Below, one piece after another: positions 1 to 64,000 of a stretch of DNA of 64,000 bases. A model generated the notes under the pieces. That model did not search any database and was not told where the DNA came from. It was given only the letters and a program-made list of their open reading frames with translations. Within the stretch, counting starts at the first letter, position 1; each line of letters begins with the position of its first letter. The translations under genes and the position numbers were made by a program. The stretch comes from Parapedobacter pyrenivorans (GTDB taxonomy: Bacteria; Bacteroidota; Bacteroidia; Sphingobacteriales; Sphingobacteriaceae), in contig NZ_BMER01000001.1 of the NCBI RefSeq assembly GCF_014636865.1, positions 2,654,718 to 2,718,717 on the forward strand. The letters are read 5' to 3'.

Positions 1-652
1 TAAAGAAAATGACGTAAGCCAGCAGCAAATGGGGTGCCTGAAAAACATTCCACGCCAGTATTCCTCCGATTCCGCTGACATCCCATAGTCCGATAAAAAG
101 TTGGGGGCTGGCCGCCTTAATGCCTTGGTTGAGTGCGATTTCCTGCAAATTAAGTGACTGAGCGATCATGACGACTGAAATCAGGGCGATGCCTGCCGGA
201 ATTTCATACGAAACGATCTGTGCCACCGCCCGCATGGAGCCAAGCAGCGAAAATTTGTTGTTAGATCCCCAGCCAGCCATCAGCAGGCCGATGGCATCCA
301 CCGAGATGATGGCGAGGACATAAAAAAGCCCCAGATTGAGCGCTGATGGAGCCATGCCGGGTGCCCATGGCATCACGGCAAAGCCGAGGAACACCGCCAC
401 AAAGATAATTACCGGTGCCGCGGCAAACAATATGTTGTCGGCCGCTGAAGGTGTGATGAATTCTTTTTGAATAAGCTTGAGGATGTCTGCAAGCGTTTGC
501 AAGCTGCCGTACTTGCCGGTTTCCATTGGCCCAAGCCGATCCTGCACGAACCCCGCTATTTTACGTTCGCTGTATACCGCAAACAACGTAAAGCCCGCGA
601 TAAACCCGAACAAGACGATGCCGATAATGAGGTATGTGAGGTAAAAAGCCAC
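1..652 (-). CDS. nuoH: NADH-quinone oxidoreductase subunit H, 5' part
   Basis: Membrane subunit of respiratory complex I at the quinone-binding joint between the peripheral arm and the proton-pumping arm. The reverse strand reads as 217 codons that run off the left edge; the family is usually about 340 residues, so roughly the last third is missing. Visible hallmarks are a first membrane helix after the start, the RLGPMETGKYGSLQTLAD loop, a second helix rich in A, V and F, and the conserved stretch GWGSNNKFSLLGSMRA followed by VSYEIPAG with its conserved glutamate. No ATG start fits: an in-frame TAG lies at 659-661, three codons upstream of GTG at 650-652, so GTG is the start I choose. The next gene upstream is divergent, so nuoH is the first gene of its transcript here. 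Confidence 0.93.
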   Translation of the reverse strand, partial: MAFYLTYLIIGIVLFGFIAGFTLFAVYSERKIAGFVQDRLGPMETGKYGSLQTLADILKLIQKEFITPSAADNILFAAAPVIIFVAVFLGFAVMPWAPGMAPSALNLGLFYVLAIISVDAIGLLMAGWGSNNKFSLLGSMRAVAQIVSYEIPAGIALISVVMIAQSLNLQEIALNQGIKAASPQLFIGLWDVSGIGGILAWNVFQAPHLLLAYVIFF

Positions 653-679
653 GTTGCGCTATCCGCTGAAAATATCGTG

Positions 680-687
680 CAAACATA
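680..687 (-). promoter_or_regulatory. Bacteroidota -7 element upstream of nuoH
   Basis: Reverse strand reads TATGTTTG, a full match to TAnnTTTG, about 28 bases before the GTG start. I see no clear TTG at the -33 position. It supports transcription of nuoH from its own promoter, because the upstream neighbour is divergent. Confidence 0.5.
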
Positions 688-769
688 CGGATTTGGTGGG
701 ATAATATATAGCGGATTGGTAGATTATTTTGAATGGTTCTAAGCACCTCAAATTTACCCCAATTTGTGT

Positions 770-777
770 TACCTTTG
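770..777 (+). promoter_or_regulatory. Bacteroidota -7 element upstream of sensor kinase
   Basis: TACCTTTG matches TAnnTTTG fully. It ends only five bases before the GTG at 782, so a transcript starting the usual few bases downstream would begin at or inside that codon. This favours either a leaderless message or the in-frame TTG at 806 as the true start. Confidence 0.45.
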
Positions 778-781
778 AAGG

Positions 782-3754
782 GTGTATTTACATCTACTGA
801 CCAGTTTGCTGGGAAAATGGCGTTTTCATATCGGCTGTTGTGTTTGGCTTTTGCTTATCGCGTTAGCTGGGCAGAGCCAAGAGTATACCATCGCCAAACT
901 GAAGCTTTTCCCCGATCGTGAAGAAGTACTTATCAAAGATGTAACCGTAGACAGCCTTGGTTTTATTTGGTTCTTGACAAATGGCGAAATTTATCGCTAT
1001 GACGGCTATCGCTCGTTGGATATCCTGAAGACCATTGCAGATCAGCGGCTCACGGACGACATGCCTCAACGCATCCTCGTCGATCAACAGAATCGATTGT
1101 GGATGGCCGGGAATGCGAACCTGAGTTACCTCGATCTCAAAACGTGGCAGGTGCATGCCGTGGATTCGGCGTTGCTGCCGCCCGTGCAGGACCGAACGGT
1201 GGTTTGGATCGAGCAGCTACCCGATTCTTGCGTGATGGTGGCCTATGAGAACGGACACCTGCTCCTGATCAGGGGCGATACACAAACACGGATAGACGAA
1301 TTATACGAACGGGGCCATGTGGCCAATAATCGGGTATCGCCTCGATGCGTGGCTTTCTGGAAAGGGAAATACTGGGTAGGCACCACTGCCGGCAGCGTAT
1401 TGTCTATCGAGGCCACTGACCCCATCCATACCCGGTACCATCGGTTACCGGGCATCGACCATATTGTTAATTTCCTGATTGCCCAAGAAGACGCCTTGCT
1501 GCTGGACGTCTATGAACAGGGTGTTTTTCGATTCGATGCACAGGAGGGGCTTCGCGTTTATACACCCGATGAATTATTCTCCCTGTCGAACGATAAATCC
1601 TACGTTTTGGCGCAGGATGGTGGTATGTGCATCTACGCCGACGATGAATCGGCTTGTTTGTTAGACGCTGGCCTCGGTCTGCAACAGCAGCTGTCCATCC
1701 CGTCGATGCATCGGTTCAATACCACCAGCATTACGATTTCTAGAAATGAGGCACTGCTGGGTACCGACGAGGGGATTTTTGTGGTTTATCGAAAAACCGA
1801 TGGACTCTCGCAATTCATCCCTACCAATGCCGGTGCCAACAAAAGCACGCGGGGCATCTATATCTACCCCGATGGAGCGCGGTTCTATGGAACCTATAAC
1901 GGAGCCGGATTCGTCGCGCCCGATGGAGAAACAGTGGTTTTGGAGGATTTGAAGCATGCCTATGTGATGCTCCCGATGAGCGACAACGAACTGTTGATTG
2001 GTACGGAGGGGGGGATGCTTAAAATCTTTGACCGAAGACGCCGTCGGATATCGGATCTCCGGTACACGCTTTCCGAGGCAGCTAGCAATCAATATGCTTT
2101 TAACCTGCCCACCTACGTGATGAGCCTCGCCGAGACCGAGACAGACTATCTCATCGGTAGCATGGGCGGACTTTGGCTGCTGAATAAGGAAAGCCATCGG
2201 TTGGATAAGTATCCATTGGTCTCCATGGAGGCCAATGGATTGGATGTGCAAATCCGGCATATCCGGTTACTGCCCGACAGCGGTTTGTTATTAAGTACGC
2301 ATCTGGGACTCTATGAGGTGCGGAGGGGACGTGTTACCAAACGATACCCCCAGACCGGCAATATTGGTGTTTTCAAGTCGGTCGTAGTAAGCGACACGAT
2401 TTGGTTGGCTACCCAAGGGAATGGGATGGTGGCAATAGATAACGCAGGACATCCGCTCCGGACAATCACCACGGGCGAAGGGCTCAGTAACAACTTGGTG
2501 TATAGCTTAGAATATGCCAACGGTCTCTTCGTTGCTGGTACGGCAGACGGGTTGAACCTAGTCATCGGTGAGCGCGTCCGACGGATCGGCATGCCGGAAG
2601 GCTTGAGCCAGTCGGAGTTCAATTCGGGCGCATCGTTTTGGGATGAGGCACGACAGCGAATGTATGTGGGCGGGTTGATGGGATACACGGTGCTGGATAT
2701 GACCCAGCCGTGGTTTGACCGCCGACATCGACTGGAGAGTTATGTGACGGAAATACATACAACCAGCGGTGCTTCAGGCGCAAAATCAGCCGACTACACA
2801 TGGCCCTATCGGGGTGAGGACGCGTTAGAACTGCAACCTGGTCAGAGCTTAACCGGTCTGTATGTGGGGACACCGGGCAATCACCGCATGAATAGCGAGA
2901 TCCGGTATTTGCTAAACGACGGCAATTGGGAGCCGCTGGAATTGGGCCAATTCATTTCACTTATCGAACCCTCGCCAGCCGGATACCGGTTCCAATTGGA
3001 AACACGGAGCGCCGCAGTAACGGCTAGTAGACGAATGTTTACGATTACCAAACTGCCGCACTTTTATGAAACGTGGTGGTTTAATGCATTGGTTCTCCTG
3101 ACGGTAGCCGGCGTCATTGGCGGCTTTTTCAGGTACCGCGAAAACATCCAGCGGAATGAGAAGAAAATGCGTATTAAGATTGCCAGTGATCTGCATGATG
3201 AGGTGGGCAGCTCGCTCACCCGTATCTATTTCCAGGCAGATATGCTGTCGGCCAAACACCGGGAGTTGACTGACGATAAGCAGTTGCGGCAGATTGCCAA
3301 TACCAGTAAACAGGCGTTGCTCACCATGAGCGACATGGTATGGTCTATCGACTCGCGTTTCGATACGGTAAAGGATCTGCTGATCCGCATGAAGGACTAC
3401 GTGTACAAATTGCGCGACGAGCTGGATATTACCTATCGGTTTGATGTGCAAGGCGACCAATCCGCGCGTGCTGTGACACAGCTCGTAAGGCAAAACCTAT
3501 TCCTTATTTTCAAGGAGGCGTTAACCAATGCCATCAAATATGGCGACGGTTCGGAAATCATCATCGAGTTGAACTTCGACCGCGCCATCCGACTCACCCT
3601 CCAGAATCGGTATTCTGGGGGCAATGGCCCCATCATCGACCAGCAGGGCGGGTGTGGCTTGCAAAATATGCAGCAACGGGCAGCCCGGGTGGGTGGGGAG
3701 TTCTCGTACACGGCAGAAAGTGGCGTATTCCGCCTCGAACTGGTTGTCCCTTAG
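782..3754 (+). CDS. Two-component sensor histidine kinase with periplasmic beta-propeller
   Basis: Membrane sensor kinase that should detect an extracytoplasmic ligand and phosphorylate the regulator encoded next. Order of parts in 990 residues: signal peptide or anchor (about 14-34, ending GQSQ), two-component regulator propeller repeats (about 35-640; motif DSLGFIWF near the start), Y_Y_Y-type Ig fold (about 660-755), one membrane helix (WWFNALVLLTVAGVIGGFF), HisKA_3 dimerisation domain with phospho-acceptor His805 in DLHDEVGSSL, and a HATPase_c domain with N-box KEALTNAIKY and glycine box GGCGLQNM. There is no fused receiver or AraC domain, so it is a classic kinase rather than a hybrid. 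The start is uncertain: GTG at 782, or TTG at 806, which leaves a cleaner signal peptide beginning MLGKWRFHIG. Confidence 0.92.
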   Translation: MYLHLLTSLLGKWRFHIGCCVWLLLIALAGQSQEYTIAKLKLFPDREEVLIKDVTVDSLGFIWFLTNGEIYRYDGYRSLDILKTIADQRLTDDMPQRILVDQQNRLWMAGNANLSYLDLKTWQVHAVDSALLPPVQDRTVVWIEQLPDSCVMVAYENGHLLLIRGDTQTRIDELYERGHVANNRVSPRCVAFWKGKYWVGTTAGSVLSIEATDPIHTRYHRLPGIDHIVNFLIAQEDALLLDVYEQGVFRFDAQEGLRVYTPDELFSLSNDKSYVLAQDGGMCIYADDESACLLDAGLGLQQQLSIPSMHRFNTTSITISRNEALLGTDEGIFVVYRKTDGLSQFIPTNAGANKSTRGIYIYPDGARFYGTYNGAGFVAPDGETVVLEDLKHAYVMLPMSDNELLIGTEGGMLKIFDRRRRRISDLRYTLSEAASNQYAFNLPTYVMSLAETETDYLIGSMGGLWLLNKESHRLDKYPLVSMEANGLDVQIRHIRLLPDSGLLLSTHLGLYEVRRGRVTKRYPQTGNIGVFKSVVVSDTIWLATQGNGMVAIDNAGHPLRTITTGEGLSNNLVYSLEYANGLFVAGTADGLNLVIGERVRRIGMPEGLSQSEFNSGASFWDEARQRMYVGGLMGYTVLDMTQPWFDRRHRLESYVTEIHTTSGASGAKSADYTWPYRGEDALELQPGQSLTGLYVGTPGNHRMNSEIRYLLNDGNWEPLELGQFISLIEPSPAGYRFQLETRSAAVTASRRMFTITKLPHFYETWWFNALVLLTVAGVIGGFFRYRENIQRNEKKMRIKIASDLHDEVGSSLTRIYFQADMLSAKHRELTDDKQLRQIANTSKQALLTMSDMVWSIDSRFDTVKDLLIRMKDYVYKLRDELDITYRFDVQGDQSARAVTQLVRQNLFLIFKEALTNAIKYGDGSEIIIELNFDRAIRLTLQNRYSGGNGPIIDQQGGCGLQNMQQRAARVGGEFSYTAESGVFRLELVVP

Positions 3755-3766
3755 TACGTCATTGCC

Positions 3767-3796
3767 CACACTACCCAAAAGGGGGGTGTGAGTTTT
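3767..3796 (+). terminator. Rho-independent terminator after the kinase gene
   Basis: Ten-base arms at 3767-3776 and 3781-3790 pair with one wobble and one mismatch around an AAAA loop, followed by AGTTTT. A -7-like TACCTTTA at 3810-3817 follows, so kinase and regulator may be separately transcribed although adjacent. Confidence 0.5.
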
Positions 3797-3821
3797 AATC
3801 GGCATTCCATACCTTTACGAT

Positions 3822-4442
3822 ATGATTCGCCTAGGCATTATAGAAGATGACGAAGAGATCAGGACTATGCTGGTTGATTTTTTCAAGGAACAGCCCGGTT
3901 TTTCATGCCTGCTGTCCGCATATTCGGTAGAAGCATTTTTCGAGCAGTGGAAAGCTGACATCTTTCTGGATATCGTCCTTTCTGACATCGGTCTCCCGGG
4001 AGAGTCGGGCATCCAGGGCGTAAAGCGCATCAAGAAGCACGCGCCGAAGTGCGAGGTGATCATGCTGACGGTCTATGACGATGCCAACCGTATATTCCAA
4101 GCCCTATGCAACGGGGCGTCTGGGTACCTGCTTAAGCAAACACCGTTGCAGAAAATCAAAGAGGCCGTGTTGTCACTCCATGAAGGCGGCGCGCCGATGT
4201 CGCCCGGCATTGCGCGGAAGGTGGTGGAATATTTCAATCCGAAGGGGACGACCGATCTTTACGAAAAACTGACCCCGCGCGAAGCGCAGGTGGTGGAAGC
4301 CATCGAGCAGGGCCTTACTAACAAAGAAGTGGCCATCCGGTTCGATATTTCCCTCGAAACGGTCAAATATCACATCAAAAACATCTACGAGAAACTGCAG
4401 GTCAATAGCCGCCATGCACTGATCAGCCGTAAGTACAAATAA
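3822..4442 (+). CDS. NarL/LuxR-type response regulator
   Basis: Cytoplasmic transcription factor and likely partner of the upstream kinase. The 206 residues hold an N-terminal receiver (about 1-120) with acidic pocket E8-D9-D10, phospho-acceptor Asp55 in VLSDIGLPG, Thr83 and Lys105 in GYLLKQTP, then a LuxR-type helix-turn-helix (about 145-200; LTPREAQVVEAIEQG, then KEVAIRFDISLETVKYHI). The start ATG lies five bases after a TACCTTTA element. The last 47 codons with the stop and the next nine bases are copied, with a single synonymous difference, at 15215-15365. The regulator itself is intact. Confidence 0.93.
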   Translation: MIRLGIIEDDEEIRTMLVDFFKEQPGFSCLLSAYSVEAFFEQWKADIFLDIVLSDIGLPGESGIQGVKRIKKHAPKCEVIMLTVYDDANRIFQALCNGASGYLLKQTPLQKIKEAVLSLHEGGAPMSPGIARKVVEYFNPKGTTDLYEKLTPREAQVVEAIEQGLTNKEVAIRFDISLETVKYHIKNIYEKLQVNSRHALISRKYK

Positions 4443-4451
4443 ACGGTTTGG
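4301..4451 (+). repeat. 151-bp direct repeat, left copy (3' end of response regulator)
   Basis: Bases 4301-4451 match 15215-15365 in the same orientation at 150 of 151 positions. The one difference (G4310 versus A15224) is a synonymous CAG/CAA change in the regulator frame. Similarity stops abruptly on both sides. The two copies bracket the sigma/FecR/SusCD/PQQ block, an arrangement like that of an element integrated at a gene's 3' end, though no recombinase lies between them. Confidence 0.95.
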
Positions 4452-4721
4452 AACCATTCCTCGCAACGGAATGAAGCATTGTTGAATTGTGGATGCCGCG
4501 CTCGTAGCTGCGTGAAATAGGAATTGGGATGACCTGGCTGGATGCCTCCTAAACTGATTAGGTTAGATTCGTAATGGGAGTTAGTTTATTTGAAAGTAAA
4601 GGAGGGATTATCTCGAATCGGATACCGAATATTTGGAAGCGCTTAAAGAAGTGTTTAATCAGAAATAATGATATTCCATGGTTTTCTTCTTATCTTTACT
4701 TTGCTAAAGGCCAAGAAAACC

Positions 4722-5336
4722 ATGGAAACGCTGAAAAACCTATCGGATACCGAGCTCATCCACTTGTTGAATCGGGATCACCGGGGCGCGTTTACCGAGA
4801 TATATACCCGGTATTGGGACAAACTGCTGGCCGTATGCATCAATCGGCTTGGCGACGAGCAGGAAGCAGAAGAATGCGTGCAGGATGTTTTCACCAGCCT
4901 CTGGCTGCGGCGTGCCGATGTCGTCGTGAAGCACACGCTCAACACGTACCTGGGCGCAGCCATCAAGTATCAGGTGATCAAACGACTCGATCTGCGTTAT
5001 TTAAAGCGCACACAGCTGGCAGGGGAGGTTACCGACGAATCCACAGTCGATTCGCCCGAGTTGGCGCTCTTTGAGAAGGAACTGATGGCGCGGATCGAGA
5101 CCACTGTGCAGGCGCTGCCCGAAAAGTGCCGTATGGTGTACCGGTTGAGCAGGGACGAAGGCAAAAGCAATAAAGAAATCGCCGCCGAACTTGGAATATC
5201 CGAAAAGACTGTGGAGGGACACATCACCCGTGCGCTATCCGATATCCGCAATAACCTAAGCGCGGTTGCACCCGCCATCATAGTGAGCCATTGGATACAT
5301 TCTTTTAAACTTGTCGTTTGGTTATCAGTCTGTTGA
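4722..5336 (+). CDS. ECF-type RNA polymerase sigma-70 factor
   Basis: Alternative sigma factor expected to be held or activated by the FecR protein encoded next and to drive the following SusC/SusD genes. The 204 residues contain sigma region 2 (about 20-85, with EAEECVQDVFTSLW) and region 4 (about 130-185, with YRLSRDEGKSNKEIAAELG and SEKTVEGHI). The start is the ATG at 4722 (METLKNLSD); earlier in-frame starts add residues not typical of the family. The hydrophobic tail HWIHSFKLVVWLSVC is common in Bacteroidota ECF factors. The 270 bases between the regulator gene and this start hold no gene; a short CATTCC/GGAATG hairpin lies near 4456-4474. Confidence 0.9.
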   Translation: METLKNLSDTELIHLLNRDHRGAFTEIYTRYWDKLLAVCINRLGDEQEAEECVQDVFTSLWLRRADVVVKHTLNTYLGAAIKYQVIKRLDLRYLKRTQLAGEVTDESTVDSPELALFEKELMARIETTVQALPEKCRMVYRLSRDEGKSNKEIAAELGISEKTVEGHITRALSDIRNNLSAVAPAIIVSHWIHSFKLVVWLSVC

Positions 5337-5412
5337 AAGAGATTTAGAAAAAATACTGTTTCCGGGCAAGGGGTACGCGCTGTTTTCCGCACTAAAGAGA
5401 AAACAAAAGCGG

Positions 5413-6630
5413 ATGAACGACCGGTTTTCTAAGGAGTATATTGAAGCATTAGCCCATAAGTACCGGCTTGGCACCCTCACGCCGGCAGAGGAAGCCGATT
5501 TCGAGTCATGGTACAACAACCATAGCGACGACACCTTTATCCATTCGGATGCTGAAAACCCCGACCGCGCCATGCGGCGCATGCACCGTCATATCCGCCG
5601 TAATACAGCGTCAACCACCATCCGTAGGCTCCGTCGGTGGATGCCATATGCAGCCGCTGTCTTACTTGTGGTTACAGCCGCTTCCTGGCTATTCTTCAGT
5701 GACCAATTCAGCCAGCAGATGCCCGCCGAAAAGCTGGTGAATGCTGAGGATGTCGCACCGGGAGCCAATCGCGCTACACTCACATTGGCCGATGGCCGGA
5801 CAATCAATTTAAGTTCCGGGCACGCCGGTATCGTCATAGCGGACGGAATTACCTACCTGGACGGAAGCGCTGTACTTAGTGAATCACTGAGTAAGGGGGT
5901 CGGTGAGGAACTCACAAGCTCACAAACTCACAAGCTGACGCTCACCACTCCGAAGGGCGGCACTTACTCCATTACCCTCCCTGACGGCTCACAAGTCTGG
6001 CTCAACGCGAACAGTACCCTGAAATACCCATCCCAATTCACGGGAGATGTAAGAGAAGTAATTTTAGAGGGTGAAGCCTTTTTTGCCGTTAGCCATCAGT
6101 CATCGACAACCGGAAAAGGGCCGACCGCTGACCGCGGGGGGCTGCCTGCCAGACGTCTGCCTTTTAAAGTCCAAACCGCTGGCCAAACGGTTGAGGTCCT
6201 AGGTACCCAATTCAACGTATCGGCCTACACTGATGATCCCGAAACCAAAACCACGCTCATAGAAGGCAAGGTAAAGATCTCAAATCTCAAATCTCACGCC
6301 TCCAATCTATTATCACCCGGCCAGCAGGCCACCACCCGTGGAGCGGCCACCCAAATCCGCAAGGTCGATACCGAGCCCCACACCGCTTGGAAAGAAGGCC
6401 TGTTTTACTTTGACAATATTCCGTCGCGGAAGGCAATTGAACAGGTGGCCAGGTGGTATGACCTTGATGTGATTTACGATGGAAACACACCCGAAACCAT
6501 CGTTTTTGGGATGATTGACCGGGACAAGCCGCTCAGTGCCGTGTTGAATGCGTTAGCTAAGAATGGACTTAAATTCGAGGTCACCTCATCCGGCGAAAGG
6601 AAGGAGTTGCAAGTCTCGGGAAACAGGTAA
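5413..6630 (+). CDS. FecR-family anti-sigma factor (inner-membrane regulator)
   Basis: Inner-membrane protein that relays a signal from a TonB-dependent transducer to the ECF sigma factor. From ATG 5413 it has 405 residues: cytoplasmic N-terminal segment (about 1-75), one membrane helix (about 76-95, AAAVLLVVTAASWLFF), periplasmic FecR domain (about 175-300; ITLPDGSQVWLNANSTLKYP, VEVLGTQFNV) and C-terminal DUF4974 (about 330-400, YFDNIPSRKAIEQVARWYD). Three stretches look inserted: a tandem CTCACAA-type run at about 5908-5945 just before the FecR core, a low-complexity GKGPTADRGGLPARR segment inside it, and a TCTCAAA repeat at about 6277-6297. All keep the frame. The FecR-to-SusC order fits control of the next genes. 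Confidence 0.92.
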   Translation: MNDRFSKEYIEALAHKYRLGTLTPAEEADFESWYNNHSDDTFIHSDAENPDRAMRRMHRHIRRNTASTTIRRLRRWMPYAAAVLLVVTAASWLFFSDQFSQQMPAEKLVNAEDVAPGANRATLTLADGRTINLSSGHAGIVIADGITYLDGSAVLSESLSKGVGEELTSSQTHKLTLTTPKGGTYSITLPDGSQVWLNANSTLKYPSQFTGDVREVILEGEAFFAVSHQSSTTGKGPTADRGGLPARRLPFKVQTAGQTVEVLGTQFNVSAYTDDPETKTTLIEGKVKISNLKSHASNLLSPGQQATTRGAATQIRKVDTEPHTAWKEGLFYFDNIPSRKAIEQVARWYDLDVIYDGNTPETIVFGMIDRDKPLSAVLNALAKNGLKFEVTSSGERKELQVSGNR

Positions 6631-6742
6631 TGAGTGAAGCGATGCAGAAGCCGACAGACTAAATATGGAATCGATTATTAATGCTAAAGAGGAGATAACC
6701 ATGGAAACATAACCTTATTGTAACCGCGAATGTCCACAAAAA

Positions 6743-6771
6743 AACGGATGATGTTTGCTCCATCACCCGTT
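6743..6771. other. Hairpin between anti-sigma and SusC genes
   Basis: Arms 6743-6753 and 6761-6771 pair over 11 bases with one mismatch around a 7-base loop. No T-run follows on the plus strand, while an A-run precedes it. It may be an mRNA boundary or attenuator that lets susC be expressed separately from the sigma/anti-sigma genes. Confidence 0.35.
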
Positions 6772-6854
6772 AGCTTGTCCGGACTGATAAACGGCCTGTG
6801 CGTCGAAAGCTCGGTCGAAAACCCATTTATAAACTATCCAAACAGGACAAATAT

Positions 6855-9800
6855 ATGATTTTTACACGATGTGTAACAGGCCTTTATTGGTCTATTAACT
6901 ACCGATTTTTACTAATTATGAAATTGGCGATATTCTTAACCATTGCTTTTGCATTTCACGCCATCGCAGAGAGTAAAGCACAGAAGATTACGCTTCATAA
7001 AAAGAACGCACCGCTCCGTGAGGTCATGCGGGAAATTCAGCGGCAACAGGGTTATTCGTTTTTGTTCCATGGCAACCACATTGCCGACATTCGCGTAGAC
7101 GTCAAGTTAGCGCAGGTGGAGTTTGCGGACGCCATGAGGACTATCCTGGAACAAAAAGGATTAGACTGGGTGCTAGAAGAAGGTATTGTGACGATTACTG
7201 CTAAACCATCCCGGCCTGTTACGCAAACGGAGCCGTTACAGCAGCGCGTGGTATCGGGTAAAGTTACAGATGAACAGGGGAACCCGATTGACGGGGTAAC
7301 GGTTACCGTAAAAGGTACTTCCGTTGCTGTCAAAACGAGTACGACGGGAGACTATCGTATCGTTGTGGATGAGCAAGGAAACATGCTGGTTTTTTCGATC
7401 GTAGGATTTGAAACCATGGAACAGTCAATTGGAGAGCTTTCTACTGTTAATATTTCCATGAAGGTATCCATAAGCGATTTGGATGAAGTCGTCGTGGTGG
7501 GATACGGAACAAGAACCCGAAAGTCGATTACCGGATCCGTTGCTACGGTCAAGCCGGAAGAACTGACCACAACGCCCGTTGCGAATTTAGCGCAGGGTTT
7601 ACAGGGAAGGGTAGCGGGGCTTGATATGAGACAAAATTCGGGAACCCCTGGCGGAAATATCAGTATTCGGATTCGCGGAACCAATTCAATCAATGGTACT
7701 TCAGAACCCTTATATGTGATAGACGGTATACAAATTTCTGCATCATCGGCGATTAATGCAGCCAACCCGTTGTCGCAGATCAATCCATCGGATGTTGCAT
7801 CGGTAGAAGTATTAAAGGACGCTTCTGCGACGGCGATTTATGGCGCACGGGCTGCAAATGGTGTCGTGTTGATCACTACTAAACGAGGGACGGGCGGTGT
7901 GACAAATGTTACCTATGATGGCTATATCGGCCAGCAGTCTCCCACAAACAAACTTGACATCCTTAACGCAACGCAGTTCGCCGAGTTGGAAAATGACACC
8001 TACAGTCCCAATGTGATTTACGAAGATCCAGCAATCTTAGGCGAGGGAACGAATTACCTGGATTTGGTGTTGCGCCAGGGAAGTATCCAGAACCATCAGG
8101 TTTCTGTAGTAGGCGGCAGTGAAAACACACAGGCGGCTTTGGGACTAAACTACTTCAATCAAGAAGGAGTGATTAAAAATAGTGATTATCAACGATATGC
8201 ACTCCGATTGAATGTTGATCAGAAAATCAATAAATCGGTAAAAGTCGGTACCAGTCTTTACTACACCATTACTGGCGAAAATAAAGTCAGGGCGGGTGGT
8301 ACCGGTGTCAACGTAACCAGTGCACGCGAAGGGATATTAGGTCGTGCCGTAGCGGCCCCGCCTACCTTATCACCTTTCCGGGCTGATGGGAGCCCTTTTC
8401 CTTTTGCCGATCAAATGAACGGACGTTATCGGGAAACCGTCAATCCAATGGCGGAGCTTGCAAGAAAGGATTTTACCACGGTCAATCGTTTCCTCGTAAA
8501 TGGATATTTGGAAGTAGCTATTGTCGAAGGATTAACGTATAGGGCAAGTTTCAATGCAGATTTAGGTTCCAATCTGTTTGAATCCTATTCGCCGAGGTCT
8601 ATTGTGGATTCTGTTTCGCTGAACAATCCCAATGCGATCAACGGGAGTGCGGGTAACACCAGCTCTTACAATAGGTCTTTGCTGCACGAGAGTATCCTTT
8701 CATTCCGTAAAGACTTCGCTAATAACCACACCATCAGTGCGACAGCCGTGTACGGTACGCAGACCGATCAGTTTCAGAGCAACGCGCATTCGGCGTCAGG
8801 ATTCGGAAATGACTATACCGAAAATTGGAGTACGGGCTCCGCACGGAACTTCACTGTATCCAGCGGACGGAATAAAACACTACTGGATTCCTATCTCGGT
8901 CGGGTAGGCTACGAGTTTAAGGATCGGTATTACCTTGATCTTACCGGCAGGGTCGACGGTTCGAGCAAATTTGGCGCAAACAACAAGTATGGATTTTTCC
9001 CGGCGGCGTCCGTCGCATGGCGGATCACCGAGGAGTCGTTCATGTCTGCTGTACATCAGGTGGATGACATAAAATTGCGGGCAAGTTATGGCGTTACGGG
9101 CAATGCGGGGGCCATCGGGCCCTATGGCTCGCTCGCAACGGTTATGAGCGGTTCCTACAACTATAATTTCAATAACGTCATGTTGTTCGGCACGTACCCC
9201 AGCGGTATTGCCAATGCTGACCTAAAGTGGGAGCGGGCCACGCAGCTGGATGTCGGTCTTGATATTTCGTTGTTCGGAAACCGGCTTAACGGTGTCCTTG
9301 ATTATTATTATAAGCGTACCGACGACCTGCTGTTTACCAAGATGTTACCTATGTCTTCGGGCTATGCCGCAATCAACGGAAATTACGGTTCCATCGAAAA
9401 CAAAGGACTGGAAGTCGCTATCAATGCAAAACTATTAACTGGCGCTTTTTCGTGGGATATCGCCGGCAACATTACCTTCAATCAGAACAAAGTTTTGGCA
9501 CTTGATGGCGTGCAGGATGAAATTGCGCAATCAAGTTATTCGGTATTGAAAGTTGGCTACCCATTGGGCACATACAAGGTTTACCTGATAGACGGTATAT
9601 ACCAAACGGATGAGGCTTTTCTACCTGGTTCTGACGCACGCACGGGTGGAATCAAGCTCAAGGATGTAAGCGGTGACGGCGAAATCAGTAACGAGGATAT
9701 GGTGCTTTATGGTAACGCGCAGCCCAAGTATTACTTCGGACTGACAACGAACTTGCGTTACAAGAATTTTGATCTGAGTGGATTTCTGCAAGGCATTCAG

Positions 9801-10199
9801 GGGAGTAGCCTGTTCAATGCATTCCGTTTCACCTTTGAAACACCATCAGGTCAAGTAAACCTGCTGGCAGGTATGGCAGACCGATGGACACCTACCAATC
9901 CCAGTAATGAATACGTACGTGCCGCTCAAGGCACGAACTTGCCCGTCGGCGACCGTTGGGTGGAAGATAATTCCTACATCAGGCTCAAGAATCTGACACT
10001 TGGTTATACGTTGCCTAAACATCACTTGTTGAAGGGGTTTCGGATTTATGCCAGCGCAAATAATGTACTGACAATCACTCGGTACCAAGGATGGGATCCG
10101 GAATCCAATAATTTCGGAAGCTCGAATTCGTTGTTTTATGACAATGGAACCTACCCGGCGGCCAAGTCTTACGTCTTCGGAATTCAAGCAAATTTTTAA
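6855..10199 (+). CDS. SusC/RagA TonB-dependent outer-membrane transporter with STN signalling domain
   Basis: Outer-membrane importer for a large, unidentified nutrient, paired with the SusD lipoprotein that follows. From ATG 6855 it has 1114 residues: signal sequence (to about residue 40, ending ESKAQ), STN/secretin-like domain (about 45-110, ITLHKKNAPLREVMREIQ), carboxypeptidase-like regulatory domain (about 130-205), DEVVVVGYG box and plug with VEVLKDASATAIYGARAANG, then a beta-barrel ending in phenylalanine. The STN domain is the part that contacts a FecR anti-sigma factor, so this protein probably also acts as the transducer that induces its own locus. A GTG at 6798 is an alternative start, but MIFTRCVTGLYW is the usual opening in this subfamily. 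SusD follows after 27 bases. Confidence 0.94.
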   Translation: MIFTRCVTGLYWSINYRFLLIMKLAIFLTIAFAFHAIAESKAQKITLHKKNAPLREVMREIQRQQGYSFLFHGNHIADIRVDVKLAQVEFADAMRTILEQKGLDWVLEEGIVTITAKPSRPVTQTEPLQQRVVSGKVTDEQGNPIDGVTVTVKGTSVAVKTSTTGDYRIVVDEQGNMLVFSIVGFETMEQSIGELSTVNISMKVSISDLDEVVVVGYGTRTRKSITGSVATVKPEELTTTPVANLAQGLQGRVAGLDMRQNSGTPGGNISIRIRGTNSINGTSEPLYVIDGIQISASSAINAANPLSQINPSDVASVEVLKDASATAIYGARAANGVVLITTKRGTGGVTNVTYDGYIGQQSPTNKLDILNATQFAELENDTYSPNVIYEDPAILGEGTNYLDLVLRQGSIQNHQVSVVGGSENTQAALGLNYFNQEGVIKNSDYQRYALRLNVDQKINKSVKVGTSLYYTITGENKVRAGGTGVNVTSAREGILGRAVAAPPTLSPFRADGSPFPFADQMNGRYRETVNPMAELARKDFTTVNRFLVNGYLEVAIVEGLTYRASFNADLGSNLFESYSPRSIVDSVSLNNPNAINGSAGNTSSYNRSLLHESILSFRKDFANNHTISATAVYGTQTDQFQSNAHSASGFGNDYTENWSTGSARNFTVSSGRNKTLLDSYLGRVGYEFKDRYYLDLTGRVDGSSKFGANNKYGFFPAASVAWRITEESFMSAVHQVDDIKLRASYGVTGNAGAIGPYGSLATVMSGSYNYNFNNVMLFGTYPSGIANADLKWERATQLDVGLDISLFGNRLNGVLDYYYKRTDDLLFTKMLPMSSGYAAINGNYGSIENKGLEVAINAKLLTGAFSWDIAGNITFNQNKVLALDGVQDEIAQSSYSVLKVGYPLGTYKVYLIDGIYQTDEAFLPGSDARTGGIKLKDVSGDGEISNEDMVLYGNAQPKYYFGLTTNLRYKNFDLSGFLQGIQGSSLFNAFRFTFETPSGQVNLLAGMADRWTPTNPSNEYVRAAQGTNLPVGDRWVEDNSYIRLKNLTLGYTLPKHHLLKGFRIYASANNVLTITRYQGWDPESNNFGSSNSLFYDNGTYPAAKSYVFGIQANF

Positions 10200-10226
10200 T
10201 TGAACAATTTCGCAAACAAGAGAGAA

Positions 10227-11723
10227 ATGAAAAAAAGAACTTTTGGTCTGGGTACCATTATACTAGTCCTAATGATTGCTATTCAGTCATGCAGGAAACT
10301 GGATGAGACAGTTTACTCTTCTATAATGACGACTAACTTCTATCAGAGTGCCCAGGATGCCGAAGCCGCTTTGATAGCGGCGTACGGCCCGTTGGCAGAC
10401 CTTTTTGTGTTGTCGACCACGGTGATTTCTGGTGACTTTCAGGACGATCAGACCTGGGCAAAGCCGGTAGTGGGAAGAAATGTGTACCCGCTTTTTACCT
10501 ATGATACGGATTATTCGGCCCAGAAAAGCTTTGGCCGCCAATTGGAGGGACCTTACGGTGTATGGCAATATTGCTACAAAGGGATCGAAAATGTAAATTG
10601 GGTTATCGAAAAAGTTCCCCAGATCACGATGGACGAAGGCAGAAAGAATGCCATTATCGGAGAGGCTTTATTTCTCCGGGCATTCTTTCATTTTACCCTA
10701 ACCAAGAATTTCGGGGACGTCATTGTCAGAACAACAACGAGTAAGACCGAAGCGGAGACGTTGTTGCCAAAGAGCGATAAAAAAGCAGTTTACGATCAAA
10801 TTTTTAAGGATTTGGGCGAAGCGGAGTTGAAATTGCCACCTTATAGCGTAGCAACGGTAAAAGGACGCCCATCAAAAGAGGTGGCTACTGCGCTGTATGC
10901 AAAAGCTGCACTTTATGCTGAAGAATGGAATGTGGCCAAGGAAAAAGCGATGCAGGTAATTGCCTCCGGGAAATACACCTTAATGGATAATGTATTGGAC
11001 GTATATGATGTGGAAAAGGAAGACGATGCACGGGCGGAAGTGATCTTCGCTTTTGAGGGACATAATGCCAACCCGACAAAGACAGCTAATATGATGGGAC
11101 TTTGCGGACCTGCAAATTCTGCAGGAAGGGATTACGGAAATTCAACGTTCGGATCCATATTCGCTTACCAGACGTTTTTCGATTCATTTGATCCCAGAGA
11201 CGAAAGGCGACAGTTGCTTGATACCTTTTTCATCGACCGGGCAGGTAATCACGTTTCACAAAAAGATATTATCCCCTTTACTCCGAACACCGTGTTGATC
11301 AAGAAGTACATGGATAAAAACTCGAATGGCGATCGCAACCGTTGCAACGTACCTATCCTGCGATTGCCTGACATGCATCTCATTGCCGCGGAAGCAGAAG
11401 GAAGACTGAATGGCCCGACGTCTCTTGCCTTTGAGCAGATCAACGCCGTGCGTTCGCGGGCAGGTATTCCGACGCTTGGATTGCCGATGGATAAGGACGC
11501 ATTTGTCGCAGCGGTGCTGCAGGAAAGAGGGTGGGAATTCTTTGCCGAGGGCGATCGTTGGTATGACCTCACCCGGACCAACACGTTTATGGAGGCCATC
11601 CCGAAGGCCGTCGACGTCGTATACCCCGAACGGAATCCCCAGCCTAAACATCGGTACTTCCCGATACCACTGGACGAAATACGGGCAAACCCCAATTTGG
11701 AACAGAATCCCGACTGGAATTAA
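10227..11723 (+). CDS. SusD/RagB-family nutrient-binding lipoprotein
   Basis: Surface lipoprotein that caps the SusC barrel and binds the substrate. It has 498 residues with a lipoprotein signal ending IQSC, and then the SusD fold: an N-terminal SusD-like segment (TNFYQSAQDAEAALIAAYG), the NAIIGEALFLRAFFHF helix, TPR-like helices, and a C-terminal region with INAVRSRAGIP, VLQERGWEFFAEGDRWYDL and a PIPLDEIRANPNLEQNPDW ending typical of the RagB family. I choose ATG 10227 (MKKRTFGLG) because it gives the lipoprotein signal. Confidence 0.94.
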   Translation: MKKRTFGLGTIILVLMIAIQSCRKLDETVYSSIMTTNFYQSAQDAEAALIAAYGPLADLFVLSTTVISGDFQDDQTWAKPVVGRNVYPLFTYDTDYSAQKSFGRQLEGPYGVWQYCYKGIENVNWVIEKVPQITMDEGRKNAIIGEALFLRAFFHFTLTKNFGDVIVRTTTSKTEAETLLPKSDKKAVYDQIFKDLGEAELKLPPYSVATVKGRPSKEVATALYAKAALYAEEWNVAKEKAMQVIASGKYTLMDNVLDVYDVEKEDDARAEVIFAFEGHNANPTKTANMMGLCGPANSAGRDYGNSTFGSIFAYQTFFDSFDPRDERRQLLDTFFIDRAGNHVSQKDIIPFTPNTVLIKKYMDKNSNGDRNRCNVPILRLPDMHLIAAEAEGRLNGPTSLAFEQINAVRSRAGIPTLGLPMDKDAFVAAVLQERGWEFFAEGDRWYDLTRTNTFMEAIPKAVDVVYPERNPQPKHRYFPIPLDEIRANPNLEQNPDWN

Positions 11724-11733
11724 CCGTTAAGCG

Positions 11734-13053
11734 ATGAAAATAATAATCTGTATGCTGGTAAACGTCCTGTTTTGGGCGTTTACCATAGGCATTGCGCATG
11801 GAATGATGCCTGTTGCCACCGATTCGGTATTGTTCGGCCGTACCAATGATCGGGTTGAGCTTGCACACGAGGAGATTTGGCACCGGTTTATCGACGAGTA
11901 CAACGTGTTGATTGATTTCGCTGATTACGATGGATCCTTTATCAGGCCCGAAGCAGACGAATACCGTATGCTTAAACCGAACGCATTAGCCTGGTGGACG
12001 CCCACGGAGAACGGTTCGATGTTTAACGGGCTCTATTTGGATGCCATCTGCAGGAGGTGGGCGCTTACGCATCAGGAAGCAGACAAAGAAAAAGCGAGAC
12101 GTTTGGTAAAAGGGTTGCTGTTTTTGGCTAGCGTGGGCGACAAATCCGGGTTCATCGCTAGGAGTGTGGCCACCGATGGCAAAACACCACCGGCGATGGG
12201 GTCCAACGATCAATCATCCCCGTGGTTTTACGGTTTATGGCGTTATGTGTATGCAGGACTCGCCGATGACGCCGAGCGGGATCTGATCGTTGCGAAAATG
12301 ACCGAGGTAGCTGAAGCACTCGTACAGACGGGGTGGCGTATTCCGACCATGTCATATTCCCCTTCGCGGTACCGCAATACATTCGCGGCATTTGATTGGG
12401 AAGGCGCACCGCGGATTCTTTTTGTTACCAAGGCCATGCATTACCTCACAGGCGATGACAAGTGGCATCAGCGCTATATCCGGGCCACACAGGAAAGTGC
12501 TGGGGAATACCAGCCAAACCGTCTCGAAATATGCAGGCAAGGGATGCACTTCGAGCACAATAAGACCAACCGATGGACGGGCGTATCGGGAGTTGTCGAT
12601 TTATTGGCGCTATGGGAAATGGAAAGTGATCCCAAGTATAAACGAGCTTATGAGGAAGGGCTCAATTCCAGTGCTGAGAGTGCTGCAGAAGGCATTTCTC
12701 TTTGGCGGCGGTTTGACAGCGGGGATACGCAATTTTTCATGCATGACTGGCGCGTACTCAACCAGTGGTGGCGCCCGCAACACAGCGAGCAGGATGCGCT
12801 GGACGTAGCCGCTACCCAGCATAGCGAGTTAGTGAAGATTTCTCCGAGACGGGTGCAGGAATTGCATTACATGAGGGAACCCATTTGGATGTCGTGGATT
12901 GTAACAATGGCACCTGATCAACGTATTATCGACCAGTATCATGCGGAAATCGTCGCGATGATCGATACGTTTTCCTATGACACCTTTTATTATTCCCAGT
13001 TTTTTCCGGTTGAAAGCGTGTGGTACCGCTTGGTACAAGGGAGGAGAGAATGA
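11734..13053 (+). CDS. Secreted protein of unknown family, possible alpha/alpha-toroid enzyme
   Basis: I do not recognise the family. The 439 residues start with a signal peptide (MKIIICMLVNVLFWAFTIGI) and continue as a helix-rich, aromatic-rich protein with repeated W/F/Y-containing stretches (NALAWWTPTENGSMFNGLYL, NDQSSPWFYGLWRYVYAG, RNTFAAFDWEGAPRILF, EPIWMSWIVTMAP). Spacing of helices and aromatic patches resembles six-hairpin (alpha/alpha)6 glycoside hydrolases or lyases, but no catalytic motif can be named from the sequence. It starts 10 bases after susD and precedes the PQQ dehydrogenase, so it probably acts on the compound imported by the SusCD pair. The function is open. Confidence 0.7.
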   Translation: MKIIICMLVNVLFWAFTIGIAHGMMPVATDSVLFGRTNDRVELAHEEIWHRFIDEYNVLIDFADYDGSFIRPEADEYRMLKPNALAWWTPTENGSMFNGLYLDAICRRWALTHQEADKEKARRLVKGLLFLASVGDKSGFIARSVATDGKTPPAMGSNDQSSPWFYGLWRYVYAGLADDAERDLIVAKMTEVAEALVQTGWRIPTMSYSPSRYRNTFAAFDWEGAPRILFVTKAMHYLTGDDKWHQRYIRATQESAGEYQPNRLEICRQGMHFEHNKTNRWTGVSGVVDLLALWEMESDPKYKRAYEEGLNSSAESAAEGISLWRRFDSGDTQFFMHDWRVLNQWWRPQHSEQDALDVAATQHSELVKISPRRVQELHYMREPIWMSWIVTMAPDQRIIDQYHAEIVAMIDTFSYDTFYYSQFFPVESVWYRLVQGRRE

Positions 13054-13104
13054 TGGCTCCGATAAGGGTATGGTTGCCGCAACATATCAATCAAGGCAAC
13101 TGAC

Positions 13105-15195
13105 ATGAAGAGACTTGTATGGTGCCTATTGCTGTGTGGCTGTACGGTTGCCGAAACGCAATATCACGACTGGCCTTCCTATTTGGGAGGAGCTGACCGG
13201 AATCATTATTCCAAGCTTTCGCAGCTGGATACGTCCAACGTAGCGTTACTGCAGACAGCCTGGGAATACCACACCGGCGATTCCGGACAGGTGCAGTGCA
13301 ACCCGATTATCATTGAAGGGAAACTATACGGTGTCACAGCCTCCAACCATTTGTTTGCATTGGATGCTGTTACAGGTCGTGAATTGTGGCGTTTCGATCC
13401 AGACAGTACCCGTTCTTCACAAGTCAACCGTGGGGTTGCGTATTGGCAACGGAAGGACGACCGGCGGATTCTGTATGCGTACCAGTCTTGGTTGTATGCG
13501 GTAGACGCAACTACCGGCAAACCCATCCGCGCATTTGGCAGCAATGGCCGGGTGAGTCTACGGGAAGGCCTGGGCGAGGCTGCTGGTGATAAATTTGTGG
13601 TGTCTACCACGCCGGGTACCATTTTCGAGGATTTGATCGTGATGCCCACCCGGGTTGGCGAAGGTCCCGGGGCCGCACCCGGCTATATCCAGGCCTTCAA
13701 TGTGGTCTCCGGCAAATTAGCATGGGTTTTCCACACGATCCCCCATCCCGGTGAACCCGGTTTCGAGACCTGGCCTGCCGATGCGTACAAAAATCCTGCG
13801 ATCGGTGGTGCGAACAACTGGGCAGGTATGGCTGTTGACCATGGTCGCGGCATCGTTTATGTACCCACCGGTTCGCCTGCATTTGACTTTTATGGAGGCA
13901 ATCGCAAGGGCGAGAACCTATTTGCCAATTCGCTCTTGGCATTGGATGCGAAGACCGGAACATACCTGTGGCATTATCAAGCTGTCAGGCATGATGTATG
14001 GGATCGAGACTTTCCGGCACCGCCCAATTTGGTGCGCATTCGCCGGGACGGACGAGTTATCGATGCTGTGGCCCAGGTTACCAAATCGGGTCATGTATTT
14101 ATTTTTGACCGGGAAACGGGCGAATCCCTGTTTCCGATCGATGAAATCAGCGTGCCGTCCACTATCCTCCCCGGGGAAGATACATGGCCTACACAGCCGG
14201 TTCCACGGCTGCCGAAACCCTTCGCACGCCAGACCATTTCTGAAGAAGATATCACACATTTCTCAGCTAACCGTGACTCCCTACTGGCCATCTATCGCCG
14301 TGCAAACAAGGGTGCATTTCACCCACTGGATTTCAATGAAACCCTGCTGTTCCCCGGAGCAGATGGCGGAGCGGAATGGGGCGGCGCAGCTGTCGATCCG
14401 AGTGGTGTGATGTACATCAATTCCAATGAAATGCCCTGGCTTTTCAGCCTAAACCGAAAAGAAGGATTGCAACACAATGGCAGTGTGACTCTGGGGAAGC
14501 AGTTGTATATCACATACTGCATGGCATGTCACAAACCCGACCTGTCGGGAAATCCCGGTAGTGGCTACCCCAGTTTGATACGACTGAAGGATAAGATGCA
14601 TCGCAAAGACGTCATGGCTATCATCGCCACGGGCAAGGGCATGATGCCCGGATTCACCAACATTACCGCATCACAAAAGCAAGCATTGGTCAGTTACCTC
14701 TTTGGAGAAGAAAAGGAGGAGGTCTTTTCCACTGCGCCTACAGAGTTCCGAAGAGACGAGATGCCGTACGTATTTAATGGGTACAATAAGTTCCTGGATG
14801 AAAACGGGTATCCGGCAATTGTTCCTCCTTGGGGCACCCTTACTGCGATCGACTTAGCCACCGGACTGCATCGCTGGCAAATCCCGCTTGGAGAATTCCA
14901 AGAATTGACCGGGAAAGGCTTGCCGCCGACTGGTACTGAGAACTATGGCGGTCCGTTAGTTACAGCGGGCGGGCTGCTCTTTATAGCCGCCACCAAGGAC
15001 GGCATGTTTCGGGCATTCCATAAAGAAACGGGCAAGCTGCTTTGGCAGGTTGAACTGCCCGCATCCGGTTTTGCTACGCCGGCCACTTATTCCGTAGCCG
15101 GTAAGCAATACATTGTTATTGCGTGCGGTGGAACCAAGTTGGGAACCAGAAAGGGAGACAGCTATTTGGCTTTTGCGTTACCGGGAGTGTCGTGA
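13105..15195 (+). CDS. PQQ-dependent dehydrogenase with embedded cytochrome c domain
   Basis: Periplasmic quinoprotein oxidising a sugar or alcohol and passing electrons to a c-type heme. The 696 residues open with a lipoprotein-like signal (CLLLCGC), then eight-bladed PQQ propeller repeats (LYGVTASNHLFALDAVTG; LLALDAKTGTYLWHYQ; VFIFDRETGE; LTAIDLATGLHRWQIPLG). A cytochrome c module is set into the propeller: C472-M-A-C475-H476 and a probable axial Met513 or Met514 in GKGMMPGF. This layout matches the quinoprotein glucose dehydrogenase-like group in Bacteroidota; the substrate cannot be read. PQQ synthesis genes are not in the window. A repeat copy of the regulator tail begins 19 bases after the stop. 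Confidence 0.9.
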   Translation: MKRLVWCLLLCGCTVAETQYHDWPSYLGGADRNHYSKLSQLDTSNVALLQTAWEYHTGDSGQVQCNPIIIEGKLYGVTASNHLFALDAVTGRELWRFDPDSTRSSQVNRGVAYWQRKDDRRILYAYQSWLYAVDATTGKPIRAFGSNGRVSLREGLGEAAGDKFVVSTTPGTIFEDLIVMPTRVGEGPGAAPGYIQAFNVVSGKLAWVFHTIPHPGEPGFETWPADAYKNPAIGGANNWAGMAVDHGRGIVYVPTGSPAFDFYGGNRKGENLFANSLLALDAKTGTYLWHYQAVRHDVWDRDFPAPPNLVRIRRDGRVIDAVAQVTKSGHVFIFDRETGESLFPIDEISVPSTILPGEDTWPTQPVPRLPKPFARQTISEEDITHFSANRDSLLAIYRRANKGAFHPLDFNETLLFPGADGGAEWGGAAVDPSGVMYINSNEMPWLFSLNRKEGLQHNGSVTLGKQLYITYCMACHKPDLSGNPGSGYPSLIRLKDKMHRKDVMAIIATGKGMMPGFTNITASQKQALVSYLFGEEKEEVFSTAPTEFRRDEMPYVFNGYNKFLDENGYPAIVPPWGTLTAIDLATGLHRWQIPLGEFQELTGKGLPPTGTENYGGPLVTAGGLLFIAATKDGMFRAFHKETGKLLWQVELPASGFATPATYSVAGKQYIVIACGGTKLGTRKGDSYLAFALPGVS

Positions 15196-15214
15196 TTGTA
15201 TTGTTCGTTGTTGA

Positions 15215-15365
15215 CATCGAGCAAGGCCTTACTAACAAAGAAGTGGCCATCCGGTTCGATATTTCCCTCGAAACGGTCAAATATCACATCAAAAACATCT
15301 ACGAGAAACTGCAGGTCAATAGCCGCCATGCACTGATCAGCCGTAAGTACAAATAAACGGTTTGG
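15215..15365 (+). pseudogene. Displaced copy of the response regulator 3' end (right direct repeat)
   Basis: Reads as the last 47 codons, stop and nine following bases of the regulator at 3822-4442, with no start or receiver domain of its own. Upstream in-frame sequence lies within the dehydrogenase gene in another frame, so no protein is expected. It is a 150/151 match to 4301-4451 in the same orientation. If the copies recombined, the block between them would be lost and one intact regulator gene would remain. Confidence 0.9.
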
Positions 15366-15427
15366 GAATATAGCCCCCCAAAAGAGGGATGGCGGAGTTG
15401 CCCTATTTTCCGTCAATTTGTAGCGCT

Positions 15428-18400
15428 ATGGAAAGATTTCTACCCCGTCTACGCATGCCATCGATTCGATTATGGGCCACCCTGATGTTCGTGTTGGTCA
15501 GTTTGGTTACGTTTGCGCAGGATGCTTTTATCACTACTTGGAAAACAGATAACCCTGGTGAAAGCATTACAATTCCGGTGAGCCCTGATGTAACAGGGTA
15601 TAGTTATACCGTAGACTGGGGGGATGGGAACACCTCTCCTGGCCAGACTGGCGATGCTATCCATAGCTATACTACCGCTGGTACCTTTACCGTTACCATT
15701 ACCGGAAATTTTCCGGCGATAAAACTTGGGGCCCACGGTATCGATGTAACCCATAAACTCATGAGCATCGAACAATGGGGTGACATGGCCTGGACTTCCA
15801 TGGAAGGAGCCTTTTCGGGTGCGAGGTATATGGTGTCGAATGCAACCGATGTACCGGATTTGAGCGGGGTGTCCTCGCTGTCACGGATGTTTGACGGTGC
15901 CGAAGCGTTTAATGGCGACCTCAGTGGGTGGGACGTGTCTGCTGTAACTGATATGGCGAGCATGTTTTATAACGCATTCGCGTTCAATGGCAATATTACG
16001 GGGTGGGATGTATCCAACGTGACCAACATGCGTGGCATGTTCTGGCAGGCATCTGTGTTTAATCAAGACATCGGCGGCTGGAACGTAGGCAAGGTGGAGG
16101 ATATGTCTTATATGTTTTATCAAGCACCGGTCTTTAACCAGGACTTGAGCGGTTGGGATGTATCCAGTGTAACCACGATGAACAGCATGTTCTTCATTGC
16201 CCTTGATTTTGACCAATCCTTGGGAAGTTGGGACATTTCCAATGTGACGGATATGGACGACATGCTGCTCTCAACGGGTCTTTCTTCCGCCAACTACGGT
16301 GCTACGCTTATTGGATGGGCGGGGCTGTCTACGGTTCCTTCGAATGTTACGCTCGATGCGACAGGTCAGGAATATTGCCCGGCCACGGCCGCTGCCAATG
16401 CGCGGCAACAACTGATTGATAAAGGATGGACGATTATAGGCGATACGGAAGCAACCGATTGTGGTGGTGGTGTCGGTCCAGCCGACCCAAACCACTTCGT
16501 CACCGTTTGGAAGACCGACATTGATGGTGGCACCGGGCCCGACCAAATCAAGATACCGGCCGTAGGCGAGTTTACCTATACTTGGGTGGATACCAACAAT
16601 CCGGCAGCTACGGGGGCAGGGAGTGGAACTGATGAGACAATCGTTACGTTTCCACAATCAGGAAGCTATGAGGTACGTATCGTGCCAACGGGAAGCACCC
16701 CTTTTCATGCAATTCAACTCTATTATAATTTTGCTGGAAATGATGCGTCTAAGCTGCTGGAGGTGAAAAGCTGGGGTACCATCCATTGGAGTAGATTTGT
16801 GTTCTACGGTTGTGACAACCTGAAGATCACCGCGACGGACATCCCTGACCTGGCTGGTGTGACCGACTTGAGTTTTACCTTTAGCAAAAGCGGAATCGAA
16901 TCCATACCCAACATCAATGAGTGGGATGTCAGCACGGTCACCAATTTAAGTAACTTGTTTGAGGATGTGACTGGCTTCAATCAATCTTTGGACAACTGGG
17001 ACGTGAGCAATGTAACCAGCCTGAATTTTTTGTTTGACGGCGCAAGCAGCTTCAACCAACCGTTGGACACTTGGGATGTGAGTAGCGTAACAAATTTCGA
17101 CTATCTGTTCCGCGACGCTTCCAGTTTTGACCAGTCCTTGGACGCTTGGAATTTAGAAAGTTTCGTTGGATCCGTTGGCGTTTTCTTCCAGAGCGGCATG
17201 AGCTGCGAAAACTATAGTTATACGCTTTACGGATGGGCTACGAATCCGAATACCAAGGCGGACGCTATTTTTCACCCCTGGTCACCTATGGAGTACAGTC
17301 CGGATGTTGTTCCCTATCGGGACTTCCTCATTAATGATTTAGGGTGGGACATCACGGGCGATGCGCTCGGGACATGCAGCATCACGCTGCCCGGTACCCC
17401 TATCGCCCCCGATGCCGATAATATCCTCTACGTGGATATCAACGTAAATACCATGGCAACTGGTTACACCGGTGCTGGCGACAGCTGGGAAAACGCGATC
17501 CCCCAACTGGCCGATGCGCTTAAATGGGCAAGAGAGCAGCACGATGGCGGGAGCCCGGGATGGACAGAAACCGAACCGCTACGTATCTTTGTGGCCAAGG
17601 GTACCTACTTGCCGTTATACCACGCAGCCGACGCGCAATACACCACGGACGGCGGTCGCGATAATAGTTTTGTACTGGTACCCAACGTGCAACTATATGG
17701 TGGGTTTGACCCGATCGCCGGCATTGAGTCTTTGGAAGATGCACGTAGCCTGCCGGATATGAATAGTCCAGAACAGGGCACTATCCTAAGCGGCGATTTC
17801 AACGGCAACGACAATACAACCAATTATGATAACCATACCGAGAATGCCCATCACGTGACCATTGTATCGGGAAATGTAGGCAGTGCCCTCATGGATGGGT
17901 TTACGGTTACCGGTGGCTACGCGACCGGTAACACGTCGGGCTCGTCCGTAATGGGGCGGACAGTTTATCGGTTTTTTGGTGGTGGGACCTATCTTGTAAG
18001 TTCATCGCCACAATTGACGCACATAGTATGGTCTAATAATTTGGGCGAGTGGGGAGGTGGGTTGTACAACACGACTTCCCTCTCAACAGAAATCGGCTCG
18101 CCGGAGTTATCCAATGTGACGTTCTATCGGAACATGGCGCCCGGCGGTGGTGGCGGTATCCGTAATTTTGTAGGTTCTGTTGATATCAAGCAAGCCATAT
18201 TCGCACACAATGGCGCCGGACTTGTCGAAGACGGAACGTCTTCCGGTCCGGGTGGTGGGATATACAGCAGTGGAAATGGCACATCGTTGTCGGTAACCAA
18301 TGCTACATTTTACCGAAACTGGATCGTCGGGGTTTTTATCCCCCATTTCGATGGAGGTGCAATACAGGTGGAGCAGACTTCGACCCTGCTGAACAATGTG

Positions 18401-21400
18401 GTGATATGGGGGAATGAAGTGGAAGGTGACCCGACTGATCCGTCCGCATCCATATCCATATCATTGGGAGGCGATGTAACCGTCGCCAATAGTTTGGTCG
18501 CTCATTTGGGTGGAAGCGCGAACTGGAATAATGCAATAGGCATCCTGGACGGAGGCAATAACATCGACGTCGATCCGGTATTTGTGAGCACCACGCCCGG
18601 CGACGCCGGTTATTTGCAATTAAGCGCATGCAGCCCTGCCATCAGCACGGGCAGCAACCCCGCATACATCGATGCCGGCGGAGATCTGGCAGATGATCTT
18701 GACATGGGCGGCAACCCGCGGGTGTATGACTTTGCCGGCGACGGTGTGATAGACATGGGAGCCTATGAATATCAAGGAGAGCGATTGTTTGTTCAGTCGT
18801 TGGTCGTACCGGATGCCGTGCCGGTTGCCTATGGTACCGCGCTGGAAGATGTAGGGGGCTTACCTACCTCGGTTACGGCTACCCTGAGCGACGATACGGA
18901 TGTTTCCATACCATTGGATGGTAATTTGGCAAACTGGACATTAGCCGGTCCTGCCGGCGGCGCGTATGATGGTGATATGGCGGGTACCTATGTGTTTGCC
19001 GTACCGCTATCGATACCGGAAACCGAATGCTATCTCAATCCGGAAAACCTACAGGCGAAAGTCATTATCGTGGTGGCGAAGGGTATGCCGGTATTGACTG
19101 CTTCATGGAACGGTGCTTCGATTGACGTAGATGAAGGGCTTTCCCTGACCTATGGCGACATCGGCGAGCTGTTGGTCAGCTTTACCGATGCCAATGGTGA
19201 ACTAACCTATGCATTCGGTCATGACGACGCGCCGCCACTCGATCTGACAAACCTGAGCGCCGTCGCGGCACAACAGGCGGGAACGGCGACATTAACCATT
19301 GCGCAGGAAGAAACGGATAATTTCGAGGCGACTGCCATTGAAATTGCCGTTACTGTTGCGGAGCAGCCGATTACTATCGTGGCTATCACCAATCAGGGTA
19401 AAGTGTATGGCGCGGACGAGCCTGCCGCATATGGCTATGCGCTGGCCGAAGGCGATGTGCTGGCTTTTGATGACGGGTTGACCGATATCGTTTCGGCGGC
19501 ATCGCGCGAGGAAGGCGAGGATGTGGGTGCTTATGATATCGAACTGACGTTTGGAGGCGACCAAGCAGACAATTACGCCATTACCTTCGAAGTGGATAAT
19601 AATGCCTTCGTGGTAATACCGTTGGAGATCACGGTAATAGCGACAGATGAAGCCAAGGTATTCGGTGAGGATGACCCCGTATTAACCTATACGTTCATGC
19701 CGGAATTGATTGGTGACGATGCGTTCACAGGGGAGCTTGGCCGTGAGGAAGGTGAGAACGTGGGGGCTTACACGATTACGCGAGGTGACCTGTCGTTGAG
19801 TACTAACTACGACATCACTTTTGAAGCTGGGGCGCTGACGATCACACCAGCTGAATACGACGGTGTTGAATTCAACAACGGCTCCTTCGTCTACGATGGC
19901 ACGGAACACCTACTTGAACTGACAGGTGAACTACCGGAAGGGGCAACGGCGGCCTATGAAATCGACGGCGAACCGGGCAATGGTGCCAGCGAGGCAGGCA
20001 CCTATGTGGTGAAAGCGATTGTGGATGGCGGTGAGAATTACACAGATATGGAGTTGACGGCTACACTAAGCATCGCTCCACTGGAGATCATGGTTACAGC
20101 AGCCGATAAAACGAAGGTGTTTGGTACGGACGACCCCGTTTTGACCTATACGTTCTCGCCGGAATTGGCTGGCGACGACGCCTTCGCAGGAGCACTGACC
20201 CGTGAATCGGGTGAAGAAGTAGGTAGCTACGCGATTACGGCGGGGAACCTGACAGCAGGCGATAATTACAGCATAGCTTTTGAAGCAGGCACACTAACCA
20301 TCACGAGGGATGGATATGAAGACATAAGATTAAACGATTTGTCATCTACCTATGACGGCACCGAACATACGCTTACCCTTACGGGCGATCTGCCCGGGGG
20401 AGCGTCGGTGGCCTACGAGATTGATGGCGAGCCAGGTAATGGAGCAATTGATGCGGGTACGTATGAGGTAACTGCGCTGATCGACGGCGGAAATAACTAC
20501 GAATACCTGACACTGAGCGCTACGCTGACAATATCGCCGCTTGGAATCACGGTTATGGCGACGGATAAGGCCAAGGTGCTTGGTACGGAGGATCCGGTAC
20601 TGACGTATACAACCTCACCGGAATTAGTCGGTGACGACACCTTTAGGGGATCACTGACTCGCGAAGATGGGGAGGATGTAGGAGACTATGCCATCCTGCA
20701 GGGCGCGCTAACCGCGGGCGATAACTACGCGATCAGCTTTTTGAGGGGCACTTTCACGATTAAACCGCGAGTATCGCGGCCAATTACAGGCATTGACTTC
20801 GACGATGGTATGTTCCCCTATGATGGCACAGCGCATCGGTTGACCATCAAGGGCAAGCTACCTGAGGGGGTATCATTGGTATATACCAACAATGACCGCA
20901 CGGACGTGGGTAGCCAACAGGTTATCGCCACGATGAGAGGAGACGGGTACGAAACGTTGGTCTTGACGGCTACATTGGGGGTCATCCGCGCTGAACGAAC
21001 CCTGGATTTCCCGGTTCTACCGGAAAAAACCTACGGCGATGCGGACTTCGATGCAGCTGCGATGGCCAGCAGCAGGGAAGTGATCAGTTACACGAGCAGC
21101 AATCCGGATGTGGCGGAAGTGACGGTGGATGGTGGGATAACTATTACCGGCGCTGGCGAGACAACGATTACGGCATCGGTGCCGGAAAATGCGAACTATA
21201 ACAGCCGGCCACAGGAAAGCCGAATACTGACTGTAAATAAGGCGCAGCAGGTCATCACACTCACGGCTCCGACTGAAGTCGACCGCGATGCAGGTACGGT
21301 GGAGGTGATCGCCACCAGCAGCAGTGGGCTGCCTGTCGAGCTCTCCGTGGACGACATCGAGGTTGCCTCACTAAGCGGCGCCGCGTTGAATATCCGGCGC

Positions 21401-21787
21401 TTGGGCACGGTGCGTATCACCGCCACACAGGACGGCGACGCAAACCATGAGGCTGCTGAGCCAGTGCAGGTCACTATTCGTGTGGTGGATCCTTCATCCG
21501 ACCTGCCCATCCGGGTACATCCTGTCATATCGCCGAATGGCGACGGCATCAATGAATTCCTGATGATTGAGGCGATACAGGACTATCCGGAAAACCGGGT
21601 AACGATTTTTAATCGCAACGGTACGTTGCTGTGGGAAGCGAGTGGGTATGACAACAACCGAATGGCCTTTCGCGGTATCAGCACAAGTCAGCTGCTGTTG
21701 CCAGCGGGTACCTATTTCTATCTTGTAGAGGTGAGGGATGGGAATACGTGGAAGCATGAGAAAGGGTGGTTTGTGTTGCGGTATTAG
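15428..21787 (+). CDS. Giant type IX-secreted surface protein (BspA-like, beta-helix, MBG repeats)
   Basis: Probable cell-surface adhesin exported by the type IX system. From ATG 15428 it has 2119 residues: signal peptide (ending VTFAQ), PKD-like start, a BspA/DUF285 block (about 145-280, repeats such as NGDLSGWDVSAVTDMASMF), a second DUF285 block (about 470-580), a glycine-rich right-handed beta-helix (about 670-1120, with CSPAISTGSNPAYIDAGGD), a series of MBG domains (about 1130-1855) with an exact 153-residue period in part, a bacterial Ig-like segment, and a C-terminal gliding-associated sorting domain (about 2030-2119; VISPNGDGINEFLMIE, then GTYFYLVEVRDG). The sorting domain is of the B type that goes with PorP/SprF proteins, and such a gene follows. 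MPSIRLWATL at 15455 is an alternative start. Confidence 0.93.
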   Translation: MERFLPRLRMPSIRLWATLMFVLVSLVTFAQDAFITTWKTDNPGESITIPVSPDVTGYSYTVDWGDGNTSPGQTGDAIHSYTTAGTFTVTITGNFPAIKLGAHGIDVTHKLMSIEQWGDMAWTSMEGAFSGARYMVSNATDVPDLSGVSSLSRMFDGAEAFNGDLSGWDVSAVTDMASMFYNAFAFNGNITGWDVSNVTNMRGMFWQASVFNQDIGGWNVGKVEDMSYMFYQAPVFNQDLSGWDVSSVTTMNSMFFIALDFDQSLGSWDISNVTDMDDMLLSTGLSSANYGATLIGWAGLSTVPSNVTLDATGQEYCPATAAANARQQLIDKGWTIIGDTEATDCGGGVGPADPNHFVTVWKTDIDGGTGPDQIKIPAVGEFTYTWVDTNNPAATGAGSGTDETIVTFPQSGSYEVRIVPTGSTPFHAIQLYYNFAGNDASKLLEVKSWGTIHWSRFVFYGCDNLKITATDIPDLAGVTDLSFTFSKSGIESIPNINEWDVSTVTNLSNLFEDVTGFNQSLDNWDVSNVTSLNFLFDGASSFNQPLDTWDVSSVTNFDYLFRDASSFDQSLDAWNLESFVGSVGVFFQSGMSCENYSYTLYGWATNPNTKADAIFHPWSPMEYSPDVVPYRDFLINDLGWDITGDALGTCSITLPGTPIAPDADNILYVDINVNTMATGYTGAGDSWENAIPQLADALKWAREQHDGGSPGWTETEPLRIFVAKGTYLPLYHAADAQYTTDGGRDNSFVLVPNVQLYGGFDPIAGIESLEDARSLPDMNSPEQGTILSGDFNGNDNTTNYDNHTENAHHVTIVSGNVGSALMDGFTVTGGYATGNTSGSSVMGRTVYRFFGGGTYLVSSSPQLTHIVWSNNLGEWGGGLYNTTSLSTEIGSPELSNVTFYRNMAPGGGGGIRNFVGSVDIKQAIFAHNGAGLVEDGTSSGPGGGIYSSGNGTSLSVTNATFYRNWIVGVFIPHFDGGAIQVEQTSTLLNNVVIWGNEVEGDPTDPSASISISLGGDVTVANSLVAHLGGSANWNNAIGILDGGNNIDVDPVFVSTTPGDAGYLQLSACSPAISTGSNPAYIDAGGDLADDLDMGGNPRVYDFAGDGVIDMGAYEYQGERLFVQSLVVPDAVPVAYGTALEDVGGLPTSVTATLSDDTDVSIPLDGNLANWTLAGPAGGAYDGDMAGTYVFAVPLSIPETECYLNPENLQAKVIIVVAKGMPVLTASWNGASIDVDEGLSLTYGDIGELLVSFTDANGELTYAFGHDDAPPLDLTNLSAVAAQQAGTATLTIAQEETDNFEATAIEIAVTVAEQPITIVAITNQGKVYGADEPAAYGYALAEGDVLAFDDGLTDIVSAASREEGEDVGAYDIELTFGGDQADNYAITFEVDNNAFVVIPLEITVIATDEAKVFGEDDPVLTYTFMPELIGDDAFTGELGREEGENVGAYTITRGDLSLSTNYDITFEAGALTITPAEYDGVEFNNGSFVYDGTEHLLELTGELPEGATAAYEIDGEPGNGASEAGTYVVKAIVDGGENYTDMELTATLSIAPLEIMVTAADKTKVFGTDDPVLTYTFSPELAGDDAFAGALTRESGEEVGSYAITAGNLTAGDNYSIAFEAGTLTITRDGYEDIRLNDLSSTYDGTEHTLTLTGDLPGGASVAYEIDGEPGNGAIDAGTYEVTALIDGGNNYEYLTLSATLTISPLGITVMATDKAKVLGTEDPVLTYTTSPELVGDDTFRGSLTREDGEDVGDYAILQGALTAGDNYAISFLRGTFTIKPRVSRPITGIDFDDGMFPYDGTAHRLTIKGKLPEGVSLVYTNNDRTDVGSQQVIATMRGDGYETLVLTATLGVIRAERTLDFPVLPEKTYGDADFDAAAMASSREVISYTSSNPDVAEVTVDGGITITGAGETTITASVPENANYNSRPQESRILTVNKAQQVITLTAPTEVDRDAGTVEVIATSSSGLPVELSVDDIEVASLSGAALNIRRLGTVRITATQDGDANHEAAEPVQVTIRVVDPSSDLPIRVHPVISPNGDGINEFLMIEAIQDYPENRVTIFNRNGTLLWEASGYDNNRMAFRGISTSQLLLPAGTYFYLVEVRDGNTWKHEKGWFVLRY
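19625..20994 (+). repeat. Three in-frame 459-bp units coding tandem MBG pairs
   Basis: Homologous unit starts lie at 19625, 20084 and 20543, exactly 459 bases (153 residues) apart. Each encodes a VFGxDDPVLTYT-type module followed by a YDGTEHxLxLTGxLP and YEIDGEPGNG-type module; the third has diverged at its end. Constant length with scattered base differences suggests duplication followed by drift inside the adhesin. Confidence 0.85.
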
Positions 21788-21813
21788 GCACTAGATAGTA
21801 AACAGCAGACAAA

Positions 21814-22707
21814 ATGAGACGGAATCTATTCATAATATTGGCGGGTATACTGACAAGCACTGGCTTACAGGCACAGCAACCACTCACACATACACAGCAC
21901 GGACAGTTACGCACGGTGGTCAATCCGGCCGCCAGCCTGATGCGTATGAGCGGCGAAGTAAGCGTAATCGGCCGCAGGCAATGGGTCGGTTTGGACGGCG
22001 CTCCAACGGTGTTCTGGGGCAGCGGCCACGTGGGGTTTGCAAAAGTTGGTGCCACGGCGGGTTTAAACATCCGCCATGAAAGCCTCGCGGTCGAGCGATT
22101 GACGGAGGCAAGTGCATTTTTCGCCAAGAGCGTGCGAATATCGGAAACAGAGTACCTCGGTCTGTCGCTCAATGCAGGCATGAGTTACCTTGACGGCCGT
22201 TTCTCGCAGCTGGACCCGATGGATCCGGCTTTTCGTGAGGACGTAAGGGAAACGGACGCACTGGTTGGCTTTGGCGTGATGCTTTACCGCCCGGAACGGT
22301 ACTATGTAGGACTATCGCTGCCACGGCTGATGCTGGGCAATCTCGGGCTGACAGATGACAGCCGTTATGAATTCAGTAACATTTACCACCTAACGGCCGG
22401 AGCGCTATTCGCACTGGGAGCCGACTTCCAGTTCCGGCCGTCGTTATTGGTTACCTACTCGGAGAGCCTGCGACCCCAAACGGAGGCTTCGGCCCTGGTA
22501 TTCATTAAGCGGGTATTCGGTATCGGAGCAAATGTGCGGAGCTATGGGGAGGTTGCGGGGATGGCGCAGTTCAATTTTGGAGGATTCGGGTTGGGTTATA
22601 GCTATCAATTCAACCCCGGCAACCAACCGTTGAATCGGCGTATTAATAATACCACACACGAAATCGGGCTTAGCTATCGGTTTGATAAGGCGATAGGATT
22701 ATTATAA
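21814..22707 (+). CDS. Type IX secretion membrane protein, PorP/SprF family
   Basis: Outer-membrane beta-barrel of 297 residues that helps secrete or anchor cargo with B-type sorting domains. It has a signal peptide (ILAGILTSTGLQAQQ), the early HTQHGQLRTVVNPAASLM segment, LSLNAGMSYLDGRFSQLDP, and a barrel ending HEIGLSYRFDKAIGLL, all typical of the family. It starts 26 bases after the giant surface protein, so the two form a cargo-partner pair. Confidence 0.9.
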   Translation: MRRNLFIILAGILTSTGLQAQQPLTHTQHGQLRTVVNPAASLMRMSGEVSVIGRRQWVGLDGAPTVFWGSGHVGFAKVGATAGLNIRHESLAVERLTEASAFFAKSVRISETEYLGLSLNAGMSYLDGRFSQLDPMDPAFREDVRETDALVGFGVMLYRPERYYVGLSLPRLMLGNLGLTDDSRYEFSNIYHLTAGALFALGADFQFRPSLLVTYSESLRPQTEASALVFIKRVFGIGANVRSYGEVAGMAQFNFGGFGLGYSYQFNPGNQPLNRRINNTTHEIGLSYRFDKAIGLL

Positions 22708-22758
22708 AGTGAAACTAAACCGATCTGTTTTACGTTAATGCGTTAAATAGGCGCCCCG

Positions 22759-23847
22759 ATGAATCTCGCAGTAATTGGTCAATCTGGGTTGCCTTGTTAT
22801 AACGTTATGCGATTATTTGTACATAAGTTAACGCATTGGGAATACTGGCCTGCATGGCTTATTTATTTTCCCGTGGCGTTTGCCTGGGTGTATTGGATTA
22901 TTCGTTGGCGCCGGCCGACCTTTTTCTTGGAAGTGAATCCGGGAATCAAAAACAGTGGCTTTTGTAACGTGAGCAAAATGGAAATCCATCGGCGGTTGCC
23001 TTACTCGGTTTATCCCGAGACGGTGTTTGTAAATTGTGATGAATATTCGGCCATGCCAGAAAACGAGGTGGCGGCATTGGGATTTCCGTTGATTGCCAAG
23101 CCGGATTTCGGCGTACGAAGCATGGGGGTGAAGCTGATACACAATATGAACGAATTGCATGCCTACCACCGGCGCGCTTCGTTTAATTACCTAATCCAGG
23201 AGTATATTGATCTTCCCTGTGAAGCCGGTGTTTTTTTTGTACGTATGCCCGGTGAACGCAAAGGTGTGATTACGGGCATTACCGGCAAGACGTTTTTTGC
23301 GGTAGTGGGTGACGGGGTTTCAACCATTGAGCAGTTGATGAGGCAAACGCCAAGGGGTGTGCTCCAATGGACGTGGCTGCGACGCGAAAAGCTGTCCGAC
23401 TACGGGCGCATACCCAAGTTGAACGAAACCGTTCGCTTGATGCCATTTGGGAACCATTGCCGGGGTACACTGTTTACGGACGAAAGCCATCGGATAAATG
23501 AACAGCTAACGGCGACGATCAACCGAATATGCCACTGTATCGGCGAATTTTACTATGGTAGATTGGATATTCGCTTCAATACCTGGAACGAGTTTGCAGC
23601 GGGATTGAATTTCCGGATTGTTGAAGTGAACGGCGCCTTGAGCGAGCCTACCCATTGTTATGATCCCAAGCATTCCTACGGTTTTGCTGTTAGGGAGTTT
23701 ATACGGCACCACCGATATATGTGTCGTATTAGCAACGAATTGTATCGTCGTGGGGCATCCGTGGACCGCCTGGACTTCCGCATGTTCTTACGCGAGTTGG
23801 ATAGCCACCGAAAGGCGTTGGCCCGAATCAGGACGGTTAATAGCTGA
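22759..23847 (+). CDS. Membrane-anchored ATP-grasp protein of unknown substrate
   Basis: Predicted ATP-dependent ligase. The 362 residues have one N-terminal membrane segment (about 31-48, PAWLIYFPVAFAWVYWII), then an ATP-grasp fold: FPLIAKPDFGVRSMGVKLI (first nucleotide-binding lysine region), YLIQEYIDLPCEAGVFFV, and the metal-binding end GRLDIRF with FRIVEVNGALSEPTHCYDP. The closest general class is D-alanine ligase-like ATP-grasp, but length and anchor differ and I cannot name a product. ATG 22807 (MRLFVHKLTHWEY) is an alternative start that keeps the anchor. It follows the PorP/SprF gene and is convergent with gltA. A role in modifying envelope material is possible but only inferred. Confidence 0.72.
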   Translation: MNLAVIGQSGLPCYNVMRLFVHKLTHWEYWPAWLIYFPVAFAWVYWIIRWRRPTFFLEVNPGIKNSGFCNVSKMEIHRRLPYSVYPETVFVNCDEYSAMPENEVAALGFPLIAKPDFGVRSMGVKLIHNMNELHAYHRRASFNYLIQEYIDLPCEAGVFFVRMPGERKGVITGITGKTFFAVVGDGVSTIEQLMRQTPRGVLQWTWLRREKLSDYGRIPKLNETVRLMPFGNHCRGTLFTDESHRINEQLTATINRICHCIGEFYYGRLDIRFNTWNEFAAGLNFRIVEVNGALSEPTHCYDPKHSYGFAVREFIRHHRYMCRISNELYRRGASVDRLDFRMFLRELDSHRKALARIRTVNS

Positions 23848-23879
23848 CGTGATGAATAACTGTGGCTGTTCGCGACAGG

Positions 23880-25166
23880 CTATCGCTGGTCCAATGGCAC
23901 GTAATCCCGTTTGGTATCGCCCGTATAGACCTGGCGAGGCCTTCCAATAGGTTCTTTATTCGCTTTCATCTCTTTCCATTGAGCAATCCAGCCCGGTAAA
24001 CGGCCTAATGCAAACAGTACGGTAAACATATCGGTGGGGAAGCCTAAAGCCCGATAGATGATGCCGGAATAGAAGTCCACATTGGGATAAAGCTTGCGAT
24101 CGACAAAATATTGGTCTTTGAGGGCCGCTGCTTCCAATTCCTTGGCAATCTCCAATACAGGATCGTCGATACCCAATTTATCGAGCACATCGTCACATGC
24201 TTTTTTGATGATTTTTGCCCGTGGATCAAAATTCTTGTAAACACGATGCCCGAAACCCATCAGGCGGAAAGGGTCGTTTTTATTTTTGGCTTTAGCAAGC
24301 CATTTGGCGCTGTCTCCACCATCGTTCTTGATGTTTTCGAGCATTTCGATGACAGCTTGGTTCGCTCCGCCGTGCAGCGGCCCCCAAAGCGCGGAAATTC
24401 CGGCGGATATGGAAGCATACAGGTTGGCATTGGAAGATCCCACAATGCGAACCGTAGACGTAGAACAATTCTGCTCATGGTCGGCGTGTAAAATCAAAAG
24501 CTTGTGCATGGCGCTGACCACTGACTTGTCGATGTCGATGTCTTCCGTGATCTGGCCGAATGTCATGTTCATGAAATTATGCACATAGTTGAGGTTATTC
24601 CGCGGATAGATGACGGGATGCCCCAATGATTTCTTGTATATCCAGGAGACGATGGTGGGCATCTTGGCCAACAGTTTCATGATGGTGAGATTTTCGTCTT
24701 CCTCACTGGGATTGGGGTCGAGTGATTCGGGATAAAATGCGGATAATGCGCCTACGAGACAAGACAGCTGACCCATGGGATGCGACTTCGACGGGAAACC
24801 ATCGAAAAATTTCTTCATATCCTCATGAATCAGCGTATGCCGACTGATTTTATTCCTGAAATCGCTTAACGTTTCAGTAGTTGGCAAATCGCCATATATT
24901 AATAAATAAGCTACTTCTAAAAATGTAGATTTCTCGGCCAGTTGTTCAATCGGATAGCCGCGGTAGCGCAATACGCCTTGTTCCCCATCCAAAAATGTAA
25001 TTGCACTTTTTGTTGCTCCCGTGTTCTTGAAACCCGGATCCAGGGTAATCGCACCGGATACATCACGGAGTTTTGAAATGTCAATCGCCTGTTCGTTTTC
25101 GGAACCCGTAATGACGGGTAATTCATGTGATTTGCCGTTTATCGATATGGAAGCTGTTTCTGACAT
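23880..25166 (-). CDS. gltA: Citrate synthase
   Basis: Condenses oxaloacetate and acetyl-CoA to citrate in the TCA cycle; cytoplasmic. The 428 residues match the hexameric bacterial type with the N-terminal beta-rich extension (MSETASISINGKSHELPV). Active-site regions are all present: ALWGPLHGGANQAVIE (histidine), GFGHRVYKNFDPRAKII (histidine and arginine) and YPNVDFYSGIIYRALG (aspartate). It stands alone, convergent with the ATP-grasp gene, with its own promoter just upstream. Confidence 0.97.
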   Translation of the reverse strand: MSETASISINGKSHELPVITGSENEQAIDISKLRDVSGAITLDPGFKNTGATKSAITFLDGEQGVLRYRGYPIEQLAEKSTFLEVAYLLIYGDLPTTETLSDFRNKISRHTLIHEDMKKFFDGFPSKSHPMGQLSCLVGALSAFYPESLDPNPSEEDENLTIMKLLAKMPTIVSWIYKKSLGHPVIYPRNNLNYVHNFMNMTFGQITEDIDIDKSVVSAMHKLLILHADHEQNCSTSTVRIVGSSNANLYASISAGISALWGPLHGGANQAVIEMLENIKNDGGDSAKWLAKAKNKNDPFRLMGFGHRVYKNFDPRAKIIKKACDDVLDKLGIDDPVLEIAKELEAAALKDQYFVDRKLYPNVDFYSGIIYRALGFPTDMFTVLFALGRLPGWIAQWKEMKANKEPIGRPRQVYTGDTKRDYVPLDQR

Positions 25167-25480
25167 AATTTTTTTGGATGAAGTGCAAATGTAATGAAAA
25201 TGGCCGAAAAAAAAGCGTTTAGACAGATTATATTGTTGTGTTAATGTTAATTTAATACGATAACTTAAAGCTGTTTTACGACAAGTGTGGAAGCTATGGC
25301 TGTATCATTTGTAAAGGGTTAGATAGGATTGTGCCTCCCGATTGGGCAGCATTAGCGGTTTTCTAACGGAAATACCGAGCCAAGCTACAAGATGGAAAAG
25401 TTATATCTGCAGGTTAATATCGTCTTAACATCGGTTAAAATTTGACTTTTATGATGTTTTTTTTGCTGTATATTTAACAT
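25167..25480. other. AT-rich intergenic region between gltA and an orphan ORF
   Basis: These 314 bases lie between divergent genes and hold no ORF or RNA I can support. The left end carries the gltA promoter. The right end has a possible promoter for the orphan gene: TTTG at 25441-25444 and TATATTTA at 25469-25476, with a rather long 24-base spacer. Confidence 0.5.
25186..25193 (-). promoter_or_regulatory. Bacteroidota -7 element of gltA
   Basis: Reverse strand TACATTTG matches TAnnTTTG, 20 bases before the gltA start. The -33 zone is T-rich (a run of eight T) without a clear TTG. Confidence 0.55.
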
Positions 25481-26290
25481 ATGTTGTTTGTTATGAGTCA
25501 TGTATTCTTATCGACAATTAATTTTTTAATCACTGAGGCTTTTTATCCAATCGGGGGGTGGCAACAGTATGATTTTGGGGAAGGAATTGTGAAAATTAAT
25601 ATGTATTCATTGCCTGGCAAAGATACAGCAGATTTTGAGCTTTCAACTTATTTATTCCAACCATTTACATACCATGTCAAAGGAGGTAAAGTACTCCGCC
25701 TTGAAGAATCAGAGAAATTTAAGTCAGACCCAAAACAAAATCTAGGGGAGCCTGGGACTAATGAAGTGCAACTGAGTATGATAACACCGTCCTATTTAAT
25801 GGATTTTGACAATAATACTTCTTATCTTTTCCACATTGATAGCAATGGGACATATTACGTTTACCAACAGCCGTTAGAAGATTTTAGCTTAGATGTTTGT
25901 TATAAAGTACTTAAGTCCAGGCAATCAGCGGACAATGTCGAAATAGTTAGTCGTGAACCGATGACATTGCAGAGCAATCCAGATAAGATGGAGTTAAAGG
26001 TGCTTCTTGGAAAAGATACCTGTTCGCTTCAATATGTAGCATTAGCGTGGCCGGTAAATTCTCCATTAAACAGTTTCTTGCCAAACAACGTAAATGGGAA
26101 TGTCTGCCGAATGATTACCCATATTCCGGGAACATCGTCCAATGGCAACTCCACTTCGTTTTATGCGCTGTTTGTGGTTGAAGACGTAGAAGATATGGAG
26201 TTGGCCGACAGCCTTTTTCAGATGCCGCAGAACGCTGTTTATGTGGACAGTATGCAAGAGATTATGGATAGGATCTTTTCATTACAATAA
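25481..26290 (+). CDS. Hypothetical protein, AT-rich orphan
   Basis: I do not recognise this 269-residue protein. After a weakly hydrophobic start (VFLSTINFLITEAFYPIG) it is a mixed alpha/beta sequence with many short beta-like segments and four cysteines; no catalytic motif is apparent. ATG 25493 (MSHVFLST) is an equally good start. Its base composition is AT-richer than the flanks. The stop overlaps the next start by one base (TAATG), so the two are probably translated together. Confidence 0.6.
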   Translation: MLFVMSHVFLSTINFLITEAFYPIGGWQQYDFGEGIVKINMYSLPGKDTADFELSTYLFQPFTYHVKGGKVLRLEESEKFKSDPKQNLGEPGTNEVQLSMITPSYLMDFDNNTSYLFHIDSNGTYYVYQQPLEDFSLDVCYKVLKSRQSADNVEIVSREPMTLQSNPDKMELKVLLGKDTCSLQYVALAWPVNSPLNSFLPNNVNGNVCRMITHIPGTSSNGNSTSFYALFVVEDVEDMELADSLFQMPQNAVYVDSMQEIMDRIFSLQ

Positions 26291-26832
26291 TGAGCTTAAT
26301 TTTTTATATAATGAAACACGTCTCAATCATGTTATTTGTAGGAGCCGCGTCTTTATTTTGGTCTTGCGAAAGCACATCTGATCTGGATGATTTTGTTGAA
26401 AACGAAGCTATTTACGAGTCGAAGCTCGAGGATCTGATTAATTTGGCTCCTTCTGAAAAAGGTGAGGTCACAACCATGCGTAGTCTGGACACGAATCGAC
26501 TTTCGTTTTCCTCCATGAAAGAAGCACACTCAAGTTTTGTAGAGTTAATTTCTCAGTTACATTTGGATGCAATAGATACGCTAGGGCTTTTTATTCCAAG
26601 CGCTGATTTAAAGACAAAGGGAATTACATCGGGACTAAATACAGAAACGATGAGTTTTTCTGACACAGAAACTGCTTATTATTACAGACATGTCCAAAAT
26701 ACCGCAACCGCATACGGCAGCTGGGGTATGATGACGGTCGCATGTAACTACGACTTAAATATAGGCATCACTTATGCATATAATGAATATTCATGGGGGG
26801 TAGACAATATTATTCAGGTAGTATCACAATGA
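26290..26832 (+). CDS. Hypothetical lipoprotein, possibly truncated by a frameshift
   Basis: Unknown family. The protein is 180 residues from ATG 26290 or 173 from ATG 26311; the latter gives a lipoprotein-type signal (MLFVGAASLFWSC). An acidic, helix-prone middle (DLDDFVENEAIYESKLEDL) is followed by a Y-rich C-terminal part (YAYNEYSWG). The next frame begins inside its stop (ATGA) and encodes a beta-type, glycine-rich stretch that looks like a missing C-terminal domain. A one-base shift near the GGGGGG run at about 26799-26804, or near 26828, would join them. Confidence 0.55.
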   Translation: MSLIFYIMKHVSIMLFVGAASLFWSCESTSDLDDFVENEAIYESKLEDLINLAPSEKGEVTTMRSLDTNRLSFSSMKEAHSSFVELISQLHLDAIDTLGLFIPSADLKTKGITSGLNTETMSFSDTETAYYYRHVQNTATAYGSWGMMTVACNYDLNIGITYAYNEYSWGVDNIIQVVSQ

Positions 26833-27116
26833 ATGATCCAAGTGGCCCACTTGTTTCTTATTCAGGGCCAGGTACAGCCTCCGGTTACGTTAATATAACT
26901 CCTGTAAGTGCAGGAGGCGGACAGTTGGCGGGAATGCTGAATGGAAGTGTATCTATCGGAGGGACATCATTGTCGTTTGTCCTTCAGCTTGGAGGAGCTT
27001 ACCAAGTCCAGATGCCGACATTACCTTCGGATAATATACCTCTACCACAATTATGTTTAATAAAACCTTTTATGCTTCGGCTCACTAACTGCTGTCTTGA
27101 AATGACGAAATACTAG
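26829..27116 (+). pseudogene. Probable out-of-frame C-terminal part of the preceding lipoprotein
   Basis: Ninety-five codons from ATG 26829, overlapping the previous stop. The first two thirds read as a beta-rich, glycine/serine-rich domain (SYSGPGTASGYVNITPVSAG; GSVSIGGTSLSFVLQLGG) with no signal sequence of its own; the end (CLIKPFMLRLTNCC) looks degraded. It is best read as the displaced tail of the 26290-26832 product, but an independent small overlapping gene cannot be excluded. Confidence 0.45.
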
Positions 27117-27244
27117 TGGCCGCATTTCAAATTCATCCTGCTTAGTACACCATTACTGAAGCTTCATTACAACCACGGAGACGCCTGCTCTCAATGACGA
27201 TATGCATAACTTGAAATGTATTCATTTTTGGAATTCTATTTTCT

Positions 27245-27262
27245 TTTCGTACATTTACGAAA
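27245..27262 (+). promoter_or_regulatory. Palindromic operator overlapping the -7 element of the blaI-like gene
   Basis: Perfect inverted repeat TTTCGTA-CATT-TACGAAA. The -7-like TACATTTA (27250-27257) sits inside it, 13 bases before the start of the repressor gene at 27276. Repressors of the BlaI/MecI family bind such dyads and repress their own operon, so this is the likely autoregulatory site. Confidence 0.6.
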
Positions 27263-27275
27263 TAGACGTAGTGTA

Positions 27276-27641
27276 ATGGAGAAATTGACGATACAAGAGG
27301 AAGAAGCAATGCAGCTGATATGGCATAATGGCGGTGGGTTTATCAAGGAATTGCTGGATAGCATGCCCGGCGAGAAAATGCCTTATACTACATTGGCTTC
27401 CACCATAAAGAACTTGCAACGCAAGGGATATGTGAAGGCTGTGAAATATGCAAACGCTTATCGTTATGAGGCCGCCGTTGTGGAAGAAGACTATAAAAAG
27501 GTTTTCATGAGTGGCTTTGTGAGTGATTATTTTAAGAACTCATATAAGGAATTGGTAAGCTTTTTTGCGAAGGAGGAGAAGATAAGCGCAGCTGAATTGG
27601 ACGAAATCATTAAGATGATCAAAGAAGAAAAGAGTAGCTAA
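27276..27641 (+). CDS. BlaI/MecI-family transcriptional repressor
   Basis: Cytoplasmic winged-helix repressor, inactivated by proteolysis when its partner membrane peptidase senses a signal. From ATG 27276 (MEKLTIQEEEAMQLIWHNGG) it has 121 residues: DNA-binding domain (about 1-75, with TLASTIKNLQRKGYVKA) and a C-terminal dimerisation helix pair ending IIKMIKEEKSS. A perfect dyad overlaps its promoter. The partner gene follows after four bases. No beta-lactamase lies nearby, so the regulated target is unknown. Confidence 0.92.
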   Translation: MEKLTIQEEEAMQLIWHNGGGFIKELLDSMPGEKMPYTTLASTIKNLQRKGYVKAVKYANAYRYEAAVVEEDYKKVFMSGFVSDYFKNSYKELVSFFAKEEKISAAELDEIIKMIKEEKSS

Positions 27642-27645
27642 TACC

Positions 27646-29199
27646 ATGCCGGACATCATCATATACCTACTGAAAGCGAATCTTGCCATCATCGTGTTTT
27701 ATCTTGGCTATAGGTTGTTGCTTCGAAAATTGACGTTCTATTACCTCAATCGGTTCTACCTGTTATTTGCGTTGTTTTTTTCGATTAGTTATCCCATGGC
27801 GGATGTAAGAAGCTGGCTCGTCAAGCAACCTGAAATTTCTGGCGAGATCGGTTCGATTATCCCCGACTGGCAAGAGGTCCCTGTGGATACCTTCAGTTTA
27901 TGGCCTTATGTAACCGTCTTGTTTTGGCTGGGCGCGGGTTGGTTTGTATTGCGATTCGTTGTTCGGCTAGTTAGTTTATGGCGTATCCACCGGCGATCAA
28001 CGGCTGCTAACTGGCGGATCTTTCCATACCGGCAGGTTTTCGATCATGTGCTTCCTTTTTCTTTTTGGCGGAACATCTACCTCAATGTGCATAGCCATGG
28101 TGACGGGGAGCTGGGTGAAATCTTTGAGCATGAGCAAATCCATGTTAAGGAACTGCATACTGTTGACGTATTGGCCTCGGAACTATGCAGCATCATTTGT
28201 TGGTTCAATCCAGCTGCCTGGTTAGTCCGGCATGCGATCCATGAAAACCTGGAATTCATAACGGATCGGCGCGTGCTGCAAAGCGGCGTGGACAAAAAAG
28301 CATACCAATACAGCCTGTTGAAAGTTGGACAGCATGCGGCGGCAAACCCTGCTTTAGTGAATAGTTTCAACTTCAGAAGTCTTAAACGGCGGATTATGAT
28401 GATGAATAAGCGCAGCTCCTCTCAATTACAACTGGGAAAGTATGTGTTTGCGATTCCGGTGATCGCATTCTCCGTGTTGGTGTTTACGGTCACGAAAGCC
28501 TATGAACAGGATTCAGCGGCTAACTTCCCTGTGATTTCTGCCGACGCCGACAACGTCCAGTCAGTGGCGTCAAGGCCGGATACCACCGTTAAACGAAAAG
28601 AAAAATCCGTTGTGGGTTGGAAAATCGATAAGGCCGTAACCGATACCAGCGGACGCACCGGAAAGGATGCGCGCAATGCTGATACTTCAAAAGTTAAAAT
28701 CGCTGTTCGAAATACATCCGACAAGGAACCACTTTACGTATTGGATGGAAAGCTGCTGGAAGCTCGCGAAGAACTCAATCGGGTTAATCCCAATGATATT
28801 GAAAGCATTTCCGTGCTCAAGGATGCATCTGCTACGGCTGTCTATGGTAGCCGTGGGGCAAACGGGGTGGTTCTGGTCGTCACTAAGAAGAAGGCAGGAG
28901 GGATAGAAGGCGCCCGCAAATCGATAAATCCGGCTAGTGCGGTCGATACGGTTCGGTTGGCTGACCAACTAGCTATCCGGAAAGGAGGGGAAGTTGGAGG
29001 GGAGAATAGTTACGATGGCGTCTTATACGTGATTGATGGTGAGGAAGCGAGCGCCGAGGATTTCAAGAAAATATCGCCCGATGATATCCATGCCATGAAT
29101 GTCTGGAAAGGTAAAAGCGGTGTAGAAAAATATGGTGAAAAAGGAGTGAAAGGAGTAATTGAAATTACCACCAAAAAAGCCCAGAGGAATAAGAAATAG
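27646..29199 (+). CDS. BlaR1/MecR1-like M56 sensor peptidase with C-terminal SusC-plug-like segments
   Basis: Membrane zinc metallopeptidase and likely trigger for the repressor encoded just upstream. The 517 residues hold N-terminal membrane helices, the M56 motif H162-E163-Q-I-H166 (EHEQIHVKELHTVDVLASEL), a further membrane helix at about 266-285 (FAIPVIAFSVLVFTVTKAY), and an extracytoplasmic tail. The tail lacks a penicillin-binding domain. It carries two segments resembling the SusC plug: LYVLDGK with SISVLKDASATAVYGSRGAN (about 363-417), and LYVIDGE with KYGEKGVKGVIEITTKK (about 460-512). The signal is therefore unlikely to be a beta-lactam. Confidence 0.88.
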   Translation: MPDIIIYLLKANLAIIVFYLGYRLLLRKLTFYYLNRFYLLFALFFSISYPMADVRSWLVKQPEISGEIGSIIPDWQEVPVDTFSLWPYVTVLFWLGAGWFVLRFVVRLVSLWRIHRRSTAANWRIFPYRQVFDHVLPFSFWRNIYLNVHSHGDGELGEIFEHEQIHVKELHTVDVLASELCSIICWFNPAAWLVRHAIHENLEFITDRRVLQSGVDKKAYQYSLLKVGQHAAANPALVNSFNFRSLKRRIMMMNKRSSSQLQLGKYVFAIPVIAFSVLVFTVTKAYEQDSAANFPVISADADNVQSVASRPDTTVKRKEKSVVGWKIDKAVTDTSGRTGKDARNADTSKVKIAVRNTSDKEPLYVLDGKLLEAREELNRVNPNDIESISVLKDASATAVYGSRGANGVVLVVTKKKAGGIEGARKSINPASAVDTVRLADQLAIRKGGEVGGENSYDGVLYVIDGEEASAEDFKKISPDDIHAMNVWKGKSGVEKYGEKGVKGVIEITTKKAQRNKK

Positions 29200-29213
29200 G
29201 GGTACGGCCGTGT

Positions 29214-29780
29214 TTACTTGTTGAGTTGCGTCATGGTCAATTCTGCGCCTATATGGACGAAACTATTGACCATTTGCACGGAGTGTTCGATGAGGGTTGG
29301 CAGTTCAAGCTGTTCATCTTCGTCAAATCCACTCAGCACGTAGTCCACTTGCCTGCCCTTCGGGAAATTGTCGCCCACCCCAAACCTTAGTCGGGGATAT
29401 CCCTGCCCGCCGCAAAGTGCTTCGATGCTTTTCAGCCCATTATGCCCTGCGCTGCTCCCCTTTGTCCGGAGCCGGATTTTTCCGAACGGCAGCGCAATGT
29501 CATCTACGATGATCAGGACATCTTCCAACGGTATTTTTAACTCATGCATCCAGTAGTTAACGGCCTTGCCACTCAGGTTCATGTACGTAGTGGGTTTGAT
29601 CAGGTATACCTGGTTGCTTCGATAACGGTATTCGGTATAATACGCATACCTGAGGGTGGAAAAGTTCACCCCCGCCTGTTTTGCCAGTTCGTCCGCCACC
29701 ATGAACCCGATGTTATGCCGGGTATCGGCATATTCGGCACCGATATTCCCAAGTCCTACGAGGAGCTGTTTCTTTGCCAT
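29214..29780 (-). CDS. pth: Peptidyl-tRNA hydrolase
   Basis: Releases tRNA from peptidyl-tRNA that drops off ribosomes; cytoplasmic. From ATG at 29778-29780 (MAKKQLLVGLGN) it has 188 residues, a normal length. Catalytic features: N12, H22 in DTRHNIGF, N68 in KPTTYMNLSG, the VDD pair at 93-94, and the GSSAGHNGLKSI loop. Six further codons upstream would add MYFCIE, which lies on top of the promoter and is not family-like. It follows rplY, as in many genomes, but has its own promoter. Confidence 0.95.
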   Translation of the reverse strand: MAKKQLLVGLGNIGAEYADTRHNIGFMVADELAKQAGVNFSTLRYAYYTEYRYRSNQVYLIKPTTYMNLSGKAVNYWMHELKIPLEDVLIIVDDIALPFGKIRLRTKGSSAGHNGLKSIEALCGGQGYPRLRFGVGDNFPKGRQVDYVLSGFDEDEQLELPTLIEHSVQMVNSFVHIGAELTMTQLNK

Positions 29781-29787
29781 TTCGATG

Positions 29788-29817
29788 CAAAAATACAATT
29801 ATTTAGGGGTGCGCAAA
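29788..29817 (-). promoter_or_regulatory. Promoter of pth, sharing bases with the rplY terminator
   Basis: Reverse strand reads TTTG (29814-29817), 18-base spacer, TATTTTTG (29788-29795). The -33 TTTG is supplied by the end of the T-run that terminates rplY. The -7 element ends about eight bases before the pth ATG, so the message should be leaderless or nearly so. Confidence 0.55.
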
Positions 29818-29845
29818 AAAAGCACCAGCGTTGTGGGCTGATGCT
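29815..29845 (-). terminator. Rho-independent terminator of rplY
   Basis: Nine-base arms (29821-29829 and 29837-29845; one wobble pair) around a seven-base loop, followed on the reverse strand by a run of seven T. It lies 38 bases after the rplY stop. Confidence 0.8.
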
Positions 29846-29883
29846 TTTCTATCTTCAAGTCCTTTCGACCGCTTTAGGTCTTG

Positions 29884-30471
29884 TTACTTTTTGTCGGCCT
29901 TGGCTGCTTCCTGTTCAGCTTGGCGCAAAGCGCGTGACATCGTGACTGATACGATGGTGTCGTCCGCATTGTTGAGCACCTTAGCATTCGCGACTTGTAC
30001 ATCTTCCACACGTACGGAATCGCCCACCTCAAGGCTAGTTAAGCTCACTTCGATGTATTGCGGCAGATCTTTCGGAAGTGCTTTTACACGAAGATTACGG
30101 AGTTTTTGCACCAATTTACCCCCAACTTTCACGCCAGGAGAGGCGCCGGTCAGTTTAACGGGGATACTGAGCACAACTTCCTTTTTGTCATTCAGCTCAA
30201 GGAAGTCCACGTGGCGCACCTGATCCGTAAGGGGATGGAATTGTGCATCCTGGAGGACTGCTTGATGTTTGTTGCCGTCGATCTCGATATCGATGAAATG
30301 AACATCCGGAGTGTAGATCACCGGTTTCAAATCAGCTGCGGATACGGAAAAGTGGTATTGTTCTTTACCACCATAGAGCACAGCGGGTACCAGACCTTGG
30401 TAGCGCAACTCTTTCGCATCTCTTTTCCCTACGTTCTTTCTTGAAGAACCGCTAATAGCAATTGATTTCAT
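29884..30471 (-). CDS. rplY: 50S ribosomal protein L25, Ctc form
   Basis: 5S rRNA-binding ribosomal protein. The 195 residues have the N-terminal L25 domain (about 1-95, RKNVGKRDAKELRYQGLVPA, HFIDIEIDG, VRHVDFLELND) and the C-terminal TL5/Ctc beta domain (about 96-185, VKLTGASPGVKVGG, LPQYIEVSLTSLEVGDSVRV) with a charged tail ending AAKADKK. It lies between prs and pth, a common order, with its own promoter and a strong terminator. Confidence 0.96.
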   Translation of the reverse strand: MKSIAISGSSRKNVGKRDAKELRYQGLVPAVLYGGKEQYHFSVSAADLKPVIYTPDVHFIDIEIDGNKHQAVLQDAQFHPLTDQVRHVDFLELNDKKEVVLSIPVKLTGASPGVKVGGKLVQKLRNLRVKALPKDLPQYIEVSLTSLEVGDSVRVEDVQVANAKVLNNADDTIVSVTMSRALRQAEQEAAKADKK

Positions 30472-30501
30472 TTTGAGTATATATTTAAAAAATTAAGGCC
30501 G

Positions 30502-30509
30502 CAAAAATA
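30502..30509 (-). promoter_or_regulatory. Bacteroidota -7 element of rplY
   Basis: Reverse strand TATTTTTG matches TAnnTTTG, about 30 bases before the rplY ATG and just after the prs stop. No TTTG at -33 is visible. Confidence 0.5.
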
Positions 30510-30529
30510 CGGTAAATAACACGGACTTC

Positions 30530-31474
30530 CTAATCTACCTTGAATAAATTGCTGATGGACCCGTGTTCATTGACATTTTTAATGGCATTGGCAAACAATC
30601 CGGCAGTTGAAAGGACCTTTATTTTCTCGCTTTGGTACTTCAACGGGATGGTGTCGGTAACGATGAGCTCTGTTAGTGCGGAGTTTTCAATGGTTTCATA
30701 AGCCTTGCCCGATAACACGGGGTGTGTACATACTGCGCGTACGCTTGTTGCACCATTTTCCATGATGAGCGAGGCGGCCTTGGATAATGTTCCCGCGGTA
30801 TCGCAGATGTCGTCGATTAGCACAATATCCTGCCCGACGACATCACCGATAATCGACATCGATTCGATTTCGTTTGCCCGCTTGCGCTGCTTATCACAGA
30901 TGACCACCTCGGCGTTGAAGTATTTGGCAAATGTACGTGCCCGGTAAGATCCGCCCATATCCGGTGAAGCAATGGTAAGGTTGGGTAAATTGAGTGATTT
31001 GATGTGCGGCACGAAGATCACCGAAGCGTCCAAGTGGTCTACGGGGATATCAAAGAAACCTTGGATTTGCGCGGCATGGAGATCCATCGTCATGATGCGG
31101 TGCGCGCCCGACGCGGTAATGAGGTTGGCAATCATTTTGGCAGCGATGGCTACCCGGGGCTTATCCTTGCGGTCCTGCCGCGCGAACCCGAAGTAGGGGA
31201 CCACGGCCGTGATGTAGTGCGCGGAAGCACGTTTGGCAGCGTCGATCATCAGCAGGAGCTCGAAAAGGTGGTCGTTTGGCTGGTTGGTCGACTGGATAAG
31301 AAAGAGGTCGCAACCCCGTACCGATTCGTTATAAAACGGTTGGATTTCGCCGTCACTAAAGCGCGAAATCGTCATCTCGCCAAGATCCCTGCCATAAGAC
31401 TGTGCGATTTTCCTGGATAATTCGGTAGAACCGGTGCCAGAAAAAAGTTTTACCGGATTGAATTGCAATGGCAT
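30530..31474 (-). CDS. prs: Ribose-phosphate pyrophosphokinase
   Basis: Makes PRPP from ribose 5-phosphate and ATP for nucleotide, histidine and tryptophan synthesis; cytoplasmic. The 314 residues are the standard class I length. Visible motifs: VKLFSGTGSTELSRKIA, SRFSDGEIQPFYNESVRG, YFGFARQDRKDKPR (ATP-binding loop), MTMDLHAAQIQGFFDIPVD, SPDMGGSYRA, and the PRPP loop VLIDDICDTAGTLSKAA. The window also has two PRPP users or sensors: pyrR nearby and the pyrimidine pathway. Confidence 0.97.
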   Translation of the reverse strand: MPLQFNPVKLFSGTGSTELSRKIAQSYGRDLGEMTISRFSDGEIQPFYNESVRGCDLFLIQSTNQPNDHLFELLLMIDAAKRASAHYITAVVPYFGFARQDRKDKPRVAIAAKMIANLITASGAHRIMTMDLHAAQIQGFFDIPVDHLDASVIFVPHIKSLNLPNLTIASPDMGGSYRARTFAKYFNAEVVICDKQRKRANEIESMSIIGDVVGQDIVLIDDICDTAGTLSKAASLIMENGATSVRAVCTHPVLSGKAYETIENSALTELIVTDTIPLKYQSEKIKVLSTAGLFANAIKNVNEHGSISNLFKVD

Positions 31475-31533
31475 AGTATTGTTGTTGTTTTGTGGGTTAG
31501 CAATGGGATTGGGGTATTGTGATCTTTCAGCGC

Positions 31534-31564
31534 TAAACTTAGATAAAGTTGCTCAGACATACAA
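31534..31564 (-). promoter_or_regulatory. Probable promoter of prs
   Basis: Reverse strand reads TTG (31562-31564), 20-base spacer, TAAGTTTA (31534-31541; seven of eight consensus positions). It lies about 60 bases before the prs start. Confidence 0.45.
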
Positions 31565-31647
31565 CTATAATTATAAAGAATAAAAAAGCAACTTTATCGC
31601 TTCTTCTCTGCAATTGAAAAACAATTTTTATAGCGGAAATATACATT

Positions 31648-31687
31648 AAAAAATTACGGATTGCCAACCGACAATCCGTAATTTTTT
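31648..31687 (-). terminator. Terminator of tRNA-Gln, symmetric hairpin
   Basis: Perfect 16-base arms (31648-31663 and 31672-31687) around an eight-base loop, with A-runs and T-runs at both ends. It starts three bases after the tRNA on the reverse strand and could work in both directions. Confidence 0.85.
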
Positions 31688-31690
31688 TTG

Positions 31691-31761
31691 TTGCCCGACC
31701 AGGGTTCGAACCTAGACTAACTGAACCAAAATCAGTTGTACTACCATTATACTATCGGGCA
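31691..31761 (-). tRNA. tRNA-Gln (anticodon UUG)
   Basis: The reverse strand folds as a 71-base tRNA: acceptor TGCCCGA/TCGGGCA, D arm with GGTAGT, anticodon arm ACTGA-TTTTGGT-TCAGT with anticodon TTG, and T arm CTAGG-TTCGAAC-CCTGG. CCA is not encoded. It stands alone with a textbook promoter upstream and a perfect hairpin downstream. Confidence 0.95.
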
Positions 31762-31798
31762 ATCCGAACTTGTTGTGCCACCCCTTCGAATGGGACTG

Positions 31799-31830
31799 CA
31801 AATATAGGTGGAAGGAATAATTATTGCAAA
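31799..31830 (-). promoter_or_regulatory. Full-consensus promoter of tRNA-Gln
   Basis: Reverse strand reads TTTG (31827-31830), exactly 20 bases, then TATATTTG (31799-31806): both Bacteroidota elements with ideal spacing, about 38 bases before the mature tRNA 5' end. The rest of 31762-31964 holds no gene. Confidence 0.8.
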
Positions 31831-31964
31831 AATATTTTGTTTTTTACTGAAAATGCTTGATTGCATGCGTAATGTGTTAAAAATCTAAATATTATACGTG
31901 TGTTACCATACTATTCTTTATTTTCGGGGCGTGATTTTACAACGAACCATACGTGCAAGACGAT

Positions 31965-34900
31965 ATGAATTACAATAAAACGAACAACATCATTGGGTGG
32001 ATATGCGGATTGATTGCTACGATCGTATACGTATTGACCGTAGAACGTACCACTAGTTTTTGGGATACGGGTGAGTTTATTGCTTCGGCCTACAAAATGC
32101 AGATTGTACACCAGCCGGGTGCACCGTTGTTTCTGATGTTGCAGAACGTTTTTTCCAATTTGGCGTTCGGCAATGCCGAGCGTATCGCCTATTGGATGAA
32201 TATCGGATCTGCGGTATCCAGCGGATTGACCATCCTTTTTTTATTCTGGACGATTACGGCCTTGGCGCGCAAGGTGATATGGAAGCCGGGAACGGAGCTT
32301 ACGCAGGCCGGTCTGATCCGAATCATGGGCGCGGGAGCGGTTGGCGCCCTGGCTTATACCTTTTCGGATACGTTCTGGTTTTCGGCCGTAGAGTCTGAGG
32401 TGTACGCCATGTCATCCCTCTGCACTGCTGTGGTGTTTTGGGCAATTCTTAAATGGGAGGCCCATGCCGACGAGCCCGGCGCAGATAAATGGTTGCTGTT
32501 CATTGCTTATATTATGGGGTTGTCTATTGGCGTCCATTTGTTGAACCTGCTAGCGATCCCCGCGATAGCGCTGCTTGTCTATTTCAGGCGCACGAAACAG
32601 GCTACGAGCGGTGGCGCAATCAAGGCCTTGCTTATTGGTTGCTTGGTAGTGGCTGTTGTTCTTTGGGGAGTCATTCAATACCTCATCAAGTTTGCTGCTT
32701 ATTTCGATCTGTTTTTTGTAAATACGTTGGGCATGGGCTTTGGCTCTGGCGTGGTGGTATTTGCGTTATTGATCGTTGGTGGCACCGTTTACGGGATATG
32801 GTATTCCATCCAAAAGGCGAAGCCACTGCTCAATATTATTATGCTTTCATTCGCTTTTGTGGTTTTCGGCTATAGTTCGTTTGCCATGATCATGATTCGG
32901 GCCAAGGCCGATCCTACGTTGAATAACAGTGACCCGGATAATGTGTTTTCTATGCTTAGTTACCTCAACCGTGAGCAGTATGGTGATGAGCCTAAGCTCA
33001 AGGGGCCCTATTTCGATTCGCGTCCCGTAGACATTAGCTACGGGAGCAACATCTACCGCAAGGGTGCTGAAAAGTATGAAGTAGCGGGCAGAAATTTTGA
33101 CTACGTATACGACCGGGAGACGGTATTCCCACGGATACACAGCAGTAGGGAAGCTTCGCATCAGCAGTATTATCGGAGTTATTTGAACCTTGGTGAAAAT
33201 GAACAGCCGACTTTCGGTGACAACCTGCGTTTTTTCTTCAGCTACCAGATCGGGCATATGTATGGCCGGTATTTCCTGTGGAATTTCGTGGGCCGGCAGA
33301 ACGACCAACAGGGACATGGCGATCTCTCCACGGGGAATTGGATCAGCGGCATCAAGTTCATTGATCAGTTGCATGTCGGTGGGCAGGATGCCTTACCGGA
33401 GTCATTGAAATCTGATCCTTCCCATAACCGATTTTACTTCCTGCCCCTGATTTTAGGGCTTATCGGGGCATTTTGGCATTTTAAACGTCGCCAAAAAGAT
33501 GCCGGCGTCGTGGGCTTGCTGTTTTTCTTTACCGGTCTAGCCATTGTATTATACCTCAACCAGAATCCCCTCCAACCGCGCGAGCGCGACTATGCTTATG
33601 CAGGGTCTTTCTACGCATTTACCATTTGGATCGGTTTAGGCGTAATCGGTATCAGCGAATGGCTAACCAAGCTGAACGGAAAGACTGCCGCTGGGATAGC
33701 TACCGCTATTGGATTGCTGGCGGGGCCGGTGATTTTGGCGAAGGACGGGTGGGACGATCACGATCGCTCACAGAAGTCTCTTGCTCGCGATATTGCCATA
33801 GACTATCTGGAGTCATGCGCTCCGAATGCGATTTTGTTTACCTATGGTGATAATGATACCTATCCGCTTTGGTATGTGCAGGAGGTGGAGAATGTACGTC
33901 CGGATGTACGTGTGGTAAATCTGAGTCTGCTGAGCGCCGACTGGTATGTGCGCCAGATGACAAAAAAAGTGAATGAAGCGGAGGCGTTGCCCATTGACAT
34001 TCCGGAGGAAAAATACGTGAAGGGGGTACGTGACGTTATTTATTACCAAGACGCAAAAATCCCGGGTCCGGTTGAGCTCCGGAACATTGTTGCCTTAATG
34101 CTTTCAGATAATCCCAACGATAAGCGACAGGTGCAGAGTGAGCAGGCGGAGAATTTCTTGCCGACGAAGAGTCTGCAGTTGACGGTAGATAAGGATGCAG
34201 TAATTAGACATAACGTGGTACCTACCGTATGGCAGGACAGTATTGCAGACACGATCCAGTGGACGTATAATCGCAATTATGTGTCACGAGCGGAGTTGGC
34301 CATCATGGATATCTTGGTCAATAATAATTGGGAGCGGCCGATTTATTTTGCCACAACAGTGCCCAGCGATAATTTCATGGGCTTGGATAAGTATTTGGTA
34401 TCCGAGGGTTTCGCGCTTCGGCTTATGCCTATCAATATGGCGCCGAACACGTCGCAAGGATTGGTCAATGCGGATGCGGTTTACGACCACGTGATGAATA
34501 ACTATAAGTGGGGAAACATTAAAAATTCGCCATACATAGACCCAGAATCATACCGGATGATCAGCTTGATGCTGAACAATATTTACGCTGCACCAGCAGA
34601 AGCATTAATTGCCGAAGGTAAGAAGGAAGAGGCAAAAAAATTGCTGAACAACGCATTGGAATACATGCCCGAGCGGATTTACCGGATTATGGATGCCTAT
34701 GGTTATTCGTTTATTGCCGAAAACCTGTACGCTGTCGGTGAGATCGACAAGGCTAATGCATTGATCGAGCGAAATACAAACTACCTCGAAGAGCAGCTTC
34801 GGTATTACGCGGCCATTGCAGAAACCAAGCCCAACCTAGAAATGCAGAATATCCAGTATAGCATGTTTACGCTGAATAGGTTTGCTGAATCGGCAAAGGA

Positions 34901-34991
34901 AAACGGCCAAGAGGAACTGAGCGCCCGCATAACGAAGACTTTCAGTCAGTATGAGACGAGGTTTTTCGGCGGAATGCCGTCCGGTAATTAG
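31965..34991 (+). CDS. DUF2723 polytopic membrane protein, first paralog
   Basis: Large membrane protein of the DUF2723 group, which has the GT-C glycosyltransferase-like layout and is widespread in Bacteroidota; the exact acceptor is not established here. From ATG 31965 it has 1008 residues: about a dozen membrane helices in the first 650, the conserved first loop TTSFWDTGEFIASAYKMQI with acidic residues expected at a GT-C active site, QPRERDYAYAGSFYAF before the last helices, then a soluble C-terminal part ending in TPR-like helices. It is closely similar along its full length to 38399-41419, including WDxGEF, VESEVYAMSSLCTAVVFWAI and DNDT. Confidence 0.85.
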   Translation: MNYNKTNNIIGWICGLIATIVYVLTVERTTSFWDTGEFIASAYKMQIVHQPGAPLFLMLQNVFSNLAFGNAERIAYWMNIGSAVSSGLTILFLFWTITALARKVIWKPGTELTQAGLIRIMGAGAVGALAYTFSDTFWFSAVESEVYAMSSLCTAVVFWAILKWEAHADEPGADKWLLFIAYIMGLSIGVHLLNLLAIPAIALLVYFRRTKQATSGGAIKALLIGCLVVAVVLWGVIQYLIKFAAYFDLFFVNTLGMGFGSGVVVFALLIVGGTVYGIWYSIQKAKPLLNIIMLSFAFVVFGYSSFAMIMIRAKADPTLNNSDPDNVFSMLSYLNREQYGDEPKLKGPYFDSRPVDISYGSNIYRKGAEKYEVAGRNFDYVYDRETVFPRIHSSREASHQQYYRSYLNLGENEQPTFGDNLRFFFSYQIGHMYGRYFLWNFVGRQNDQQGHGDLSTGNWISGIKFIDQLHVGGQDALPESLKSDPSHNRFYFLPLILGLIGAFWHFKRRQKDAGVVGLLFFFTGLAIVLYLNQNPLQPRERDYAYAGSFYAFTIWIGLGVIGISEWLTKLNGKTAAGIATAIGLLAGPVILAKDGWDDHDRSQKSLARDIAIDYLESCAPNAILFTYGDNDTYPLWYVQEVENVRPDVRVVNLSLLSADWYVRQMTKKVNEAEALPIDIPEEKYVKGVRDVIYYQDAKIPGPVELRNIVALMLSDNPNDKRQVQSEQAENFLPTKSLQLTVDKDAVIRHNVVPTVWQDSIADTIQWTYNRNYVSRAELAIMDILVNNNWERPIYFATTVPSDNFMGLDKYLVSEGFALRLMPINMAPNTSQGLVNADAVYDHVMNNYKWGNIKNSPYIDPESYRMISLMLNNIYAAPAEALIAEGKKEEAKKLLNNALEYMPERIYRIMDAYGYSFIAENLYAVGEIDKANALIERNTNYLEEQLRYYAAIAETKPNLEMQNIQYSMFTLNRFAESAKENGQEELSARITKTFSQYETRFFGGMPSGN

Positions 34992-35045
34992 CATGAATTG
35001 AACGCGTATAGAGCGGATTGACGCAATTTTTGTTGGTTTATAGTC

Positions 35046-35735
35046 ATGAACAGGATAGACCGATTATTTGGTATACTGACAATGCTTCAATCGCGGCGGT
35101 ATGTAATGGGCGACCAGATTGCCGATAAGTTTGCCATCAGTATCCGTACGGTATACCGTGATGTCAAAGCGCTGAATGAACAGGGGATTCCTGTCGGTTT
35201 CGAGCCGAACAAGGGCTATTTCGTGGTGGAAGGCTACTTCCTGCGGCCCGTATCGTTCAGTTTGGAAGAAGCCAATGCCTTGTTGCTCGTTGAGAATTTA
35301 TTGATCGGTTTTGCCGATAAGTCTATCAAGAATTTTTATTCCTCCGCGCTGAATAAAGTGAAAGCAGTGATGCGGGCTTCTCAAAAAGAAAAGATTGAGC
35401 AGCTGGCTGATCGTATCAAATTCCAGCTGCCAGAGCGACTGTATCAGGATTATGAGCATTTGGCGACTTTGCAACAGGCGGTGTCCACCAAAACCATCAT
35501 CGATATCGCTTACTGTAAGGAAAGCGGGGAGCGTAGCAACCGGCGGGTCGAGCCGATAGGCTTGGTATTTTATGCATTTAGCTGGCATGTAATTGGATGG
35601 TGTCAACTGCGCAGGGATTACCGTGATTTTAAAGTGTCGCGGATTGCGCAGCTGGTCAATACGGGCATGCCGTTTGAAAAGGAAGTACATCCGCCCATCA
35701 GTGAGTTTATGAAACAGTTGCCCGTAGATTACTGA
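35046..35735 (+). CDS. WYL-domain transcriptional regulator (YafY type)
   Basis: Cytoplasmic DNA-binding regulator. The 229 residues have an N-terminal HTH_11 domain (about 1-60, RIDRLFGILTMLQSRRYVMG, ISIRTVYRDVKALNEQG) and a WYL domain (about 135-225) with RRVEPIGLVFYAFSWHVIGW in place of the usual WYL core. Such proteins respond to nucleic acid or nucleotide ligands in several cases. It lies between a DUF2723 gene and a GH89 gene on the other strand; either may be a target, but no operator is apparent. Confidence 0.88.
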   Translation: MNRIDRLFGILTMLQSRRYVMGDQIADKFAISIRTVYRDVKALNEQGIPVGFEPNKGYFVVEGYFLRPVSFSLEEANALLLVENLLIGFADKSIKNFYSSALNKVKAVMRASQKEKIEQLADRIKFQLPERLYQDYEHLATLQQAVSTKTIIDIAYCKESGERSNRRVEPIGLVFYAFSWHVIGWCQLRRDYRDFKVSRIAQLVNTGMPFEKEVHPPISEFMKQLPVDY

Positions 35736-35766
35736 TCGCAACCTATGTCGAAAATAGTAAAAATAG

Positions 35767-38013
35767 TTATAAACCGAAATTATCGGGCTGCGGAATCACC
35801 TCTTTCAAATAGTCGTCTTGTTGCACTAGTGGTAACACCTTTTTGGTCTCGTCCTGCATGATTGGCCGCCACTTGGCGTTAACGTATTTAGCCATCTCGA
35901 TCCCATCGCCAACCGGTATAGCTGAATATTTTTCATGGCCTTCAGTCCATGATTTTTCCCAGGCAGACAGGGATTCGAAGAACGTATTGGCGTTGTTTGC
36001 TGGTCGTCCGTAAGATTTTCGTAGTTTTCGCTCGTGATAGCGCTTGTTGATATCCTCTGGCTGTTCGAGAAGATAGTCAATGAACATCTTCCATCGGGGG
36101 ATATAAAATCCCTTGATTAAACCAGACCACTGCCGGTTAGAATAATCGAAAAACAAGGCATTCGGTGTTACCGGCCCCCATACAGTTATCAATGTCCGAG
36201 CGGCTTGCTCATAGCGGTTCTCTTCCTCCTCATGATTACCCCATTTTCGTGCATCCCCAAGCCACTTGCCCAACAGGAACTCTTCACGGGTTGCCAAAAG
36301 ATCGTCTATATCTTGCATCAACTCGATAAACAGCCCACCTGCTTTTGGAAGTGCAATGCGGTCGTTGCACTTGTAGGCGGTACTGATGCCCTGGTGTAAT
36401 AGTAAAGATAAATCTGCAAGGCATTGCCTGGCAAGGTCGACCAGGTCATACTGAAATGTACGTTTTGCTCCCAGTTCATTTGCTGCTTCTAGCATTCCGT
36501 CCCAAGCAGACCACAGGTCTATTAGGTTGTAATCCCGAACCATATCGCCATTCATCGATGCGCTGGGCATATACAATGCAGGACGAGCACATAGTGGAGA
36601 CTCCATGGAGATAATCTTTACCTTTTTTTGCTGGTATACGGTCGATAACATTATTTCCCAAGCGCGTGCTGCTGGAGTTGGAAGACTTCCATAGCGGGCG
36701 GTGGCGTATTGTTTCGTCCAGCTAGATACATCCGGAACGTCACGGTGCCATGCGATCTCTGTAGCGGCTTCGTAAACAATGGGATTATGCTCGATTGCTT
36801 CGGGAAAAATTCCTAACCCTTGCACATTCTGGGCTGCGGGTAGTTGTTTCAAGCGTAGCGCATGGCTCAGAAAATGCGCTAGGTTTCCTCCGAGATAATT
36901 TCGGCCACCGAAATTATGCATCATACCAACCACCCATGGGCGGCCCCAATAACTATCGTGCTTTTTCCAATTTGTTCCGGTTAGTGCCATCATGAGTGTA
37001 CGGTCCTTTGGGACGGCTCTCAGCAAGCCCTGCCTAAGTGACCACGTTTGTATAACCAACACGGCTTCGGGGTCGACCGTTTTGATGGCTGAAAAAATGG
37101 CATTTCCGGCTTGTTCAAGATATTCTTCCGTTTTAATGGGCGGCTGGCTCTCATGGAAGGGATCAACGGAATAATAGTGGTCAGTACCGAAAAGCTGGTG
37201 TTGTTCTTCGACGAATATTCGAGCTATTTTGGTAAACAACGGGTCCAATGGGTCGATCTGGGCCGTTTCAAATGTCGATATCCAGTCCGTTTTATAAATC
37301 TTAGCCTCGGGATAAAACTTCGTGAGGGCGGTAGGGACGTATCCGGTGAACCCCTTAAGGATGGTTTTCATGCCAAGCTCACGCTCTCTGGCGATTATTT
37401 TTTTTCCTAACTCCAAATGCTTGTCTATCCAATCTTGAGATAGTGGGCCCATCCACCCTTCTAGGTTATCCATCCACTGCCACGCAAAATAGGTAGGTCC
37501 CACCAAGAAATTTCTAATCGAATTGTCATCCATTCCCAAACGCCGTAGCGTATTCTGCCATACCGCTTCGAGTCCGGTAATGGCTAGCGGCATGTTGATA
37601 CCATGCAAAGCCATCCAATCGATCTCTCTTTCCCATCGCTCCCAATCCCACCAAGGCATGGAATAGCTAAACGTACAATAATTAAGGTATGCACGGATGT
37701 TAAATTCGGTACGACGTACAATGGATTCAAAATCCACAGGAAGAAGATCTGGTAAATCCAACTGGTCGCTATTCCATGAAAGGTGACAACCGCATACGTA
37801 CTTCAGGTACCAATGCAATGCGGAAGCCACTGCAATTGGGCTATTTCCCTTGAGGACAACTTTGTTACGCTTTGACTGAATCTTAAAGAAATCTTCTGAG
37901 CCCTCGCCGATATGCCCTATGATGACCTCGAACTGTGCTGCTTTACTCGGTAATATTCGTTTTATTAACGCTTCGGCTGCTTTTGTGTGATTTTCGTTTT
38001 TCGCGGTATTCAT
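35767..38013 (-). CDS. Alpha-N-acetylglucosaminidase, GH89 (NAGLU-like)
   Basis: Glycoside hydrolase expected to remove terminal alpha-linked GlcNAc, as from heparan-type or mucin glycans. The 748 residues cover the whole family: N-terminal NAGLU domain (about 20-90), the TIM barrel (RTEFNIRAYLNYCTFSYSMP, WWDWERWEREIDWMALHGIN, GPTYFAWQWMDNLEGWMGPL) and the helical C-terminal domain. The two acidic catalytic positions align to E288 in DPFHESQPP and E405 in GIFPEAIEHNP. The start MNTAKNENHTKAA has no signal peptide, which is unusual because relatives are mostly secreted. No upstream in-frame alternative is obvious. Confidence 0.93.
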   Translation of the reverse strand: MNTAKNENHTKAAEALIKRILPSKAAQFEVIIGHIGEGSEDFFKIQSKRNKVVLKGNSPIAVASALHWYLKYVCGCHLSWNSDQLDLPDLLPVDFESIVRRTEFNIRAYLNYCTFSYSMPWWDWERWEREIDWMALHGINMPLAITGLEAVWQNTLRRLGMDDNSIRNFLVGPTYFAWQWMDNLEGWMGPLSQDWIDKHLELGKKIIARERELGMKTILKGFTGYVPTALTKFYPEAKIYKTDWISTFETAQIDPLDPLFTKIARIFVEEQHQLFGTDHYYSVDPFHESQPPIKTEEYLEQAGNAIFSAIKTVDPEAVLVIQTWSLRQGLLRAVPKDRTLMMALTGTNWKKHDSYWGRPWVVGMMHNFGGRNYLGGNLAHFLSHALRLKQLPAAQNVQGLGIFPEAIEHNPIVYEAATEIAWHRDVPDVSSWTKQYATARYGSLPTPAARAWEIMLSTVYQQKKVKIISMESPLCARPALYMPSASMNGDMVRDYNLIDLWSAWDGMLEAANELGAKRTFQYDLVDLARQCLADLSLLLHQGISTAYKCNDRIALPKAGGLFIELMQDIDDLLATREEFLLGKWLGDARKWGNHEEEENRYEQAARTLITVWGPVTPNALFFDYSNRQWSGLIKGFYIPRWKMFIDYLLEQPEDINKRYHERKLRKSYGRPANNANTFFESLSAWEKSWTEGHEKYSAIPVGDGIEMAKYVNAKWRPIMQDETKKVLPLVQQDDYLKEVIPQPDNFGL

Positions 38014-38398
38014 TAATTTACAAAAGATGTTTGAGTTTTTTTTAAGTGTGAAATTCTTCGTAATAAGTTTCTACTTTGTCGTGATTAATCACATAATACA
38101 TATAACAGTGAGCAAACTTAGGAATCAATAAAGATACGATATTGTGACCTGCTTTACCACATTTTCGCATAACAAACCGGGATTTCAATCCGGGCTGCCC
38201 CGCTGATGTCCGACTATCGGGGCAATACTTATTATCTCAAAACAGGTGCCAGCAAAGGGAGTGCAGAAATGGTGCCGACCGACGTTGGTTTTAGCAAGCA
38301 ACAATGTTAAAAAATGTTAAAGCCCGACGGGGGCGGGTGAATGGGGGGACTTATCGGCTAACTTTAAGCCATATTTTTATTGAATACCCACTAACCGG
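38014..38398. other. Intergenic region with hairpins between divergent genes
   Basis: These 385 bases hold no ORF I can support. There is a GCCCCG/CGGGGC stem at 38197-38202 and 38218-38223 with a 15-base loop, a weak CCGGGAT/ATCCGGG dyad just before it, and a possible -7 element TAACTTTA at 38359-38366 for the downstream membrane protein. I tested the 38150-38240 part as a tRNA and found no cloverleaf. Confidence 0.5.
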
Positions 38399-41300
38399 AT
38401 GAACATGGACTACCACAAAATCAACAACTTGAGCGGTTGGATCTGCGCCGCAATATCGACCACCATTTACATCTTGACCATGGAGCCTACTACCAGCTGG
38501 TGGGATGCCGGTGAGTTTATTGCGGCTGCACATCGTATGCAGATCGTACATCAGCCGGGTGCTCCCTTATTCCTGTTATTGCAAAACGTGTTTTCGCTGT
38601 TGGCGTTTGGTAATCCCGAGCGTATTGCTTATTGGATGAATTTCGGCTCGGCGCTTTCGAGCGGACTGACTATCCTATTCCTGTTTTGGACCATCACTGC
38701 CCTGGTGCGGAAAATGATTTGGCAAGCGGGTGCAAAACTTACTTCAATGGGATTGCTGCAAATCATGGGTGGCGGCGCCATTGGTGCCATGGCTTACGCC
38801 CTTTCGGATACATTTTGGTTTTCGGCTGTGGAGTCTGAGGTATATGCGATGTCGTCGCTGTGTACAGCAGTGGTATTCTGGGCGATACTAAAGTGGGAAG
38901 CGCGTGCTGATGACCCTGGTGCCAATCGGTGGCTGGTATTCATTGCCTATATTATGGGGCTATCACTCGGCATCCATTTGCTCAATTTGCTTACCATCCC
39001 TGCGCTGGCGTTGGTTATTTATTTTCGTAAGACGACGAAGGTCACGCTTGCCGGGGTTACAAAAACCTTTTTGATCGGATGTACGGTACTCGCATTCATC
39101 CTGTGGGGAGTTGTGCAGTACCTCGTGAAGTTTGCCGCATACTTCGATTTGTTCTTCGTAAATACACTGGGGATGGGGTTCGGATCGGGTGCGGTGGTGT
39201 TTGCAATCTGTGTGGTGGGGGCGTTGGGCTACGGGATTTGGTATTCGATGCAGCGGGCAAAGCCGATCCTCAATATCGCTTTGGTTTGCATGGGCTTCAT
39301 CATCTTTGGATACAGCTCTTTTGCCATGGTGCTCATCCGGGCAAAAGCGAATCCATTGCTGAATAACAGCCAGCCGGACGACGCTTTTTCGTTCCTCTGG
39401 TATTTGAATAGGGGGCAATTTGGGAGTGAACCCCTGGTTGGCGGCCCTTACTTCGACTCGCAGCTCATCGATATCAAGCAGGGTAGCAATGAATACCGGA
39501 AGGGAGAAACGAACTATGAGGTGGCCGGAACCGAAAATCATCCGGTTTATGACCGCACGACACTGTTTCCGCGTATTTATAGCACGCGCGACTTCCACCC
39601 CCAAGGCTACCGCGCTTGGTTGGGCCTTGGTGAAGGGGAGCAGCCAAGGCCGGTAGATAACCTCAAGTTCCTTACCGCCTATCAGCTTGGACACATGTAT
39701 TGGCGGTATTTTATGTGGAATTTTGCAGGACGCCAGAATGACCAACAGCCGCTTATTTCAAGCTACAGCGAAGGGAACTGGATAAGCGGTATTAATTTTA
39801 TTGACCAATGGCGGTTGGGCGGACAGGATAAACTCCCTGAAGCGGCGAAAACGGACCCATCTCGTAACGCCTTTTATTTTCTACCGCTCATACTTGGTGT
39901 GATGGGGTTAATCTGGCAGTTGAAACGCAGCCGAATGGATATGGCGGTAGTGGGGCTGTTGTTCTTTTTTACCGGGTTGGCCATTGTGCTTTATCTCAAC
40001 CAATCTCCCCTGCAACCCCGGGAACGGGACTACGCGTATGCGGGATCGTTTTATGCCTTCGCGATATGGATAGGCATGGGGGCAGTGGCGCTCGCAGATT
40101 TGCTAAAGCGAAGCTGGAACCAGCGGCTGGCAGTGTCGGTAGCCATAACGGTTGGTTTGTTTGCCGTGCCGATATTGATGGGGGTGGAGGGATGGGACGA
40201 CCACGACCGTTCGCAGAAATACATGGCGCGGGATATGGCACGCAATTACTTGGAATCCTGTGCACCAAACGCCATTCTGTTTACATACATAGATAACGAT
40301 ACGTTCCCGCTGTGGTACCTGCAAGAGGTGGAAGGCGTACGACGGGATGTGCGTGTAGTGAACCTTAGTTTGCTGGGTATGGATTGGCAGGTGCGGCAAA
40401 TGAAGGAACCGGCCGAAGGATACGAGGCACTACCAATAAGCATGGCAGATCACCAGTTTGCAAAGGGGACCCGTGATGTGCTTTATTACCATGATTATGG
40501 TATTCAGGATTCCGTGGAATTGCAAAAGCTGCTCGCGCTACTGCTGTCGGACAATCCCTCCGACCAATTGGTGTATTCGAACGGCGATCGGAGAAATTTC
40601 CTGCCCACGAAGAATTTTAAACTCACAGTGGATAAAGAGCAGGTGTTAAAACACCATGTCGTTCCAGAAAAGTGGCATGATAAAATCGTGGACACGATGT
40701 TTTGGACCTATGATCACGATATGGTGACCCGTTCGGAACTGACTTTAATGGACATCCTTGTGCATAACGAATGGAAGCGGCCGATTTACTTTACAGCCAC
40801 CATGCCGACAAGCCAACGTCTCGGACTGGATGATTACCTGGTGTCTGAAGGTTTCGCGCTGAGGCTGATGCCGGTACGGGCTCGGAACGAAAGCGGTGCT
40901 GGTCATCTGGTCAATCCGGATAACGCATATGAGAACGTCATGCATAAATTTACTTGGGGAAATATGAAGGATGCACCGTATTTGGATCCAACTTCGTACG
41001 CGCTGGTAGGGCAATCGTTAAAGGTCTTTTCGGATACCGCCGAAATGCTCATTACGGAGGGAAGGAGAGAAGCTGCCAAGGATGTCGTGAACCGGGCTGT
41101 GCAGGTATTGCCGGAACGTATACCTTTGGTGGGGCTTGCTGGCCAATATCCGGTCTTGGCCGCGCAGCTTTACGAACTTGGAGAAACGGCTAAAGCCAAC
41201 GCATTGGTGGAGCGGAATGTGCGTTTTTTGGACGAGCAGCTTGCTTATTATGCGGCCATTGCTGAGACCAAACCCAATGTGGAAGGGCAGGCGATCCGTG

Positions 41301-41419
41301 ATAGTTTAGTGGCGTTGGAGCAGTTTGCTTTCGCTGCTGAAGCGCATGGACAGCCGGATCAGCAACGGGCGGCAAGGGGGATTTTTGACCGGTATCGTTT
41401 ACATTTTTTTGGATCTTGA
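38399..41419 (+). CDS. DUF2723 polytopic membrane protein, second paralog
   Basis: Full-length paralog (1006 residues) of the protein at 31965-34991, with the same helix layout, WDAGEFIAAAHRMQI loop, QPRERDYAYAGSFYAF segment and TPR-like C-terminal end. Differences are spread over the length rather than clustered, so this is an old duplication rather than a recent copy. Here the gene is followed, with stop and start overlapping by one base (TGATG), by an Asp-box propeller protein. That gives it a translational partner the first paralog lacks. Confidence 0.85.
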   Translation: MNMDYHKINNLSGWICAAISTTIYILTMEPTTSWWDAGEFIAAAHRMQIVHQPGAPLFLLLQNVFSLLAFGNPERIAYWMNFGSALSSGLTILFLFWTITALVRKMIWQAGAKLTSMGLLQIMGGGAIGAMAYALSDTFWFSAVESEVYAMSSLCTAVVFWAILKWEARADDPGANRWLVFIAYIMGLSLGIHLLNLLTIPALALVIYFRKTTKVTLAGVTKTFLIGCTVLAFILWGVVQYLVKFAAYFDLFFVNTLGMGFGSGAVVFAICVVGALGYGIWYSMQRAKPILNIALVCMGFIIFGYSSFAMVLIRAKANPLLNNSQPDDAFSFLWYLNRGQFGSEPLVGGPYFDSQLIDIKQGSNEYRKGETNYEVAGTENHPVYDRTTLFPRIYSTRDFHPQGYRAWLGLGEGEQPRPVDNLKFLTAYQLGHMYWRYFMWNFAGRQNDQQPLISSYSEGNWISGINFIDQWRLGGQDKLPEAAKTDPSRNAFYFLPLILGVMGLIWQLKRSRMDMAVVGLLFFFTGLAIVLYLNQSPLQPRERDYAYAGSFYAFAIWIGMGAVALADLLKRSWNQRLAVSVAITVGLFAVPILMGVEGWDDHDRSQKYMARDMARNYLESCAPNAILFTYIDNDTFPLWYLQEVEGVRRDVRVVNLSLLGMDWQVRQMKEPAEGYEALPISMADHQFAKGTRDVLYYHDYGIQDSVELQKLLALLLSDNPSDQLVYSNGDRRNFLPTKNFKLTVDKEQVLKHHVVPEKWHDKIVDTMFWTYDHDMVTRSELTLMDILVHNEWKRPIYFTATMPTSQRLGLDDYLVSEGFALRLMPVRARNESGAGHLVNPDNAYENVMHKFTWGNMKDAPYLDPTSYALVGQSLKVFSDTAEMLITEGRREAAKDVVNRAVQVLPERIPLVGLAGQYPVLAAQLYELGETAKANALVERNVRFLDEQLAYYAAIAETKPNVEGQAIRDSLVALEQFAFAAEAHGQPDQQRAARGIFDRYRLHFFGS

Positions 41420-42480
41420 TGCCGATGCTAAAGCTGTTCTTTTTGCTGCTGTTTTCAGGAACCGTGCACTCTTGCCAAGCGCAGGGGGTGGCCATCGACG
41501 TCCTCCACCAGGGAAAGGAGACAAGCCTACGCGGTCTTTTTGTGTTGGACGATTCCGTGGCTTGGGTAAGTGGCGGCAACGGCTGGGTGGCTCGCACCAC
41601 CGACCGGGGAGAAACCTGGGACTGGCGGCAAGTACCTAGCCATGAAACCGTGGATTTTCGGGATATCCAGGTTTTTTCAACGAACGAAGCGCTCATTATC
41701 AGTGCCGGCTCGCCGGCGATAATCCTGCGGACCACCGATGGTGGCCATAGTTGGCAGGAAACCCATCGCGACGGACGGCCTGCAATTTTCTTCGACGGCA
41801 TGGATTTTTGGGATGATCGAATGGGGCTGGCTTACGGCGACCCGATAGATGGTGTGATGCAGTTGCTCGCTACCTCGGATGGTGGCCAAACTTGGGGGGA
41901 TATCAGTGGGCAGGCAACTGTGCGCCTGTCGGAAGGCGAGGCCGGGTTTGCCGCAAGCGGTACGGGTGTTCGGACGTTGCCAGGGGGACATGTATTCATT
42001 GCTTCGGGTGGGCACCAATCACGCCTGTTCCATTCGATGGATTATGGGCAGACCTGGACGGCACGTGCTTGTCCCATCGTGCAAGGTAGTGCTTCGAAGG
42101 GAGTATTTTCCATTGCGTTTCAAGATGAGTACCATGGCGTAGTGGTGGGTGGAGACTATCAACAAGACACGCTTGCCGAGGATGCCGTGTTTGTGACGGA
42201 AGATGGCGGTCTTACATGGACGCCGCCCAAGCGGGGAACCCGTGGATACCGTTCGGCCGTGGAATACATAAATAGCAAAATGCTAGTAGCTGCGGGGACA
42301 ACCGGCGTGGATATTTCAAGGGATGGTGGGCACCATTGGGATGCGGTGTCGGATGCAAGCTTCCATGTAGTCCGCAAAGCGAAAAACGGTACCTGGGTGG
42401 TGCTGGCGGGTGCCGATGGAAGGATAGCGACGTTGCTGATAGACACTAACGCTCGGAACTCGGGATTCGAAGAGAAATAG
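41419..42480 (+). CDS. Asp-box (BNR) beta-propeller, Ycf48/photosystem-stability-factor-like
   Basis: Secreted six-bladed propeller. The 353 residues have a signal peptide (LFFLLLFSGTVHSCQAQG) and six Asp-box motifs at the expected spacing: TTDRGETW, TTDGGHSW, TSDGGQTW, SMDYGQTW, TEDGGLTW and SRDGGHHW. Conserved sialidase active-site residues (arginine triad, FRIP) are not evident, so I do not call it a sialidase. The start ATG overlaps the stop of the DUF2723 gene, which implies joint expression. Confidence 0.85.
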   Translation: MPMLKLFFLLLFSGTVHSCQAQGVAIDVLHQGKETSLRGLFVLDDSVAWVSGGNGWVARTTDRGETWDWRQVPSHETVDFRDIQVFSTNEALIISAGSPAIILRTTDGGHSWQETHRDGRPAIFFDGMDFWDDRMGLAYGDPIDGVMQLLATSDGGQTWGDISGQATVRLSEGEAGFAASGTGVRTLPGGHVFIASGGHQSRLFHSMDYGQTWTARACPIVQGSASKGVFSIAFQDEYHGVVVGGDYQQDTLAEDAVFVTEDGGLTWTPPKRGTRGYRSAVEYINSKMLVAAGTTGVDISRDGGHHWDAVSDASFHVVRKAKNGTWVVLAGADGRIATLLIDTNARNSGFEEK

Positions 42481-42543
42481 TGGAGGTGGCATTCCGTACG
42501 GTAAAAATATCCCGTATTCGCCGTATAAGTCAGAAAAATATAG

Positions 42544-42551
42544 TAGGTTTG
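42544..42551 (+). promoter_or_regulatory. Bacteroidota -7 element of pyrR-pyrB
   Basis: TAGGTTTG is a full match, about 38 bases before the pyrR ATG. The short predicted leader (about 30 bases) leaves no room for a PyrR attenuator as in Bacillus. Confidence 0.5.
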
Positions 42552-42589
42552 CACCCATATTCCGTGTCCATTTTGAAAGTCAGCTTCGA

Positions 42590-43141
42590 ATGAAACGATC
42601 CATACTATTGGAAGGGCAAAAGTTCCAAATTACCATCCAGCGGCTGTGCCATCAATTGATAGAAAATCATGCTGACTTCTCCGATTCCGTCATCGTGGGT
42701 ATCCAGCCCCGTGGTATCTACCTTGGGCGGCGCATCGCGGAGGAGTTAAAGCAGATACCGGGATTGGCCGCCGTTGCTTACGGTGAGCTGGATATTACTT
42801 TTTTCAGGGATGATTTCAGGCGGAAGGATAGTGGCCTTTTGGTGCCAAGCAGTACCAGTATGGATTTTATCGTGGAGGGGAAAAAGGTGATCTTAATGGA
42901 TGATGTGCTGTGGACGGGAAGAACCATTCGGGCTGCCATGGATGCGCTGCAGGCATTTGGCCGTCCGGAAAAGATCGAGCTGCTGGTATTGGTAGATCGT
43001 CGTTTTTCTCGGCAACTGCCTATCGAGCCCGATTACATTGGCATACAGGTGGATTCCATAGATTCACAACGGGTAATCGTGAGTTGGGATGAAGTGGACG
43101 CCCACGACCGCATTACGTTATTGACAGAAAAGGACAATTAG
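42590..43141 (+). CDS. pyrR: PyrR-type phosphoribosyltransferase/pyrimidine regulator
   Basis: Uracil phosphoribosyltransferase-like protein that in many bacteria also controls pyrimidine genes. The 183 residues have the type I PRTase fold: SVIVGIQPRGIYLGRRIAEE, ITFFRDDF near the hood, and the PRPP loop VILMDDVLWTGRTIRAA. It is followed by pyrB 33 bases later, which supports the pyrimidine role. An RNA-binding regulatory function is doubtful here because the leader is too short for the usual attenuator. Confidence 0.92.
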   Translation: MKRSILLEGQKFQITIQRLCHQLIENHADFSDSVIVGIQPRGIYLGRRIAEELKQIPGLAAVAYGELDITFFRDDFRRKDSGLLVPSSTSMDFIVEGKKVILMDDVLWTGRTIRAAMDALQAFGRPEKIELLVLVDRRFSRQLPIEPDYIGIQVDSIDSQRVIVSWDEVDAHDRITLLTEKDN

Positions 43142-43174
43142 TATCATTGTTTTTGATTGTGCATTAATCAACAA

Positions 43175-44113
43175 ATGACAGCATCAAACAGGCAACTCAG
43201 CACCCAACATCTTCTGGGGATTAAAGACCTCCAAGCCGGAGACATCCAGCTCATTTTCGAGACGGCTGATAATTTCAAGGATGTGCTCAACCGTCCGATT
43301 AAAAAGGTCCCATCGTTGCGTGATATCACCATAGCGAATATTTTTTTCGAAAACTCCACCCGTACCCGACTTTCGTTCGAGTTGGCCGAGAAGCGGTTGT
43401 CTGCAGATACCATTAATTTTGCGGCTTCGTCATCTTCAGTAAGCAAAGGCGAAACCCTCATTGATACAGTCAACAACATCCTTGCCATGAAGGTTGATAT
43501 GATTGTCATGCGGCACCCTTATCCTGGCGCAGGAATCTTCCTGAGCAGGCATGTGGATGCACAAATTGTCAATGCTGGCGATGGTGCACATGAGCATCCT
43601 ACACAGGCCTTGTTGGACGCGTTTTCCATCCGTGAGCGGCTTGGCGACGTGTCGGGTAAGAAAGTGGCTATCATTGGGGATATTCTCCACTCTCGGGTGG
43701 CGTTGTCCAACATACTCTGCCTTCGTAAGCTGGGTGCTGAAGTGATGGTTTGTGGGCCGACTACCTTAATACCGAAATATATCAGCTCATTGGGGGTGAA
43801 GGTTGAATATAATCTGGTTAATGCGCTGAAATGGTGTGATGTTGCCAATATGCTCCGGATTCAATTGGAGCGTCAGGATATGGCCTATTTCCCGTCACTG
43901 CGGGAATATTCGATGCTTTATGGTTTGAATAAGCGGCTGCTTGATTCGCTCGATAAGGAGATAACCATTATGCATCCGGGACCGGTAAACCGCGGAGTGG
44001 AAATTACCAGTGATGTGGCCGATAGCCGCCATTCGATTATTCTGGATCAAGTGGAAAATGGCGTAGCCATTCGGATGGCCGTTCTGTACCTGCTTGCCAG
44101 TAAACGTGGCTAA
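43175..44113 (+). CDS. pyrB: Aspartate carbamoyltransferase catalytic subunit
   Basis: Joins carbamoyl phosphate and aspartate in the committed step of pyrimidine synthesis; cytoplasmic. From ATG 43175 (MTASNRQLSTQHLLGIKDL) it has 312 residues, normal for the family. Key motifs: FFENSTRTRLSFELAEKRL (carbamoyl-phosphate binding), SVSKGETLIDT, HEHPTQALLDAFSI and MHPGPVNRGVEI. No pyrI regulatory subunit is next to it; an unrelated TPR gene follows. Confidence 0.96.
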   Translation: MTASNRQLSTQHLLGIKDLQAGDIQLIFETADNFKDVLNRPIKKVPSLRDITIANIFFENSTRTRLSFELAEKRLSADTINFAASSSSVSKGETLIDTVNNILAMKVDMIVMRHPYPGAGIFLSRHVDAQIVNAGDGAHEHPTQALLDAFSIRERLGDVSGKKVAIIGDILHSRVALSNILCLRKLGAEVMVCGPTTLIPKYISSLGVKVEYNLVNALKWCDVANMLRIQLERQDMAYFPSLREYSMLYGLNKRLLDSLDKEITIMHPGPVNRGVEITSDVADSRHSIILDQVENGVAIRMAVLYLLASKRG

Positions 44114-44265
44114 GCGGCTTCCTGGGTATGTTACTAACATTTGTGGACAACTTTTGAGGAAAACTTTAGGGTTTCCCTGTAATTTAGTGGGTTGAATTGG
44201 GTGATGCATATTTTATGGCCCCAACTTTGCGTGGATTGAGAAAAATATAAGATTAATTTGACGGC

Positions 44266-47200
44266 ATGTTTAATCGGATTTATCAGTTAGGTATTGTGTT
44301 TTGTTTGGTGGCATCAATTGCTGTGGCACAACAAAGCGCATGGCAGGAAGTCAATCAGGCATACAAAACCGGAATGGAGTTGTATGAAAAGGGGAAGTAT
44401 GCCGCGGCAGCCAAGCATTTCGACCAGGTCGAAGCGATACGGATAAATTCTACGATGCAACAGGATGAGCATGTTGAATTGACGCTATTGAAGGAAAACG
44501 CTCGTTTTTACCAGGCTATTTGTGCGTTGGAATTGGGGGAATCGGATGCCGAGGGCCATTTCCTTCGGTATATCAAAGACTATCCGGCCAGTGCGAATTC
44601 CAAGGCTGCTTATTTTCAGGTAGGGAGATCCTATTTTGGAAAAAAAGACTATGAGCATGCGTTGGAATGGTTCAATAAACTCGATAGTCGGAATTTAGCT
44701 GGTCGGGAGAATAGGGAGTTTCGCTATAAGCAAGGCTATTCTTTTTTTATGACGGATGATTATGCTTCAGCCAAACCACTTTTCGAAACCCTTAAGGATG
44801 AAGGTGGCGTCTACCAGGAAGCATCGATCTATTATTATGCCTACTTAAGTTACCTGGACCGAGAGTTCAAAACAGCATTGACGGAATTCGAGAAGCTGAA
44901 AGGATCAAAGACCTACGAAGCGACCTATCCGTATTACATTACGGCACTTTATTATCTTGACAATCGATACGACGATGTGCTGACTTATGCCTTGCCGATA
45001 TTGGAAAATACCAAACAGGTTCATGAAACCGATATGTTCCGTATTATTGCCGCTACCTATTTTGCTAAGAACGATTTCGAAAGTGCGGCGGAATACTATG
45101 ATAAATTCCAGGCAGGAGATCAAGGTAAGACGCAAAACAACCAAGACAGTTATCAGATCGGTTACATTGCTTATAAAAACGGGGATTATGAAACGGCTAT
45201 TGCTGAGTTGCAAAAGCTGGAGGAGCCCGATGCCTATTACCAAAGCGCTATGATCGCGTTGGGTGATGCATTTCTGAAAAGCGGAGACAAACAGAGTGCG
45301 CGTAATGCGTTCTTTAAGGCATCCAAACTGGACTTCGATGCCGCATTGAAGGAAGAAGGGCTTTTCAACTATGCTAAATTGTCATCCGAACTCGAATTCC
45401 ATCAGGTGGCCCTCGAGGCCGCGAAAGAATATTTGGATACCTACCCAAAAACCAGCCGACTGGAAGATGCAAAAACATTGTATGCCGAGACCCTTTTAGG
45501 CACAAGTAATTACCGCGCTGCGGTGGATATCCTTGAATCGATCAAGAACCGCGGGCCTGAGGCAGATGCTGCCTACCAACGCGTAACGTATTACCGCGGA
45601 TTGGAATTTTACAATGAACGTGCGTTTGAAAATAGTATCTCACTATTTATGCGTTCCGAGCAGTATCCGATTGATCCACATATTACTGCCTTGGCTGCCT
45701 ATTGGAAGGCAGAAGCGATGTATGAGGTGCGTAAGTATGGTGAAGCTGTTCAGAACTTTTCGCGCTTCCTGCGGCTTCCTGCCGCGCGCAATACCGATGT
45801 CTATAGCTATGCAAACTATGCGTTGGCATATGCTGCATTCCGGAATGATAGCTTCAATACATCCGCCAATTACTTTGAACGGTTCCTCTCTACGGGTGGC
45901 AACGCGATTGAACCTAATGTGCGCAATGACGCTATTGCACGTCTTGGTGATTCTTATTTTTCGATGCGCAATTACGGCCGGGCGATGCAGTACTACGATC
46001 GACTGATTAACAGCAAGGCCCAAAGCCAGGATTATGCACTATTCCAACGTGGAATCATCCAAGGGTTGCAGGGTAGCAACGAGACTAAGATTAACACCTT
46101 ACGTTCCGTCGTTGAGCGATTCCCAAATTCCAACTATGCCGATGACGTGGCATTTGAGATTCCCTACACCTATTTTACAATGGGTGATTATGAAACGGCC
46201 ATCCAAGGTTTACAACAGATGATCGAACAATATCCCCGAAGCAGTTATGCACCTAGGGCATTGATGACCATTGGCCTTGTACAATACAACAAAGACGATA
46301 CCGAGGGTGCGATGGCCACGTTCAGAAAGGTGGTGGAAGAGCATTCCACAACCGACGAGGCCAGGCAAGCCCTGCGCTCCATTGAAAACATTTATTTGGA
46401 CCGTGGTGATGCTTCGGCGTACATCAATTATGCGACTAGTACCAATATCGGCGACTTATCGAAGGCTGAACAGGATAATCTCGCGTTTCAGGCCGCTCAT
46501 ACCCTGTTTGCGCGGGGCGAATACCAGGGAGCCGTGGAAGCCATTAATGCTTATTTTGATAAGTTCCCGAAACCGATACAGGAGAAGCATGCTCGGTACA
46601 TACGTGGTGTTAGCTATTATAGGACCGGCCACCCGAAAGAGGCGTTGCATGACCTTAATATCATCCTGAATGATTGGACGAGCCAATACACGGAAAACAC
46701 GCTGCTTACGGTATCCGAGCTCTACCTTGGTCTGGAACAGTATAATGAAGCTATTGTCCACCTCAAAAAATTGGAGCTTACTTCGGAATATAAATCGAAC
46801 TACGGTTATGCAGTCAATAACCTGATGGTTTGCTACGACAAGATCGGTGATATGGAGCAGGTGGTCAAGTATGCGGAGTTGATTAAGGCATATGACCGTT
46901 CGTCGGAGGAAGACATCGCTAAAGCCCACCTCTATACGGCGCGTGCGATGCTCATGAAAGGGGAAGTTCCACCAGCGCTGAAAGAACTTAATCTTGCAGC
47001 ACTGAAAAGTCAGACCATTGTCGGTGCTGAAGCCCGCTATCGGGTTGGCCAATTGCAGTACGAGGCGAAAGAGTATGATAAGGCGATCGAATCGGCGTTT
47101 GAGGTGATCAACAATATGGCGTCGTATGAATATTGGGTAGCCAAGAGTTTTATCCTGCTTGCGGATGCGTATGCCGGCAAAGGGGATGATTTCCAAGCGA

Positions 47201-47298
47201 AGAGTACCTTGGAAAGTGTCATCGAAAACTATGAAGGGGAGGATGACATCATCCCTTCGGCAAAGGAACGGCTAAATAAACTCAATAATAAGGAATAG
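44266..47298 (+). CDS. Periplasmic TPR protein, full-length parent
   Basis: Scaffold-type protein of 1010 residues with a signal peptide (IYQLGIVFCLVASIAVAQ) and TPR repeats over nearly its whole length (for example ANSKAAYFQVGRSYFGKKDY, NSNYADDVAFEIPYTYFTMG, PRALMTIGLVQYNKDD, DLNIILNDWTSQYTENTLL). It heads a cluster with an outer-membrane barrel, a HU/SPOR protein and ExbB, ExbD and TonB, so it probably works in the periplasm with a proton-driven envelope machine. Residues from about 258 to the end have a full second copy in the next gene. Confidence 0.88.
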   Translation: MFNRIYQLGIVFCLVASIAVAQQSAWQEVNQAYKTGMELYEKGKYAAAAKHFDQVEAIRINSTMQQDEHVELTLLKENARFYQAICALELGESDAEGHFLRYIKDYPASANSKAAYFQVGRSYFGKKDYEHALEWFNKLDSRNLAGRENREFRYKQGYSFFMTDDYASAKPLFETLKDEGGVYQEASIYYYAYLSYLDREFKTALTEFEKLKGSKTYEATYPYYITALYYLDNRYDDVLTYALPILENTKQVHETDMFRIIAATYFAKNDFESAAEYYDKFQAGDQGKTQNNQDSYQIGYIAYKNGDYETAIAELQKLEEPDAYYQSAMIALGDAFLKSGDKQSARNAFFKASKLDFDAALKEEGLFNYAKLSSELEFHQVALEAAKEYLDTYPKTSRLEDAKTLYAETLLGTSNYRAAVDILESIKNRGPEADAAYQRVTYYRGLEFYNERAFENSISLFMRSEQYPIDPHITALAAYWKAEAMYEVRKYGEAVQNFSRFLRLPAARNTDVYSYANYALAYAAFRNDSFNTSANYFERFLSTGGNAIEPNVRNDAIARLGDSYFSMRNYGRAMQYYDRLINSKAQSQDYALFQRGIIQGLQGSNETKINTLRSVVERFPNSNYADDVAFEIPYTYFTMGDYETAIQGLQQMIEQYPRSSYAPRALMTIGLVQYNKDDTEGAMATFRKVVEEHSTTDEARQALRSIENIYLDRGDASAYINYATSTNIGDLSKAEQDNLAFQAAHTLFARGEYQGAVEAINAYFDKFPKPIQEKHARYIRGVSYYRTGHPKEALHDLNIILNDWTSQYTENTLLTVSELYLGLEQYNEAIVHLKKLELTSEYKSNYGYAVNNLMVCYDKIGDMEQVVKYAELIKAYDRSSEEDIAKAHLYTARAMLMKGEVPPALKELNLAALKSQTIVGAEARYRVGQLQYEAKEYDKAIESAFEVINNMASYEYWVAKSFILLADAYAGKGDDFQAKSTLESVIENYEGEDDIIPSAKERLNKLNNKE

Positions 47299-50095
47299 AA
47301 ACTTGAACGGACGATGATAGCGCAAGAATCGATCGGCTACAAATACTTGCTTACCGGAGCTTTTTCGGTATTGCTAGCCGTAGGCTATGCGCAGGAGGAA
47401 GAGGAACAGATCGAACTGGAACGGCAAGAACAGCAACCGCCAACTGAACAACAGGGAGTGAGGGAGCCTGCTACGATAGATTCGATCGATGTGGTGCGCG
47501 ACTACCGGCCGATGTTGGCGGATGCCGTAAAGATTCGCCGAAGCCCTGACATGCGTATCGACCGGCAGGCACTTGAGACCGAGTTGCGTCGGATAGCCGC
47601 TACCACTTATTTCGCAAAGAACGCATTCAGAAAGCCTTATTACGGGAGCTTGCAAAAACGGCATCAGGAAGCGACGCCGAACAACATAAATAACTACCGG
47701 ATTGCTTACTTGGCATACGAGAATGGTGAATACGAAAGAGCGACCACCATTTTTGAAAAACTGGAAACTTCAGATGCCTTTTACCAAGGCTCGATGATTG
47801 CGTTGGGCAATATTTTTCTGGAAACCGGCGATAAACAAAGGGCACGGAATGCATTTGTCAAGGCGTCCGAACTGGATTTCGACCAGGCATTGAAAGTAGA
47901 CGGACTGTTTAATTACGCCAAACTCTTGTATGAACTGGACTCCGCAGCGGCTGCCGTGGAGGTCGCCCTGAAATATGTTCAGGAATATGCGGTTATCGCT
48001 CCGGGTGCGGAAAAGAACGAGAGCCCCGAAACCTTATTGGCTGAAATCCTGTTGGGTACGAGCAATTTCGAGGCGGCCGTAAATATGCTGGAATCATTCA
48101 CCAACAGGGATAAGGAAGCCGATTTGACCTATCAAAAGGTAGCGTATTATCGTGGATTGGAATTCTACAACGAACGGGCATTTGAAAACAGTATTTCCCT
48201 GTTTATGCGGTCGGAAGAGTTTCCCATTGATCCGCGGATAGCCGCATTGGCTACCTATTGGAAAGGGGAGGCAATGTATGAAGTGCGGAAATATACAGAA
48301 GCTGTACAGGCGTTTTCCCGTTTTCTCCGGATGCCTGCCGCCCCAGAAACCGACGTATACAACTATGCAAATTACGCGTTGGCATATGCGTCCTTTCGCA
48401 GCAACAGTTTCAATACGGCTGCCAGACATTTTGAACTTTTTTTGTCTACCGATGGTCGTTCGATGGAAAATAACGTGCGAAACGATGTCATCGCACGTTT
48501 GGGTGATTCGTATTTGACGATGCGTGATTATGGCCGGGCCAACCAATACTATGACCAACTGATTAACAGCAAAGCCCCTAATCAGGACTATGCACTGTTT
48601 CAGCGCGGTATTATCCAAGGATTGGAAGGTGACAATCAGACAAAAATGAGTACGCTTCGCTCGGTGACCGATCAGTTTCCGAATTCAAATTATGCCGATG
48701 ACGTAGCCTTTGAAATCCCGTACACACATTTCACGATGGGCGATTACGATACGGCTATTGAGGGGCTGCAGCGGATGATTGAAAAATACCCACGCAGTAG
48801 CTACGCCCCACGGGCGCTGATGACGGTCGGCCTGGTACAATATAATCAGGGAGATAGAGAAACGGCCATGGCTACATTCAGAAGGGTGGTGGAGGAACAT
48901 TCCACCACCGGTGAGGCCCGACAGGCGCTGCGTGCTATCGAAAGTATGTACCTGGATAGCGGCGATGCATCGGGTTACGTCAACTATGCAACCAGCTCGA
49001 ACCTCGGCGACCTGAGCAACGCGGAGCAGGATGACCTGACATTCCAGGCTGCACACACGCTGTTTTCCCGCGGACAATACCAGGCGGCGGTTGAAGCCAT
49101 TAATGCTTATTTCGATAAATTTCCAAACCCCATCCAGGAGAAACATGCCCGGTACATCCGCGGGGTAAGCCTGTACCGTACCGGCCATCCGAAGGAAGCG
49201 CTGCACGACCTGAATATCATCTTGAATGACTGGACCAGCCAGTATACCGAAAACACGCTGCTTGCGGTGGCGGATTTGTACCTCGGGCTTGAACAATATA
49301 ACGAGGCAATTGTGCACCTCAAAAAACTAGAGCTCACATCAGAATACGAAGCCAGTTATGGGTATGCCGTAAACAACCTGCTGGTCTGCTACTATGAAAT
49401 CGGCGATATAGAGCAAGTACTCAAATATGCCAAGTTGATTAAAGCATATGACTGGTCGGCTGAAGAAGACATCGCCAAAGCTCATCTGTATACCGGTCGG
49501 GCGCTGCTGCGGGAGGGAAATTCTACGGAAGCGGCCAAGGAGATGAACCTGGCAGCGTTAAAAAGCCAGACGGTGACGGGTGCCGAAGCACAGTACAACC
49601 TTGCACAGCTACAATATAAGGGCAAAAGATATGACAAGGCAATCGAAAGTGCCTTTGACGTGATTAACAACCGGTCGTCGTACGACTATTGGATGGCCAA
49701 AAGCTTCATCGTGCTGGCCGATGCCTATGCCGGCAAAGGGGATGATTTACAGGCGCAGCGTACGTTGGAGAGCATAATCGAAAATTACGAGGGCGAGGAT
49801 GATATCATTCCTTCGGCCAAGGAGCGTTTACAGAAATTGAATAATAAATAACAGGAATTTTAACGGGTTATGATCTTTCAGAAATCAATGCGATACGGGT
49901 ACTTGCTTACCGGGATTTTGTCGGGGACGCTCATGGTTGGATATGCACAGGAGGAAGCGCAGAAAGACGGACGGCCTGCTACGATTGATTCCATTGATGT
50001 GGTACGCGATTACCGGCCGATATTGGCAGATGCCGTGAAGATACGGCAGAGCCCGGATATGACCAATAAAAGACAATATCAACCCGAATTGACGT
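45037..50095 (+). repeat. Old tandem duplication, two units of about 2.5 kb
   Basis: Unit 1 runs from 45037 (TPR parent, codon 258) through the stop and 15-base spacer into the barrel-type start at 47314-47587. Unit 2 runs from about 47590 through 49851 and an 18-base spacer into the barrel gene start, to about codon 74. The spacers also look alike (AACTTGAACGG and AATTTTAACGG before ATGAT). Order parent-chimera-barrel is exactly what a tandem copy of the middle of a two-gene pair gives. Confidence 0.85.
47314..49851 (+). CDS. Chimeric TPR protein: N-terminus of the barrel gene joined to the TPR parent
   Basis: The 845 residues have two origins. Residues 1 to about 91 resemble the first 74 residues of the downstream barrel protein: same signal peptide pattern (YLLTGAFSVLLAVGYAQEE) and the strongly conserved PATIDSIDVVRDYRPMLADA and SPDM stretches. 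From R93 (RIAATTYFAKN) to the end it follows residues 258-1010 of the upstream TPR protein at equal length (753 residues). The join is near 47587. It keeps an intact frame, a secretion signal and good ends, so it is probably functional, with its TPR array brought under the barrel's N-terminal segment. A Q/E-rich insertion (about 28-48) is its own. Confidence 0.88.
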   Translation: MIAQESIGYKYLLTGAFSVLLAVGYAQEEEEQIELERQEQQPPTEQQGVREPATIDSIDVVRDYRPMLADAVKIRRSPDMRIDRQALETELRRIAATTYFAKNAFRKPYYGSLQKRHQEATPNNINNYRIAYLAYENGEYERATTIFEKLETSDAFYQGSMIALGNIFLETGDKQRARNAFVKASELDFDQALKVDGLFNYAKLLYELDSAAAAVEVALKYVQEYAVIAPGAEKNESPETLLAEILLGTSNFEAAVNMLESFTNRDKEADLTYQKVAYYRGLEFYNERAFENSISLFMRSEEFPIDPRIAALATYWKGEAMYEVRKYTEAVQAFSRFLRMPAAPETDVYNYANYALAYASFRSNSFNTAARHFELFLSTDGRSMENNVRNDVIARLGDSYLTMRDYGRANQYYDQLINSKAPNQDYALFQRGIIQGLEGDNQTKMSTLRSVTDQFPNSNYADDVAFEIPYTHFTMGDYDTAIEGLQRMIEKYPRSSYAPRALMTVGLVQYNQGDRETAMATFRRVVEEHSTTGEARQALRAIESMYLDSGDASGYVNYATSSNLGDLSNAEQDDLTFQAAHTLFSRGQYQAAVEAINAYFDKFPNPIQEKHARYIRGVSLYRTGHPKEALHDLNIILNDWTSQYTENTLLAVADLYLGLEQYNEAIVHLKKLELTSEYEASYGYAVNNLLVCYYEIGDIEQVLKYAKLIKAYDWSAEEDIAKAHLYTGRALLREGNSTEAAKEMNLAALKSQTVTGAEAQYNLAQLQYKGKRYDKAIESAFDVINNRSSYDYWMAKSFIVLADAYAGKGDDLQAQRTLESIIENYEGEDDIIPSAKERLQKLNNK

Positions 50096-51606
50096 ATAAT
50101 ATCCTCGATAAGAAGCTGGATATCAATACAGGTACGAAGCGATTGACAATTCAGGAAATGCCCTTCTCACGAACCCAAACGCTAACCAATAACTATGCGA
50201 AGATTGGAGCGGGTAATCTGGGCACGCTGCTGGGCGAGGTTTACTTGAGCTCTGACTATTGGGTGGATACCCGGTTGGGCGGGTATGTGAAGCACCTGAA
50301 CCAGCAGGGGACGATTGAGGAACAGAAGTTTTCTTCGCAACAAATCGGCGTATTTGGACGAACAGTGCTTGGGCCGGTTACTTTGGATGGTGAAGTGGGT
50401 TTCAACCGTTACGGCACCCGGTTTTATGGTACGGTAGCAGACCTCGACGGCGCATCGCTGAATGCCAGCCCGGCCAAACAGGCATTCAATGATATCTATT
50501 TTACCGGAGAGCTGACGAGCAACTATGACGAGGGGGCTTCGGATGCGTTCAGCTACTCACTTAAAGCCGATGCCTATAGCTATAGCAATGCCTACGATAC
50601 GAAGGAAAGTTCTTTTGCATTGGCCGGCTATATCAACAAGCAGATTAACGTATTTAATGTGGGCGCCAATATCTCCGGTGACTTTACATCAGTGAAAGAT
50701 GCCGCTTACAGCCTTGGAAATCATATCGGCCGGATTAATCCCTATATACGGTTTCAGGGGCCTAATTACAATATCACACTAGGTGCCAATTTCGTAGCGG
50801 AGTTCGGCGACTCCTCACGGACCAATATTTTTCCGTCCGCAGAAGTTGATTTCGCGCTGATTCCGCAGTTTGCCCATATTTTTGGGGGGATCAATGGTGA
50901 CGTAAACAGGACATCTGTTAAGGAACTGACCAAAGAAAATCCTTGGCTAGCAGCATTGGGGACGGATAATTACATCCGGAATTCCGTGGATCGCATGTAC
51001 GTGTTCGGCGGTATCAAGGGGAATGCTGGGGCTACCTTCGGCTATAAAGTGAAGGCGTTCTATAGGCGGATTGAGAGTATGCCGTTTTATGCCATCGCTC
51101 CAGGTACGCCCTATGCGTTCAATCTTATTTATGAAGACGGGGATAATGCAAGCACGATCGTGGGATTGGAGGGCGAGCTGAATGTCCGCATTTCGGAGGT
51201 GGTGACAGTGGGCGGTAGGTTGAACTTCAATGAGTTCGATCTTCAGCAGCAAGAGGAGGCTTGGTATATGCCCAAAATGCGGCTCGCGGCCAATGCACGT
51301 TTCAATATCAGCGACAAGCTGTATGTGGATGGTGAACTTCTTTTCCAAGGACAGACCTATGGATTGGTTAACGATGCCGGCGTGGGCCTTGGCGACTACG
51401 CCATCACCGAGATAGGCGATGCGGGGGCGCGTAAGGTGACAATACCCTCGTTTGCCGATTTGAGTGCGGGAGCCGAATACCGTGCAACTGATCGTATCGG
51501 AATCTATGTAAGATTGAATAATATGTTGGGTAATGATTACGAGCGTTACTTGTTTTACCCCAGGTTGGGCTTGAATGTCATCGGCGGCATTAATTTTTCA
51601 TTTTGA
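49870..51606 (+). CDS. Outer-membrane beta-barrel protein (TonB-dependent-receptor-like)
   Basis: The 578 residues have a signal peptide (YLLTGILSGTLMVGYAQ), a conserved N-terminal PATIDSIDVVRDYRPILADA segment, and a sequence of alternating beta strands ending GLNVIGGINFSF, with terminal phenylalanine typical of barrel proteins. No full plug domain or TonB box can be recognised, so it is not a standard nutrient receptor. Position among TPR, SPOR and ExbB/D/TonB genes suggests a structural or energised envelope role. Its first 74 residues were copied into the preceding chimeric gene. Confidence 0.82.
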   Translation: MIFQKSMRYGYLLTGILSGTLMVGYAQEEAQKDGRPATIDSIDVVRDYRPILADAVKIRQSPDMTNKRQYQPELTYNILDKKLDINTGTKRLTIQEMPFSRTQTLTNNYAKIGAGNLGTLLGEVYLSSDYWVDTRLGGYVKHLNQQGTIEEQKFSSQQIGVFGRTVLGPVTLDGEVGFNRYGTRFYGTVADLDGASLNASPAKQAFNDIYFTGELTSNYDEGASDAFSYSLKADAYSYSNAYDTKESSFALAGYINKQINVFNVGANISGDFTSVKDAAYSLGNHIGRINPYIRFQGPNYNITLGANFVAEFGDSSRTNIFPSAEVDFALIPQFAHIFGGINGDVNRTSVKELTKENPWLAALGTDNYIRNSVDRMYVFGGIKGNAGATFGYKVKAFYRRIESMPFYAIAPGTPYAFNLIYEDGDNASTIVGLEGELNVRISEVVTVGGRLNFNEFDLQQQEEAWYMPKMRLAANARFNISDKLYVDGELLFQGQTYGLVNDAGVGLGDYAITEIGDAGARKVTIPSFADLSAGAEYRATDRIGIYVRLNNMLGNDYERYLFYPRLGLNVIGGINFSF

Positions 51607-51663
51607 CAATTTGCTTGTCAGGTGAGTGCGGGCGTGTAAGTGAATAGTTAAGCAAGTAAGGAT

Positions 51664-52692
51664 ATGAATTTGGGTTTGTGTATAGCGAATTTGTTGAGGC
51701 GATACCCAGCTGTGGAGGTGCCAGGGATCGGTGTGTTTAGGAAAACGTACGTTTCCGCATTCTATGATGAAGCGCGATCTGCTTTTCTTCCGCCAGCAAA
51801 CCGCATCGAATTGACGGAAGAGCATACCGATGTATTTCCGATAACCGGATACCTGCAAGCGCAACAACAAGTTGATGGGGCTACGGCTTCGCGTATTTTG
51901 GACGGGGCAGTAAAGGAAGTCATGGAGGCCATTAGCCGCAATGGTCAAGCGTTATTGGACGGCCTTGGTTATTTGTTTCCCGATGGCGCGTCGTTTATAT
52001 TTGAACCGTTGAAAAACGATGATTTCCATTGGAAACCGATAAGCGCAGGGCCACCTGCCACAGGCGAGAAGGTCGCAATTGGGGAAGTGGAGACCCCATT
52101 AATTGAAGGCGGAGAACCTGAATCGGCAGTATCCACTGAAGAATACTCCGGTAGGGGTCGTACGACGCGGTGGATGATCGCTGCTGTATTGTTGGTGCTA
52201 TTGGTTGGTGTCGCCGCAATTTGGTATTTCCAGCCCGCCTTGTTCGATCGCACGGCGATAGCCGGATTTTTCGGACGGGCGGAGGTGCAACACCGTCAGT
52301 CAGCTAATCAAGAACCACCCGTAGCGGAAATTCCGTTGGTTGAAAGTAAGGCCGATTCGGTTGCCAAAGATACGGTCCAAGCAACGGCTTCGGCAATCGA
52401 TAGTATCCCTGTTGAGCGTATACCGGACGCAAAAATTGTGACGGAAAAGCCGTCCGTAACTTATGAGATTATCGTAGGGTCATTTGCCACTATGGCACAG
52501 GCAAGGAAATTTGTAGCTGATATGAAAGCGAAAGGGTACGATCTCCAAGCCATTGATAGCAAGATGCCGGGTAACCGGAAGAAGATAAGCTGGGGATCAT
52601 ATGCTACCGAAGAAGAAGCCTACCGGGAGCTGGCAAGGGTGCAGAAGAATTTCGAGCCCGGTGCATGGATTGCTAAAGTTGCACACGATTAG
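51664..52692 (+). CDS. HU-like/SPOR-domain envelope protein
   Basis: Bitopic inner-membrane protein of 342 residues. The N-terminal part (about 1-125, LCIANLLRRYPAVEVPGIGV; GLGYLFPDGASFIFEPL) resembles the HU-type domain of CCDC81-like bacterial proteins. One membrane helix follows (about 170-189, AAVLLVLLVGVAAIWYF), then a linker, and a C-terminal SPOR domain (about 267-339, YEIIVGSFATMAQARKFV, ISWGSYATEEEAYREL) that should bind denuded peptidoglycan at division sites. It precedes exbB in the same direction with a 47-base gap. Confidence 0.87.
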   Translation: MNLGLCIANLLRRYPAVEVPGIGVFRKTYVSAFYDEARSAFLPPANRIELTEEHTDVFPITGYLQAQQQVDGATASRILDGAVKEVMEAISRNGQALLDGLGYLFPDGASFIFEPLKNDDFHWKPISAGPPATGEKVAIGEVETPLIEGGEPESAVSTEEYSGRGRTTRWMIAAVLLVLLVGVAAIWYFQPALFDRTAIAGFFGRAEVQHRQSANQEPPVAEIPLVESKADSVAKDTVQATASAIDSIPVERIPDAKIVTEKPSVTYEIIVGSFATMAQARKFVADMKAKGYDLQAIDSKMPGNRKKISWGSYATEEEAYRELARVQKNFEPGAWIAKVAHD

Positions 52693-52739
52693 GAACACGC
52701 AGATTACAAAACAACAGAAGGAAATTATATCATTATTTT

Positions 52740-53441
52740 ATGTCACTATTACAACAAGACACCATTTACCCGCTTGACACGTTAGCGGGAGCAGCGCAGC
52801 AAACAGTAGAACTCGCCAATGAAAAAATAAGCCTGATCGGCTTGCTCTTCAAAGCGGGATGGATCATGATCCCTTTGGCATTATTACTCTTTGCCACGTT
52901 GGTGATATTCATAGAACGTTACCTCACGATAAAGAAAGCTTCAAAATACGATCCAAGCCTGATGTCGCACGTGAAGCAAAGCGTGCTTTCGGGTAGGTTG
53001 GATGGTGCGTTGTCAGTTTGTCGGGCAAGTAATAGTCCGTTGGGAAGGATGCTCGAAAAAGGACTGGTGCGTATAGGACGGCCCATTAAGGATATTGAGG
53101 GAGCGATAGAGAACATCGGTAAGCTAGAAGTTGCCCGATTGGAGAAGAATCTTAACATACTCAGCATCATCGCTGCTGTTGCGCCTATGTTAGGTTTCGT
53201 TGGAACGATTTTCGGTGTTATTATCATCTTCAGGGATGTAGAGGCCGCAGGTGGTATTGATATCGCGAGCGTGTCGGGTGGGTTGTATGTGAAGATGATT
53301 GCTTCGGCCGCAGGATTGACGATTGGTATCTTGGCATTTGCCGGATACCATTGGTTGAATACCATGCTTGAGCGATTGATTCTCCGGATAGAAACGGATG
53401 CCATTGAATTTGTTGACTTATTGGATGAACCGGGTTCATAA
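52740..53441 (+). CDS. MotA/TolQ/ExbB proton channel subunit
   Basis: Inner-membrane component that uses the proton gradient to energise TonB- or TolA-like proteins. The 233 residues show the first membrane helix (MIPLALLLFATLVIFIERYL), a cytoplasmic loop (NSPLGRMLEKGLVRIGRP), and the conserved AAVAPMLGFVGTIFGVIIIF and KMIASAAGLTIGILAFAGY helices. It is followed after 11 bases by exbD. The adjacent TPR, SPOR and barrel genes make a TolQ-like role as plausible as an ExbB role. Confidence 0.94.
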   Translation: MSLLQQDTIYPLDTLAGAAQQTVELANEKISLIGLLFKAGWIMIPLALLLFATLVIFIERYLTIKKASKYDPSLMSHVKQSVLSGRLDGALSVCRASNSPLGRMLEKGLVRIGRPIKDIEGAIENIGKLEVARLEKNLNILSIIAAVAPMLGFVGTIFGVIIIFRDVEAAGGIDIASVSGGLYVKMIASAAGLTIGILAFAGYHWLNTMLERLILRIETDAIEFVDLLDEPGS

Positions 53442-53452
53442 ACTTTTTGGGC

Positions 53453-53860
53453 ATGAATTTAAGAGCGAAACGAAATAAATCAGAGGTTAGGGTCTTTACG
53501 GATTCCCTGAATGATATCATGTTTTTCCTGATGTTGTTTTTCCTGCTGGCGTCCGCGGTTGCTAATCCCCAGGTGGTAAAATTATTGCTGCCGCGCTCCA
53601 GCGCCGGAGAGCAGTCTGTTGCCAAAAAGACACTTACCGTATCCGTAACCCAGGATCTGAAATATTACCTGGATAAGGAGGAAGTACCGTACGATAACCT
53701 GTTGAATGCGATCCAGGCCTATGTGCAGCCGGGAGAGGATCTTACCGTGATGCTCTACGCCGACAGTACGGTGCCTATCCAAAATGTAATTTCAGTAATG
53801 GATGTTGCCAACAAGCTGAAAATACGGCTGGTGTTGGCTACGGAGCCATTGCGCGAATGA
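53453..53860 (+). CDS. ExbD/TolR-family biopolymer transport protein
   Basis: The 135 residues from ATG 53453 (MNLRAKRNKSEVRVF) have one membrane helix (about 25-42, MFFLMLFFLLASAVANP), preceded by the conserved DSLNDIM with the aspartate needed for proton flow, and a periplasmic domain (about 55-133; LTVSVTQDLKYYLDKEEVP, VMLYADSTVPIQNVISVMD). It partners the ExbB-like protein just upstream. Confidence 0.93.
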   Translation: MNLRAKRNKSEVRVFTDSLNDIMFFLMLFFLLASAVANPQVVKLLLPRSSAGEQSVAKKTLTVSVTQDLKYYLDKEEVPYDNLLNAIQAYVQPGEDLTVMLYADSTVPIQNVISVMDVANKLKIRLVLATEPLRE

Positions 53861-53929
53861 GTTTTTGACTTATGGAATTCCAGTAAGAAAAGCATCCTAA
53901 TAAGAGAACGTAAAAGGTGTTGAAATACG

Positions 53930-54751
53930 ATGGGTTATTATCATTTACAAGAAGACAACAACTATCCTAAAGCACTGTGGATATCAAGTGCAGTGATGGG
54001 GGTATTGTTGATTCTTAGCTTTATTATCATGATCGGATCGGCTTTCCCGGATATCGGAACCGGGGGCATCATTGTCAACTATGGTACGTCCGAAGTCGGG
54101 ATGGGCGACGATTACATGACAGTCGACGAGGCATCTATGGATCCGAATGCGAATAACGTGAGGCCAGATAAGATTGACCCGGAGCAGGAAACCCAAGCCA
54201 CGCCTTCGCAGCAGGTTACGGAGCGCAGTGTTGCTACGCAGGATATGGAAGATGCGCCTGCTGTAGTCGCCAATGAGCCAAAAAAGGCCAATGCGGAAGA
54301 GGCCACGGTGGAAAAGAAGGACAGTAAACCTGCAGTCAATCCGAATGCCCTTTATACCGGAAAGCGTAACAACGCTACAGGCAGGGGAGACGGCACCGGA
54401 GCAACCGGCGGCAATCAAGGCAGCAACCAGGGCGATCCACTTTCTCCGGATTATGGCGAGGGCGGTTCGGGAGACGGCGATATGGGCCTTTCCATCCAAA
54501 ATCGTGGCTGGGCGGTGCCACCTGATATTGAAGATAACGGCCAGCAGGCCGGTGTGGTGATGGTGGAGGTCCGCGTGGCTCGCGATGGCCGGATCACGTT
54601 TGCCCGTGTAAGCCTAAGAGGAACAACATTGACCGATAAATCGTTATGGGATAAATGCGAACGTGCAGTAAGGGGGGCGAGGTTTAACGAGATCGAACGG
54701 GCGCCGCGAGAGCAACGTGGATTAATCCCGTTTAGATTCAAATTAAAATAA
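53930..54751 (+). CDS. TonB-like energy transducer
   Basis: The 273 residues have an N-terminal cytoplasmic tip (MGYYHLQEDNNYPKALW), one membrane helix (about 17-38), a long acidic/polar linker with glycine-rich stretch, and a TonB-type C-terminal domain (about 180-273, GVVMVEVRVARDGRITFARV, then ARFNEIE). It lacks the usual Pro-rich linker, having E/D/N-rich and GDG-rich sequence instead, closer to a TolA-like spacer. It follows exbD by 69 bases and precedes folC. Confidence 0.88.
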   Translation: MGYYHLQEDNNYPKALWISSAVMGVLLILSFIIMIGSAFPDIGTGGIIVNYGTSEVGMGDDYMTVDEASMDPNANNVRPDKIDPEQETQATPSQQVTERSVATQDMEDAPAVVANEPKKANAEEATVEKKDSKPAVNPNALYTGKRNNATGRGDGTGATGGNQGSNQGDPLSPDYGEGGSGDGDMGLSIQNRGWAVPPDIEDNGQQAGVVMVEVRVARDGRITFARVSLRGTTLTDKSLWDKCERAVRGARFNEIERAPREQRGLIPFRFKLK

Positions 54752-54774
54752 CGACATCCGTTTGTTTAATCCGC

Positions 54775-56082
54775 ATGAACTACGAGGAAGCAGTTGATTA
54801 CCTCTACGCGCGGTTGCCGATGTTTACACGCGATGGTGCATCGGCATTCAAAAAAGACCTCACGAATACTTATCGGCTTTGTGAGGCAATTGGCAATCCC
54901 CAAAATCGGTTCAAGTGTATTCATATAGCCGGCACGAATGGTAAGGGATCCACATCACATATGCTCGCTGCCAGCTTGCAGGCGGCGGGTTATAAAACCG
55001 GTTTATATACCTCACCCCATCTATTGGATTTCCGCGAACGGATCCGGATAAACGGTTCCATGATTCCTCGGGATGCGGTCGCCGATTTCGTCAGTGCTAA
55101 TCAATCCCTGATAGAGATCATCCAGCCTTCGTTTTTCGAGGTAACGGTAGCCATGGCATTTAGCTATTTCGCCGAAGAGCAGGTGGATATCGTTGTGGTC
55201 GAGACCGGCCTAGGTGGTAGGCTCGACTCTACCAATATCGTTATGCCGTTGCTCTCCGTGATCACGAATATTGGCTACGACCACACCCATATGCTAGGCA
55301 ATACACTGCAAGAGATCGCCATGGAAAAAGCAGGTATTATCAAACCAGGTGTACCTGTAGTGGTGGGAGAATGGCAACAGGATGTGGCTGATATCTTTAA
55401 GCGTTTCGCTGTCGAGAATGGGAGCTCACTTGTATTTGCATCCGACCAGTGGCAGATAGACGCCATTGGGAAGGATTCAGGCTTGTTACACCTGAAAACC
55501 TTGCATCGGTATTCGGACGATGAGCGGACCTATGCATTGGATCTTACAGGGAGCTATCAAGCCAAGAACCTTCCGGGAGTCCTTTGCGCGGTAGATGAAT
55601 TAAGAAAGCAGGGCTTTTCCATTTCGGATACCACTGTGCAATATGCATTGAAACACGTACAGCGCCTTACGGGGTTGATGGGGCGGTGGCAGACCCTCTC
55701 AACAGACCCATTGATTATTTGCGATACGGGGCATAATATAGATGGCTGGCGGGAAGTATTGGCTAACATCGCTGCTATCGCCTATCACGAACTTCACATC
55801 GTAATTGGCGTAATGCGTGATAAGGATCTGGAACAGATGCTTCCGTTGTTACCTCGGGATACCCACTATTATTTCTGCCAAGTGGATATGCCAAGGGCAC
55901 TGCCAGCGGCTGAACTACACGAGATTGCGACACATTTCGGATTACAAGGAGAGGTGTTTGATCGTGTTAGCGATGCGGTCATGGCTGCGCGGGAAAGCGC
56001 ACTTTCGTCAGACCTTATTTTTATCGGTGGTAGTACATTTATTGTAGCGGACGCCCTGCTGGCCATGGGGTTTAGTGCTTGA
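54775..56082 (+). CDS. folC: Bifunctional dihydrofolate/folylpolyglutamate synthase
   Basis: Adds glutamate to dihydropteroate and tetrahydrofolate; cytoplasmic Mur-ligase family. The 435 residues are normal. Motifs: HIAGTNGKGSTSHMLA (P-loop), TSPHLLDFRERIRING, VVVETGLGGRLDSTN, ITNIGYDHTHMLGNTL, the carbamylated-lysine region MEKAGIIKPGVP, and CDTGHNIDGWREVL. It starts 23 bases after the TonB-like gene, in the same direction. It is convergent with ansA, with ten bases between stops. Confidence 0.96.
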   Translation: MNYEEAVDYLYARLPMFTRDGASAFKKDLTNTYRLCEAIGNPQNRFKCIHIAGTNGKGSTSHMLAASLQAAGYKTGLYTSPHLLDFRERIRINGSMIPRDAVADFVSANQSLIEIIQPSFFEVTVAMAFSYFAEEQVDIVVVETGLGGRLDSTNIVMPLLSVITNIGYDHTHMLGNTLQEIAMEKAGIIKPGVPVVVGEWQQDVADIFKRFAVENGSSLVFASDQWQIDAIGKDSGLLHLKTLHRYSDDERTYALDLTGSYQAKNLPGVLCAVDELRKQGFSISDTTVQYALKHVQRLTGLMGRWQTLSTDPLIICDTGHNIDGWREVLANIAAIAYHELHIVIGVMRDKDLEQMLPLLPRDTHYYFCQVDMPRALPAAELHEIATHFGLQGEVFDRVSDAVMAARESALSSDLIFIGGSTFIVADALLAMGFSA

Positions 56083-56092
56083 AACAGGGTAA

Positions 56093-57109
56093 TCAAGCGG
56101 TCAACTCTCCCCGGATATTCTGTTCAGCCCAATAAGCGACATCGCTTTGTTGTTCGAATTCTCCTTGCAGGTACATCAGTTTGGTCACCGCAGCTTCGAA
56201 GGTCATGTCATATCCGCTGATTACACCCATTTCCTTTAAATATTTACTGGTTTCATAGCGGCCCAATTCTACTGTTCCGACCTTGCATTGAGAGATGTTA
56301 AGGATGTTTTTTCCATTCGCTATGGCACCATCGATCAGGTCGAGAAACCATTGAGCGGTTGTGGTGTTGCCTGATCCGAAAGTTTCCATGATGACTGACC
56401 GGGCAGGCGATTCCAATACCGCACGTACAATCTCAGAACTGATGCCCGGGTATAACTTCAGCACGGATACCGAATTATCCAATTCGGTGTGCAAGATAAA
56501 TTCCTTGCCGCTGTTGTCGAGCAAGGCCCCGCGGTTGTATTTGAGGTGAACACCTGCTTCGACCAACACGGGGTAATTGGGAGACCGGAAGGCCTCAAAT
56601 TTCGCAGAGTTATATTTGAATGAACGGTTACCGCGGAAAAGCTTATTATCGAAGAAGATGCATACTTCGTGGATGAGTGACCTGTCCTTTTTTTTGGCAG
56701 ACGCTAGTTCCAGTGCTGTAATCAGGTTTTCTCTCGCATCTGTCCGTATTTCACCGATCGGTAACTGGGAGCCGGAGAGGATGACCGGCTTCTGCAATCC
56801 CTCAAGCATAAAACTTAAAGCGGAAGCCGAAAACGCCATCGTGTCCGAGCCATGGAGGATGACAAACCCATCATAGGCATCATAATTTTCTTTAATGAGG
56901 CTGGCCATTTCCACCCATATAGCAGGCTGCATATTCGACGAGTCGATTATGGGGGTAAACGAGTGCACCGTGAGGTTATAGTTGAGCCGCGCCAATTCCG
57001 GGATATTTTTGGCGATGAGCTCAAAATCAAATGGCATGAATGTGCCGTTTTGGTCGTCTTTGACCATCCCGATCGTTCCTCCCGTATAAATTACGAAAAC
57101 ATTGTTCAT
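56093..57109 (-). CDS. ansA: L-asparaginase, type I (cytoplasmic)
   Basis: Hydrolyses asparagine to aspartate and ammonia. The 338 residues have no signal peptide and show both asparaginase signatures: VIYTGGTIGMVKDD near the start, with the nucleophile threonine in TGGTIG, and GFVILHGSDTMAFSASAL with the second Thr-Asp pair. It lies 36 bases after tatD in the same direction and is probably co-transcribed with it. Confidence 0.95.
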   Translation of the reverse strand: MNNVFVIYTGGTIGMVKDDQNGTFMPFDFELIAKNIPELARLNYNLTVHSFTPIIDSSNMQPAIWVEMASLIKENYDAYDGFVILHGSDTMAFSASALSFMLEGLQKPVILSGSQLPIGEIRTDARENLITALELASAKKKDRSLIHEVCIFFDNKLFRGNRSFKYNSAKFEAFRSPNYPVLVEAGVHLKYNRGALLDNSGKEFILHTELDNSVSVLKLYPGISSEIVRAVLESPARSVIMETFGSGNTTTAQWFLDLIDGAIANGKNILNISQCKVGTVELGRYETSKYLKEMGVISGYDMTFEAAVTKLMYLQGEFEQQSDVAYWAEQNIRGELTA

Positions 57110-57145
57110 CCAATTAACGTTATGGTTGCTGCGTTTGGCGCAGGC

Positions 57146-57913
57146 TCAAATCCCGAATACTCGTTTTGCATTTTCCGTGGTTGTCGCTGCTACGGTTGCT
57201 AGGGTAACTCCGTGCAAATCTGCAATTTTTTGTGCAATATGCAATAGGTAACTGCTTTCATTCTTTTTTCCCCGATAGGGTACTGGTGCAAGGTATGGGG
57301 CATCTGTTTCCAATACGATATGACGGAGGTCTAGGTTAGCAACCACCGCATCCAACCCTGCGTTTTTGTAGGTAACAACACCACCTATCCCAAGGTGTAG
57401 GCCCAAATCAATGGTGCGTTGTGCCTGTTGGCTATTTCCGGTGAAGCAATGCAGGACGCCCCTCAAGCGACCATCTTGTACCTCATCAAGCAATTGGAAG
57501 AGCTCGTCAAAAGCATCTCGACAATGAATGGAAACCGGTAGACCTAGGTCCTTCGCCCAGCGGGTCTGAATGCGGAACGCTTCCTGCTGCAACGGTAACG
57601 TAGTTTTTTCCCAATGAAGGTCAATGCCAATTTCGCCGATTCCGTAAATTTTATTGTCGGCGATTATTTGTTCGATGGTGGCTAGCTCATCAAGGTAGTC
57701 GGTTTTTACGCTACAGGGATGCAAGCCCATCATCGCGTAGCAACTGCCTGGGTAGGCTGCTGCTGTGCCCAGTACCTTTGGGATGGATTCGCTATCCACA
57801 TTCGGCAATAAGAAATGTCTCACATCATTGTCAAAGCACCGCTGCATCTGGATGGCCAAATCGGGCGTGCCGTACAGGTAATAAAGATGTGTATGGGTAT
57901 CGGTAAGCGTCAT
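57146..57913 (-). CDS. tatD: TatD-family metal-dependent hydrolase/DNase
   Basis: Cytoplasmic TIM-barrel nuclease or deoxyribonuclease-like hydrolase. The 255 residues show the metal-binding DTHTHLYYL near the N-terminus (a variant of the usual DxHxHLD), AMMGLHPCSVK, YGIGEIGIDLHWEKT, PVSIHCRDAFDEL, GVLHCFTGN and LETDAPYLAPVPYRGK. Start ATG at 57911-57913 lies about 22 bases after a full promoter. Confidence 0.94.
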   Translation of the reverse strand: MTLTDTHTHLYYLYGTPDLAIQMQRCFDNDVRHFLLPNVDSESIPKVLGTAAAYPGSCYAMMGLHPCSVKTDYLDELATIEQIIADNKIYGIGEIGIDLHWEKTTLPLQQEAFRIQTRWAKDLGLPVSIHCRDAFDELFQLLDEVQDGRLRGVLHCFTGNSQQAQRTIDLGLHLGIGGVVTYKNAGLDAVVANLDLRHIVLETDAPYLAPVPYRGKKNESSYLLHIAQKIADLHGVTLATVAATTTENAKRVFGI

Positions 57914-57934
57914 TGCAAATCTTGGGGTGCGTTA

Positions 57935-57965
57935 CAAACTTAGCCAACTTACCTGTTAAAAGCAA
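57935..57965 (-). promoter_or_regulatory. Promoter of tatD-ansA
   Basis: Reverse strand reads TTG (57963-57965), exactly 20 bases, then TAAGTTTG (57935-57942). Both elements and the spacing fit the Bacteroidota consensus. Confidence 0.7.
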
Positions 57966-57989
57966 GACGTCAAAAGCTATATAACAAGA

Positions 57990-58011
57990 ACGCCTTCCGT
58001 TGGGAAGGCGT
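57990..58011 (-). terminator. Terminator hairpin after the FKBP gene
   Basis: Perfect nine-base arms ACGCCTTCC/GGAAGGCGT around a four-base loop, ten bases after the FKBP stop. The following T-run is poor (TCTTGTTAT), so it may be a weak terminator or an mRNA-stabilising hairpin. Confidence 0.6.
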
Positions 58012-58020
58012 CCGTTTATC

Positions 58021-58989
58021 TTATTTTCCAGTGCTATCCTGCGCCGTGGTATCAGGAGCGACAGGCTTTATGATATCGATCAGTTCGATATCGAATACCA
58101 ACGGGGCAAACGGAGGTATTACACCGCGGCCGTCGCCACGCTCACCGTATCCCAGTTCAGACGGGATAATGAGTTTCGCCTTGCTTCCTTTAGGCAACAG
58201 CAACAGGCCTTCGTCCCATCCAGGAATAACCTGGCGTACACCGATGGCAAATTTAGCCGGTTCGTAAGGACGCATGGCATTATAGGTGCCGCTTTTTTCG
58301 GCTACCTCTTTAATGGAAGTATCGAATACATCCCCAGTGGAGACCAGCGCGCCGGTATAGTTTACCTTTACGGTATCGCCAGCAGCAGGCTTTTCACCTG
58401 TGCCTTCTTCGGTGATGATGTATTGCAGGCCGGAAGCCGTTTTTTGAGGTTCTAGGTTGTTTGTTTTGATGTAGTTATTAATTTTGCTTTCTTCCGAAGT
58501 TTTCAATTTTTCGATTTCAGCATCAAAATAAGTATTCACTTCGGCATACAGCGCACTGTCCGTCAGGTCGCCTTTTTTGAAATGCTTGTTTACCTTCACG
58601 TTAAACGTTACGTATTTATCGGCAAAATCCGGCTTGGGTTGCATGGTCTTGGCTGCCATGGTATCTAAGTCGAGCTGAAATACAGCACTGTCACCTTCGC
58701 CAAGCATCCTGAACATGGAATTATAATCGCCAGGATAAAGGCCTGGTAGGGTGTCTGCAGCGATGTTGATGATCTGCGGTAGCCCAATCTTGTAGGTGCT
58801 GGATAGCAGCGAGTCCCTGTCGGTCGTGACCGTCAGGTTCACCGAAAGCAGGTCGCCCGTCTGTGCTTTGGGTTGGCCGTTATCCTTCACAATTTTGTAT
58901 TGCAGGCCGCCTTCACCCTTCTCGAATTGCTTACAGGCACTGCCCAATACTGCTATTGCGAGCCCTAAACTAAAAACTGATTTCTTCAT
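58021..58989 (-). CDS. FKBP-type peptidyl-prolyl isomerase lipoprotein
   Basis: Periplasm- or outer-membrane-facing foldase. The 322 residues begin with a lipoprotein signal (GLAIAVLGSAC). The N-terminal half (about 30-175) looks like a degenerate FKBP-like domain (GDLLSVNLTVTTDRDSLL). The C-terminal half is a full FKBP domain (about 215-310; GDTVKVNYTGALVSTGDVFD, VIPGWDEGLLLLPKGSKAKL, SELGYGERG, PFAPLVFDIELIDI). The two-part layout resembles GldI-like gliding-associated isomerases. It follows the nrnA-like gene by 17 bases and is probably translated from the same transcript. Confidence 0.92.
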   Translation of the reverse strand: MKKSVFSLGLAIAVLGSACKQFEKGEGGLQYKIVKDNGQPKAQTGDLLSVNLTVTTDRDSLLSSTYKIGLPQIINIAADTLPGLYPGDYNSMFRMLGEGDSAVFQLDLDTMAAKTMQPKPDFADKYVTFNVKVNKHFKKGDLTDSALYAEVNTYFDAEIEKLKTSEESKINNYIKTNNLEPQKTASGLQYIITEEGTGEKPAAGDTVKVNYTGALVSTGDVFDTSIKEVAEKSGTYNAMRPYEPAKFAIGVRQVIPGWDEGLLLLPKGSKAKLIIPSELGYGERGDGRGVIPPFAPLVFDIELIDIIKPVAPDTTAQDSTGK

Positions 58990-59006
58990 GTTTTGTAAGA
59001 GATTAA

Positions 59007-60017
59007 TTATTTTATTAAAAGCGCTTTATATTCCGGTAATAATGATTTGAATTGTTGAACGACATTTGATAATGATTCATTTGAATTCCCGCCTGCGGCA
59101 TTTCGGTGACCCCCGCCATTGAAATGTTTTTTACATACTTCGTTGCAAGGAAAGTCGCCCACAGACCGTAGTGAAAGTTTAACCTGCTCCGTACGATCGA
59201 TGATCAATGCGGCAAGCTTCATGCCATTGATTGCCAAGGCATAATTCACCAGCCCTTCGGTGTCACCGGTGGTGATTTGGAAGCGGTTGAGATCTTGACG
59301 GGAAATGCTAAAGAAAGCGGTATGGTATTCGTGCAATACCTCCAGCCGGTTTAATAAACAGAAGCCCAGGAATTTCAGTCGATTCTCGGTGTAGCTGTTA
59401 TACACGTGTTCATGGATTTCCCAGTTCTTGGCCCCTAAGTTGACCAGGTCTGCCGTGATGAGGTGTACCAACGGGGTGGTCGTCTGGAACCGGAATGAAC
59501 CGGTATCTGTCATGAGCCCCGTATACAGGCAGGTGGCTATTTCCGGTGTAATGGCTTGGTGATCGTCCATGACATTGACGATAAAGTCATAAACCAGCTG
59601 CGCAGATGCGGCTGCTTGGCTATCCCAATGCCGGTAGTCATCAAATCCCTCAGGATCCAGATGATGATCGATCATGATTTTGATAGCGGCGGCATTCTTC
59701 ACCGACTCTTCCATCGCATGGATGCGAGGCAGTCCATTGAAATCAAGGCAGAAGATGAAATCTGCCGAAGCGATTAATAGGTCATTACCTGTTTTGTTTT
59801 GCGTATATATCGCTACGTCTTTACGGCCAGGCATCCAGTCAAGAAAGGTCGGGAAATCCGACGGTACGATAACCTGGACGGTGTGGCCTTTGGCTTGGAG
59901 CCAGTGGTATATTGCCAATGACGACCCCAATGCATCTCCATCGGGTTTATGGTGCGTAGTGACAACGATATGCTTCGGTTTGGTCAGTTCCTCCTTAAGC
60001 GCTTCCAGTGTAAACAT
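59007..60017 (-). CDS. nrnA: DHH-family phosphoesterase (NrnA-like oligoribonuclease/pAp phosphatase)
   Basis: Degrades short RNA fragments and/or 3'-phosphoadenosine 5'-phosphate; cytoplasmic. The 336 residues show the DHH domain with HHKPDGDALGSSLAIYHWL (metal ligands), FCLDFNGLPR, the DHH triad in MIDHHLDPEGFD, TGLMTDTGSFRF, and the C-terminal DHHA1 domain with KHFNGGGHRNAAGG. Standard length. It leads a two-gene unit with the FKBP lipoprotein. Confidence 0.93.
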   Translation of the reverse strand: MFTLEALKEELTKPKHIVVTTHHKPDGDALGSSLAIYHWLQAKGHTVQVIVPSDFPTFLDWMPGRKDVAIYTQNKTGNDLLIASADFIFCLDFNGLPRIHAMEESVKNAAAIKIMIDHHLDPEGFDDYRHWDSQAAASAQLVYDFIVNVMDDHQAITPEIATCLYTGLMTDTGSFRFQTTTPLVHLITADLVNLGAKNWEIHEHVYNSYTENRLKFLGFCLLNRLEVLHEYHTAFFSISRQDLNRFQITTGDTEGLVNYALAINGMKLAALIIDRTEQVKLSLRSVGDFPCNEVCKKHFNGGGHRNAAGGNSNESLSNVVQQFKSLLPEYKALLIK

Positions 60018-60035
60018 TCAACTGCTAAAAGGTTG

Positions 60036-60043
60036 CAAACCTA
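60036..60043 (-). promoter_or_regulatory. Bacteroidota -7 element of nrnA-FKBP unit
   Basis: Reverse strand TAGGTTTG is a full match, 19 bases before the start codon. No clear -33 TTG is seen. Confidence 0.5.
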
Positions 60044-60105
60044 CTATAAAAAATCCGATTAAGGAATTTTTGAATTGTTAAAAAAAAAAATGGCTATAAT
60101 TGGAG

Positions 60106-62406
60106 ATGATTAACATCAATCGGTTTTTATTAGCGGTGTGCCTGTTGACGGCATTCACCCACCATGCGTGGGCTCAGGGCCAGCAGGACACATTACGAGT
60201 ATTGGCAATAGGCAACAGTTTTTCGCAGGATGCTGTTGAGCAATATTTACATGAACTGGCAGCAGCTGCAGGTAAACACATGGTGATCGGAAACATGTAT
60301 ATCGGTGGGGCACCGCTGTCGCTGCACTGGGAGAATGCCCAGGGCGACAAGGCTGCATACAGCTATCGGAAAATCGATGCAGCGGGAGCAAATACGACCC
60401 GCGAACATGTCAGCATCCTTACCGCATTAGCGGACGAACGCTGGGATTACATATCACTCCAGCAGGCTAGTCCATTGTCCGGTCAGTTTGATAGTTATCG
60501 CTTGCCGCTTAACTCATTGTACCATTATATCGATAGTGCGACAGCCGGTAGCAGCAGATTTATTTGGCACCAGACCTGGGCATATGCGGCTAACTCAACA
60601 CATGACGGTTTTGCAAATTATGATAACGACCAACAGACGATGTACAAAGCCATCATGAAGGCTTCTGCGCAAGCACAGCAGCTGGTTCCCATCGATTTGT
60701 TGATCCCCTGTGGTACGGCCATCCAGAATGCGCGGACGAGTTTTATCGGTGATAGCCTTACGCGCGATGGATACCACCTCGATCTGCACATCGGGCGGTT
60801 TATCGCGGCATGTACCTGGTTCGAATCCCTGTTTGGCAAACAAGCACCCGTAGGTCATTACCGCCCGGATCAAGTGTCTGAGGCGCAGGCCGCGATTGCT
60901 CGGCAGGCCGCCCACGCGGCGGTCCGGCAACCCTTTTCAGTGACGGAAATCAAATCGCAACCCAATGTCCTCATTATCCTTTCCGACGACCACGCTTTTC
61001 AGGCGATTAGTGCGTATGGACATGGCTCGGTCCAAACACCTAATATCGACCGGATAGCAAGAGAAGGTGCGCGGTTTGTGGGAGCCTATGTAACGAATTC
61101 GATCTGCGGACCAAGCCGCGCGACATTGCTTACGGGAAAATACAGCCATAAAAATGGATTCAAGGACAACGAAACGTCCACGTTCGATCATGGACAGGAT
61201 CTGTTTGTAAAACGGCTACAGGGCGTAGGCTATCAAACCGCATGGATCGGGAAACAGCATCTGGGCAATAACCCGCAAGGTTTCGACTATTACAGTATTC
61301 TCCCCGGGCAGGGTAGTTATTACAATCCCGATTTTATCAACCAAGATGGTAAAAAGGAGCATGTGGAAGGATATGTGACGGACATTATTACGGATAAAGC
61401 CGAAACATGGCTCGAAGGAAGAGATCATAACAGACCATTTTGCTTAGTCATCGGTCACAAAGCGACCCACCGAACGTGGTTACCGGATACAGTCGACTTT
61501 GGCCGATACGAGCAAATGGATTTTCCGCTGCCCAAAACTTTTTATGACGATTATACAGGACGCCAGGCTGCGGCCCTGCAGGAAATGAGTATAGCCAAGG
61601 ATATGCGGATGGGCTATGACCTGAAGATGCAGACGATTGGTGAAGCCGATCGTGAAGCAGCTGTGAAACGGATGAATGACGCACAACGTCAGAAGTTTGA
61701 CGCGTATTACCAACCGATATTCGCCGACTTCAAATCGCGCAACCTTTCGGGAAGGGCGCTGGCCGAATGGAAGTACCAGCATTATATGCGGGACTACCTC
61801 AGTACGGCAGCTTCCATGGACCGTAGTATCGGACGGGTATTGGACTATCTTGACACCCACGGGCTCACGGAAAACACGTTGGTCATTTACCTTTCAGACC
61901 AAGGGTTCTACCTGGGAGAACACGGGTGGTTTGATAAGCGGTTTATGTATGAGGAATCTTTTCGTACGCCGATGGTGGCGCGGATGCCCGGTGTAATTGC
62001 ACCGGGTTCTGAGATCGGTCATTTCGTGGTAAATACTGACATTGCACCAACGGTGCTGGATCTTGCCGGTGCAGCTATTCCGGCAGACATGCAGGGGATG
62101 TCTATGCTGCCGCTATTCAAGCGGCCAGAAGCCGCCATACGCGATGCCGTGTATTATCATTATTATGAAAATGGCGAGCATGCGGTCTCCCCGCATTTCG
62201 GTGTACGGACGGCGCGCTATAAGCTCATCCGATTTTACAAACGGGTGGACGCTTGGGAGCTTTTCGATCTCAAGGAAGATCCGAATGAAATGGACAACCT
62301 GTATGGCAAAACAGGATACAAAGCGATAACCACCGAAATGAAAAAACTGTTGACGGAGCAGATCAAAAAGTTCGATGACCAAGAAGCCGCGGCGCTTTTG
62401 ATGTAA
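60106..62406 (+). CDS. SGNH (DUF4886)-sulfatase fusion protein
   Basis: Secreted two-enzyme protein for sulfated, probably acylated glycans. From ATG 60106 (MININRFLLAVCLLTAF) it has 766 residues: signal peptide (to about 25), an SGNH/DUF4886 domain (about 32-270) with probable nucleophile S38 in AIGNSFSQDA and a GDSLTRDGYHL segment near its end, and a type I sulfatase (about 286-760) with metal-binding LIILSDDHAFQ, formylglycine site C334 in CGPSRATLLTGK, and YLSDQGFYLGEHGWFDKRFM. The cysteine form needs an anaerobic or aerobic maturase encoded elsewhere. A GntR regulator and a SusC follow, so it probably begins a glycan-use locus. Confidence 0.92.
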   Translation: MININRFLLAVCLLTAFTHHAWAQGQQDTLRVLAIGNSFSQDAVEQYLHELAAAAGKHMVIGNMYIGGAPLSLHWENAQGDKAAYSYRKIDAAGANTTREHVSILTALADERWDYISLQQASPLSGQFDSYRLPLNSLYHYIDSATAGSSRFIWHQTWAYAANSTHDGFANYDNDQQTMYKAIMKASAQAQQLVPIDLLIPCGTAIQNARTSFIGDSLTRDGYHLDLHIGRFIAACTWFESLFGKQAPVGHYRPDQVSEAQAAIARQAAHAAVRQPFSVTEIKSQPNVLIILSDDHAFQAISAYGHGSVQTPNIDRIAREGARFVGAYVTNSICGPSRATLLTGKYSHKNGFKDNETSTFDHGQDLFVKRLQGVGYQTAWIGKQHLGNNPQGFDYYSILPGQGSYYNPDFINQDGKKEHVEGYVTDIITDKAETWLEGRDHNRPFCLVIGHKATHRTWLPDTVDFGRYEQMDFPLPKTFYDDYTGRQAAALQEMSIAKDMRMGYDLKMQTIGEADREAAVKRMNDAQRQKFDAYYQPIFADFKSRNLSGRALAEWKYQHYMRDYLSTAASMDRSIGRVLDYLDTHGLTENTLVIYLSDQGFYLGEHGWFDKRFMYEESFRTPMVARMPGVIAPGSEIGHFVVNTDIAPTVLDLAGAAIPADMQGMSMLPLFKRPEAAIRDAVYYHYYENGEHAVSPHFGVRTARYKLIRFYKRVDAWELFDLKEDPNEMDNLYGKTGYKAITTEMKKLLTEQIKKFDDQEAAALLM

Positions 62407-62493
62407 TAAACAAAAATTTATTTTGTCCTACATAATCACAAAAAATATCACATTTTTGCAATCATCACCAACAGGTTACTACAATAGGATTAG

Positions 62494-63198
62494 ATGGCAA
62501 GCAAGAATTTAAGTAGGGACATCGAGAAAATAGCACCCTCTACCATGGCGGACGTGGTGGAACTGCGTTTAAGGGAATATCTGAAAAGAAAGGCTTTCAA
62601 GCCGGGCGACGCCCTGCCAAAAGAATTGGAGCTGGCGGAAGCATTGGACGTGAGTCGCAATGTGCTGCGTGAGGCACTCAGCCGTTTGCGTATGTTGGGG
62701 ATGATTGAATCGAGGAAGAAGCGAGGGATGATATTAGCGGAGCCGGACATCCTCGGCGGGTTCGAACGGGTAATGGATCCACTGATATTGGATGTGAAGA
62801 CGCTTCAGGATCTGTTTGAGCTGCGTCTTGTGCTCGAAATGGGTTTGGCCGACATCTTATTTGCTCGGATGACCGATAAGGACTTGAAAGAATTGGAGCA
62901 GATCGTTAACAAAGAGGTGAATAAAGTACAGAAGCCCTTCAAGGTAAAACATGAAATCGCGTTCCATGGCAAGCTCTACCAAATGACCGGTAACGATACG
63001 TTCAGGCGGTTCCAGAATATGCTGCTGCCCGTATTTGAATATGTGGTCAGTGAGGAAGCAAAAATCAATGGCCAGGCAAAGGTAGGTAAGGTGACCCATC
63101 GGGATTTGCTTGATTTGCTTAAAAAAGGCAATCCTGACGATTTCCGGCAAGGCATGAAGGAACATTTGAGCCCGCATTTTGAACGCATACGGAAATAG
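62494..63198 (+). CDS. GntR/FadR-family transcriptional regulator
   Basis: Ligand-responsive DNA-binding protein of 234 residues. The N-terminal winged helix-turn-helix (about 18-85; GDALPKELELAEALDVSRNV, REALSRLRMLGMIESRKKRG) is followed by a C-terminal FCD-type helical domain (about 100-230; FELRLVLEMGLADILFARMT, FHGKLYQMTGNDTFRRF) with His/Asp residues placed for a metal or organic acid ligand. It lies between the sulfatase fusion and a SusC gene and probably controls that locus. A near-consensus CATTTTTG lies at 62451-62458. Confidence 0.92.
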   Translation: MASKNLSRDIEKIAPSTMADVVELRLREYLKRKAFKPGDALPKELELAEALDVSRNVLREALSRLRMLGMIESRKKRGMILAEPDILGGFERVMDPLILDVKTLQDLFELRLVLEMGLADILFARMTDKDLKELEQIVNKEVNKVQKPFKVKHEIAFHGKLYQMTGNDTFRRFQNMLLPVFEYVVSEEAKINGQAKVGKVTHRDLLDLLKKGNPDDFRQGMKEHLSPHFERIRK

Positions 63199-63316
63199 GT
63201 GATCCCAAGTAACAAAACCAGCTAAACAAGAGAAATAGGAAAAAATATTTGGAAGTGTGGATTTAATATTTTTCTTTTGTTGATATGTTCTACATAAGGA
63301 CGATATCACCAACTAT

Positions 63317-63324
63317 TAAATTTG
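63317..63324 (+). promoter_or_regulatory. Bacteroidota -7 element of the second susC
   Basis: TAAATTTG is a full match and ends nine bases before the ATG at 63334, suggesting a very short leader. No TTG at the -33 distance is seen. Confidence 0.4.
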
Positions 63325-63333
63325 TACTGAATT

Positions 63334-64000
63334 ATGAGGTTAGCTTTATTGATTCTTATTCTCCCTTGTTGGATATTCTTTCCGATCCAAGGGGTCAATG
63401 CACAAAACAGATCGGTTTCCGGAACGGTCACTTCTTCGGCTGGAGAGCCCGTGCAGGGAGTTACGGTCTCCCTGAGGGGGGCAACCGCTAAGGCCACGAC
63501 GGATGACGCCGGTAGTTATCGGATCGATTTACCTGTTGCTGGTCAGTCACTTACTTTTTCGGCAGTAGGTTTCGAAACACAGGAATTAGCCATTCCGACG
63601 TCAAACGTGCTTAACGTCGTACTTGACGAGGCACAGACTAACTTGGATGAAGTCGTTGTCGTGGGATACGGCACGCAGTCCCGCCGCACGGTCACCTCGG
63701 CCATTACGAAAGTAGGGGGCGAGGTATTGCAGGATATTCCAATCAGTACCGTGGGCGAGGGATTGAAAGGCAAGGTAGCCGGTGCACGGGTTTATTCATC
63801 AAACAATACGCCAGGAGCAGACGCGGTCTTCCGGATCCGTGGCGGCTCATCCATCAACAAGTCCAATGATCCGTTGGTACTGGTGGATGGTGTGGAACGG
63901 GCATTTTCGGGAATCAATCCCAATGACGTGGAGTCCATTGAGGTACTTAAAGACGCCGCATCCACAGCGATATACGGCTCGCGTGCATCCAATGGTGTGG
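63334..64000 (+). CDS. SusC/RagA TonB-dependent transporter, 5' part
   Basis: Outer-membrane importer running off the right edge; 222 codons are seen of an expected 1000 or so. From ATG 63334: signal peptide (MRLALLILILPCWIFFPIQG, ending NAQ), carboxypeptidase-like regulatory domain (about 28-100, VSGTVTSSAGEPVQGVTV), the DEVVVVGYGTQSRR box, and the plug with FRIRGGSSINKSNDPLVLVD and VESIEVLKDAASTAIYGSRA. Unlike the SusC at 6855 it has no STN domain, so it is probably controlled by the upstream GntR protein rather than by a sigma/FecR switch. Confidence 0.94.
   Translation, partial: MRLALLILILPCWIFFPIQGVNAQNRSVSGTVTSSAGEPVQGVTVSLRGATAKATTDDAGSYRIDLPVAGQSLTFSAVGFETQELAIPTSNVLNVVLDEAQTNLDEVVVVGYGTQSRRTVTSAITKVGGEVLQDIPISTVGEGLKGKVAGARVYSSNNTPGADAVFRIRGGSSINKSNDPLVLVDGVERAFSGINPNDVESIEVLKDAASTAIYGSRASNGV

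Follow-up and report, generated by a model that had tools for sequence, protein, structure and literature searches.

Chimeric genes can form at the join point of a tandem duplication whose breakpoints lie inside two genes, and chimeras of this origin have reportedly been found in Drosophila. A fused gene usually comes to notice only when its birth is long past and the birthplace has been erased. Single genes that spread horizontally without a visible carrier form another class, recognized by patchy presence, foreign base composition and varying neighbours. The gene described here, B, resembles both classes. As in tandem-duplication chimeras, its locus has the order parent-chimera-parent, with halves of both neighbours, copied spacers and an in-frame join; unlike them, B appears to have moved away from where it arose, taking remnants of both parents along, and to have reached other genera. 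Like carrier-less horizontally spread genes, B is patchy, has a foreign base composition and changes neighbours, but the scars flanking it record its place of origin. The ancestor, birthplace, departure scars and landing places of B all seem to be readable in living genomes, which makes the formation of a gene, its gain of an upstream region and its spread directly testable. We consider it likely that B was born in an ancestor of Parapedobacter, departed and spread.

The parents of B, a TPR protein (A) and a barrel-like protein (C), recall two further systems. TonB-dependent transporters carry an N-terminal TonB box (PMC6434023). C likewise has an N-terminal EEIxVV..Y motif near its putative barrel and is followed by genes for ExbB, ExbD and a TonB-like protein; in contrast to these transporters, C has no plug or TonB_dep_Rec match, and B has the motif and no barrel. 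CpoB/YbgF-type periplasmic TPR proteins belong to Tol-Pal (PMC12204202, on Tol-Pal and Bacteroidetes). A and B similarly exceed the TIGR02795 cut-off of 90.1 bits (179.2 and 147.1 bits, respectively, with many repeats summed), and ExbB/ExbD are encoded in the conserved locus; however, A and B are much longer than CpoB/YbgF, and the nine genes searched for and read in that locus include neither tolB nor pal. The family possesses a conserved, uncharacterised TPR-barrel-ExbBD-TonB-like locus, in which a short motif is a candidate docking signal. A literature search by title and start of abstract returned no paper on chimera B.

The A-B-C locus

The window, meaning the whole 64,000-nucleotide stretch of Parapedobacter pyrenivorans DNA that was analysed, belongs to a genome of 5.9 Mb in 11 contigs (G000; G, L and g numbers denote genomes, stretches and genera, respectively). 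A, B and C are adjacent open genes on one strand, at the places given in the preliminary description. The features of the locus are as follows:

44266..47298, + strand: A, the TPR parent, 1010 aa, with a signal-peptide-like N-terminal stretch (by eye) and a TPR array
45025..47292, + strand: portion of A (residues ~254-1009) matching the TPR part of B, from alignment with the join placed by eye
47299..47313, + strand: A-B spacer, like the A-C spacer of relatives
47314..49851, + strand: B, the chimera, 845 aa
47314..47568, + strand: C-derived part of B (residues 1-85, from the alignment score), with a signal-peptide-like stretch, an E/Q-rich linker and the motif
47479..47553, + strand: conserved 25-residue motif DSIDVVRDYRPMLADAVKIRRSPDM, TonB-box-like by resemblance only
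47575..49848, + strand: A-derived TPR part of B, residues 88-845
49852..49869, + strand: B-C spacer
49870..51606, + strand: C, barrel-like protein, 578 aa, mainly beta strands predicted at very low confidence
49870..50076, + strand: N-terminal part of C (residues 1-69), which by alignment was copied into B
51664..52692, + strand: HU-CCDC81/SPOR domain protein of the conserved locus
52740..53441, + strand: ExbB/TolQ-type channel protein
53447..53860, + strand: ExbD/TolR-type protein
53930..54751, + strand: TonB-like protein (TIGR01352 tonB_Cterm at 22.8 bits, E 8.6e-5, short of the cut-off of 27.1; nothing in Pfam)

Membership of A and B in the TPR class is indicated by TPR models above their cut-offs together with a helical-repeat structural model. 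The name 'barrel' for C derives from its strand pattern and from the preliminary description. C matches no Pfam or NCBIfam family at E 0.001, neither plug nor TonB_dep_Rec among them, and no solved relative at E<=10, and its structural model, with a mean pLDDT of 33.2, is too poor to use. In the window genome there is no further copy of A besides B, and the N-terminus of C occurs only in C and B, plus one chance-level match (E 0.69).

The ancestral arrangement is preserved elsewhere in the family. Thirty-eight A-C stretches from Parapedobacter (g1), Sphingobacterium (g16), g15 and g17, six genomes occurring twice, were searched for nine genes. The whole order pyrR-pyrB-A-(B)-C-SPOR-ExbB-ExbD-TonB-like is present in 34 of them; the rest (L010, L049, L050, L051) are truncated where the stretch or contig ends. 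The undivided A-C pair, with gene order otherwise unchanged, is found in relatives, as expected from the two-gene ancestor that the preliminary description had postulated.

Probable origin of B from two neighbours

The two halves of B are homologous to both of its neighbours, and the order is parent A, chimera, parent C. Alignment of B residues 1-85 with C residues 1-69 gives a BLOSUM62 score of 201, against a highest value of 53 in 1000 shuffles. With the signal-peptide part removed, the score is 145 vs 56 for shuffles; the likeness therefore extends beyond the signal peptide, which rules out a similarity confined to it. The corresponding DNA (47466-47553 in B and 49974-50061 in C) is 84% identical over 88 nt. 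The remainder of B is derived from A: residues 78-845 align with A residues 244-1009 at 73% identity. The likeness of the N-terminus of B to that of the barrel protein had been noted in the preliminary description, which also gave the TPR part as 753 residues equal in length to A residues 258-1010, joined at residue 258. The fusion of A and C and the derivation from A stand, with two corrections. The equality of length is only approximate, since two small indels (2 and 4 aa) separate A and B, and the join lies slightly upstream, by eye between C residue ~69 and A residue ~253-254.

The spacers bear the same signature. The A-B and B-C spacers are alike in three genomes, and both resemble, by eye, the A-C spacer of three relatives without a tandem B, which extends the spacer resemblance first described in the window. 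The birth of B by one tandem duplication, running from mid-A to the N-terminal part of C, is thus a well supported reading of these comparisons. In an ancestor of Parapedobacter, the duplicated segment would have begun at A codon ~254, taken in all of A beyond that point plus the spacer, and ended at C codon ~69, and this single event would have yielded A-B-C, with B consisting of C's N-terminus on A's TPR array. That the gene order reflects duplication of the middle of a TPR-barrel pair had been proposed from the window; the ancestor, the halves, the spacers and the tree agree with it.

Distribution and surroundings of displaced copies

B is present in at least 72 of 301 family genomes, a hand count of 71 listed matches spanning residue <=54 to >=818 of B, plus G006. 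Among the matches listed plus G006, it occurs in 9/9 genomes of Parapedobacter, 4/5 of g15, 56/68 of Sphingobacterium, 2/2 of g17 and 1/1 of g19; among the matches listed, the other genera of the 301 genomes have no B. A class-wide survey of 395 genomes gave, among the matches listed, only G000 and G023 as aligning from before residue 50. All 20 genomes read from other genera have exactly one full-length B and exactly one A.

B lies inside the A-C locus only in Parapedobacter, in four of nine genomes (G000, the window; G003; G007; and G006, in which B is interrupted by a contig break), and is unlinked to A-C in the other five (G001, G002, G004, G005, G008). Altogether, B is away from A-C in 25 of the 29 genomes read. 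A chimera without its neighbours had been named as a finding that would speak against the model. Such copies do occur, in five of the nine Parapedobacter genomes and in four other genera, but the model stands: many of these copies carry scars of A and some of C, as described in the following section, and all 29 B read group with Parapedobacter A.

When a permissive rule is applied, 16 different surroundings are distinguished among the 25 displaced copies, and no gene is common to all displaced B loci. The ends of the displaced unit vary between copies. In the close relatives G171, G297 and G174 (L065, L067 and L068, respectively), B is found on opposite sides of the same 361-aa gene: G171 has it on the other side of this neighbour than G174 and G297, a local change of place, and the unit in common comprises ~155 bases upstream and gene B. 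The sequence TAGTTTTG, which may resemble a Bacteroidetes -7 element, is present ~90 bases before the start in 12/25 displaced and 0/4 tandem B.

Several vehicles were considered. Searches by tblastn returned three plasmid records at 25.5-27.0% identity, whose matches begin no earlier than residue 88, and one phage record at 25.4%; the N-terminal part is missing from all four. A scan of IMG/VR viral contigs, with a reach of close relatives only, returned no chimera. Plasmid, phage or viral carriage is a candidate for which these searches gave no record with the chimera. Rpn/PDDEXK_2 fragments (PF12784 scan) lie directly beside displaced B in 2/25 loci, G001 (L046, ~8000-8450) and G022 (L058, ~3160-3980), too few to claim them as the vehicle; in G001, the reading frame of B continues from the PDDEXK_2 fragment. 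In G267, B lies between 477-bp direct repeats (L070, 5200-5673 and 8892-9366; 87%) that form part of a regulator-like gene, and these could be the trace of a single-crossover integration.

Remnants of A and C beside displaced copies

Displaced copies of B are often preceded by an upstream scar that resembles A's last bases joined to the A-B spacer. A few are followed, after the stop, by a downstream scar in which the B-C spacer leads into the opening codons of C. Significance was assessed with 1000 dinucleotide shuffles and a threshold of p<=0.01. At this threshold, the upstream scar is found in 15/25 copies (Parapedobacter 4/5, g15 2/4, Sphingobacterium 9/13, g17 0/2, g19 0/1), the downstream scar in 3/25 (G008, G022, G076) and a scar on either side in 16/25. 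The nine copies with neither, at p<=0.01, include the three of g17 and g19, G267, G023 and G085.

In all 11 other-genera copies with a score of at least 35, the upstream scar is nearer to Parapedobacter A tails than to the host's own A tail. The same 11 scars are on average nearer to Parapedobacter A tails than to Parapedobacter B tails, making the tail of B, as an alternative source, on average the poorer fit in each case. The scars would find a simple explanation only in an origin of the displaced copies from an A-B-C arrangement. One lineage of B would have remained between A and C (G000, G003, G007, G006), while the other would have departed carrying, on its upstream side, ~40-50 bp from the end of A together with the A-B spacer; on the downstream side, some of its copies would also have kept the B-C spacer and C's first codons.

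Phylogenetic position of B

The tree of the TPR part was built from 760 columns, 44 A and 29 B sequences, one B being partial. All 29 B form one clade (100/100) within Parapedobacter A. The joint clade of B and Parapedobacter A has support of 80.3/95, and the nesting inside the genus 59.5/80 and 80.1/92. Tandem B forms a clade (99.2/100). Its sister clade (99.9/100) unites displaced Parapedobacter B with every B from the other genera, the latter branching from within the displaced Parapedobacter copies (97.3/100). The phylogeny suggested in the preliminary description accordingly groups B with Parapedobacter A, not outside all A.

AU tests were performed on 64 of the 73 sequences, nine outgroup A being dropped, with constraint trees from a fast search, whose own unconstrained tree did not come out best among those compared. 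A position of B outside all A of five genera, with those A monophyletic, is rejected (delta lnL 170, p 7e-70), which rules out an ancient duplication as the origin of B. Monophyly of Parapedobacter B is also rejected (p 0.0008), whereas monophyly of Parapedobacter A (p 0.075) and of displaced Parapedobacter B (p 0.17) is not rejected. Because of these two non-rejections, the exact birth node and the direction of first export out of Parapedobacter are not fixed by the tree and rest partly on the scars.

A chimera that predates these genera, was passed down vertically at an unlinked place and in a few Parapedobacter species ended up between A and C through chance or a recombination event would account for B being unlinked in 25/29 genomes read, in several genera. 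This reading is scarcely credible given the AU rejection above and the A and C scars that flank displaced copies. Moreover, in 20/20 other-genera B the N-terminus is nearer to Parapedobacter C than to host C, and the TPR part nearer to Parapedobacter A than to host A.

Probable movement between genomes, and selection

Birth by duplication in Parapedobacter would have been followed by movement. Displaced copies of B appear to have passed between genomes, as suggested by their low synonymous divergence, their GC3 and their varied surroundings. Pairs of displaced Parapedobacter copies have a pS of 0.16-0.39 in B, vs 0.53-0.89 for eight neighbour genes (pyrR missing in four G001 pairs), and B is lowest in 10/10. 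G024 (g17) and G267 (Sphingobacterium) share 91.8% identity in B vs 66.6% in A. In 16/20 other-genera hosts, B has a higher GC3 than the host's own A and C; its GC3 is not raised in G023, G085, G270 and G026. The displaced lineage would have acquired a different upstream region, relocated repeatedly, and passed among Parapedobacter species and into other genera; we infer both this succession of steps and Parapedobacter as the point of departure.

The displaced lineage might instead have gone through an unsampled outside donor after its birth in Parapedobacter and then come back, so that displaced Parapedobacter copies would also be recipients. The very low synonymous divergence of displaced Parapedobacter pairs and the unrejected monophyly of displaced Parapedobacter B (p 0.17) fit this course, which we regard as unlikely, because the fuller tree places other-genera B inside displaced Parapedobacter B (97.3/100) and the GC3 of B is Parapedobacter-like in most foreign hosts.

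Tandem copies also diverge little at synonymous sites. Their pS is 0.46-0.67, the lowest in 5/6 pairs and level with pyrR in one, a pattern not predicted by strict vertical descent in place. When window positions 47314-49851 are compared with L004 and L005, third-position divergence is far lower in tandem B than in flanking A and C, and the drop is confined to B. One possibility is interspecies exchange through the flanking A and C sequence. Slow synonymous change under codon or RNA constraint, in place of transfer, would explain why tandem copies show the drop as well and why, in G000/G003, it affects B alone; however, it gives no account of the contrast between B and A in G024/G267, the GC3 mismatch or the tree, and is highly improbable as the cause of the low divergence of B.

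The dN/dS comparison envisaged for the duplicated part yields omega of 0.05-0.21 for B in 15 pairs, from which it follows that B has been kept by selection, in line with the earlier reading of an in-frame fusion maintained in this way. For A, omega is 0.01-0.05 in the four pairs where dS is computable, saturation preventing its computation in most. Amino-acid change is faster in B than in A in 6/6 tandem pairs.

Possible function of B

The 25-residue motif is present in 29/29 B, with a mean identity of 0.865 (28 full-length copies) vs 0.759 for TPR windows, 24/147 of which are as conserved as the motif. The linker before it ranges from 10 to 34 residues. In C, the N-terminal motif recurs in every genus read, for example as EEIEVVRPYKPVLADA, and is found in 42/44 by pattern; the remaining two have EEIIVNGTYKPVLA and EEIVVTTAYKPVLADA by eye. 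By eye, the motif of C and of the B tail resembles LDEVVVVGYG, the box of a SusC-like protein in the window. The model of B has a mean pLDDT of 76.8, with residues 1-108 under 50, and its matches in the PDB are generic helical repeats with TMq of at most 0.35.

In the simplest reading, the motif would dock C on the TonB-like protein, and B, a soluble TPR array whose tail is disordered, would bear this tag too. B would then be a secreted periplasmic TPR scaffold whose flexible N-terminal tail bears C's TonB-box-like motif and docks on the partner that normally reads it, most likely the TonB-like protein (three genes past C) or A itself, so as to tune or compete with A-C. We put this role forward tentatively. 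The preliminary description had suggested that the shared N-terminal segment could bring the TPR array to the barrel's partner; what the comparison shows of this segment is its conservation in 29/29 B.

B may alternatively be no more than a spare copy of A that gives dosage, targeted by the tail of C, with an N-terminus that serves export alone. The copied segment includes a signal-peptide-like stretch, and B's TPR part is close to A both in length and in the kind of fold, but the motif lies beyond the signal peptide and is retained in 29/29 B even though the preceding linker varies. We hold the dosage reading to be rather doubtful. A scaffold of the docking kind could also be an envelope module that roams as a single gene: a soluble TPR scaffold, tagged with a TonB box, for the A-C-ExbBD-TonB-like machine of any host in the family. 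It would be advantageous on arrival, be limited to one copy per genome, and move as a gene with its promoter but no dedicated carrier, the remnants of A and C at its ends possibly serving as homology arms. This extension is speculative and fairly unlikely.

Other features of the window

Two TMEM260-like (PF11028) proteins of ~1010 aa, perhaps paralogues, are encoded 3.4 kb apart at positions 31953-34991 and 38399-41419 of the window. At 60100-62406, DUF4886 and a sulfatase with its C-terminal domain occupy one 768-aa frame, apparently a fused enzyme.
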